Shown piece after piece: positions 1 through 54,569 of a stretch of 54,569 nucleotides of DNA (position 1 is its first letter; each line of letters starts with the position of its first letter). The notes under the pieces were generated by a model. That model saw only the letters and a program-made list of their open reading frames with translations, was not told where the DNA came from and ran no database searches. Location: assembly GCA_000310025.1 (NCBI GenBank), contig FN649728.1:2921737-2976305 (forward strand), written 5' to 3'. The DNA is from Ectocarpus siliculosus (Eukaryota; Sar; Phaeophyceae; Ectocarpales; Ectocarpaceae). A program made the translations under genes and the position numbers.

Positions 1-410
1 CCTTGCGTACGGATGACAGCTACGTATGACTTAAATTTATTTTCTGGTGCTTTCACTTCCATAGACAGTTGTAAGCACTGTGTAACTGCCTCGAGGAAGC
101 TTGACCATTTTAACACAACGTGGTGCGATCATCCCCCGTTGCGCGGAGTGAGGGTTCTCGACCCCGCACAACATGATCTACTCGACCACCATTATGGTTA
201 CCGCCAAAAAAAAAACCGAGGTAAAAAAAAAACGGTAACCTGGTTGCCGAGTTCACGAAGTGAATTGGCTTGTTTTACAACGTCGTTGCCAAGCGACGAA
301 AACCCAATCCCGATGACAAACACCGAGTGGGGGGCTTGTTTTACAACGTCGTTGCCAAGCGACGAAAACCCAAATCCCGATGGCAAACACCGAGTGGGGG
401 GGGGGGGGGG
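1..410 (+). repeat. G-run repeat family, copy A (5' truncated by window)
   Basis: This is the 3' two thirds of a 0.6-kb non-coding repeat seen five times in the window. From left to right it holds a unique body, an inverted pair (ggttaccg at 196-203, cggtaacc at 233-240) enclosing two A tracts, and two 66-bp tandem units starting near 269 and 335. Each unit contains a partly palindromic core (gtttt..cgtcg..cgacg..aaaac) and ends in a G run. The copy ends in 15 G at 396-410, and copy B starts directly after it. Open frames inside are short and low in complexity, so I read it as non-coding. Confidence 0.9.
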
Positions 411-1070
411 TGTACTCATAGTCGTGCATGCCGTAGTCGTTTGACCATTGACCTCGCATCCCTACAAAGCCGGGACGGAGCACGCCGGGTTCTCACCGGA
501 CCAGGCTCTCACATCACCAAGCGCGAAGCGCCGTGAGGTATTTGGCGACTCGTATGAAGGGTGAGCTGCATCCTGCTAAGGGTGTTCGGCATCTTGTGCT
601 TACTTCCTTGCGTACGGATGACAGCTACGTATGATTTAATTTATTTTCTGGTGCTTTCACTTCCAGAGACAGTTGTAAGCACTGTGTAACTGCCTCGAGG
701 AAGCTTGACCATTTTAACACAACGTGGTACGATCATCCCCCGTTGCGCGGAGTGAGGGTTCTCGACCCCGCACAACATGATCTACTCGACCACCATTATG
801 GTTACCGCCAAAAAAAAAAAACGAGGTAAAAAAGAAAAACGGTAACCTGGTTGCCGAGTTCACGAAGTGAATTGGCTTGTTTTACAACGTCGTTGCCAAT
901 CGACGAAAACCCAATCCCGATGGCAAACACCGAGGGGGGGGCTTGTTTTACAACGTCGTTGCCAAGCGACGAAAACCCAATCCCGATGGCAAACACCGAG
1001 GGGGGGGCTTGTTTTACAACGTCGTTGCCAAGCGACGAAAACCCAACCCCGATGAAAAACACCGGGGGGG
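411..1070 (+). repeat. G-run repeat family, copy B (complete)
   Basis: This is a full-length copy of about 660 bp. It starts with tgtactcatagtcgtgc right after the G run of copy A and ends in a 7-G run at 1064-1070. It carries three 66-bp tandem units, starting near 876, 942 and 1008, against two in copies A, C and D and one in copy E. Its end lies 16 bp from the stop codon of the MYB gene at 1087. Confidence 0.9.
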
Positions 1071-1086
1071 ACAGATTTCCTGGCTT

Positions 1087-3409
1087 TTAACATACCTCAT
1101 CAAACTCCGCGCCGTGCGCACCACTGTTGCCGCCACCGACCGTAAACGCAGGCGCTTCTTCTGCCTGCCTCACCATCATCATCATCGTCGTCGTCGTCGT
1201 CGCGCCCAGCGCCGTCTCGCGGTACACACCGCGGTGACCCCTGCCACCACCTTCCCCGTCCTCCTCTTCGCTTTCGCTCGATCCGCCGCCGCCGCCGCCG
1301 CTGCTGCCGCTGCTGACGCTCCGCCTGCGTCGGCGGGTGCGCGTGGTGGCGCTGCTGCGGGCGTAGTCGTAGCTCTCCTCGCTGTTGGTGTCGTAGTCTT
1401 GGTCATCGTCGTGTCTGGATTTCCGGCGGTTTCGAGGGGGAAGCGGCAAGCATGGTTTTACCATACCATACCATACAATACCATACCATACCATACCATA
1501 CCATCATGCCACAAAACCACAGGAGCACGCAAAAGCGAGGGATCAATCACACAAGGGCTTTTTACGGGGCGAGGAGGATCGACCCACCACAGCGGGGGCG
1601 TTCCACGACGTGGCACGGCACCACAAGCACCGTCGTGGAGGGGGCGCCTACCTCGGGTGGCGGCCACGATTGCGGCGCTTCCTCAGGCTCATGAGCCTCC
1701 CTTCCGACTCCGCCGGGCTGTTCGCCATTGTGCTGCTTCGCAAGTTCCTGCAGACAAGAAAAAAAATGGCAACAAAATAATCAGAGTAGGAGTAAGAACA
1801 TCATCATGTCATCACGTGCACTATTTTGTGTACAACACACACTTTTTGCAAATAAAAAAACGATTTCAAGTATGCATGCATGCGCACACCCGCAAATGTG
1901 AAACTCTGCAAAAACGACCGGCATGCAATGAGAACAATACACCGCTGGTTGCTGCCCACGGTAACACATTTACTTGCACTTCGAGCGCGAATGGGCATGA
2001 ACCTTGTGCCCTACTGCTGTTGCTATAACTCCTCCTCCTCTTCCTCCTCCTTACCGTGACACAGAGGCGGGGCGAGGCTTTCCAGCGTCCATGGTGCTCA
2101 TGAGGGTTGCGGGGTCCAGGTGTGACGTGCCACTAGCCTGCGCCTTGGACAGCTTCTGGAAATACTTCTGGGCATGAGTGCTGCGGGCAACAAACACCCC
2201 GTGGATACAACAAACAGAAAGAGCCACGCGGCCGGGTGGGCATGGAAGGTTGTGAGAGCGGAAAGCTTGCAAGCGCTCACGCGCGACATTGGAACAAGGG
2301 CCTATCCTTTTGACTGTTTACGCGTTCGTGTAGTGTATTATTGTAGTGGGGGTGGCCTCATCATCGGGAAAAACGAAAAAACGATGCGCACTATCACCCA
2401 CAAGAATGTTGAGTCTCTGTTGCAACAAGCAGTGATAAGTCGTTGGTGGCCAAAGTATTATTTTCGACTGAGCTTCAAGGAGTTGGAGCGATGAGCTCCA
2501 CCTCCTTCATTACTTTTGTTTGCTGCCCCCCGCCTCGGTTTCGTTTTAGTCTTAACGTACTAGCATACATAAGGAGGACATTTTTTTTTTTCGGAGGACA
2601 ATTGCACACAAACCAGAATCAAGACTACTCGTTCGAGACGACGCGGCTGCAATCGAAGGCATTCTTACGTCAGCCAGTGAATGAAACTTGTGTTACAAAC
2701 TCAACTATCTATGTCGTCTAATTGTGTCCATCCAGCATCTTTGAGAACCACCGAAGCTCGTTTCGTGTCCATGAGGAAGGAATATTCTTGAATATTTTGA
2801 GATGTTTGCGAGTAGACATTGCATACAATATGGTCATGCTGGACAGATCTTTGAAAGGCCAAGGACAAAGTTACATTCCTCACAAGGTGGATGTCCGGGA
2901 TAGAATGATGCTGCTGCCTGCGGATACGCTCGAAGCCTCCTACTCTTTACCGTACACACCATGATCGCGGACGAGCGTTGCCTTTCTGGCTGCACTCTTC
3001 TCAAGGTTAGGTTCAAACTTCTCAAGGTTAGGTTCAAACTTCAAAAACCGAAAACGTACAAATCTGCCGGGAAGGCGAGTAATTTTGCGTTGTTTGCACT
3101 TCCAAAGGGCATGTGTGCACGTGTGCACATTCTTTCAGCCACGCAATATCAACATTGAAAGGCGCCGTCTTCCACTCGCATGCGTAACGATAGCCCTGCT
3201 GTGAGCGTTTTCGGCTGCCGCTGCCTTCCCTCTCCTACAACGGCGGCGGCGTTGGACACGCCTACATACGACCATGAGACTAAACGTATGCATACCACGG
3301 AGAACTGTCTGGCAGAGGGACGGGAGGGAGCCCAGGTCCAAGCAGCAAGTAGACAAACAGAGCCAAGCGCGCAGGCGGAGGCGGGCAGGCAGGTAGGCAG
3401 GCAGGCGGG

Positions 3410-3440
<31 letters not shown>

Positions 3441-4840
3441 AACGACCAGTTCGTCCTCCCCCTGCACCGCAGCATCTGCTGCTGCCCATACGCATCTACG
3501 TTATTTGCAGCTGTAGCTAGTAGCTATGTAGAGAAAGGTGGTTTCCGGGGAAAATCGCGGGAGAGGGGGAGGGGGAGGGAAGATGGAAAAAGCTCATTGC
3601 CGTCACCGCAAACAGCAACAGCGGTTGTTTATTTTCCCTTCCACCACATCCTTGAGGAAAGCCATCCTTGAGGTGAGCGCAACGCACAACGAATACGCGA
3701 AAGAGTCGGCGAGCGAACGCAAAAAAAAAATAACCACGGCGCGAGTCAACCATTCCCCTCTCCTCTGATGCTGCCGCATGGGGTTCTCCTATCTCTCTCT
3801 CTCGCTGTAGAAACAGGTACATAGACGTCAACTTTTTTTTGGTGAAAAATACCACGTGAAGCATCCGTCGACATCTGGACTATGGTTGGTAGATGAACAG
3901 CCTGCCCAAACTGTTCAAATATCCGAAGGGACCAAAAAGAACAAGGAAAGAACACTTTTTTTCTCGCGCCGAAAGAAAGGCAGCAGTGGTGCGCATGCCT
4001 CATCTGCACACCTGCACCACAAAACAACCGACGTCTCCGCTATCTCTCTCCAAACGTGTGCGGACTGCCGCAAACAAACACACTGAACCCACCGAATTTG
4101 AACGACGGTCCTCGTCTGGATGAGGGTGGCGATCTGCTTCCACCCCTTGCCGTGAAGCTCGAGGCCCCTCAAAAACAGCCGGTGCTCGTCCGAAGTCCAC
4201 CGCCCTAATAAAAAGCATGTTACGTCACAAGCATACATACATTACCACAACGGTAAATTAATTGCAACCGGAATTCCGTGCAGCAACAGGAACACAGCAG
4301 CAACCATGGATGAACATACCGGCGGCGGTAGAAAAGAAAGAAGAGACAAAGAGAAAAAAAACGGTAGGGCAGAGAGGGTACGATTTTGGTCTCGAGCGAA
4401 AAAAAAATGGCGCCAAGCCTGCACCTACCGCAGCAGTCGCACTTGCTGTGGCTAGCTGCTGTGTCTACGACGTGTTGATACACAAAATGCAAATGTTATC
4501 GGCGCGCGTGTACAGACGGAAGGAGGAAGCCACCGAGCTCTTGTCGTAGAGGGTGATGTGGGTTATTTGCTCGGCACACGGAAAGTGTGGGTAGGCAGGC
4601 AGGCCGCGCTTCTGCACATGATCAAATCTGTTACTGGTTTTTTTCCCGGCACAGAGGAGCAGTTGTCAGAGGAAAAAAGGACGCGTGATGTTCTACATGT
4701 AGAAAAGACGTCCTTCCCTGAGAGGCGCGGGTTGCGCGCAACTCACCTGTGTTTTCGTTGCCCGGCTGGCACACACCCTCGTTGTCCAAGTTATCGCTGC
4801 TGCTGGCTGCGCCGTCGTCTACCTGGAGTTGAGACGACAT
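1087..4840 (-). CDS. One-repeat MYB transcription factor, THAQKYF class
   Basis: Predicted 251-residue nuclear DNA-binding protein. Exons on the minus strand: 4840-4747, 4204-4093, 2180-2055, 1747-1652 and 1414-1087. All junctions are GT-AG and phases match. Residues 32-80 form one SANT/MYB repeat with the three spaced tryptophan/aromatic positions (GRWTSDEH, GKGWKQIATLI) followed by RTHAQKYFQKL; the intron between QI and RTHAQKYF falls in the recognition helix. This signature defines the SHAQKYF R1-MYB class (CCA1/REVEILLE-like in plants). The rest is basic, Ser-rich and Gly-rich, with an acidic SESEEEDGE stretch. The ATG follows an open upstream frame, so an earlier start is possible. The 3' end is uncertain: the final codons GAG-GTATGT also make a good donor site, so the gene may continue past the repeats at 1-1070. 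Intron 2 (2181-4092) holds only simple and tandem repeats; intron 4 holds a CCATA array. Direct DNA targets cannot be read from the sequence. Confidence 0.8.
1461..1505. repeat. CCATA pentanucleotide microsatellite
   Basis: About nine CCATA units, one of them altered to CAATA, lie within the last intron of the MYB gene. Confidence 0.9.
2997..3038. repeat. 21-bp tandem duplication
   Basis: Two exact copies of cttctcaaggttaggttcaaa lie in MYB intron 2. Confidence 0.85.
3384..3440. repeat. AGGC tetranucleotide microsatellite
   Basis: Mostly uninterrupted GGCA/AGGC units fill this stretch of MYB intron 2. They produce long spurious frames of repeated CLPA or GRQA on both strands. Confidence 0.9.
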
Positions 4841-7151
4841 GTCTCTCGGCACAAGCTGCACACCTCCTGCCTGCTTTCTGCGTTGTTTGCTGGAAAAAAC
4901 AAAATGGACGGACGGGTGAAAGAAAAAAGGTGAAATCCGATGTTCTCGATGAGGGCAGCAGGACGCAGCGGCACAACAACACCAACAAGCACACTTCGCA
5001 GCTGCCGAACGCCGTTGAGGTTGTCTCAATGAGCCACAGACCCAACGGGACACCCACCACCACGCACGGATAGATAAGCACACACGCTTACGTGGCAGAT
5101 ACGTCACACGGTCGTGCGTCGCGAGGGTTCATCCCGCCTGTGTAATTGATTGCAGTTGGCCAGACGTGCCGTAAATCCCGCTGCTGCTGCTGGCAGCTCT
5201 CTCCGCTTGTACATATTTTTTTGGGCAACGAACGTTCTGTTACTTTCAAATCGGGCAACAATGCTGCTGTGTGTTCCGGAGGATATATCCGTTCACCTCT
5301 CTTCGTGGCCATCGCACAAATGCAGCCGAGGCTCTGTCGCTTTCCTACCCGCGTGCTTACAAAGAAGCTGCCGGGCAAACTGCAACGAGTAACGGACTTG
5401 AACTAACCACGCACCGCCAACAGGGAAAGAACGGTCTCGAGGCACGCACTGCAGCTTTGGCAAACAGGAGGCACATGCTGCTGCCACAAAACAAAAACGC
5501 TCCGCCATCATGACGCCTGACAACCGTTCCCTCCGTGTGCCGACAACGCCCCGGAAGAGCGGCACCACAACGACAGCAGCGACCAGCTCATACGAGAAGT
5601 CGGCTTCTACACGACAACGCCGGGCAACGCACGCACACAGCTCTGTGCCCCAGCAGCTACCCAACGCCTGTTCTAGAAAGCGGACCTGTTCTCTCGCGCA
5701 AATTTGCGGGTGCAAAATCGATGAAGCTCTTACACACGGACACACAGGATGTTGCTCTCTCAACCCTCTGCTCTAATGCTCTCACCTCGGTTATCAGGCT
5801 CCACACACCGTGCAGCGACAGGCTCTTCTCGCAGCAGCACTTCCCGTCGAGACAGAGCTTTGCAACAACAACAACAACAACAACAAGCAGCGTGCTTTCT
5901 CTCTCCGGTTGGTTGCCCTTTCTCGCTTTTAGGCAGTTTGTTCCTCCACAGCAACAACCTCTCTTTCCAGCTGAAGAACAACCCGCCGTTCGTTTGTCGG
6001 TGGTGGTTGGTTGGTTGCCAAAAACCCCTCTCCGTCCGTGTGTGAGCACAGCAGCAGCAGCACTTGTTGCAAAACCTTTCTTTTCGAGAACTCCTGTCAG
6101 AAGCCGCCGTCGTACCCGTCGTGTGTGTGTTTCCTCTGTGCTGGCTGTATACGGTAAAGTAAAAGAGACGTGTGTTGTATGGCCAGCAAGTCATCCGAAA
6201 GCAGGCACGACCCACCAAGATCCTTCGGCGCGACGAGCCGCCCTCCGTGTCAATCTTCCGTTACACACGGAAGTTTAGCCTGGAAGATCCTGATTCTTTC
6301 GTGCTCTTTTTCTGTGGGCATATCTACAGCAGTATCTCCATCTATCTCTCTCCAAACGGTGATGGTTGTTCCTGTTGTTGAGAGCTAGCAGCAGATGCAC
6401 ATGTCGCGGCTGTACAAACCCTCTCGGATATGCTGATGATGGTGTGCTTGGCCAAACTAAGCCTCTCGGAAAAGATGATTCACAAGAATAAGTACCCGTA
6501 TTGGGAGGTGGGAGGTTTTTTGTGTCAAAGTTGTCTGTGTGTCGAGAACTGATGTTGCCCTCACAAGTAAACGAAAAAGAGTTTTTTCTGTAGATAGAGA
6601 TGGATTTATTGTGTCAAAGAAAATAAATAAAAAAAGTGCTGAGAGAACTAACGCTCTGGTCGTGCCGACGTGCGACCTACTCACCATTGCGGTGTGCTGC
6701 TGCTGTACACCAGAGGTATCAGCTCAACAAAAGCTGTGCATGCAATGACACCGAATGATGCAAGTTACGTGAAGATGCGTCCAGCAGCAGCAGCAGTCGG
6801 TGTGTGTTCACCGTTCACAGCAGAAAGAAAGACCATCGTGCTGTCATCCACTTTTTTTTTTTTAGGGGAATGGCGTCCAGACTACACGGTAGCCTGCATA
6901 CTGCATACAGCAGTAGTCGTGGTCGGGAGACGCGTGATGACCACCACATCAACATATTCTCAGCACGGAAAACTGCCGTGATGCATGTACGTGAACAGCA
7001 GTCTGCCCTATGATAGGGCGTGCAATGTACAGCCCCGACGCCGCCAGCAATGTAGTCTAAATGCCATAGGTTGTGGTTGTTCCAGCACACACACATTGTT
7101 ACACACGTTGCCTGATTCCCATCTTGCACAATCAATTGTTGCCTTGCTTGG
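4841..7151. other. Region upstream of the MYB gene, no supported gene
   Basis: This stretch holds the presumed 5' UTR and promoter of the MYB gene and possibly the 3' UTR of the small candidate upstream. It is rich in CA/GT and CAG/CTG short runs and has a CAA run at 5863-5886. Several 60-250 residue frames exist, but they are low in complexity and lack matching splice sites. I see no TATA box or other motif I would defend. Confidence 0.5.
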
Positions 7152-8643
7152 TTACAGGTAGCGATCGATACTCTGTATGAGGCTTCCCTCTTCGGCGATT
7201 TTCGCCCACTTATGCATATTGAAGTTGTTTTTTCCCCCCACCTACACAAAAGTACAAGCAGCGGGGACCATGCAACAAATACAGGCTGTACGGCAGTACT
7301 TGCTCACGACCACAACATGGTTTTCCCAGCTTCCCCCTCTCAGTACACCTTCCCCCTTCTCAATCCATTTGCCAAGGAAACTTCAGCCATACAATAAATA
7401 AAGTGCTCAATGTCAAAACACATGGCGCAAGGGGCAAGGACCAAACACTTGAATCAATAATTCCTAACAAACTACTACAATAATACCACTTTCTTTTTTA
7501 CTGTGTACCCTGGTGCTATGTACGCCGCTCGGGAAGTGGTTCACGAACGCAAGGTTTGCACGAGTTACAGCCAGCCATTGGTAGCGGGCGTTTTCTCTCG
7601 ATGCGTCAGGGCTCGCGGTAAGCTGACGAACCTCGCGCACCTCTTGCCACAACTGCATGTGTGTCTTCTTCAGTTTTGCCAACAAATGAACTGCAAAAAA
7701 ACAAACCTACGTGTGTCAACACCCAAACCAGTAGTAGTTCTATATGCCAGCAACCATCTCGGCTTACCGCGCAAGGACATGTTTCGAAAGGGTGAACGCG
7801 GTGGGGATACGCCCAGAGACTTGGCATCAACTTGCTCTGTACCCCCTCTACCCGAACTCAGCCATTCTGCTTAAAATATCGCATCCGGTCAATCAAGAAC
7901 GCTTCACAGCCGAGACCAGCTCTGATCTTCCGTCCTTTTGCACCAGATCTTGAGCGATTGCAATGGAGTCCCTTGCGGGTACTGCTGTATTTCTCCCCCC
8001 CCCCCCCCCCGCCCCCCGGTGTTTGCCATCGGGATTTGGGTTTTCGTCGCTTGGCAACGACGTTGTAAAACAAGCCCCCCCCTCGGTGTTTGCCATCGGG
8101 ATTGGGTTTTCGTCGCTTGGCAACGACGTTGTAAAACAAGCCAATTCACTTCGTGAACTCGGCAACCGAGGTTACCGTTTTTTTTTTTACCTCGGTTTTT
8201 TTTTTTGGCGGTAACCATAATGGTGGTCGAGTAGATCATGCTGTGCGGGGTGGAGAAACCTCACTCCGCGCAACGGGGGATGATCGCACCACGTTGTGTT
8301 AAAATGGTCAAGCTTCCTCGAGGCAGTTACACAGTGCTTACAACTGTCTCTGGAAGTAAAAGCACCAGAAAATAAATTAAGTCATACGTAGCTGTCATCC
8401 GTACGCAAGGAAGTAAGCACAAGATGCCGAACACCCTTAGCAGGATGCAGCTCACCCTTCATGCGACTCGCCAAATACCTCACGGCGCTTCGCGCTTGGG
8501 TGATGTGAGAGCCTGGTCCGGTGAGAACCCGGCGTGCTCCGTCCCGGCTTTGTAGGGATGCGAGGTCAATGGTCAAACGACTACGGCATGCACGACTATG
8601 AGTACACCCCCCCCCCCCCCGTCTTTGCACAGACCGAACCCAT
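7152..8643 (-). pseudogene. Candidate small gene split by repeat copy C
   Basis: Three minus-strand exons chain in phase: 7836-7768, 7690-7632 and 7241-7152 (stop TAA at 7154-7152). They read a non-repetitive, amphipathic tail with AKLKKTHMQLWQEVRE and HKWAKIAEEGSLIQSIDRYL. Upstream, an ATG at 8643-8641 opens MGSVCAK and runs straight into the C run at the edge of repeat copy C. On the far side of the copy, a frame with EKYSSTRKGLHCNRS leads to a donor at about 7928 (tctg|gtgcaa) whose phase fits exon 7836. Without the repeat these pieces would give a small protein of roughly 100 residues whose start (Gly2, Cys5) resembles an acylated membrane-anchor signal. I do not recognise a family. The start codon lies only 78 bp past the RIB7 stop. 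The downstream exons are moderately convincing; the link to MGSVCAK is weak. Confidence 0.3.
7995..8620 (-). repeat. G-run repeat family, copy C (inverted)
   Basis: Inverted full copy of about 626 bp. On the plus strand it begins with a C run (7995-8010, then g and cccccc), has two 66-bp units with the cgtcg/cgacg core, the ggttaccg/cggtaacc inverted pair around A/T tracts at about 8170-8220, and ends in gactatgagtaca followed by 14 C (8607-8620). It lies just downstream of the RIB7 stop codon. Confidence 0.9.
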
Positions 8644-8720
8644 AAGAGCTCGGCAAATCTACTTACTGGCCTAGGCCTAACCTATTCGTATACAACAAGC
8701 ACAAGAACTAATCAACGACG

Positions 8721-11700
8721 CTACCTGGCACCCTGGCAGCACGCGGGCGCCCCAACTACAACTAGATCTTGCCCCAGCCGCACGAAGCCGACGTCCAGCA
8801 GAGGCAAGGGGAAACCTGAAGGTGATGACACCCACAAGCGTCCACCAGGCGCGGAGCAGAAATTAACGGGGAAAATACAGAAGGTTGCTGTTTCGGCTGC
8901 TGAACCACCGACCTGACCTCCTGACTCATACCTTGGAGGTCGCGCTGCTTGTGGCAACGCGTTGCTCTCGTGGTTACGATTCCTAACAAGTGCATCCGCT
9001 ATCATTCAAAACGATACCGGCTATGCTGGGAGCCTCCCCAGTTGTCAAGTACCTAAGGGAATAAGCCTGACGCCTACCGAAGTTCGGTTTAAAAGCCCAG
9101 GTGGTACAGACAAAGAGTTCCATCACACCTCCCGCGCGAATGTGGACTAGGCGTGTTCGGTGCGCCTACATATGGCGTGAGCAACATATTGGGGTAGGCC
9201 CGTAGCAACAAGTTTCTCTCCCGGTCGGTCTACCTGCGCCAGGGCTGGTCGTTCGTGCGCCACAAGCGTTCCCCTCCGTGGCCAAGACGTTGTAGCCTTG
9301 AAGAAACATCGGCGCGATCGTTACCACGACGCGGTCCACGAGCTGACCGTCGGGGTTGCGGCCGAACTCCTCGTCTCTGGCCATCTCTTCTCCGCACCCT
9401 CGCAAAAACGACGAGATTACGGTAGCCCCCCCCTACATACGTGGGGCGGTTTCGAACGGCATGCGATGGAAGTGGGGCACGTTAGACGGACCGCAGCAAG
9501 CGAACGCTCGAAACGTCTGAGCATTGAGGTCAAGCCGAAAGCACGTAGACGTCACAGGTATCAGGTTAGATTCCCCAACGAGGAGTCTAGACAACAAAAA
9601 CAATCGTTCGGGCAGCGGGGTCTGCAGGCATACATGGGTAGAACTAAACTCGAGTCGACAGAGCCTAGGACAGCGACCCGAAAGAAAATCGGAACCGACC
9701 TCGACCATGAGACTCCTGAAGCCCATTGAGTAGAGCTTTTCCAAGCAGTCGCCCACGTCGCAGCGGCCATCGGCCTGCAACGGGCTATGGACTATCACAA
9801 AATCATTCGCCGCGCGGTCTTCCGATCCCTCCCTGCTCCTCTGCGCCCACTCGGCCAGCCACCTTGGCTCGCCGGGGAAAGGAGATAAACACAACAAATT
9901 AGGCAAACAACAGGTGCTGCTGTGAATGTGGAGGAAATCGGAATCGACCGACGACCACTGCACAATATTCCCCTTTCCCGTTGCGCGCAAGAACGGTCCT
10001 TGTTCAAAGCACTCCAATTTTGGGCCCTGCAACGATGACTATTAACGAACAACGAACACATCTATGCATATGGAGCTACAAAGTTACTGGTGGAAGAGCT
10101 TTGGCGGTCGACCTAGCGATGACAGACGCCTTCTGCAAGACCGTAAGGCGCTACGAAAGGAGAAGGCCGTGGGAAGGCCCTTGCGCCCATATCGTCCATA
10201 TGCGTGCTTCGACGGCCCGAGGTATTCATGCAAAGCAGAGCAGAGGCTTGACAAGGAAGACGGCACCCACACGCCCGAAAAAGCACCATATGTTTCGTGT
10301 CCATGTCTTCAGCGCTTGTTGCGTTTTGCACGGAGCAACCCTATCGCCAAAAAAAGACGCCGCCTTGCAGAGGTCGACCAAGCCCACCAATACTGCCGCA
10401 TGGTGTTAGCACTACAACCTGTTTGTTCTTACAAGACGTTCACCACCACCGCCTGTTACCTCCACGCATCGGGAGACGATAGGTCAGTGAAAACGACCGC
10501 GCCGCCCAGACGCATGGAACGCGGTAGCTGGCTGAGATTGCCCGCCAAGACCACCGCCCGCGGGGCTGCTGTCTCCTTTTCCCCTCTTCCGATGGCATCG
10601 CTGCCTCTCGCTTGGTCGAAGGCGTCCTCCTCCTCTTCCTCGGAAGAGGTTGTGCCTCGGCCGCCGTCGCCACACGAAGCCGGAGGCCAATGCCGGATAT
10701 TGAGCCTGTATTGTTGCGAGTCGCGAGAGCCGTTCAGGCCAACATATCGGGCAGAGTGTGGGGAAAGGTGAGGCACGCTGCACGCTCATGTGCAGCGTAG
10801 CACACGTCCATCGTGCCATTCCGTGTGGGAAATATCGGTCACGGTCCACACATCGAAACAATGAAGGCACAGCAGCAGTGCAACGTTTCGAGAAAACGTG
10901 GGTGCGAGCCCTGACCGGTGTCTACGCTACGGCCCAGATGCTTGCAACAAGTCTCTACTTCAAATCACGGCCAAACCTTGGGTTATCTTGTCGCACCGTT
11001 CCGGCGCCTACGAGAATACCGTCATGGATGGACCGCAAGCCGTGCGTCATTGTTCGGCTTTCCGACCCGCTGAGAAACACCTGAAAAAGACCGTCAACAA
11101 CGCGCGAAGACGCCGCTATGACCCATGCAATTCCTCCCCCACACACACACCATCGTACAAGATGGTCACGTTCGCACCTTCCACCTCCATGCACTAAGAA
11201 CGCCGGTAGCCAAAAAACAAAATCAGCTCCATCAACATATCAACTTTAAGAGAAGGTTAGAAGTCTTTCGGTTGCCGTTAACCAGGAAATCTGAGCGACT
11301 GAAACTCTAATTGTGTTAAATATGCACTGTAAGAAATGACCGTGTGCAGGTTTTCTGCAATGTACGGTGCAGTAACATCTGGTTTTCAAGGCATGGTTGT
11401 GGCGTTGTAAGGTTAACACAAGAGCGGTCATTTGCCGAGCCACCGCGGCCACCAGTAGCTGGGCTGCTTGGTTGTACTCTCCCTGAGGTCTGGGTGGAAT
11501 AAACCGCTGACTTGCATACCATATAATTCATGCGTGACACTTCCAAGAAAAAATAAATGCCAGGGCTGTTCTCTCTGACCGCTTCTCCATGTGGTTTAGA
11601 TAAAAGAGCCGCGGACCGGCGATAGCCGCGACCTGATTTCCCCTTCATTCCAGGAGGGAAACAAAAGACTCGATGTATCGGCCTCTTCCAACGCGATGCA

Positions 11701-14238
11701 AGGGTGCCCTCGTTTGATTTCCGGCACTTCCGGGAACCCTGAACAACGCTCCTGTACCCAAAGAAGACCTACAGAGCACCGATTGACGATCTGATGGATT
11801 CTTAGGAGGAAGAAAAATAGGGCACTCTTCGTCGCACCGGTTTGATGGTGCTCCGACAAGAGGTGGCCGTGCTACACAGGCATTTGCCCCGAAAATTCGT
11901 AGGAGATACTTCCCTAACCCCGGGATTTGTCGAGTTAACCCCCTTACCACGCACAGAAATTTCGGCGTTCTTGCGAAATTTCTGAAATGTAAGAAAAAGA
12001 GGGACCGACGCCTGCTGATTGGATGGTGTAGACAGTTCCATCCCTGGGCGCAAGTGCAAAGCTGCCTTCCCACTTGAGCCGTCTCTTGCCTATAATCCCC
12101 ATCAATTGTCCCCTCGACACAAGGGGACATTTGATAGGGATTAAAGACAGCAACTGGCGGGAGCGCGGTAAACGGGGCACGAAAAGGAGCTTTTCAAGAT
12201 ATTTCTCTAGAGGGAAAGCGAGACCTTCTAACTCAAGCCCTAGGTTGCTCGGTGCCTCCTATCAACGGTGGGCTAGGTACTTCTTCCGCGCTTGTCCCTA
12301 GTAGCGCTTTCCACCCAAGGGTAGACAGACGCGGCGCAACTTCGCTGTTGAACCCGCGGTGTGATCGCCCCGCGATTCGACCTGTTCATTACCCTCAACT
12401 CCTCGACTCTACAAAGCATCCATACTAGACTAGGGTCGTCCCTGTGTACCCTGGCACCCCCCTGGTCGAGTAGTGCAAAGGAGGAGACAATCATGCCATT
12501 CCTCGCGAGGTAAAGCAGGTGAAGAAGATGGGGACAAAAAGTGTTCCCAAAAGGCGATCCAGCCCTAAAGGGGTTGGGGATGACAAGGCGGAGAGACCTC
12601 AGGCACGCGATTCAAGTTACTGCAGGAGACACAGAGGTACCACTCAGCCGTAAGCCTCGCACATCCACATGGACCCACCCACCCGCCGTGGCCCAATCCC
12701 TTCCGTAGTGAAAGCACAGCAGTAACAGCAGGTCTGGTACATGCTCTCTGGGTACACAACAAGGAGTCTTGACCATGTGCTCTTTCTTCCGGAAATCTCA
12801 CGATAATGGGTGAAATAAGATACACAGATGTAGATGGGAGTCTTTGCTTCAAGCAGCAGCAGCACAGAGCGAAGTCGAGGCGTTGGGGCTGGACGCAGTC
12901 GCCGCATGAGACTTGAGCGTACATTGTAGGTATGACGCCGTTCGCCGCAATTGGGAGGGGGGGGAGGGGGGCAGCCAAACGACGCCGTCTCCAGCAAGCG
13001 AAACATGAGAAGTGAGACGGAGATGATGAGAACGTTGCACGAGGAGGACCGTTACGGCTGGCTCTGATTGCTGCTGTACCCACTCCTGCCATTTCCACAC
13101 CGCGCTACCCGATGGGCTCTAGCCTATCTTATGTATTCATGTCTATCCCCTTGTTCATGCCGGCGGGAGTGCTGTTAGGTGCCGATCGTTTGGCGGTACT
13201 GCTGTAGCAGGGCGACCGTGTCACCGGCTAGCGCGCGTGTGTTCCTCCGCGTTGGTGCGCAAATATTCTCCCCGATATTTTGTCGTTGACCCAGTAGAGA
13301 ACTACAGGGGATGTATTGTAAAATGTAGGTTATCTATACAGATGTTGTTGTACTTAGCACCAGCTGGCATCACTGGTATAAATCATCAGTGTATAGACTT
13401 ACATAGACTCGAAATAAGTCCAGCACCCAGCCGGTTTTCCTCCACTCACTGAAAAGACTCCACCACATCCCGTTCGACTGTGGGTATATCTCGAATGGGT
13501 ACTGCTGTGTGTGTAATTATTTTTCCTTAAATGTTTAACACTCCCGAGGGGGCGGCCGGTCACCCGTCAATGAAATCGCGGGAGTCCGCTTGCGTGCTGT
13601 TGCCTGGAATGAGCGTGTCTCGAACAGCATCATAGATAGACTACTACTTGCAAAGAGGTATTGAGTTGTGCATCGCGGCTCTTTACCCCGCCCTACTACT
13701 TACTCTAGTACTATGGGCCATTGCCGGATCTGCGCGTGTTCCCACTGCGGCAAAACCGACGCAACAAGTTACCGGTTTATTTAGTTCAAAGACTTCGAAT
13801 GATTCGTGATGCATCTGTAGACTGCAGCCCCATAAGCGGGGAATGATCCATTGATGGCAATACAACCGGCGTAGGCGAGTGCTGTTCTCAAGTCAACCGC
13901 ACAATACTTACATTCAAACCTCAAGCCAACTGACTCACCTGGGACTTGTCCGCAGCCGCGATACTGCCGTCAATGCTCTGAGCGTAGGTCAGCGTTACGA
14001 AAGGCCGGGGTCGCAGCTCTCCTCTCTCTACCCTCTCTCCGTGCTCCCTCATGCCCGAGGCCAGCCTGCTCAACACGCCGTCTTCGATTTTGTGACGGAG
14101 CTGCTGCTGGCTGAGCCGCTCGCCTACCAAAGCAGGCCCACCACTGGTGGGTGGGTGGGCGTGGTGCACCGTTGTGGCTGCTGCTGTCAGGCAGGGCACC
14201 AACCCGACAGCTGCCGCAACGATCACATGTTTCCGCAT
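8721..14238 (-). CDS. RIB7: RIB7-type diaminohydroxyphosphoribosylaminopyrimidine reductase
   Basis: Predicted 368-residue NADPH-dependent reductase of riboflavin synthesis. The family reduces the ribosyl side chain of the diaminopyrimidine phosphate made from GTP. Exons: 14238-13939, 11080-10977, 10705-10460, 9862-9700, 9432-9234 and 8815-8721; all phases match and all introns are GT-AG. Family motifs appear in order: RPFVTLTYAQSIDGSIA (about 78-94), MTHGLRSIHDGILVGAGTV (about 111-129) followed by DNPRLNIR, PRAVVLAGNL, FVIVHSPL, GFRSLMVEGGATVISSFL (about 264-281), LVDRVVVTIAP, and a C-terminal FVRLGQDLVVVGAP. There is no fused deaminase domain, as in fungal and archaeal enzymes and unlike bacterial RibD. 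Insertions such as the EEEEE stretch in exon 3 are unusual. The N-terminal 75 residues precede the domain and begin with a hydrophobic VIVAAAVGLVPCL segment that could be a signal or plastid-targeting sequence; this is inference. Exon 5 starts with seven G right after its acceptor. The gene is divergent from the PPG-C2-EF gene, 393 bp away. Confidence 0.9.
11081..13938 (-). other. Intron 1 of the RIB7-like gene (2.9 kb)
   Basis: This long intron separates the N-terminal exon of the reductase from the rest. It contains the 20-bp-arm hairpin at 12094-12142 and otherwise no convincing exon or known element. Frames inside it are short and have no family motifs. Confidence 0.7.
12094..12142. repeat. 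Inverted repeat / hairpin with 20-bp arms
   Basis: The arm aatccccatcaattgtcccc (12094-12113) pairs with 12123-12142 at 18 of 20 positions, across a 9-base loop (tcgacacaa). It lies inside RIB7 intron 1. It could be a small foldback element or an RNA hairpin; nothing decides between these. Confidence 0.7.
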
Positions 14239-14631
14239 GCGGACGAAAGAGGTTCAAAACACCAACCCGAGCCAGCGTGAGCTTGGCGTTTGGAACAAAG
14301 ACCGACGCACAGCAGTCCCTACCTGGGCGAGGCAAGCATTTCCTGGACAACAAGCGCTGACGATGTACACACTTGAGAGCGTAGCAAGTTGTTGAAGGCA
14401 CCAAACAAACACAACCAGCGAGGTAGACTAGTTGATTACGCCGCATCTCCGTCGCCCAAAGGGGCTCCGCCGGATAGGCTGGAACCTGCCAAATTGCGGT
14501 GCAATATCTTTTCGATCCTGCGTTGGTGTGGCAGTGGTGGGTTGGGTCAAGGGCGCGTGCGAGCACAACGCCAGCAACGGTGTCCTCTAACCCTAGCTAC
14601 GTATTCCATGCTCATGCCATAACTTATCAGG
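14239..14631. promoter_or_regulatory. Shared divergent intergenic region, RIB7 / PPG-C2-EF
   Basis: Only 393 bp separate the two predicted start codons, which point away from each other. Both promoters and 5' UTRs must lie here unless the plus-strand gene has further 5' exons. A plus-strand Pro-rich reading (SPSPKGAPPD, about 14445-14475) might be such an exon, but I could not find matching splice sites. No TATA box was identified. Confidence 0.45.
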
Positions 14632-17600
14632 ATGCTGCCGCAACGTCCCGCTGGTGCTCCTCCGCCTCGGCCGGGAGGCAAACCTCCCGGCTCACCGCCG
14701 GCAGCTCCTCTAGGGAAGCCGCCCGGTCCACCGCCAGGTCCACCGCCAGGGAGTCCCGGACAAGGTAAGCTGATGAAGTAGGCAATAGGTTCATGCAGAG
14801 GGATAAGAATCGGCAGTTGTAATTACAGTATAGTGGTCCTCGTATAGGCCAATAGTGTGCCAAGGGATTTAGCGGGCCTTCCTATACCGAGCACTCGAAA
14901 CTATTTTTTCAGGGTGAGACAACTTGAATATTTCAATATTCCATCTGGGTGTCAGGCAACATCGCCGGCATCGTACAGGGCAACCGGCCTTATACATGAA
15001 CCACTTCGGTGTTGAGGAGGTTGTGGTGCTCGGTGTGCGCAATTGTCCATGACGGTCTATCTACAGTAGCAAAGTGAATCATTCTCGGCATTCATCCATA
15101 TCTGAGCTTATCCCAACAAGGGCCATCATGGGATCATAGCGTGATCCAGCATCCAGTATCTTATTCGCTGTGGAAAGAGGAGCGGCAAACTGGGGATACC
15201 ACATGCTCCACTGGTGTTTGTGACCCCCTCTTGACATTGTTCCGTCGACGTTCCAGCTGTTGCCGCTAAGGCACCACCGACAGGACCACCACCTGCTACA
15301 GCGTCATCGAGTGTGGGGCCTTCAAAACCACCGCCAGGTGAGTGATTGCAGGTTTTAAATCAGTTTTCTGCTCAACTTCATTGCGGTGTACTCTGCTTGA
15401 GTCAAATTTAGTTGGCTCGGAATCGTACGGGCTTCGTATTGTGTCTGAACTGCAGTGCATCAGACTGCATGCATGGATGTCATATATACCCCGGAATGGC
15501 TCCGTGAAACGTGTTTTTCTACACGATATGGACAGAGTGGTACTGTCACTAAGCTGTAATGTTCACCAGTAAACGGTTTTCGTTGTTTTGGTGTTAAAAG
15601 CCTTTGGCGGAAACGGTAAGTAAGACCGATATTCGGTGGTGAAATCAACGGGAGTACATACATACCCGGAAGTTTGCGGCAAAAGAAAAAGAGTTGCACT
15701 TTGCGGTGCCCCTCCAGGGGGTGGGGGGGAGGGGGCGTGTCTGGGCACCGTTGATGAAACGTAACGCGAGACACCGGTCAGCAGCATGCTTACTTGTACC
15801 TCGATAAAGGAAGATGAACATGACGGTGTGATCTCTCCAGCAATGACGGGTTCGTGTCGGTTGGGAATTGATACCCTTATGCATACCCTCGCCGACAGTT
15901 TCCATGAACAGCGTTCTCTTGCGGCTTGGATAAGTTTGGGCACTTCGAACAGCAGGCAACCTGGGTGTATGTATGGCGCATGCGTAGGATCACAAGTACA
16001 ATACAGCTACCTCAGCGTTGCTCACGGAGTTCATATGGTATTCGACGAGTGCTGTGTACATACCCTGTGCTGTTTTGTCCTGCACAATGCAGGCGCACCG
16101 CCCCCCAGGGCGGAGGCCAAGGCTCCTGCACCGGTTCCTGTACCCGCGGCGAAGAAGGCACCACCACCTCCCCGGGTTGGAGCCCCGGCGTCTCCACCCC
16201 CGCCGCAAGATGGCAAGAAAGATGCCAGCGAAGCCGAGGGTCGATCTTCGCCGAGACCACCGCCTGGAAAACCTCCGGGAGGTCCTACCCGAGCAACGCC
16301 GCCACCAGGTGAACAACGCCGCTTGGCTATCTTAAACTGTTGGACACCACCAATATTAGGGGACAAGGAGCTCTCCCCTGACTTTTCTTCAATTGTTTGG
16401 CGGTGGAACCCACTCCGTTGCTGTCTTTGCTCGTTTCCTTTCTCCGTCAGACGAGCGGCCAATCACAAGTCCTCTCAGAACTTGAGGGGCAAGTACTGAA
16501 CTTGCGCACACGAACGGATGATAGTGATATCGTAGATACCCGCTACGAGAGCTTGCCTCCTTTCACTTGCGCAAAGATTGTTTTCTGCCGCTCATGTTTG
16601 CCCCCGACATACGATGGTGATACACGCCCCACAGGCAGTCCGGCATCACCTGCTGGCTCCCCACCCCCCCGAGGCCCACCTCCTGGCCGTCCACCACCAG
16701 GTATTTAAGGCAGGCAACGGCCTCGGCCAAGGAGAACCAGATAACAGGGTGACCCCGATGTTGTGTCCAGCTAAAACATCCCTAGTTATGTAGTGATGAA
16801 CTTCTGGTGGGAGGGGGGATCAGATCTTCGTGCGGGTGACGTAGACAAAGGGATGGCAATACCACGAACCATGGCATTAGCTTCGTCGTGGTCGATAGAC
16901 AACAGAACCTTTGCCATCTAGCGCCTTATCAAGAGCCTAGCCCCACCTCCCACTGCGTCAGAACGGTCAGATGACAGCACCAGCATGACAATAATAGTCC
17001 CTCCTAACCCAGCCCGGCGTATCGCCCCGTTCGTTCAGTGTAGGGACGGGAGGTCAACGGTCTTAAAGACTACAGCATGCGTTTACATTAGTACCCCCCG
17101 CCCCCCCGGGCCCTCCCCGTCGCCCCCTACCCCCCCCACCCAACTTGTCCCCGCACAGGTTCTCCGCCTTCTGGTAGGACCTCTCCTCCCAGTAGCCCGC
17201 CCCCTCGTGGCCCACCGCCCCGCGGTCCCCCCCCCCGCGGCCCGCCCCCTCGTGGTCCGCCCCCCCGAAGTCCACCGGGAAAGCCTCCTGGCGCCCCTCC
17301 AAGTGCAGGAGTCTCACCTGCACCAGTGCAGTCGTCTGACCAGCTTCAACAACAACAACAACAACAACAACAGGGTGTTGTCGTCGGGAGAGAGCAGGCG
17401 GGCGCTGGAGGAGGAGAAGGAGAACGAGGGTCGGCGGGCATGGGGAATGGTGGAGAACCGGAGCAGGGGCGAGGGCAGCCGCCCGGAGGACGAGATGCTG
17501 GCGGTGGTCGAGATCGTGGGGCAGAAGCAGCGAGCCCGCCGCCCGTGAAAAGGCCAAAGACGCCTCCTCCCTCTGCCAAGGTATGTCCACGCATACACAA

Positions 17601-20600
17601 GCGCACCCTGAGTTTGGTAGGTCTTGAAACACAAAGAGGTGCACGTCGTCGTCAGCGTAGTGTGGGCACCGAACTTATCGGTACCCACCTACACACGCAT
17701 CGACTGCACGGAAGGTGTTATCAGCGCCCAGCGCAAGTAACACACCTGAAAAAATATAAGAAACAGTACCACCCTTTTCCGAGAAGACCGGCTCCATTTC
17801 CTGCACGTTTTCTCCACGACGGGAATTGTCCGACCGAAGAACAGTTCACGGAACGCACTGGGCGCCAATAGTGCGTTTATGGCCGCCAAGACGAGGTGCG
17901 GTACCTCTCCAAAATGTTACAGACATGGAGCGAGGATAATTATCCAAAGGGATACTCCGCTGTTCGCGCTTCCTTAGTCACCTAACCACTGGCCACACAT
18001 CCCTTGTGAAACGGCCGTACACCATTTTTGGTTGCTTGTTGCTTTCATCTCCCACAGAAGCCACTCGATCAAAAGTCGCCCCCATTCTTTGGTACCGTCC
18101 TCAGTCTCAACGAATCATGTTCGTGTTCTAGCGTTATTTTTTCTCGATTCTGAATTGTTTCAACTGATCAGATATGGTGGAGTGTCGGACTTCGAGTCGA
18201 ATGAGCCCCCCCCGCCAGTGATTACTTCGCATACTTCGGGAAAATCGCAACGGTTTGGCACGCCCGTCGCACCAGTGGTCTAATAGTGGGATTTCTATTA
18301 ACCATCCTAGTGACTTGGTTTTGCCAGTTCGAGAATGAAGTTCGCCATTTTATCAAATACGTTTCGTATTTCAAAGCGCTTGAAAGGTGAAAACCTGGTG
18401 AACTCTTCTCGTGGCAGAAACAACGACGAAGGCGTGCGCCTCAGATGAGTTTTTACTGTTGAACGTCGGGTCGAAAATGTCCACTAAAAGGAGAAACGAT
18501 GGCGCACCGTAGGTAGAGACTGCGGGTGAAGGTTAATTTGAACGGGTGACGGAAACAGAAAAAAAATCCGCACAAGTATGAAGAACCAACGGACACTCCA
18601 TTGCCGAAGATAGGGACCAATGGACACTGCATTGCCGTAAATATGAGTTGGGGGTGGTATGGGCTGAAGAGTAATTTAAAGTTAGTGGTTTCTTACGTCG
18701 TAATCGATTGTTCATGACAACCGAATGTCGCAGGCTCCACCTGGTGTACCGCATGGAATGGTCCCGCCAAAAGCCCAGCCGCCAAGCACAGGTACCGGCA
18801 GTGGCCAACAGGCCATAAAGGCCATGGATGTCGACACCGGGGATGGCGCCAACACAGGGGGCATCACGGCAGAACAACCAGGAGAAGGGGAAGACAAAAA
18901 GGCAAGCAATGCCGCCCATTGTTGTTGCGTACTATGAGTGTCGTCGGCGAAGACGCTGGTCGTCCTCTTCTATTGTTGTTGTTGTTGTTGTTGTTATTGT
19001 CGTTGTTGTCGTCGTTGTTTTCGTTGGTAGTGGTAGTGGTGGTGGTGGTGGTGGTCGTGGTCGTGGAAAATGACGGTAGCGGCGGTGGCGGTGTAGTGTA
19101 CGCGGCTATCCCTTGTTGTTGAATTCATTGGGAAATAATTGTGATGGTGATCATGGTAATGACGGTGGTGGCGGTGGTAGCGCGTGTGTTCATCATCCAA
19201 TTAAGGAAGAGCGAGAAACAAGAAAAAACGCCCCATGCTCCACACATGCCATGTTTCGACACGATTTGTGTATCTCGCGCCTAACTTTCTCTCTGTCTGC
19301 TGCTGCATCTACGCCGCGTTTCCCTTCCAGGATTCTCCAACGGCGTCCCCCGCGAGGGCAAGGGCGGCATCGCCACCCGGAGACCCAGGGAGGCGTCGCC
19401 CGCCTGCGGGACCACCGCCTGGCAGGCGCCCCCCCACGATTGCGCCGCCTACTGCGAGGCCGGCCCCGCCATCGGTGGAAGACGTTGCCCTCTTGGCCCC
19501 CAAAGACGAAGAGGTGAAGATGCGGCGTGTGCGTTTCGTCTTCATCCTTTGCTTTTGACAGCGCTGACAGGGTGGCACTGAGAAAAAGCGAGTATGGCAA
19601 GAGGGTTGTGCTACGGTAGCACAGATGCTAACGGCTTGGAAACTCAAGCCCGAACATGTGAAGTCTCAGCTGGGGGGGGGGGGGGGGGGGGGGCANNNNN
19701 NNNNNNNNNNNNNNNNNNNNNNNNNNNNNNNNNNNNNNNNNNNNNNNNNNNNNNNNNNNNNNNNNNNNNNNNNNNNNNNNNNNNNNNNNNNNNNNGGGGG
19801 GGGGGGGGGGGGGGGGGGGGGCAAACATGATCAAGTGTTCGTACCGCCGGGGTTCCCTGAATGCGTGGGTGTTAATTCTCTAGGAGTCATCGACCACGCT
19901 GACACACCAACGAGAGGGCGTCAATCTTAGCCAGCAAAACAACACACAAGTATTTCTAGAGGACGAGTACTGCTGGAACAATAAAAGAAGATTGACGATT
20001 AGCAGAATTTTCTGCGGCCGCGAGAGAGCATGGCGAACAATGACAATGCCCTCTTTCCTGCGCAAAATGTTTTAGATGCACCCATCGTAAGGACGTTTGT
20101 TGTCGTGGCTGTTCGAGGTAGTGTGGTCCCAAAGGGGGATTGAGGCGGCGCTTCCCGTCTCAATCAAGCTATCTTACAATACAACACGATACGATAAAGG
20201 CTGTGGAAACAGGCAAACCCTGCACGAGGTGGAAACTTTTGAATCGCAAGCTTGTGGTGTTTTCACTCCCTTGGTGGTTTTCTGTTATGTTCAACGCCTT
20301 GCTGGGAAAAAGCCTAAACACAAATTGCTGTCTTTGCGACAACCAAAACATGAAAAACAAAATGCAATCAAAGCTCTTTGTTGAGTTGGTTGCCTCAGAA
20401 AAGACACGAGTCGTGGGGACAACGACCACAACAAGAGCAACATATTTCACTGGAGTGTGCGTGTGCGTGTGCGTGTGCACTCTACTTTATGCATCACCTC
20501 GATCTGTTCTACACAACAATGTTGAAACCAAAACGCAACCCAAACAAAGGAGATAAATGCTTCGTAGAATTTGAGTTTCCTCTCGAGTCGAGTTCGCAGG

Positions 20601-23600
20601 AATATAGATCACAGCTGAAGGCGGCCGTTGTTCTGTTGCATAACAGCAAATCATCATTGCGGACGAGAACGAGCTCGAGGCGGAAGAGGAGAATGTTCCG
20701 CCGCCACCGGAGGGACTGCCACCACCTGATGGCCTCAGCGACGACGACGATGACGACGAGGAGGATGCCCTTGCCGAAGGTGCGGTACGGAGCGGTGCAG
20801 CGCGGTGTCGAGATTGTTGAACCGGCGTGTATGTTGAAAAAATCGAACATCTTCAGGCGGGATACAAGACGTACCGGCGTGTAAAAGTCCGCTATTAGTT
20901 TCTATCTTGGCTGCATTGAGACTCAAGAAGGGGCAAAGGCGCCGCAATTCAAATGGAATATACGCCGGTACACGGTATAATGAAACATCATGCTGACTTG
21001 CATTCTAGTTTTGACGAACTGTAGATCTGCACCGAGCTGATCATCAGTACTTGGGGCTATCTTCCCCCAACCGTGGTTGTTCGGTCGTTCGCCTTCCGAG
21101 CATCGTTGTCACGAAGGTTGAGACACCATGATGAAGTCTACCCGTTCTACACTGCCCGCAACTCCGTAATTCGTGTGCTCAGTTTCTTTATTCCAACCGT
21201 AGCCAAGAACAAGTTTCAATCTTCTCTCTCCATTACCAGTCCAACCGGCAACACCAAGAATGGCACGTTTTTTTTCTTTTCATGTCGCAATACCCTTTTC
21301 TCTTACAGGGCAAATCGTCGGGGTGGACGAAGACGACGCAAGCGAGGGCGGAGTCGCGGCGAAGGACCTGGAGGTGTTGAGACGGGGCAGGTTCATCGTT
21401 AGGTAAATAGTGGCTATGTTGGAATAGAAAGCTTCAATTTTGCACAAACCCGAAAGCACAAGGCCATGTCCATCGTGAGGTAATGGCTACGTTGAAAAAA
21501 TCATACTATAGAAAGATTGAATTTTGCACAAACCAGAAAGAAGAAGATCATGTTCTGGAGATACGGAAAAGCTTAATTATGCAACGATAACGCAAAAGAC
21601 GTAGGTGGGCCGATGGACTTGGAAGTATTTGCCGGCCTTTCGAGTAATGGGCTTGAATTTGCTGGAAAGGGCACAGATAGACTCTGAAGGAATTGCCCAT
21701 GTCGCATGAGAATATTGCTTCCATGGTAAAAGTGAAAAAAGTGGCAAGGATCGGGACGCCCTAGAGGAAACCAGGCGAGCAGATGGAAGTTACATCTTCA
21801 AGTTTGGGAAGCTCGACTTAAAGGGAAGACGATCGCAATACACCGAAACGAAGGAGAAAATACGAACAAGATGCCCATACGTACAACGTCTCCAGAGCCT
21901 GGCTGTGGGTGGTGTTTCCTGTGAGATTTTGGAACAATTTCTTGTCTCGAAGGGGTACGTTGCCAACGGTTGCAATATTGTGGCAAAGAAACAAGCGTTC
22001 GCCGATCCCTTCCCCCTCCGCTCCCATGGACCAACGGTGCAGAACATGGAAATTTTCACAACGTTGAGCTACTAAACCGCAACGAGAACATTCGAACAAC
22101 AACCTAAATCGCGATGCGATGGGTGCTTGCATAAAATTCTGCGCTGCGCACGCAGGTGCATTGAAGGTGGGGACGTCAAGAAGAGCGCTCTGTCCAACAA
22201 GACGCCCACCGTAGACCCTTACCTCAGGGTAACCCTTGGCAAGCACAAGAGGGCGCCCACGAGAAAAACCAAAGTGAGAAAGGGGAGGGGGTGAAGCCCA
22301 CAAAGAATGTCACGTGGGAGAAGAAAGGGGGGGGTTCTGCCGCTGCTGCTGTTTACTCAGTGTCTGAGGAGCCGAGGGCAGGGTGGCGATGTCTACAATA
22401 ATACAAGGGAAGAGGGGCGGGGGGTACTCATGGTCAGTCGTGCATGCCGTAGTTGTTAGACCATTGACCTCGCATCCCTACAAAGCCGGGACGGAGCACG
22501 CCGGGTTCTCACTGGGCCAGGCTCTCACATCACCAAGCGCGAAGCGCCGTGAGGTATTCGGCGAGTCGCATGAAGGGTGCGCTGCATCCTGCAAGGGTGT
22601 TCGGCATCTTGCACTTACGTCCTTGCGTACGAATGAAAGCTGCGGATGACTTTTTTTTTTCTGGTGCTTTCACTTCCAGAGACAGTTACAAGCACTGTTG
22701 TGTGACTGCCTCGAGGGTGCTTGACCAATTTAACACAACGTGGTGCAATCATCCCCTTTCGCGGAGTGAGGGTTCTCGGGCCCGCACAACATAATCTACT
22801 CGACCAGCATTCATGGTTACCGCAAAAAATATACCAAAGGCAAAAAAAAATGCGGTAACCTGGTTGTCGAGCTCACGAAGTGATCGGCTTGTTTTACAAC
22901 GTCGTTGCCAAGCGACGAAAACCCAACCCCGATGGCAAACACCGGGGGGGCGACTTGTTTTTCAACGCCGTTGCCAAGCGACGAAAACCCAACCCCGATG
23001 GGAAGAGGGGGGGGGGGGGGTAAAGCCAACGAGGGAGGGATGTCAATCAGCCAGCGAGGAGGAGTAGAGACGGCCACTCTCCGATATCAGAACCAACGGC
23101 GCATTGTAGGACAAGTTGTTATGCTGAAGGCATGTAATTCAAAGGAGGTTTCTGTGTGACCCCCGATCGTAGCTCCTCACGAGATAATGCACGGTAGGCA
23201 AGCACTTCGTGTGACGGGTATGGTTTCCCAGGCTTGTCAAACACATCCCGGTCCATAATGATGAGAACGTAAGACTTTTGAATGACGGTGCTGTAGTTTT
23301 TTGTCGACTGTCCGGTCTATGGTTTCACCCTTCTCATTCTCTTCTCCTGCCCTATCTCTCTGAACCGCCTAGCTCCAAGAATTTTTTCAATCAGAGAAAC
23401 AGGTACGACTCTTCTGCCGTGGGACGCACGAAGCCTCTGGCTGTCCTTTCACTTTCGCCATCTCTCTCTATGTATATATCTTCCCCGCTCCCTTCTCTTT
23501 CTCTCCCTCTCCCCCGCTTTTTCAACCCCTCGCCCTTCTCACTCTGAGCAGGTGGTGAAACGAAGTGGAGTCAGCCCTAACTTCGAGTCCGAGAAGCTGG

Positions 23601-26600
23601 TGTTCGACATCGTGGAGCCGGACGAGTTCGTGGTGGGCGGGGACGTTACTCTATCGATCGAGATCTGGGACGACAGCGCCTGGTCGGATGATCTGCTGGC
23701 GTCTGTGAAGCTTTCCGCGCTCAGGTGCGTGTGGGAGGGGAGGGCCGAAGAAGGAAAAACGCGAGCATGCTGAAGCGGCGAATTGTCTTGGCGGCACTGC
23801 TTGCGACGTCAATTCTGTTTGCTTCACCGCCTACTGTAGCATGTTCTGCACGCTTTTGGAAGGGTGAAGAGAGTTCATACACATGTAGCCCTGAGAGAAC
23901 AGACAGGGCTAGCAAGTTGTCGAACTCAAGCGAATACGTGGCACGCAGATGGGAGGGGGGGGGGGAGAGAGAGAAGCATGGAACCGCTCGTTTATCCCTC
24001 ACGCACACTTTTTGTGACACCTCTGCTCGTTTCATCCAGGTTCATGCATCCAGATGCTATCCCTTCCGCGGAATGGTTTCCACTCGAGGCTCCTTCCGGA
24101 CGCATCAAGGACCGGATGAAAGTACTGGTATGTACAGCAGCAGAGAGAGGACACGTAGTTGGACCAACAATAGATACAACGGATCGGTCGGTCCTGTTGC
24201 ACTTAAAAAACGGAAATAGTGTTTCCTCAGCAACCCGACCAATCTTCACCCGATCCTTCCGAGCCCAACCCAATCAAGCCATGTGACGTTTGACTATTCA
24301 ACTACGAAACGTTTCCTCCCTCCCGACGTTGTGCTTGTCGACCACGCTGTCCGATGGGATGGTTGATTGAATGGCAGGTGGAAATATCGTTCGAGCCAGC
24401 CCTTTTGGGCATGTTTGTGCTGACTCTTCACGAGGGCAAAGGGCTCGGTGCGCACGACCCAGCCTCGAGACCCAACCCTTACGTCGTGGCCACCCTGGGA
24501 GAAATGTGAGATGCGGCAGAGAATGAGAGAGCGAGAGGGTCTACGAGCACCAGGAGGGGGATCTAAAATACTCAACAATAACAAAATACGGGTGCCCAGA
24601 GATAGACGGCGATAAAATAGAGTATTGAGGTAGAGATAGTCAAGAAGCCGAAGGAGGGGGGGCGTGAAAACAACGAGCAGGCATCCCTTATAGTGACTGA
24701 GCTCTCTTCCGCCCCCATTTTTTTTGTGAATACCAAACGTGATCAACCCAGAGTGGATCGTTGCGTTGCAGGTGTGGAATCCTCTGCTAAATTCTTCTGT
24801 TCGGATGGTGTTAGTTAACGGTCTGCATCGAAAACAAGTATCAGGAGTAAACGATGTTTTGACACCAACTGAAGACGCGACATTAGCACTGAAAGTGTGT
24901 TGTTTCTGTTTCCGCATTTCCATCGCAGGTACCAGAAGCGGAGCCGTGCGGCTAAAGGCGGGGGGAGTGCACCGGTCTTCAGGCAGGAAGAGATCGTGCT
25001 CTGGATCGACAAGGAGAACTGGACGAATGACCTCCAGCTGCAGTGAGTACCTACTCTGCTGTGTGAGCCTGTAAGGCATCCCTTCTATTGATCTCTTCTA
25101 ATTACTTAACATGATCCTCACCATCCCTTGCTCCATCAATCTGGTCTTGAAACGTGAAGGACTTTGGAGCGAGACAGTACCACATGCATCATTCCGTACC
25201 TGCCTTTCCGGTGTTAGAAACGAAACCTGTTGTTCACCATGTTCTTGAGGGGGCCCCCCCTGTTCTTTGCTGCAAGAAGTGATCGCGTTCGTCACGGCCT
25301 TCTCGTACCTACCGCGAAGCTCACCTCTGCGTCACGGTAATCGCGAAAACACCTCCTGTTTACCTAATGGTGCGTGTCGTCAGAGTTCGAAGCGAGGACA
25401 TAGGAACGGACGCAGAGCTGGGGTCGGCTAAGATCAGCGTGCTCCACGCCATGGACATCCCTCCAGAACAAGCCACGGTAAACAAAACAGAGACGCACCG
25501 TAACCTGCCATGATGAACCTGCCATGATGAACAATGCAAGGAAGTAGCATGTGAGTTCAAGCTAGGAACTTGCTTCCGAAGCCTGAGTACATCGAGTGTG
25601 ACCGTCACGCCCCTGTTCATGCCCCTGGCACATCCGACCGGCCCGCGTGCGAGCGTGCTGAGCGTTCCAACAACAGTTGCTTGTCCGGACTGTACGAAGA
25701 AGGAAAGGAGCCCACGCCCACCCTCGTTTATCGTCGCCTGATCGGCCTCGTGCGTTGTATTCGTCCATTTCTACAGGAGAGGAAGATCGAGCTGCTTCTG
25801 GAAGGGCAGCCCGCGGGCCAGCTTTTCGCGAAGTGCGTCTTCCTGCCGGCAGGAAAGCTGTCGTTCGTGTGCGAGAGCGGGCGGGGCCTGAGGGAGACGT
25901 CGGCGGCCGGGAGGATGGACCCGTACGTTACCTTCAAGGCGGACGGACAGGTAGGTGCACATGGCGTTGGCTGTATGCTAGGTACATTGCTGAATGTTGC
26001 GTGTGCTTCTAAGGCGAAGATACAGTAGTAAGGAAAATAATGGTACGATAGGTAGCCTTCAAGGCAAGCCGATTGGTTCCGAGGAGCTACTAGTTCATGG
26101 GTCGGTTTCTGGATAGCGTGGAATGTGTTTAACGGCGCATTCATATTTACATGCTGTGCTATGCAAACGGAAATACACGTCTCGGTAGGTGGTACTGTGC
26201 ATCTTTGGCTCTACAGTATGGTATGTGCCTGCCGTGAATTGGTCTACGTGTTGCGCGTCTTCGTTCTGCGGGTCCAATGTGCACAGCGGTCACCACGAGG
26301 AACACGAGTAAACCGCGTGACTGATCGGAAGTGCCTCGAGGAGTGAAATTCACGGCGGGCGTTCGTCCTTTGTCCCCTAGGCGGCAATTCGGTCTTGGTC
26401 CGTTCGAGCTGACGAGCTCACCCATGGAGTCATCGCAGAAAGCAAAGCAAAAACTTTCTCCCGAGTATTTCATCCGCCCACCCTTTTCCTCGGTTGTCTT
26501 CGTTGGTGCGATGGACGTGTTGTATTTGTCGATGGATCCATGGATCAACGACGCCGTCCAAGGCTGTGTCGCTGAGCCGAAAGACCAAGGTCGACAAAGA

Positions 26601-29600
26601 CGGGGGGATGGACCCTCGGTGGAACGAGGTACGCGTGGTTGCGGTTGGTGTGGCTGCAACCGAACAAGAATAGATCGGGGCAACAACTAAAGTTTGGAGC
26701 TAAAAGGGGGGTGAATATATTTCTCCTCGTTCCGGTTTTGTGTCGACTGCGACTAAAGGGTGGGCTTCAGGTTCCACCCGTGGATTCTACGCTCGAAATA
26801 ATGCTGGCACAAAAGCGTTGAGAGTTTCTCAAGAAATGCTTGCTTTGGTGCTGCATCCCTAAACCAAATGCTTCCAGACGATAGAAATTGACGTTGTGGA
26901 CCAGTACACCCTTTGGCTGGAGTGCTTCAACCACGATGTCCTGGACAGCGATGAGCTCATCGGGAGCGCACAGTGCAGTCTCCTGCCAGTGTTCAAGCGA
27001 GGTGAGCTATCTCTGTCCGCTATCGTTTATCTACCTGAATATCGCTTTTCCTCCCTCACGAGCTTCTCAAGAATAGCTTTTCATCTACTTGTCGAGCTCT
27101 GATCTTGATGCTACAATACTACAGTATTCTCCCGAAAATTCAAAATTCGATCCCGGAAATACTACGTACGAATACCCTGCGGCGCTTCAAAAAGCCCTCG
27201 AGATTGCATCGCTTTCGTGCTTGCAGCGTAGCTGCCCCTCCCTTGACAAAATGCGTTGGTTATGCCCGTCCGTCCACAACACAAACAACATCATGCAAAA
27301 AAACAACGACGACAACCAAGTCAACGGCAACATCAACACGAATACCACAACGGCAAACATTTCGCAGGCACCTTGGACACTTGGATCCAGCTCACTTGTT
27401 CCTCCGGGCCAGGCCCTCCAAAAGAAGCCGGAGAGATTCACTGCGTTTTTTCCTTCAAAGGCCCGCTCGGGGTCGCCTATCCGCAGCACCAGCCGGGAGT
27501 CGATAGCTTCGACGACTCTCTCCGTGTTAACCTTAGGGTGAGTAGGCGAGTGAACCAGTGAGGGAGTGCTGCTGTAGGTGCGTTATTACGTTGACGACCC
27601 GACCACCCAATCCTGCGTGTAATCAGATTGATAATGACGCAAACATTTTTATTCCGGCTCGGCAACAGCCTCGGGGTTCATGAGGGAGTACATTGTGGGG
27701 TCAAAATGATCAGCGTTGCCTCTGACACGTTGGACACAGATCACTCGCGTTGCCGTGTGTTTTCATCAGCGCGAGGGGAAGACCACCTTTCTTTGACCGA
27801 CCACCCGTCTTCGCTGATCCTGTGAAAGTCAAGACGAGGCGGGCCTGCGAGACAATTTGTCGCTCTATTTCATGTTGACCGTACATGAGGACATCAGAAC
27901 CGTACGTCGACGTCACAGCAGCAGAACCACTTGAAGTATGCGACGAAGCGTAATGAGAGAGTATCAAAAGTGACGATCACACGTTGTTTCATGTCTGTTT
28001 CATCTGCAAAATGTCTGCCTCTTGTCTCAGGGCTACTTGGAGGTGACGAACGAGGAGGATCAAACGGCAGGGCGGCCAGAAGAAGAAACGACAGCCATTG
28101 TTGGACACCAAGACCAGCCACCGTTAGAGAGGTGTGCTGCCTAAAAACTCGCATCGGCGACGCTTTGGCTAACCGATGACACGTGTGTTCTATAGGAGGG
28201 AGTGTGTGCGAGTAAAGGGGAGCAACAGTATTATAGTCTGGGATAAATCGACTCGGGGGTACCATGTTTTGCTCGTTTTTCGTACGCGCACCCCTTGAGA
28301 GACTCCTGCAAATCGCTTGTACAGTAGGTGATACGGGTTCTGTTTAAACTGCTGTGCCGTGTTGAAGGTCGACGGAATTTACCGACGACGAAATATCGGC
28401 CGCCTTCAAGTTTCTGGACCTCGATCGCAACTTGCACATCGGGGCCGCCGAGATCCGGCATATACTCATCTGCATGGGGGAGCTCATCACAGACGAAGAG
28501 GTGACCACCAACACTTGAATCCGTTAAGAGCTGCGTTTCGCATGCATGCTTCAGATATTCCTCATAAGAGTCTACGTCAACGCAGCGTACACTCGTAGTG
28601 GTTGCAGGTCGCGCCGGCGTAACCCGCACGTACGCGAAGGTTTATAGATATGATGATGCCTGCTTGGCCTTGCAAGTTAGAGATTTTGTGCTCACGTTTG
28701 CTTCTCTCTTGTCTTTGGAAAGAATTGCACAACGCCTGCTTGTTATTCGTCACAGATGAAACACCAAATACACCACCCCCCAAAGTTTCTCCCTCTGCTA
28801 AACCACCACACAGCGGTGGGACCACCGCCGTGCAACGCTACGCAACCCCAGAGTACCACGCAAAATCCAACACGCCACACGCAATCAACCAAAGCCCCGA
28901 GACGCAACACTAAGACAAGTGCATGGAAAGGCAGGTAGACATGATGATATCGATGGTCGACAGCGACGGAGATGGGCAAGTGAGCTTCGAAGAGTTCCAC
29001 CGCTTGGTCATCGACCCGGATCCGTCCAGGGCCGACTTTAGCACCGAGCCAATAACAAGCAACAACGACGGGAAGGAGGCCGCCCGGGTTTCCCAGGCAA
29101 GTGGCAAGGGGTTTGAGACGAACGGAAAACCGCCCAGAGTTACGAGTTCCGCGGTTGTGCTTAACGTCAACATTGGACGAAAACGAGTATGTAAAGAACG
29201 GCGATGAAGGAGGGAGGTGTTAAAGATTGCATAAACGCTTGGTTGGTTCTCTCACGCGTTGCACTTCGGGGAACGTAACGTCTGGTTGTAGGTACGCCAT
29301 GTGTGTTGGCGCTTTTGTAAGCATCAAGAAATGGGAGATGTGGGTAGGATTTAGGGTGGCCGTGTTGATTATCTGTGGTACTGCATTGATAAAAACACTT
29401 CCACAGATGCGTCAGTCTATGATCGCTTGAAACTGGAATATACATACAACCCATTCCGCATGGCCTTTAACATGGCAAGACCCTACAATCTCCTTGGCAC
29501 ACAAACAAGCAACGACACAAGTCACAACAACACCAACAACGACGAAAAAGGCATACCACCACCACTTGGATTGCAGGAGATGAAGGACCGTGAGAGCAAG

Positions 29601-29820
29601 AGGTGGCTTCTGGAAGACTTCGTCAAGGAGAATGAGATCAGAGCCGTCGAGCTCGAAATGGCCTACAAGCGCTTCCAGAATCTCGCTCCGTCCCGCACTG
29701 GCGACAAGCAAGCGACCTCCTCTGTGGAGATGGACTTCAACACGTGGATACTGGTGAGCTTGAATAAAATACAGAACGACAACGTTCTCCTTTGGAGTCC
29801 TTTGGAGATTCTTCTTTCGG

Positions 29821-29863
<43 letters not shown>

Positions 29864-32288
29864 ATTGTTGCTGCTGCTGTTGCTTTCGAATGAGCAAATT
29901 ATTCTGATCTGAACTATGTTATTGCCCTGTAACGCCGATGCCAAGTTAAACGGTAGTCATTATGGCACGTGTGTTCACCGCTTCGCCCACAGGTCTTTAA
30001 CGTGGAGGCTACGGGACAGTACCGGAAGCTGTTCAAGCTTTATGCTCTCCCGGGAACAGGCGGCGAAACCGACGCTGAGCTGGAATCTCAGAAAGTCGAC
30101 ATTCGGGAGGTGTGCGAGTGTTTACGTTTCTTTTATTAGCGTCGACCACGCTGACCGAATGACCAATGAAAATAAGTCAGTGTCAGCGGGTAAAATTAAG
30201 GTCCCTGGAAGGGTGTGTGTGCGCGCGCGCTCTTGTTTACCATCGACCGCGCTGACCGGCCGACCACTGAAAGACGACCGCGTTGTAGTGTATATATATG
30301 TGTTTGTGCATGTGACTATCGCATTGATGTTCGGAAAAGCTTTTAGATCCCACTATTGCTACCTCCCTACTAGCGACAGGAATGAGTCAAGTCATGGTCA
30401 CAGAGACGGGGATCAGCGTGTACAGAAGCTGGCCGCCAATACGATGCAAGAAATTGAAGCAGGAGAAATACCATTTTTTTATCGTGAACGCAACGTCTAC
30501 GCACGAATGCCATCCGGCCCCTCGTGCAGTAGGGAGCTTGGCTACCGTCCCATCGATGCGGCCCAAATAGGCAAGGATCGCCCACGGTCCATGGGAGATG
30601 AAGTGTGAAAGATCGCGTCATTCACCGTGCTGTTTGTGTGCAAAGTCTGTTCTGGCATACATACATGTACTCAAACCAATTGATGAAATGCTTGTATTCT
30701 TGTGTCCGCCACAATGCTCAACCAGTAGATGTCGCAGACGCCCTACCAAGCCCGTTCCGGGACACCCTGGGTACAAATAAGCTGAACGTGTGTGTGCTTT
30801 CCTATTTCCCTCAATCTCGAACTCGGCCAACCATTCGATGAAGAACATGTCAGCCTCATGGGCCAAATCGTGTTGTGTGCGTATCGTGTGCGTATCGTGT
30901 GCGTCCATTGTGCATTGTGTGCGTACCTTGTGACAACTCGATTCATCGAACGACCTACTGCTGTCGGCCATCAGTTCTTCCTGGGAATGGCGAACTTCGT
31001 GGAGTGGTCGCTGGAGCCACGGACACAGTTTATATTCACGCTCTTCGATGACGACCGAAGCGGCTTCCTATCTATGGTATGTTCTTGTGCGTACCGTGGT
31101 ACATGATGCCTCCCGCATGTCACCTGCAGATAGATGTGAGATTCAGTTCGATTTGAATTTTTTTTTAGTACTTACGGACGCTTGCGACTACCCCAAGCAG
31201 AGTACACCACAACACGAAAACGATGCCTCAACAGCACGACATGGCTAGCATATAAGCGAAATCACGACCTCATGTTGTCCTTGGGACCACTTTCTGGTCG
31301 GCCTCTCACACACAACCCTCCCCCATCTCATGTACTTCTTCTGTCCGTCTTTTTGCTTTCCGTTTTCTTACTCGGTTTTGTGTGCGAAGGACGAGTTGGT
31401 GGCCGTCTTGAAGGCGAACCACCTGGCTACCGCCAAGGCCGTCGCGAAAAAGGCGCAGACGATCATGAAACAGGCGGACGCCGACGGGTCGGGCACGCTG
31501 ACGCTAGACGAGTTCTTGGTCGTGGCCAAGAAATTCCCGAACCTGGTGGGTGATGTGGTGGTACTGATTGTCCTCTGTAGACTGTTCATGATTTGTTTTG
31601 TCTGGTGCGAACAAACGGGCCTACCCGCCGAACACCGTTGGTCCATGTATACTCTGCCATTTGAGTATGCAGCACCTGATCGTACGGCCGCCGCCAATTC
31701 TCTTCCACAAGAAGAGTCGGGATGCAGATTGGCGTAACGTGAGAGCGCACCCCCGAGTCCACGACTCTTACATGTTCCATGGGCCAGGAGGAGCCTGAAG
31801 CCCATAAGCCAAGTCCGAGAAACCCGTTCTCCATGCCCCGCGCAAACGCGGCCCCGCCCCGAGTTTCAGTGATTATACATTGATAGGGGTTTTTTAGGAT
31901 AAGGAGGCTTTTGACGCCTCTGATTGGTCGGTCGTTGGTTCGGCGGTCGATTCCTCTCCAGAGCCCTCTCCCCATTCCGAATTCCGACAACGCGGTGAAG
32001 CCGCGCTTTCGCCCAGTTCGCGGCCGGTAGGCCGTAGGTTGGCCGTGGGTGAGCGTTAGAGTTGGGTTGGACTTGGTCGGCCACGGTGTGTGACCCATCC
32101 CATGGTCGGAACCTAGGTTCAACATCCTGGTAGACCTAAAGAATCCCTATCGACATGTAACCCAGTCTCTATTATTTCGTGCCTCTTTGCCCGTCTGCCC
32201 GCCCCTCGTCTCCTGCAACCAGCTTTTCCCGGCCAAACCAAAGACCAACGAAACGCAACCGCAGGTTCCGATGCTCGGGAATGGGTAA
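14632..32288 (+). CDS. PPG-rich, triple-C2, four-EF-hand protein
   Basis: Predicted 1252-residue calcium-dependent membrane-binding or scaffold protein. Exons: 14632-14764, 15257-15337, 16093-16308, 16635-16700, 17159-17580, 18734-18901, 19331-19513, 20647-20779, 21309-21402, 22156-22273, 23552-23724, 24040-24127, 24378-24505, 24929-25042, 25384-25477, 25777-25950, 26563-26628, 26878-27001, 27368-27537, 28031-28131, 28368-28500, 28935-29096, 29577-29753, 29993-30109, 30975-31076, 31390-31545, 32223-32288. All phases fit. Residues 1-306 are Pro/Gly-rich with PPG and PPRG repeats and a polyglutamine run; 307-490 are Pro-rich then acidic. C2-A spans about 485-600 (VDPYLRVTLG), C2-B about 630-735 (NPYVVATLG, Asp replaced by Asn) and C2-C about 755-880 (MDPYVTFK, DVLDSDELIG). 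EF-hand loops start DLDRNLHIGAAE, DSDGDGQVSFEE, DDDRSGFLSMDE (across a splice junction) and DADGSGTLTLDE. Introns 6 and 22 use GC donors. Intron 7 holds the assembly gap; intron 10 holds repeat copy D. The true first exon is unproven. No family member with this domain order is known to me. Confidence 0.85.
17347..17373 (+). repeat. Coding CAA/CAG repeat (polyglutamine)
   Basis: Nine consecutive glutamine codons, eight CAA and one CAG, lie in exon 5 of the PPG-C2-EF gene, between its Pro-rich part and a Gly/Glu-rich part. Length variation between strains is likely. Confidence 0.85.
18972..19060. repeat. TTG / GGT trinucleotide microsatellite
   Basis: A TTG-rich run passes into a GGT-rich run, wholly inside intron 6 of the PPG-C2-EF gene. 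It creates spurious frames of poly-Leu and poly-Val. Confidence 0.85.
19672..19821. other. Assembly gap (100 N) between two poly-G runs
   Basis: The 100 Ns at 19696-19795 are the usual placeholder for a gap of unknown size. The left edge is 22 G followed by ca; the right edge is 26 G followed by caaacatg. The two edges can be overlaid, so the true gap may be zero or negative. It lies in intron 7 of the PPG-C2-EF gene and breaks no predicted exon. Confidence 0.95.
20453..20478. repeat. TGTGCG short tandem repeat
   Basis: About four TGTGCG units lie in intron 7 of the PPG-C2-EF gene. Confidence 0.8.
22407..23020 (+). repeat. G-run repeat family, copy D, with 11-bp direct repeats
   Basis: This copy lies in intron 10 of the PPG-C2-EF gene, in the same orientation as the gene. 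The body runs from tactcatgg (22425) to cccaaccccgat (22999) and holds two 66-bp-type units, the second shorter at its end. The sequence gggaagagggg occurs directly at both edges (22407-22417 and 23000-23010) and looks like a target-site duplication. It has diverged more than copies A-C, for example in the A-tract region, so it is probably an older insertion. Confidence 0.88.
29821..29885. repeat. GTT/GCT trinucleotide microsatellite
   Basis: About sixteen GTT units followed by GCT units lie in intron 23 of the PPG-C2-EF gene. Confidence 0.9.
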
Positions 32289-34006
32289 TGGCTTCTTAAC
32301 CATGGCACTGCTGGCTAGGATAAGGGGGAAGGATGAAATCATTGTAATGTGAAAGGAATTTTGTGACGGTCATTCTCCGGTTTCAAGCAAGCCGTTTTTG
32401 GGATCAGAGTGCTAGATACAGGAGCCATATTCGCCATCAGCCGTCGCTTCTACCCACTCTGTTTCGCGCCAGAACTTACCCGACCAAGCGTGTTACCCTA
32501 CCTTCGATAGCGTTCAGGTCCGTACGCGGAAGTGGGCAGTTGTGAGCGTAAGTGTTTTCAGGGTGGTTGTGTACTGCACCTGGGTTTGCACAGGAGAGGA
32601 AGCATGATACCACCACTGCTTTTTTCCCGGAAATTTGTTTTCTTGTTCCTCAACATTTCGTGGTAGATAACAACGTCGTTTCAGCACCTCAGCGCCGAAC
32701 ACTTTCAGAAGTAGCGTGTGTTTGCGTTCGACCAATACTTGTGTGCGGCCAACGTCGACCGAGGAAAATATAGCTGGCGGAGCCGTTAATTCTGGCATGC
32801 GAGTGCTAATAGTCCGTCTTCGTTTGTCCAGCTATTTAGCTTACTGCTCTATCCCACAGATAACGCACGAGAAGTTTGCCGTGTGTACATTTACGGTGTG
32901 GCTATACTCATGACCTGTCCATGTTTTGGACGCACCACTGCCTGGCAGGAAATACGCGCAATAGCTCTGGTGGCGACAGAAACTGTTAGAACAAAAAAAA
33001 AACTCCGGGATCGTTCCTTCTTGTCCGTAACACTGTCTGGGTTACGTTGTGATTGGACGGACGTCTTCAGAGTTTGTCTTGACTTCGTGAAACGCGACCG
33101 GCACGTGGGAGACTTTCAAGGCTAGGGATTCACACGTAAACGTCATGTAGGAATCATGGGTAGAAGTCTCTCTATGTAACAAATTGTATCCTTGGTACAC
33201 ATACGCTACACGAAATAGCTCGTACAAACGTCATCGCGCCAGGACCTCATATGTCGCAATCACACAAACGAAAAAGCCCCGTCACACAATCGATTAGTCT
33301 ACGTAGTCAGTCGTACACGCCAGGAAGGAACCTCAATCAGAAATTTTAACCTGAGCTAAAGAACTAAATGCTACATGCCGCCAGTCATCAACAGACCCGA
33401 AGAAACGAAAACCAGGCAACTGGACAAGCGAAGGTGCGCGGTAAGTTGTACCTAGGCCGTTATTGAGTCTATTTCAACGCAGACCCCCCCCCGCGGTAGG
33501 ACCAAAAATGTTTTCTTCCAACTCGGCTGGGCCCAGGCAGTTGCATCCGTAGGACCCACGCTCAGTTACGTCAACTGTGCCACGCTTGACCGCGTTGCGC
33601 TGCGTTATGTCACGCAAGTTTGATCTGTCGTTGTCGTCATCATCAGCAGTCGATTAGACGACCAAAGAACCGAGTGGTCGACATAGTGGGAAGGAGCAGA
33701 AGGAGAGAGGAATGTCAGTTTCGTGGGGTTGTTCGTACGCGGGTTTCTTCGCTTCCTTTGTATCTCCCAAACGAGCGGAATGGGTCGCGAATTTGACGTT
33801 GAAGCATCGGCTCCATTAACCGTGTGGCCGAAAATGGCGTTTTGTCGCGGCATTAACCAGCCCCCGTTGTATGCAACGATAGCATGACCCACAAATGGAC
33901 AGCAAAAATTCTACACGAATCTACAACAACAGAGAGGCCTAACACCATAGCTTCGCAAAGTCAGAGCTGGCATTGCACGTGCGCATCAGGTACGATAGAG
34001 ATGTAT
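32289..34006. other. Convergent intergenic region
   Basis: This stretch lies between the stop codons of the PPG-C2-EF gene (plus) and the PACRG-family gene (minus) and must hold both 3' UTRs. I see no further exon, tRNA or repeat copy in it. There is a short C run at 33484-33491. Confidence 0.6.
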
Positions 34007-37000
34007 TTACTCACACGTAGGGATGCAGTGCTTGATGTGGGCAAACGCGTGCTTTCCACCGTTGCGCTCTAACGTCTCCACCGTGCACGACACGGCCTCA
34101 CCAACGTCTTGGCTATTCCTGAGGAATGATAACGCCATCGCCACCGACAACAGCAGGATACCGATGTTTCTGTGAGAACAAGGCGCAGCCTAGCCCGAGG
34201 TTTGCTAGAGCGAGCCAAGGTGTCATGCAGAGCGTGGGGATCAATACTGCTAGAAGTAAGCTTTCAAGATGGACCCATCAGGGTGCGCAATTGATTGTTG
34301 TCTGGCCTGCAATTTTTTCACAGCGGTGTGATACTGCGAACGAGCTCTGACGATGATGGTGTGATCTCGCCAAGTCCCGTCAACCGTGAGCATCGATCGA
34401 GAGCCGCCGAGCTACCGATGTCGTAGAACCACACCTCACTGCTCCGACCACATAAAGCTCTTACCGCTGCCCGTAGTCTATCTTGTCCCCGGTGCTCTTG
34501 GTGCAGTTCATGAACAAGTTGAAGACGTGCAAGAACATCTTGTAATACCCCACCAAAGCCTCGCCGACCTGTTTCAGAGCCGCATGGTTTTTGGGTCGTT
34601 TATACGCCGTTGACGGGAGCTGGTGGCGAGGATCAAGGTCCAAGCGATAGCCATAAGCAATCGTGGCCAGCATTGTACGGGTTGGTGACCATTCTTTTCG
34701 GCAGAAAGCTCCTTCATGACGGTGACCAGTGGGATTTAACTCACGAGTAGCACGGGGTACATGAAAGTCGATGACCAGTCACCTACCGAGCATGAAGATT
34801 CATTTTGCGAGGGAAATTTAGACATCAACTTGTCATATGATTCATGAAACCGAAGACGAACAGCGTCGGAGTGGTGCAATGAGAATTATCGGTAGAGACT
34901 GCAAGCAAATCGAATAGCCTTAGCGGTACAAGAAGATTCTCATCGTCGAGACTCGTTGTTCTCAAACGGTTGGTTGTCATTAGCTGCACGAACGAACCTC
35001 TTTGTTTCCGGTGGCAAGCTGGCGTAGAGCACTGCAAGCGAATATAATCACTCCCGGATTCTTGCACGAGATGGCCACCCTCAGGGCTCTCATGATATTC
35101 GGCAATGATGGCAGGATGCGCTGGGGATAGCCTCGCGCCGCGCTCAAAAGATCAGACACACCCTGAGTTGGTTGCATAGGCGGCACAAGTGTAGTTTTTC
35201 GTATGTTTACGCTTACGCTTGCACCTAGTTATCATGAGCGTCTCGAATCATGGAGGCTCCCGATGTCTCATGAATCTGTTGTGGAGGGCTACGTACGCCT
35301 CATTCACATGCCATGGAGGTTGCCGTACATGGGCTGATGCATTTCGTGGAGGTTCATGGTGTCTTGTAAACGTTGGGGGACTCGCCACGACAACTCATCA
35401 AGTCTCAGAGCTATTGAGTCGTCGATTACTATGGACAACTCAGGTGTGATCAATGACGCCAGAGCTCTCCGCTGTTTTCAGAACTACTCACCGTTACTTT
35501 CAAGAACACAAGAATCAGGAAGAGAGAGTCGTAGAATGTATAGCAGGCAGCTAGCCTACATACAGTATAGTCAGCGGTAGAATCCCTTTGACCCCAAGAA
35601 AGAAAGGTCGCAGGTTCGATCCCGTCATACAAGATGCGTTACGTTTTTCCGCATCAGAAAAACTGGGACCTGAGCAATGCAAGCATGATATGCATGAACT
35701 CTCTGCATCAGAAAGACTGGGGCGTGAATAGAAGAGACACCATACATATTGATCTACAATCAGCATAGCATATGGCAAGGGGGGCCTACCCTAGGAGAAA
35801 CGTTGGCACCGGAAATCGATAACCTAAACGTCTTTCTGTTGCGAGGTAAAACAGACAATTGAGTGGTCTAAGGCGCCGATTGAGCCCCTTTACCCTCACA
35901 GTGGGTAAGCACTAACCTGTCTCGCTAGGGTCATGCATGGTTCTTCAAGGCAGCGGATACCATCGAAAAACATCGGCAAGTAGTACTCATAATCCAGCTG
36001 CTCCAGAGGACAGACCCAGACCAATGCGCTTGCTGAATTATGCGAAGAAGGGACGGAGGCGGCAATGTTGGCACTCAACAGCGGCAGTGCTTGCAAAGTG
36101 CAGTCAATCACACCGCCGCAGCGCAAAATGCGGTATAACACCTTAGCGATAACGCCTCCTCGAAAATCAGTCACCCTGTCAAACTCACTTCCCATACAAT
36201 ATGTAGTTTCATGCAGCTACTATTGTAGGCAATATTCTTCACAGAATTCATGCAAGGATAGAATGGTTTTTCTTACCCTCTACAACACCTGTAACAAGCG
36301 GACGCCACCAATCAATGGCGGCTGGGGTATTGATTTCCATCCGACGTGCGACGCGCATACTTCCGTATGCACATGCATTTTCACCACGCGTGGACACATC
36401 CACAACGGACGATGGTCATTACCCCAGAAGAAGGCTTGCAGCTCATGCAAGATGCCGTAGGTTGCATAAGCCACCACATACCCCAGTTCGAATCCCGAGC
36501 TCGATTACTCCACGACGAAGAGGATATGCCACAATCAAACGGTATGCTTTCGGGAAGCTCTCGACGAGAAGATAGCAACACCTCCATGTTCGGCACCGTC
36601 ACCGTTTTTTTGCTGTTGCCTACAACATTGAGCTTTGAAAATCGACCTGGAGCTTGGTATCCTATGCAATCCGGGGTAGTTCCAAAACGCCCTATGTAGG
36701 CAGTCGTGGTTATTTTCTCACCAGCAGAGCAATGCTTGGAGCAAGGAACCTCTCCTCTGAGATATCTGTCCGGAAACGCGGACGGCACGGCAGCCACTTC
36801 GTCTCTCACGCTCAACCCCTTCCTGGCTGGTCGCATTTTCTTCTCGAGCGCAGTCTGTCTTTCTATCTCCCGTTGCTTGCCCTGCAGTATTTGCTTTTTC
36901 CTAGTGTGGTCGATGGAACCGCCCTTCCTGAACGGCGCTGCCTTCAACAGGTCCTGCTGAAGTCGCTTAGTCGAGTGACCCCCTACGAGGAGCCCAATAT

Positions 37001-37364
37001 CTTGCTCGCGGGTTCCTCCTCCTACCACACGTATCGACGGCAGTTCACCTGGGTTACCTATGACCTTTCTCCTTCTATCAGCACCATCCTTTCTGCCAGG
37101 ACTCGGCGGTTGCCCCAATTTTTCTTGGCGGGAAAGCCGCGCCAAATGCTTTTTTGCGACCACCTTGGCCACTCGCTGACACCTGTCGTCGACTACTCCA
37201 AGCTGTTGTTGTAAAAGCTTTCGTCGAAGCTGAAGCTCGTACACCCCGGCAGTACCACGACTATTTTGACCCATGTGAGCAACCTCTGGATGATGCGTTG
37301 CCGGCATGACCAAAGCCGGACTAGGGTATCGATGTCGGGCGGGCGGCCGAGGGCCGTCGGGCAT
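34007..37364 (-). CDS. PACRG: PACRG-family flagellar doublet-microtubule protein
   Basis: Predicted 379-residue protein. Exons: 37364-36722, 36032-35917, 35162-34998, 34568-34465 and 34118-34007; phases match and all introns are GT-AG. From residue 195 it reads as a PACRG domain: VPSAFPDRYLRGEVPCSKH, then LDYEYYLPMFFDGIRCLEEP, GVSDLLSAARGYPQRILPSL, a helical-repeat stretch, VGEALVGYYKMFLHVFNLF, GDKIDYGQ, and a C-terminal LERNGGKHAFAHIKHCIPT. PACRG binds the inner junction between A and B tubules of cilia and flagella with FAP20. The centre matches PACRG; the VPSAF start and IPT end also recall PACRG-like proteins, so the subfamily is not settled. The N-terminal 190 residues are basic, coiled-coil-like and outside the domain. 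The frame stays open a little above the chosen ATG, so the start could differ. Intron 2 holds a tRNA-like SINE candidate on the opposite strand. Confidence 0.88.
35565..35735 (+). repeat. tRNA-derived SINE-like element
   Basis: A polymerase III A-box-like tagtcagcggtaga (about 35568-35581, one base short of a tRNA A box) is followed 45 bases on by a B box, ggttcgatccc (35613-35623). The intervening sequence does not fold into a complete cloverleaf, and the T stem is mismatched. A downstream tail contains two similar units beginning gcatcagaaa (near 35650 and 35703). This layout fits a tRNA-derived SINE or a decayed tRNA gene. It lies in PACRG intron 2, antisense to the gene. Confidence 0.45.
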
Positions 37365-38266
37365 TTCGCGATGAAACCGAAAAAACGCCTCCACGAAGTA
37401 GTGGCACCCTTCTGAAATTCCGCCGCACTTGGTTCCCCCGCGCTTCGCGAACGCTCTCTCTGCTGCTCTGCTGCTCTGCTGCTTGTCACGTCAAGGGACC
37501 CTCCAGGGAAGGTCGGCATGCTGACTGCTCCGACGCACACGATACCTGTGTGTCTGTTCGAGCTTGGCGATGGGGTGGGGGCACTCCATGATAATGATGC
37601 TGACACGAACGCCGCTGTGCCCTGTCGCAACACCGCCACACTTGACCAGTTTTCAGACAAGAACATAAACATGTTCAAGTTTCGACGTTCCGCTGTCGCC
37701 TGTGACGGGGCAAGCGATAGGTACGAGGATTAGGTACACTTGAAGCAGTTCATTGAGGGTTGTACATGATGCCGTAGCACAACAGGTGTGAGAGAGTTCC
37801 ATTGTCCCACGCACATACAATTCCTACAACCGGTTTATTTAGCTCTTTTGGTCTTCGCGCAACTTGGGGTTTAGTTATTAATCTGTGTGTATAGTAGCTT
37901 TTGTAGTATATCTTGATTGTTGACTCAACGTCGGAGTGGAATGATAGGCCCTGCCTCGCTAATCTTCTAGCCTGGAGGAATGTTATGTCTTACGAACCAT
38001 TCAGCGGCAGGCCCTTGTGTGTGAGTCTCTCCACCTATTCAACGTAATTTCGAAGTATCTCACTGGATGATTTCCGATTTCAGAGCGGTTTTCAAGTCCA
38101 GACAACGACACCAGCAAGGTGCGGATGGTTGTTTTTTGTTCATCCAAGAACACACGGTACGAAGCACGCGACGGCGGCAAGATAGATAGACATGCATGTA
38201 CAAGGTATCCAACTCGGAACCCAGATTGGCACACAATAACCGTTTTGACGCACCCAACTCTAGTGC
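37365..38266. promoter_or_regulatory. Divergent intergenic region, PACRG / IQ gene
   Basis: About 900 bp separate the start codons of two genes pointing away from each other. It should hold both promoters. Frames in it are shadows or 5' UTR. A possible extra 5' exon of the PACRG gene (acceptor gaatttcag near 37417) cannot be excluded. No specific factor site was identified. Confidence 0.45.
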
Positions 38267-41200
38267 ATGGATGGGTTGGTGGCGAAAGTTGATCGGCTGC
38301 TGCTGTGTGCTGGACTCGTTCACAGGTTCGGACCCGGAAGGCTGTCGCGACGACTCCATCAAACCGAACGTTTGCGGGAGCTGCGAGCCCGCCGCGCTGC
38401 CGGTTTCGCACACGAAGCACCAAGTGGCATCCTGCTGTCAAGAAAATCGGCAAGAGGCGGAAAACCACGCACTGTTGACACGCCGGCGGCGGGTAGCCGC
38501 GAGAGCAAGCGTCACCGGATATCCGCAGCCGTATCGCCAAAGGTCGCAGAGCAAGTACCGCCCCAGAAGGGTTCTCCGGCTGATTTCGTAGCTCCCATTT
38601 TGCAGCCGGGGGAGGTTCCGCCTCGTTGTGGGCACCCAATGCCACGAGATGAGACTCCTTGCACTGATCGGTCTCTCGTTCGAGACCGAGACGGGGGTGC
38701 CGACGGCGCATGTGGCACTATTACGGGCCGGAACGATGCAAGGCCGGGCGACAACTTGACATCAAGCCATCTACCCAGCGGGGTGATCGAGGGTGGTGGT
38801 GGCAGCAATACACGCGTCAAATTTTCGATAGGTCCCACGGTTTCCCTAGACGAAGGCCCAAGCCTCGGCCCGAGCTCCACGAGTCTATGCGAGACTAGCG
38901 GTTCGTTCGCGGTGGCTAGTTCGTTTAGAATCCCTCCCGTTCGGTCCGCGCCGGTGCCGTGGAGGCCTCGGGCTGCGATCAACGCCAAGAGCTCGTCCGC
39001 TCGCAGCGGCAGCAAGCGATCGGGCGAAAAGCGGGCACACCACAAGCAGCACTCCGGCAGAAACAGCGATGAGAAGGAAATCGACGAGACGGCACTGGCG
39101 GAAGCCGCAGCGACAGCAGCTGAGGGAGACGCAGTGGCTGGAAGATGGATATCTCCTGGGGACGCAGGTGAAAATGGCGACCTCTGCACTGCTGGTAGTG
39201 CGGGCAACGTACACAAACCACCCTCCGTGCAGTCGAGCGTGGTCTACCCGCGAATTCCTGACGCACACGGCGGGGTTTCCCTGAGGCTGAACCCGGCGGA
39301 ACGGTCGCTGGAGCCGTGGGGCACCGCCCTCGCGCCTATGCGGGCAATGTGCGACATCGACCCGTCGCTTTCCCGCGCCGGGATTGTGTACAGGGACGTC
39401 ATCCATGCCGTGGAAGGGGCACAGAAGATGAAAACGTGCCACAAAGCCAAGGTGAGGAAGGCAGGTTGGTTGATCCCTCACGCCAAGACACGAAAGACCC
39501 TCACGAGCAAGCCATCCCGCCATCGACCGTCTTGTTGCGTCTGTCTGTACTCTCGCGACGCAGAGGCCAGGGAGCCAGTGCGCTCACGGCGTATCCCATG
39601 AGGCGGGCAAAAACGCACATTTTTGTTTTTGCATTGCGAAGAAGTGGTGAATCGGGTTGCCGCGGACATGTGGTGGCGGGTATTTCTCTGCACCTTGTGC
39701 CTAGGGCATGTGGTCGAAGTGGAAGGGCCGGATGGACTTGACGTCATTCGGAAATAGCGCGCGGAAACTTCTTCGCACCTCCTACGTATAGTGTCGTTTT
39801 GCAAAAATACTGAGCATTGGCCTACGAGGAACAATTACAAGAGTCTAAGCTACTACAACTACACTAATAGGCGAGGCCCTTCCAACGCCGCGCAATACTA
39901 TTGGAGAGGCTAAAAAATCGTGATACCCTATTCCTTGTGACCCGGGTGTCGATATTCTACTGCCATCAAAAGTAGAGGCCTTTGTTAAAAACCCCGCCCC
40001 TTCTACCTGTGTCATTCCACAACTTCTCGAACGACTATTTTAACACAGATAAGAAAGGAACGGGATGCAAGATCGCTGCTGGGGCAAGACGTCCGGCCAC
40101 GCACGAGTGAACCTCGATCGCGAGTTGCCGGTGTTACAACCGAACTAGACGTTTTGAAATCCATACTGGTTAGGGAACGGTGAGTGCCGTATGCATACAA
40201 CAACGCACACTGGACGGGGCTATGCAACGAGTTACTGCATCAGCCGGTGCTATCCTTTACTTCACCTTGGTCGCCAAGTACTTGCGCCATGTAACTCGGA
40301 GTGGGTTGACCAACAGTGGCTGAGGGACTGATGAACACAACACGTGAGACGACTGATGCCCGGTGTGTGCCGAGTTGTCGCCACCCAACACCCCCAGCAG
40401 GGAGGGAAACTCCGAGAGGGCGGCCCCGACCAGTGTCGTCGTCGGTTGCGATACATGCGATAGACCGGTTTCAACGTCCCTGAATGCATCTGTTACCATG
40501 CGCTTGCGCGTTGCGTGTTCCACATCCGTCTCTCCTTTCCCTTCTCTCTTCTCCTCGGGGCAGGCTTATCGTGACTCTCAAAAGGTTGATTCGAAGACTC
40601 CGCCGCCGATGTGGCAAACTCCAAGAGCTCTTGCGGTGGGAGGCCAAGTTTCGTTGGCACTACGGGAAGTCCCCTCCCGAAGTGGCGGTGTGTTCCACGC
40701 GATCTACCAGGTTTGTTTTTGTTGTGTAGTGGAAAATGTGTCTCTATTTCAGATGTAGTAAACCATGCACGACCCCCCGTACTTCTGATTTCCCCCGGCA
40801 GGGAGGACAAGGGGGGGCCACGAACCCATAGCCAGTTTTCTGCATTGGATGAGCAGGACACATTTGCGCTTTTCCGGATTCAGACAAGACGCGTTCTTGA
40901 AGTCTGGCAAAGACAAAGTTCATTCTTCTCGCACTCCCTCGACGCTACAGCGGTAACCAGTTCCCTGTGAAGTTTGGGACGTGCACACGCCCTGGTGGTC
41001 GTTGAACAATCCCTCGCTAAAATTTGACGATGATCAGGGAAAGGTTCTCGTCGACACTCTCGTTCAGTTTTCTTGCTAGCTTACCCTTTGTCTTGGGCCA
41101 CTCGCGGCCTTCTGCGGGATGCGGTGGGATGCACGGTTCAGAAAAACTCTCCTCTCGGAGCAGCAGGAGCTTAGGGTGGTGCTGGCGCACCTTCGAGCGA

Positions 41201-44200
41201 TGTCGTTCGACACGGTTAAAGCTGTGTCCGAGTGGCGGGTGAGACATGTATTAGCAGAGCTATGGCACCACCACATTCCGCATTAAAGGAGGGATATATG
41301 TATATTTCCCTGACATTGGGTAGAATGAAGCCAACGTATCCATTGGCCACCCACTCTCCCTCATGGAAAGAGACAAAGAGCAGCGGTGGATTTGGTAACC
41401 TTTGCCGAGGTAGTCCGATCGACAAGAGTCGGTTCAGTAAAGCTTTGTTTGGAGTGACCGCGGAATTCCTCTTTCATCCTTGATGTGTACACTACTTTTA
41501 CTAAGCCGCACGTACGTACGTGTTGTTGGCTATTTCCACAGACGACGTTCCTTGGGTCCGGAAAACCAGGGTATCGTCGCATGCACCCTAGCGAATCAGC
41601 CCTGGTTCGGTCCAACGGAATGACGAGATTCCTGGAATCGCCCGCAGAGTTTCAGGAACATGATCATGATATCGGTATAGTCTACCGTGGCGACGAAGAA
41701 GGGCACCTTCAAGGCAACAAGCAAAGGCACAGCCAGAGAGAACACCCGGGGCTTATTGACGCTTCGCCGGAGGGACAACAAGCCGGACTCAAGCGCCGCA
41801 GCAGCGCAGCCGAGAGCATGCACCACCATGAACCACACGACGTTCGCGATGAGGACGATGACAACGCACTCACGCGGTCGATAACCGTCCCTCGGCCTTT
41901 CGTCGGCAAGAACGACAGCAACCCGGCCCCTGTGTTCCTCTGGAAGGGCCACAACTACCTCACCAAGCTGGCTCATGATCTAGAGTTTCTCGATGACGCT
42001 GACGAGTCCGCTCCGGTCTCCGCTTGGCTTGGCTTCTCGGTCCGAGACAATCCGTTCCTCATCCCTCCGAACGGGCTCAACGTTTGCGAGGATCTGCGAC
42101 GGCAGCGCGAGGAGCGTCGTGAGGAGGCGGCCGTGCGGCGACGGCAGCAACAGCAACACCAGCGCTCTGGGGGCACAGGCAACGGGCAGAGACGCCTGTC
42201 GCGCTCTCGGTCTCGATCCCGAGCGAACAGCGACGACGACGACGACGATAAACACCGACGTACGTCCGCCAGCGGCGATGTCTCTGCACCTCTGCCTCGC
42301 GGGCAAAGCAAACAAGAGCGAGAACAAGGCCGCGATCCCGACAGCGACATCAAGGGTCGTGATGCACGGCCAAAGCCGATGGTGCTAACGCCGCAGCAAC
42401 AGTCGGCGCCGCCCATGGCGGATGCAGACGCGAACGACGAAGGTCGGCAGCGAAAATCAGAATCGGCAACCGAAAACGTGGTGACGACCAGCCCGTTGTT
42501 GCTGGTCACCGATGATCAACGCGATGGCGTGGATGGTGGGGGTGGAATTTTTGTCACCGAGGGCGTGGCGAGGAGCGCTTTTTCGACGGCGGCGGCGGCG
42601 GAAGGCAGCCTCCGCTCGGCGTCAACGTCGGTCGAGTCTCCGCTTTTCCCGCCGGGCCTGGGGTACTCGGACGACGAGAACACTATCCCGCACCAGCTGT
42701 CAACGGACGAAGAGGAGGAGCTGCAGTGGGCGGGAGGAGGGCGCCTCGACCTGCCCATCGTCCCCAAGCTTCACGAATCGGTCCGCTCCAAAGCCCTGGC
42801 CGCGGCGCAGGTGCTCCGGAGCGAGGCCGCGTCCGAACAAGCGCTCACGTCGAGCGCCCGGGCGATCCTCTCCAACGCCAGGCGCACGGAAGGGATCTTG
42901 CACACTCCGGAGAAAGATTGCTCCTTCAGGATGGAGTCGCTGGCCGAGCGGAGTGTCAGGGAGGGGCTCAGAGGCGCGCTGGTGGACAGGCACGTCGGCG
43001 CGACAAGGCTAAAGTGGTCACCGTCGTTGTTGAAGTCCTCCTCTTGTGTGATGATGGGAATGTCGCCGTGCTGTAGGGAGGAAGAGAGGCCTCCGTTCGT
43101 TCGGTCGGTGTCCACGGCGCCCGCGAGGGGCGGTGGCCGTCCAGGGCTCGCCGTGATTTGCTCCGGCGCCGCTGCTGCAAGGGGTCGGGCGGGCGCGGCG
43201 CGGCTAGGCCACCGCCGAGCGTTGGCGGCTTTCGGCAGCAGGGGCGGCGGCGGCGGTAGCAGCAGGGGAGGGGTGCGTGTCTCGGTAGATGGGCATCGCG
43301 AGGCAACGGACGGGGCGATAGCTGGAGCGGGAAAAGGAAGCAGCGATCCCTCGCGATGTACCCAGAGCGTACCTAGAGACGGCAACAACACGAATAACCG
43401 CAACGAAAAGGGAAAGCGTGCGCCGCTGCCCTCCTCCCGATCGCAGTGCCTCGAAAGCGGCACCGGATCTGAAACGTCCACGACGAGGCTGGGCGGGACT
43501 AATGAGGGAACCGCCGACACAACTGCTGTGTCCGCCGCTCCTCCCGGGGACCGGTCCACGACCTCCTCTTCCCTCCAGGCAAGCTCCTCCACCATGTCAG
43601 CCCGGGCGCGAGCCAAGGCGCTCGCGGTCCGCCCCACCGCCAGGCGCCGCCCGTTCTGCCGGAACGGCGGCGGCAGGGTAATCATTCCAGACCCGGGGGT
43701 ATCCCCGGATGTCCGTCGCCGGGCGGCGGCGCGGATCCAGGCGGCGTTACTGGCCTTGTGCGCGAGACGGTACGTCCGCGGGCTGCGGGACGACCGCGAT
43801 CGCGCGGTACGGTTGATTTGGCGAAACTGGCGCAGGTGTAGGGCCAAGGCGGACATGCGCACCGCGAGACGCCTGAGGCGCGCCGAGGGCCTGCGGCGGG
43901 TAGCGGAGGAAAGGTCGAGGAACCGCGCCGCCCACGTCGTCCAGACGTTCTTCAGGGACGTCAAATACAGACGGGAAAGGGTGAGGGAGAGAGAAGCAGG
44001 CCGCCTCTCTCGACTTCAAGTACGACGAACGGGGACAGAGACAAAAAAACACTTGTCTGAGCGTTGGGCTCTATCCATGGCTTGAGGAAGAGGGCCAGCA
44101 GCAAGTATCGTAGTCCCCGCCCACCGTGTGTCTGGCTTGGCTTCGAAAGGCACCTGACAAGACATCACAGGATCCCGTAACGATGGAGCCAAACACCGAA

Positions 44201-47200
44201 ACTCTCTTGTGTCGTTCTTTTTGTAGATTGTCCGAGCCCCCTGTTTCAGTATCCCCGATACCACCGTTCTCCATCTTGTGTATGCACATGATTATGCGTG
44301 TGCATTCGCCCGCCACCTGTCTCCCGTGATCACCCAAAAACACTTCCCCCCACTTTATGCCCCACTTTATGCGGCGGTGGTGGCAACGGCGGTGGCGGCG
44401 ACGGCGGTGACACCGTTCTTTCTCCCCTCTCTTCTTTTCGTCAGGACCGACATGAAATGTCTCTCCGGGGGGATCCTGGAGCCCTAGCAAGCCAGCTGCG
44501 GGAGGAGGTAAGTACATGCCATGTATGGGACGGGGCATATCTGCGCAGTTTCGTTGTTGCACGCTTCTCTCTCCTTATGTGCATGTACGTAAGAGCTTTG
44601 TACGGCCCGCTCTAGTATACATTTTCCTCTTGGGCGAAGAAGCAAAGGACTGTAGCGAGATCCGCCGGCACACGCACATCTATCCGACCCACCAGCGTGT
44701 GTTGTCATTTGGACAAATAATGTAATTCACCCTGTTCGCGGCATCGCGGCATCCAACGGACATCAACCAAACGAAAGCTGTGTTAGTCTGCGGCACGTTG
44801 TCGTGGAGTTCGGTTCCCTGTTTTCTCACTCCCTGCCTCGTGCTGTTGAAAGCGCTGTGAACAATACCCGCTCTCCTCTTGTGTTGATTGCATCGCCCGT
44901 CCGCACACCACAGACCGCTGCGATCGCAGTGCAGGTTCACGTCCGTCGACTCATAGCTTCCAAGAGAGTGAGGGGGGTGCGACACACTCGACGCGCGCAA
45001 GCTCAGGCCCGCATCGCTCTTGCCGTGCGGCATCGAGCTGCGCGCATCCAGCAGAGAGAGAGAGAGCAGCGAGAGGAGCAAGAACAACGAGAGCGAACAG
45101 GAGGAGGGGATCAAGACGTCTCCTACTACCTCGAGATGGCAACGATGAGAACAGTGAGTGCGAGACGCAGCGCGAGGCAAGTTTAAAATACGACTCAGCT
45201 GTTCCGGTACAGCACTAACAAATAGGATTGACACCACAGCGAAGAATCGAGAGGCTTGGCCGAATTGAATGCGCTGATTGAGAGTGCATGTCGAAGTACG
45301 TTTGATTCTAGGGCAAGAAGTATGGGTAGATAGTTCTGATCGAGATCCTTTTTTTTCGGCCGGATTTGTTCATGTTTGTTTATGGAGGAAGGCGACTCCC
45401 GAGAAACGATGATACAAACACAGGAATGTTCCTTTGACGTTGCTTGAATACAGAATGTAAGCAGTCACATCAATATAAGCAGTCACATCAAAGCATCGTG
45501 TGGTTTCTGCAAAGGGTTGCTGGTGCCGTCCCCGTCGTCCACGTATGAGACTCGATCCGCTACATAGTACAGGCTAAACTTGCTCAATGGCATCGAAGAG
45601 TCCTGAAGCGACCTGCGGTAAGGATTGGTAAATCAACTCTCCCTTTAGGGTAGACACCCGGGGATGTGAAACGAGGGAATCGTACTCGATGTACGTTGGG
45701 GACACGCGACCTTTCTTTTAAGGCCACCTCCCCACCACGGTCAGTGGCCCTCTTGCTTCGGACATGCGTATCGGGGATGAACGCATGTACACGATGCGCT
45801 CGGAAATCTTTCGCAGACATCGCTTCGCCCGCTTACCTGTACCCGACGTTTGTTGCCGTCCGTTGTTTTTCACGCAACAGAAACCTTTGTCGCTTCAGCC
45901 TGACGAGGCGGCCACGCGAATACAGGCCTGGCGACGCGGGGTCTACTACCGACGAGTTGCTGGCGTAGCGGCAGCCCAAGCCGCGCGGCGGGTAAGAACT
46001 CGTCCGTTTCTTTCTCCCTCAGGTGCTGGATATGCACGTCGTGCCTCGTAATCTTGTTTGTACGTACTTGCGGGAATTAATCACGGGCGTGTCGGATGTA
46101 GGGAACCCGTGTATTTACCAAACAGACGATTGTGAAGCAGTGAATCGACTCGCCGCCAGTCGGTCGGGTTCCGGTGATAAAAGCCTGCTTCTTACCTAGC
46201 AACCAAAAAGAGTGCTGGGAAAAGGGGGGGGGGTGTACTCATAGTCGTGGATGCCGTAGTCGTTTGACCATTGACCTCGCATCCCTACAAAGCCGGGACG
46301 GAGCATGCCGGGTTCTCACCGGACCAGGCTCTCACATCACCAAGCGCGAAGCGCCGTGAGGTATTCGGCGAGTCGCATGAAGGGTGCGCTGCATCCTGCT
46401 AAGGGTGATCTGCATCTTGTGCTTACTTGCTTGCGTACGGATGACAGCTGCGTATGACTTAGTTTATTTTCTGGTGCTTTCACTTCCAGAGACAGTTATA
46501 AGCACTGTGTAACTCCCTCGAGGATGCTTGACCATTTTAACACAACGTGGTGCAACCATCCCCCGTTGTGCGGAGTGAGGGTTCTCGACCCCGCACAACA
46601 TGATCTACTCGACCACCATTATGGTTACCGCCAAAAACAAAACAAAGGTAAAAAAAACGGTAACCTGGTTGCCGAGTTCACGAAGTGATCGGCTTGTTTT
46701 ACAACGTCGTTGCCAAGCGACGAAAACCCAATCCCGATGGCAAACACCGAGGGGCGGTGGGAAAAGGGAGGGGGGGGTAATGAGGAGGTCCCTTTCACAA
46801 AGGGTACAACCTTCCCAACGTCTGTCGAGGACGATCCTCCTGTCACACATTGTGCAAACACATTCCTGACAGCGAGCGGTAGTCGTGCAAGTCCTGAACT
46901 AAGGCGAGTCGCACCCGTGCGTCGTGCCGACTGCTCAACGGAGCATCAAACTGGTAAGACAAAAAATAATGTAATCAATCAGAACATCCAAAGATCCGGC
47001 AACCGGCAAACGGTAAATAAAATGAGAATAACGTGGCGATGATCATACGCAAACTGCAGGAGGAGACGCCGACGACAATGACGGCGAAAGAGCCTCCCCG
47101 CCGCAACCAAGGCAGCAGCAAGAGTGCGCACCTGCGGGCTGCTCTTGAAGCCCTGCAGGCGGCGCACTCTGCTGTCGCTCTGTCGAAAAAGTCTACCTCC

Positions 47201-48181
47201 AACGACGAAAGAAGAAGGCACACAAGCAGCCAGGATGTGGTACGGAAAACCGCGGAGGAGAGAAACCCAAGGCAAGTACGCACGTAATCGCATAAAACCC
47301 CCATTATTAATGTGTCCATGGTGAGTGCCAAACTTGCAAGCCACACCCAAAGAGAGACTACTCTCTGCCGCCTGTTTTCAAGAAGTACTGTTTCATTTGC
47401 TCCCCGTTGGGTTGGAAAAACACCTGGAAAAAATTCATGCGTCATTGATGTTTGTATCAAAGGTATTGGGTCCTTATACATTTGGTTCTATCATGGACCC
47501 GACGTCTGTCTTGGCTCTTAGGGGGTTCTGCCGTTATTCTTCATTTTCGGGTGCTCGTCTTTCCCTTGTGTACAAGTACGCAAAGCTGACGTGGGTCATT
47601 CTCCGAGATGGAACTTGAGCTATCCTGCACTCAAAGCGTTGTGGGAATCCGAATATATATTGTCCATGCCTTTCACGCGGGATCTGTTCCGGTCTGAATT
47701 CCGTCCACACTTAGATCCAGACCCAGACCTATATTTTGGCTAACTGAGCACGATGGACGCAAAACCCCTTACAAAGCTAGAGTAGATGAGCCAGTGCGAC
47801 TCATAGGGACTCTTTGTCATGGAGCTTCTCCTGGAAATTACTATCGCATGGTTCGAGTGCAGGGGGCTAAAAAGGATGGAGGTTAATGACTCCAGGAATC
47901 GAAAAGCTGTAGAGGGCGGTGTCCATTGCAGCAAGCAGCAGCAACTTCCGTCCCTGCCCGTTCATAAAAAATCCGTGCGCACCGACTCTGGACGACCGCG
48001 CAGGGGTCGGAATGGCACCAAAGACACAGCAGCCGCGCTCCTAGTGGATGGGTTGTCCTCACGCAGTGAAAGCCCGCGTGTCGACGAGCTGAGGCGGTTG
48101 GAGGCGAGGGTGTCGGAGAGGAGGAACACGCCTTCCTCGCCTGCAAGAGCGCGGCGAGCCAATCCCTCCCGAGAGAGATGA
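38267..48181 (+). CDS. Large IQ-motif (calmodulin-binding type) protein
   Basis: Predicted 1737-residue protein of unrecognised family. Exons: 38267-39451, 39705-39785, 40049-40179, 40564-40710, 40802-40952, 41080-41238, 41542-43980, 44445-44507, 44914-45153, 45573-45617, 45881-45991, 47060-47271 and 47932-48181. Phases match throughout; the last intron uses a GC donor (CCAAG|GCAAGT), because the GT alternative shortens the tail to a few residues. The 813-codon exon 7 is Arg/Ser/Gly-rich and disordered in its middle. IQ-type motifs (hydrophobic-Q then basic residues) occur at about 1345-1430 (ARIQAALLALCARRYVRGLR, HVVQTFFRDVKYRR), 1453-1500 (AAIAVQVHVRRLIASKR, AARIQQRERE) and 1550-1584 (AATRIQAWRRGVYYRR), so calmodulin or myosin-light-chain binding is likely. 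Exon 6 has a helical RFRKTLLSEQQELRVVLAHL stretch. Exon 7 may instead end at 44019, adding 13 residues in frame. The start codon is the first ATG of an open exon, and earlier exons are possible. Repeat copy E lies in intron 11. Confidence 0.75.
45458..45491. repeat. 18-bp-period tandem duplication
   Basis: Two copies of taagcagtcacatcaa, 18 bp apart, lie in intron 9 of the IQ gene. Confidence 0.8.
46216..46768 (+). repeat. G-run repeat family, copy E, with 11-bp direct repeats
   Basis: This copy lies in intron 11 of the IQ gene, in the same orientation as the gene. The body starts with tgtactcatag at 46234 and ends cgaggggcgg at 46757. It has a single 66-bp-type unit. The sequence tgggaaaaggg flanks it on both sides (46216-46226 and 46758-46768), as expected of a target-site duplication. 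Confidence 0.9.
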
Positions 48182-51100
48182 AGGATGTTCGCCGGTTGGC
48201 TGCTTCCGCTACCGCTGCGTCAATCGGCATCGTCAACATCTCTCTCGTTGGCAGCTCTGTTTTTCGATGGTGGTGCGTTTTTTAATGGTTGCCATGGACG
48301 TTTTGTTCGAAACTTTTCGTTTGTACTCGGAGTTCGAATTGTACTGTAGTACACGGTGGCTGGTACTTGTGTGCATGTACAAGTGTGTTCCACTTCTCGT
48401 GCTAGAAATGAAGGCATGCGCTGCAGAGAGAGATTTCTTCTGTTTGATTGACTATCGGAACTCTCAGTTAGAGACAACGCAAGACCATGGGGCAGGTACC
48501 AAACAACTGCGATCGACGGGTAGCCAATGAAGTAATGGAGAGAATAGTATGCGTTGAAGGCATGCAGCACGAACAACAAGCTGCTTTGCTCTGTTCAGGG
48601 GTAGCAAATTTCGTCATGTTGTAGTTGCTCCGCTTATAACAGATTGTCCAGTTGCGGCTTGACTCGACTTTAGGTCGTTGGATCGGCGAAGAAACTTGAG
48701 ACAAGCAAGCGCAAATACGGGGGACTCATTTCCCGAACTGAAGATGGTGATATTGCAGCGCGTCGGTCGGTGGATCTGGATTCGCCGTGATTCGGTCCTC
48801 ATTTTGGCGTTAGCCTTAGCTCAAAAACACTGGCCGGGAAGCCAGTACCTAAAGCACGAGGAAATGTAGAACAAGCCGCAAGCTTCCCAAGACGAGACAA
48901 GAACACCGGGTACAAGTTTTTACTGTTGGGGGTTAGTCCCAATTACGCCCCCCCAATTAGGGCCCCCCCCATCCCCTTGCCCCCCCCCCCTGGACTATAT
49001 CACGTACTTAAAATACAACTAGATGAGTAAAGTGAGCACAAACCTCGTATAGAGTACAAGAAAAGTAGAACAAAGAGCGACAAACAGAGGATATTGTTCT
49101 GTAGAAAGAACTGTGAGGATATTGTTCTGTAGAAAGAACTGTGATGTCGGATGAGCGCTCGCATAAGAGAACTCGAGTATTTACAGCTTTCTTTGCGGCG
49201 GTGGAACCACCACACCGTACAACAACGTCAATGGGTGCCCGTCCTTTGATATTCCCCCCTTAGAAACCATCTTGAGTGCCCAACCCATACCAATTGACCT
49301 ACAGGTTCGTCCAAAATGTTGGTCAACCTAAACCCAATATTCCCTGTTCCAAAAATTCCACGTGCTCGGCACCCCAAACATGGAGATCGGCCAAGAACGG
49401 AGGAATACCTACTGCAACACCCCGACCCCATCGACCAACTTCGATTTCCTTACGCCAGATGTTAAGAGTTGTTATCGTCAATGACACGCCGCACCCCCAT
49501 CCAAGATCGCTATCTATCTTGGGACACAGCCAGCACGCCACATATTGTGATATTTCACTGCTAGGGATACCCAAGGTTTGTCCCCCTGTCACGACAAAGT
49601 TCAAAGTTACACGTAGTATTTTGTTCACGTTTTGTTTCCCAGAAGCAATACAAAGAGGCAACCCCCCTCCTCCTCCGTCAGCGAAACAACATCAAAACGC
49701 CTCTCCCAAGACTAATAACACGTCAGCCCTCCTGAGCCACTTTTTTTTGGAAGAAAAATTTGCAAACCAGCACAGCAACCCTCCCTCGCCGCCCTCCCAG
49801 TGCCCCCGTCTCTGAGCACACCTACAAGCCCAACAAGAAGCAAAAGCGTGTCTCTCAGACTCTCTACTGCCTACGACTGCTTCCCCCTGCTGCCCGGTTC
49901 AGCCGGGCAAGACGTTTTCTAAAAAACAAAAACACTGTCCTCTCTCTACACGTAGAGGTACAGCACGACCCAGCTTCAACAAAAGTTACCCCCCCCCAAA
50001 ATTCTAAACAATTCAGGCTCGGATTGAAGTTGTTCCAAAAACGAACTGAAATGCACCATGAAGGCGACAGGCTTTGCGCGAATGGTTTTCCCATCACCCT
50101 GTCCTATCATCCCCCGAGGCGTTACCTTGAACCACGTCCATGTACTAGAACCGATTCGCGCTGGACACGCTTCGCGATTAAAGGAGACAAGACGTGGAAG
50201 GATCACCACAACAGGTTGGATCTGTTTCATGGCACGCGTCCATTCATCCTCCCACACCAGAAGCAACAGAATTGGCCCAAACAGGTGACCAATATGTAGA
50301 CGGCAACCCCGCACGATCAAAGGAACAACGATGGCAGCGTCTGAGAAAAAAAATCCTTGCTGCACTCCATCCGTAACAGGAGCAACAGAAATCAGCCCAA
50401 ACAGCCGATTCTGATTGCAAACCTCTAACAACAATGGGGCCAAACGCTATCACGCATCAAAGCACAACACAGCGTCGAACGATACAGCAAAAAAACGCGG
50501 CATGACGAGTGCATGACACCGCAAGGAAGGGTGCTTCCAGCTCTCTTCCCGTATACACACACGCACGGCGACAACACGGGCCTTTCTTCATGTTACTCAC
50601 AACGTCCAAGCACAATGCCACGAGAATTACGACAAAACTACATTGAGAACGTAACATTCAACGTTACCCCTCTCAATCGGCGTATTCTCTTGGTTCAATC
50701 GATCATCATCTCATCACGGGTCTTCGATCTCACTGCACTAGCCACAAACAGCACGGCCCTATTGGGACAATTAATCCTTCCCCCCCAAAGGATCCAAATT
50801 CTGTAGACAAATGTCATGTCTCAAAAACGTTGAACGGCGAGCCGTTTCGAGAAGCATGCATACATACATAGTTGTACGCAGAGCCTACTTCACTCTGTAA
50901 ACCACAGACAGACGATTCCTTCATAACACCAACACTCTTCGCACACACGAAACTCAATAAGAACATGATACCATGTGCTTCAAATTACCTCAACTTATTA
51001 GACAGCGCGGCAGGAATGCCGCCGTAAAAACAACGATTCATTCCTGAACTGAGCCACAGCCACCTTGACTCTGTCTATGTTGTATGTTGTTAGAGGGAAG

Positions 51101-52282
51101 CTCCGAAACAGAGTCACATCAATGGGATGGGTTATGCAAGGGCTCACTTAAGAGCGCACAACAACAAAACAATCGAGCCACACAGGAACTTTCAGCACAC
51201 CGTAGAACACCGACAAGAACAAACAGACAGTATTTTCAGACAGCCCGCGGGGACGCTCCGAAACAGATAGTTGTGGCTGCTTGCCAAATAGATAAATAGG
51301 CAAAACCACTTCAAGCAACGGCAGAGACAGCCGCACGGAACCCAATACCAGACCTCAAGCCTAGGATGATGCCATGGAAAGTCATGAGAGGTACATACAA
51401 GCACTCCGTTTTTCCTGGTTTACTCATTCATGCCCATCGATGACTAGCTAGCGCAGACGACAGGCGGTTTCGAGCCTAACGTTCAAGTCTACCCTATTAC
51501 AAGTAAATGGTGACTGACAGACACACATTCAAGAACATGTGTTAAATCGTGTGAAAATAACCGTAGCCCATCCCGACCGTGGCACACATGGACACGAGCT
51601 TGGCACCCGCCCACAATGCCGCTTGCATGTCAAATGCCGGTGCAGGCATACTTGCGTCTACGCCTTAGTGCAGAAAGCACGACGTAAACCAGGAGAGAGT
51701 GTAGCAGTACAAACAAACCACGTGCCGTGTGTTTATCTTGCTTACAAAAAAAACTTGCCAAAGTACATAGACAGACAAAACCGTCACCAACAGTTAAATG
51801 CCCCGCCACACCCACCACTCAACGCTCCAACGCTTGGTGCTTCGCGGTGCTATCGATATCAGCATGGCACCCACCCATCGAATCCCATCCACCAGAGACA
51901 GCACTTGAACGTGCGACAGGTCAAGCAGTCAGTTGGACTGCTCCTGTGACGAAAGGACGGGAGATAGGGGAGGGAGCATAGCGTCGCGTCGCAGGAGGAT
52001 GGGGAGATACAGGAAAGTGCGTAGATGGCGGTGGGTCAAACGTTGCTGTGGATAGTATTAGCCAATCACAGACGCCCCAAGTATTCCGAAACATCAAAAA
52101 ATATATTTCTCCAGCGTCATCAGCAATACCTCCTGACCCACAAACGTACAAACCTTGACGTAGTTGAGTATTTGCTCTTCTTGAAGCACAAACCGCAACA
52201 GCTATCTACAATGCCTGTCTCTTCAAACGTATAACGCTTCCAACGAAATGATTCTCACCCGGAATCTCCTTCGTGCGGTGCT
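48182..52282. other. Convergent 4.1-kb region without a supported gene
   Basis: This stretch lies between the stop codons of the IQ gene (plus) and the Ser/Gly-rich gene (minus). It has C runs at about 48942-48991, a perfect 28-bp tandem duplication at 49089-49144, and lower GC than its surroundings from about 49.0 to 52.2 kb. Some frames of 110-180 residues exist on both strands, but none shows a family motif or splice sites that chain. It may hold long 3' UTRs and decayed transposon sequence. Confidence 0.5.
49089..49144. repeat. 28-bp perfect tandem duplication
   Basis: The unit beginning ggatattgttctgtagaa occurs twice head to tail without a mismatch, which suggests a recent duplication. 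It lies in the gene-free region. Confidence 0.9.
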
Positions 52283-52915
52283 TTACTTTCCGCTGCGGTC
52301 ACGCGACCCTCGGAGTTGCCGGGACTGTCCGCCAGCCGCCTGCCGGACGCGCTTAGCACAACGCTCGCTGGCGCCGTCATCGCCGGACGCCTTGTTGACG
52401 TCCACGCAGCCACTCCCATCGACCATGTCGTCGTCGTCGTCGTTGTCGTCGTGGCCCCTCTTCCGCTTCCCGAAGCTGCTGCTGTCGAAAGGCGGCGAGG
52501 GCGGCGAGGGCTCGCTCGATGACACGTCGCATCCCCCGGCGTTGTCCATGGTGTTGTCCCAGGCGATGCCGCCGCCGGTGCTGCTGCTGTTGCTACTCGC
52601 GGAAATGATCCCCCCTCCGCAGCCGCCGCTGCCGCCGCTGCTGTCGTTGCTGTCCAAGGTGGTGGCTCTGCTGCCGCCGCTGCCGCCGCTGCCGCCGCTG
52701 TAGGAGCAGTAGCGGCCCCCAGTCTTCGCCCTTTTGCTGATGACGTCAGCCCCACCGCCCAAGTCGTCGTTGCTGTTCTTCCTCTTCTGCTTCCCCAGGC
52801 AGCTATCGCGAGACGGTGAGGAGGGCGAAGATGCGCTCGATGACCCGTCGCAACCGTTGCCTTCGTCTGGGCGACTCTTGTGGTGAAAAGCGCCGCTGTA
52901 TCCTACGTGGTCGCC

Positions 52916-52958
<43 letters not shown>

Positions 52959-54529
52959 ATGATGAAACCGTTTCCATCACCGCCGCTGCTGCTGTCGTTG
53001 TCATCGGATGTAGTGACCCCGCTGTAGCCGCCGCTATAGCCGCGACTGCCACTGATGTGTGCTCCGTCGCTTTCGGCCTGGTCGTCGCTAGCCCCTCCTC
53101 CGTTCCCGTAGCACCCGGCTCTCGCCTTCCCACCGCCATCTCCTCCCTGCCCGTGGTGTCCGGTGCTGCTGCCCCAGACACAAGCGATCTTGCCCAGCCG
53201 GTCAACCATCGAAGAGTCTCCGCCGACGTCGCCATCGCCGATCACATGCTTGTATCTGTTTGACGAAGTCGATCCCCCGACGCCGTGTTCGGGCTCGAAG
53301 CGCGGCCCTTGCCCTCCTCCTACCCCTCCGCCTGCTACGCCGTCACCGCCACCGCTGCCGCTGCCGCTGTCGCCGCTGCTGCTGCCGCCGTCGCACCACT
53401 TGCCCCCGCCGCCGGCCACTTCCATGCTGTTGGCGATGTCGTTGGCCACGGCCGTTGCCAAGCTTCTCTTCAAGACCGGTTCTCCCTCCGCCGCCCCACG
53501 AGAGAACACCTTAGCCGCCGCCACCGCCGCCAACCCGGCCACGTCTCCGGCTCTAGCGGGGGCAATCTTGGCAGCAGCCGACATGGCACCGGTGGCATCG
53601 TCGCTCGAGTCCGGCTTGCCCTGGGCGTGGTAGAGCTGCGCGGGGTGTGGCAGCGAGCTCCGTTGGTCTTCCGTGGTGAGGTTACGGCTTACGCCAGGGC
53701 TGGCCAAGCGGGCGTCGGCTTCGGCTTCCGCCAGGAGTGGCTGGTTGATGCCCATCGCAAGGGGGATCGAGCCTGGCAAAGAACAGACGTGGGTCGGGGT
53801 GGTGTGGATGAGGATGCGTTTGTCACGACGTGGTTGTCTCGCGTACCAGCTTTTGCTATCTAGTTGGGTGCAGGAGGTGGTGTCCCCGACCACGTAACCT
53901 ACCTCAACACAGCGTATGCAACGGAAAAAACGGCGCTGTCAGGCAACCAGATGTAGCTGCAGGGGGTAGTGAAGGTACAGTCACAGGTTGCGAGTCCTGA
54001 GCCTGAACCAGCCAGGGGCAAGGGGGTGCGACTCTTGGGAGCGATTCGAGGTTAGCCCATACACTAACCGCACGAGAGGCACCACGGTATGTCCGCTCCG
54101 AACCACACCTATACCAGAAGCGCCTCTCATGCCTCTACAACAGTCAAATAGAGCCAAGAGTGCCCTCACTTTGGTACCACCGCACCGTACTCCCTCCCTT
54201 CACCCCCCTACATGCACCACAGCTCATTCCGTAGCGCTTGTTCTTACCGTCTGCGATGGTGCTCCTGGCGCCTTCACCGCAATCGCCGCTCTCCGATACT
54301 GCCGCCTTCGCCGCCGCCACCATCGCGTCGTCGCGCTCTTCGCCCAGCGCTAGCAGCGCAGCGGCAGCTTCCTTCCTCGTGATGCACGCAGGTCCGGTCA
54401 ACGGGTAGACCGGGTCCGATTCCCCGACTCCCTCGATGTCCCTTGCCGCCCGGCGGAGAAGCTTCATGTCCTGGTCCCTTGATGCGCGTGGCAGCCTCAC
54501 GGTGTAGTCCTTCAATTTCAGCTTGGGCG
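52283..54529 (-). CDS. Ser/Gly-rich probably nuclear protein, 5' partial
   Basis: Two minus-strand exons are visible, 54529-54248 (its start lies near a likely acceptor, and earlier exons are outside the window) and 53772-52283 (stop TAA). The join GCAGACG|GTAAGA to ttgccag|GC keeps phase 1. The first part is an ordinary globular-type sequence (KLKDYTVRLPRASRDQ, MKLLRRAARDIEG, ITRKEAAAALLALGEE). The long last exon is dominated by Gly, Ser and Asp, with a run of eleven or more Ser coded by AGC at 52919-52954. It has basic clusters that look like nuclear localisation signals (LGKQKRKNS, SKRAKTGGR, FGKRKRGHDD), followed by an acidic DNDDDDD tract. I do not recognise a family. Frames in the other two registers of this repeat-rich DNA are also long, so the reading frame rests mainly on the phase match and on the NLS/acidic pattern. 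Confidence 0.55.
52919..52954. repeat. GCT/AGC trinucleotide repeat (coding polyserine on minus)
   Basis: About eleven uninterrupted GCT units; on the minus strand they are AGC serine codons in the last exon of the Ser/Gly-rich gene. Confidence 0.9.
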
Positions 54530-54550
54530 CTGCGTGGGTCGTGGAGCGAG

Positions 54551-54569
54551 GGGGGGGGGGGGGGGGGGG
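54551..54569. other. Terminal poly-G run at window edge
   Basis: The window ends in at least 19 G. Like the gap at 19696-19795, which also sits between G runs, this looks like a contig end set by a homopolymer that could not be sequenced through. Confidence 0.7.

Follow-up and report, generated by a model that had tools for sequence, protein, structure and literature searches.

A brown-algal gene model with a Pro-rich tail, three C2 domains and EF-hands that may encode an undescribed calcium-controlled adaptor

Families that join C2 domains with EF-hands include PI-PLC, calpain and the C2/EF-type phosphatidylserine decarboxylase, the module order and number of which we take to differ from those of the protein described below. 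A calcium-binding C2 domain holds its ions through five acidic loop ligands, an EF-hand loop usually carries Gly at position 6, and the neuronal calcium sensors bear an N-terminal MG myristoylation site. Among brown algae, DEK1-like calpains are reported to combine C2 domains, EF-hands in one species, CysPc and many transmembrane segments (PMC13413365). Outside these families, the nearest functional parallel that we encountered is, by analogy, annexin A7, whose Pro-rich tail of 180 residues (about 24% Pro) is reported to phase separate (PMC10634317).

The locus analysed here belongs to Ectocarpus siliculosus and lies in a stretch of 54,569 nucleotides (“the window”, taken at its full length). 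Twenty-eight exons on the forward strand (14632-32288) splice to a single open frame of 1,257 residues, in a chain that was rebuilt from the sequence and whose splice sites were initially picked by eye. Its features are as follows:

14632..19513, + strand: N-terminal Pro-rich tail, exons 1-8, aa 1-428 (30% Pro, 16% Gly)
20647..21385, + strand: Pro/acidic linker, exon 9 plus the first part of exon 10, aa 429-498 (26 D+E, 3 K+R)
21386..24127, + strand: C2-A, exons 10-13, around aa 499-630 (matched by Pfam over aa 501-614; N,D,D,D,D read at the calcium positions)
24378..25477, + strand: C2-B, exons 14-16, around aa 631-742 (matched by Pfam over aa 643-732; loop 1 with NPY; D,N,S,D,E read at the calcium positions)
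25777..27537, + strand: C2-C, exons 17-20, with its core around aa 767-890 (25849-27447; matched by Pfam over aa 769-872; S,D,N,D,E read at the calcium positions)
28368..29096, + strand: calmodulin C-lobe-like EF pair, exons 22-23 (loops 28417-28452 and 28959-28994; EF-hand_7 56.6 bits)
29577..31004, + strand: proposed degenerate EF pair, exons 24-26 (part), aa 1053-1160, ending near VDIREFFLGMANF
31047..31512, + strand: EF3/EF4, exons 26-27 (EF3 loop 31047-31076 + 31390-31395; EF4 loop 31477-31512)
32223..32288, + strand: exon 28 of the gene model, C-terminal 21 residues and TAA stop

The introns have GT-AG borders in 25 cases and GC-AG borders in two, namely introns 7 and 23, with their GC donors at 18902-18903 and 29097-29098. 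An in-frame stop at 14620 precedes the start ATG, and each of the 27 introns, if retained, would bring at least one stop into the frame. The spliced C2/EF part is interrupted by 22 and 18 stops in its two other frames, and its GC content at third codon positions (GC3) is 0.74, versus an overall GC of 0.50 in the introns. A preliminary description of this DNA had chained 27 exons in phase into one protein; the one frame stands as a gene model but the exon count does not, and the lower number may come from the omission of the 15-nt exon 3, which is frame-neutral when skipped. Two further variants appear as possible isoforms, i.e., an optional in-frame exon at 23373-23402 (LQEFFQSEKQ), which we excluded from the model because it would interrupt C2-A between RKTK and VVKRSG, and an alternative in-frame GT donor in intron 23, after 29186, the use of which would add 30 residues to exon 23.

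When the 761-residue C2/EF part was compared with Pfam, C2 was found over three stretches (E 5.1e-34), and the three domains, scored individually with PF00168, reached 40.0 (C2-A), 32.2 (C2-B) and 55.2 bits (C2-C), all above the gathering cutoff of 22, in agreement with the three C2 domains of the preliminary description. Their calcium ligands were also read by eye, from PDB alignments that are in part weak. For C2-A, the best PDB match reaches only E 0.013. In a weak alignment to the C2 domain of PKC alpha (E 0.045), Asp is found at the loop-1 DPY and at three loop-3 positions, one loop-3 residue being missing, while in an equally weak alignment to synaptotagmin-3 (E 0.038) the first loop-1 position is Asn, with an adjoining insertion of three residues. 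C2-A thus probably has four of the five calcium aspartates, and its acidic residues at the calcium loops were, on these weak alignments, probably recognized correctly in the preliminary description. The same description was right about the Asn that replaces Asp in the NPY of C2-B, which reads D,N,S,D,E against 1wfj (E 0.004), with a gap beside the last position. Its placing of C2-C beside C2-A, as keeping acidic residues in the calcium loops, finds less support: this domain reads S,D,N,D,E against the plant protein 1wfj (E 1.5e-8) and is no more intact than C2-B. As far as the alignments can be read by eye, calcium ligands appear incomplete in both C2-B and C2-C.

In the PDB, the C2 region is matched best over C2-C (E 1.5e-8, 3.9e-8), by proteins that include the plant small C2 proteins 1wfj and 5yq3, both aligned to C2-C, and extended synaptotagmin-2. 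Unlike these proteins and PKC, the product modelled here has three C2 domains followed by EF-hands and shows no kinase or SMP match in Pfam; it also differs from extended synaptotagmins and ferlins in that neither SMP nor ferlin-specific domains occur among its Pfam matches. Identity to C2-A is 22% for C2-B and 28% for C2-C, and C2-C aligns to both C2-A (E 3e-7) and C2-B (E 3e-5), values that would fit domain homology and are no proof of a recent duplication. Between the Pfam matches of C2-A and C2-B, with a five-residue overlap into that of C2-B, aa 629-647 reach the highest 19-residue hydropathy of the protein (1.84). This segment includes two Glu and one Pro and appears to be the last strand of C2-A plus the first strand of C2-B. 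As a rule of thumb, 19-residue hydropathies above 1.6 indicate a membrane span, such as the transmembrane anchor that characterizes synaptotagmins, extended synaptotagmins, MCTPs and ferlins. The segment exceeds this value, and we regard the protein as probably, if not certainly, soluble.

The EF-hands fall into two modules. Over the 761-residue part, EF-hand_7 (PF13499) matches two stretches (E 4.8e-24), and the corresponding pairs score 56.6 and 39.2 bits, both above the gathering value of 30; the last pair additionally scores 49.0 bits with EF-hand_1. A loose EF-loop pattern gave six matches in the protein, four of which (aa 971, 1007, 1175 and 1214) show the usual ligand pattern and lie inside Pfam EF matches, so that the four EF-hands initially proposed do have profile support. 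The two other matches, at aa 461 (in the acidic run) and aa 1025, lie outside the Pfam EF matches and were dropped. In the loop of EF1, position 6 is Leu.

Among the best 60 of its 438 PDB matches, the first EF pair has a calmodulin-calcineurin fusion as the top chain, in which the alignment falls on the calmodulin part (82-146). The last pair, along with the preceding VDIREFFLGMANF, aligned to calcineurin B (among the best 60 of 338 PDB matches), as well as to neurocalcin and hippocalcin, and the two pairs align to each other over 18 residues only (E 0.002). In neurocalcin, hippocalcin and calcineurin B alike, the aligned part covers EF3 with a preceding VDxREF and, with calcineurin B, it spans EF2-exit to EF4. 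Moreover, the aa 1053-1160 region has its end paired with that of EF2 in the alignments to the same three proteins. We therefore propose that the last pair may be the second half of a four-EF unit of the neurocalcin/calcineurin-B type, whose first two hands would be degenerate; taken on its own, the aa 1053-1160 region has no Pfam EF match. Compared to neuronal calcium sensors, calcineurin B and calaxin, the EF unit is here fused behind C2 domains and its first EF pair seems degenerate or absent. In contrast to the neuronal calcium sensors, the protein begins with MLPQ and is devoid of an NCS-type myristoylation site.

Upstream of these modules, the Pro-rich part had been estimated at about 300 residues, a figure to be corrected to 428. 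This tail (aa 1-428) contains 15 PPG, 7 PPPG and 9 PPPR, whereas Pro makes up only 11% and 8% of its other frames, and it is net basic (49 K+R vs. 28 D+E). The 495-residue N-terminal part has no match to a Pfam family. A collagen-like nature was considered for the tail and rejected, the longest Gly-X-Y run being five triplets and only four of 67 Gly-Gly gaps measuring three residues. Binding to profilin, as suggested earlier, finds no favour in the tail, in which runs of five prolines are absent (0 vs. 1.0 expected in shuffles); the same absence, with that of an FH2 match in Pfam, sets the protein apart from formins (FH1-FH2). EVH1-type motifs are likewise absent from the tail. As for the SH3-like partners proposed at the same time, the case is weak and applies to class I motifs (8 vs. 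4.3 expected, a count reached in 44 of 1000 shuffles) and not to class II motifs (2 vs. 4.5, reached in 950 of 1000); these shuffles break the tandem repeats, so that the surplus of PPR (9 vs. 2.6) cannot be separated from those repeats.

Introns 1-5 are all in phase 1, in comparison to 7 of the 27 introns overall (hypergeometric p 2.6e-4, for a test picked after the pattern had been seen). Consequently, exons 2-5 are symmetric (1-1) and could be duplicated or skipped in frame, which implies that the length of the tail may differ between isoforms or species. If the architecture holds, the gene may show a Pro-rich arm that has grown through symmetric phase-1 exons.

From a functional perspective, C2 and EF-hand are the only Pfam families above cutoff in the protein, while nothing exceeds the cutoff in NCBIfam. 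Below it, the matches are to the XopAW family (51.7 bits, cutoff 120), lanmodulin (18.1, cutoff 135) and PRK04387.1 (13.1, cutoff 90), of which the first two were taken as EF-hand similarity. Our preferred interpretation, to which we give about an even chance, is that of one gene whose product would be a soluble cytosolic membrane adaptor operated by calcium. Briefly, the main calcium switch would reside in the EF modules, i.e., the calmodulin-lobe-like pair and the putative neurocalcin/calcineurin-B-like unit. C2-A, with its nearly full set of ligands, would add calcium-dependent docking to acidic lipids, while C2-B and C2-C might provide calcium-independent or structural docking surfaces. 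The net-basic Pro-rich tail could, as a disordered and multivalent arm, recruit partners or undergo condensation, by comparison with the Pro-rich domain of annexin A7. Finally, the acidic linker may serve as an electrostatic latch that restrains the tail, or the surfaces of the C2 domains, as long as calcium is low. The calcium-dependent membrane binding first proposed for the protein is accordingly plausible for C2-A (four of five Asp, in weak alignment) and uncertain for C2-B and C2-C. The likeness to annexin A7 lies in the long Pro-rich N-terminal arm ahead of a calcium/phospholipid-binding module; in contrast to annexins, annexin repeats are absent from the Pfam matches, and C2 and EF modules stand in their place.

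At face value, the incomplete calcium ligands of C2-B and C2-C would also suit a protein that is mainly a structural scaffold (e.g., of the flagellum or the cell cortex), with C2 domains serving as packing units and calcium only tuning stability, and the C-terminal EF region does match two proteins in this direction, the axonemal calaxin (E 0.0096) and EFCAB1 (E 0.0055). However, both are among the weaker of 27 matches, after neurocalcin and calcineurin B, and neither the four of five Asp of C2-A nor the mostly intact EF loops are expected of such a scaffold, which we hold to be rather unlikely.

A calcium-operated adaptor with a Pro-rich arm also presupposes that the tail and the C2/EF part belong to the same protein, and the weak link of the gene model is the joining of exons 1-7 to the remainder. 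GC3 ranges from 0.31 to 0.54 in exons 1-7, near the intron GC of 0.50, and from 0.55 to 0.90 in exons 8-28. Twelve amino acids were compared between the tail (aa 1-428) and aa 497-1257, and the gap holds within 11 of them (e.g., 0.38 vs. 0.84 for Ser and 0.46 vs. 0.81 for Asp), Pro showing none (0.51 vs. 0.49). Under a codon model derived from the C2/EF part, the modelled frame takes negative scores in exons 1, 2, 4, 5 and 6, each of which has a better-scoring frame. A splice-site matrix, built from introns 10-27 and applied to introns 1-9, gives poor scores to four acceptors: those of introns 1, 2, 4 and 6 are outscored by 168, 87, 96 and 256 of 400 AG sites, respectively. All these observations would be accounted for by two transcription units, in which a Pro-rich upstream gene or an untranslated leader (exons 1-6 or 1-7) would be followed by a separate C2/EF gene; the latter could start at one of the internal methionines of exon 7 (Met 320 or Met 342) or in an unseen alternative first exon.

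Several features nevertheless speak against two units. The donors of introns 1, 2, 3, 4 and 6 occupy ranks 2, 1, 4, 5 and 3 among the 451 GT sites of 14600-21400, which means that the five top donors all sit at the ends of tail exons; in the opposite direction, that of intron 5 ranks 22, and those of introns 8 and 9 are outscored by 30 and 26 GT sites. Across its 428 codons, the modelled frame of the tail has no stop, vs. 3 and 4 in the other frames. Moreover, the Pro-rich sequence continues in exons 7-8, and from residue 342, an in-frame Met of exon 7, onwards there is no further in-frame ATG ahead of C2-A. Exon 9 joins Pro-rich to acidic sequence, exon 10 leads from acidic sequence into C2-A, and a version of the protein begun in exon 7 would retain a Pro-rich and acidic stretch. 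In our judgement, two transcription units are unlikely, and the tail and the C2/EF part probably belong to a single gene. The arrangement originally described, with a Pro-rich tail and an acidic linker ahead of two kinds of calcium module, is supported as far as the gene model goes.

By comparison, a degenerate relative of PI-PLC, calpain or C2/EF-type phosphatidylserine decarboxylase that would have lost its catalytic part is very improbable and was rejected, no enzyme domain or catalytic family appearing among the NCBIfam matches or among those that Pfam gives for the 761- and 495-residue pieces, and the frame closing at 32288. More specifically, the X and Y catalytic domains of PI-PLC and the CysPc domain of calpains are absent from the Pfam matches; the brown-algal DEK1-like calpains share with the calcium-operated adaptor proposed here the C2 domains and, in one species, the EF-hands.

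Each module of this adaptor is ordinary, while their combination may constitute an undescribed calcium-controlled adaptor. The preliminary description knew of no family with this order, and we found the same module order neither in the openly licensed literature (by titles and abstract openings) nor among the Pfam, NCBIfam and PDB matches listed, which leaves the claim without a counterexample within that scope; those from Pfam and PDB are related to individual modules only. An annotated orthologue family is quite possible, our survey having covered openly licensed papers, Pfam, NCBIfam and PDB. No relatives were found in IMG/VR (where one stretch matched a pattern) or in the GTDB genomes (where seven stretches did), which is no surprise for a gene of eukaryotes. 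Should the architecture prove real and conserved, a single protein could sense calcium through modules of two types and couple it both to membranes and to a multivalent tail, which would make it a testable candidate calcium effector. Going further, we tentatively suggest, as a possibility that is somewhat doubtful, a lineage-specific family of dual calcium sensors in which two different EF modules, three C2 domains and an exon-duplicated, condensate-forming Pro-rich arm would make up an undescribed calcium-gated membrane scaffold in a single protein.

Elsewhere in the window, two long stop-to-stop frames have no Pfam match at E 0.1: one of 875 residues (41458-44085, + strand), Arg-rich near its end and IQ-like by eye, and one of 551 residues (52283-53938, − strand), of Ser/Gly-rich low complexity. 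Intron 8 of the gene model contains an assembly gap of 100 Ns (19696-19795), with poly-G on both sides (19672-19821). A dispersed repeat of about 600 bp, perhaps a mobile element, is found at 1-1070, 7999-8620, 22417-23022 and 46224-46761, the copies being 62-100% alike depending on the aligned piece; two of them lie in the first kilobase (604 bases apart), while the others are located at 8 kb (inverted), in intron 11 and at 46 kb. Finally, the 15-base motif TCGACCACGCTGACC, allowing at most two mismatches, occurs at 19890, 24338, 30142 and 30243, always on the + strand, and all four copies of the window fall in introns 8, 13 and 25, vs. 0.20 expected in shuffles, in a post hoc test of a pattern spotted by eye.
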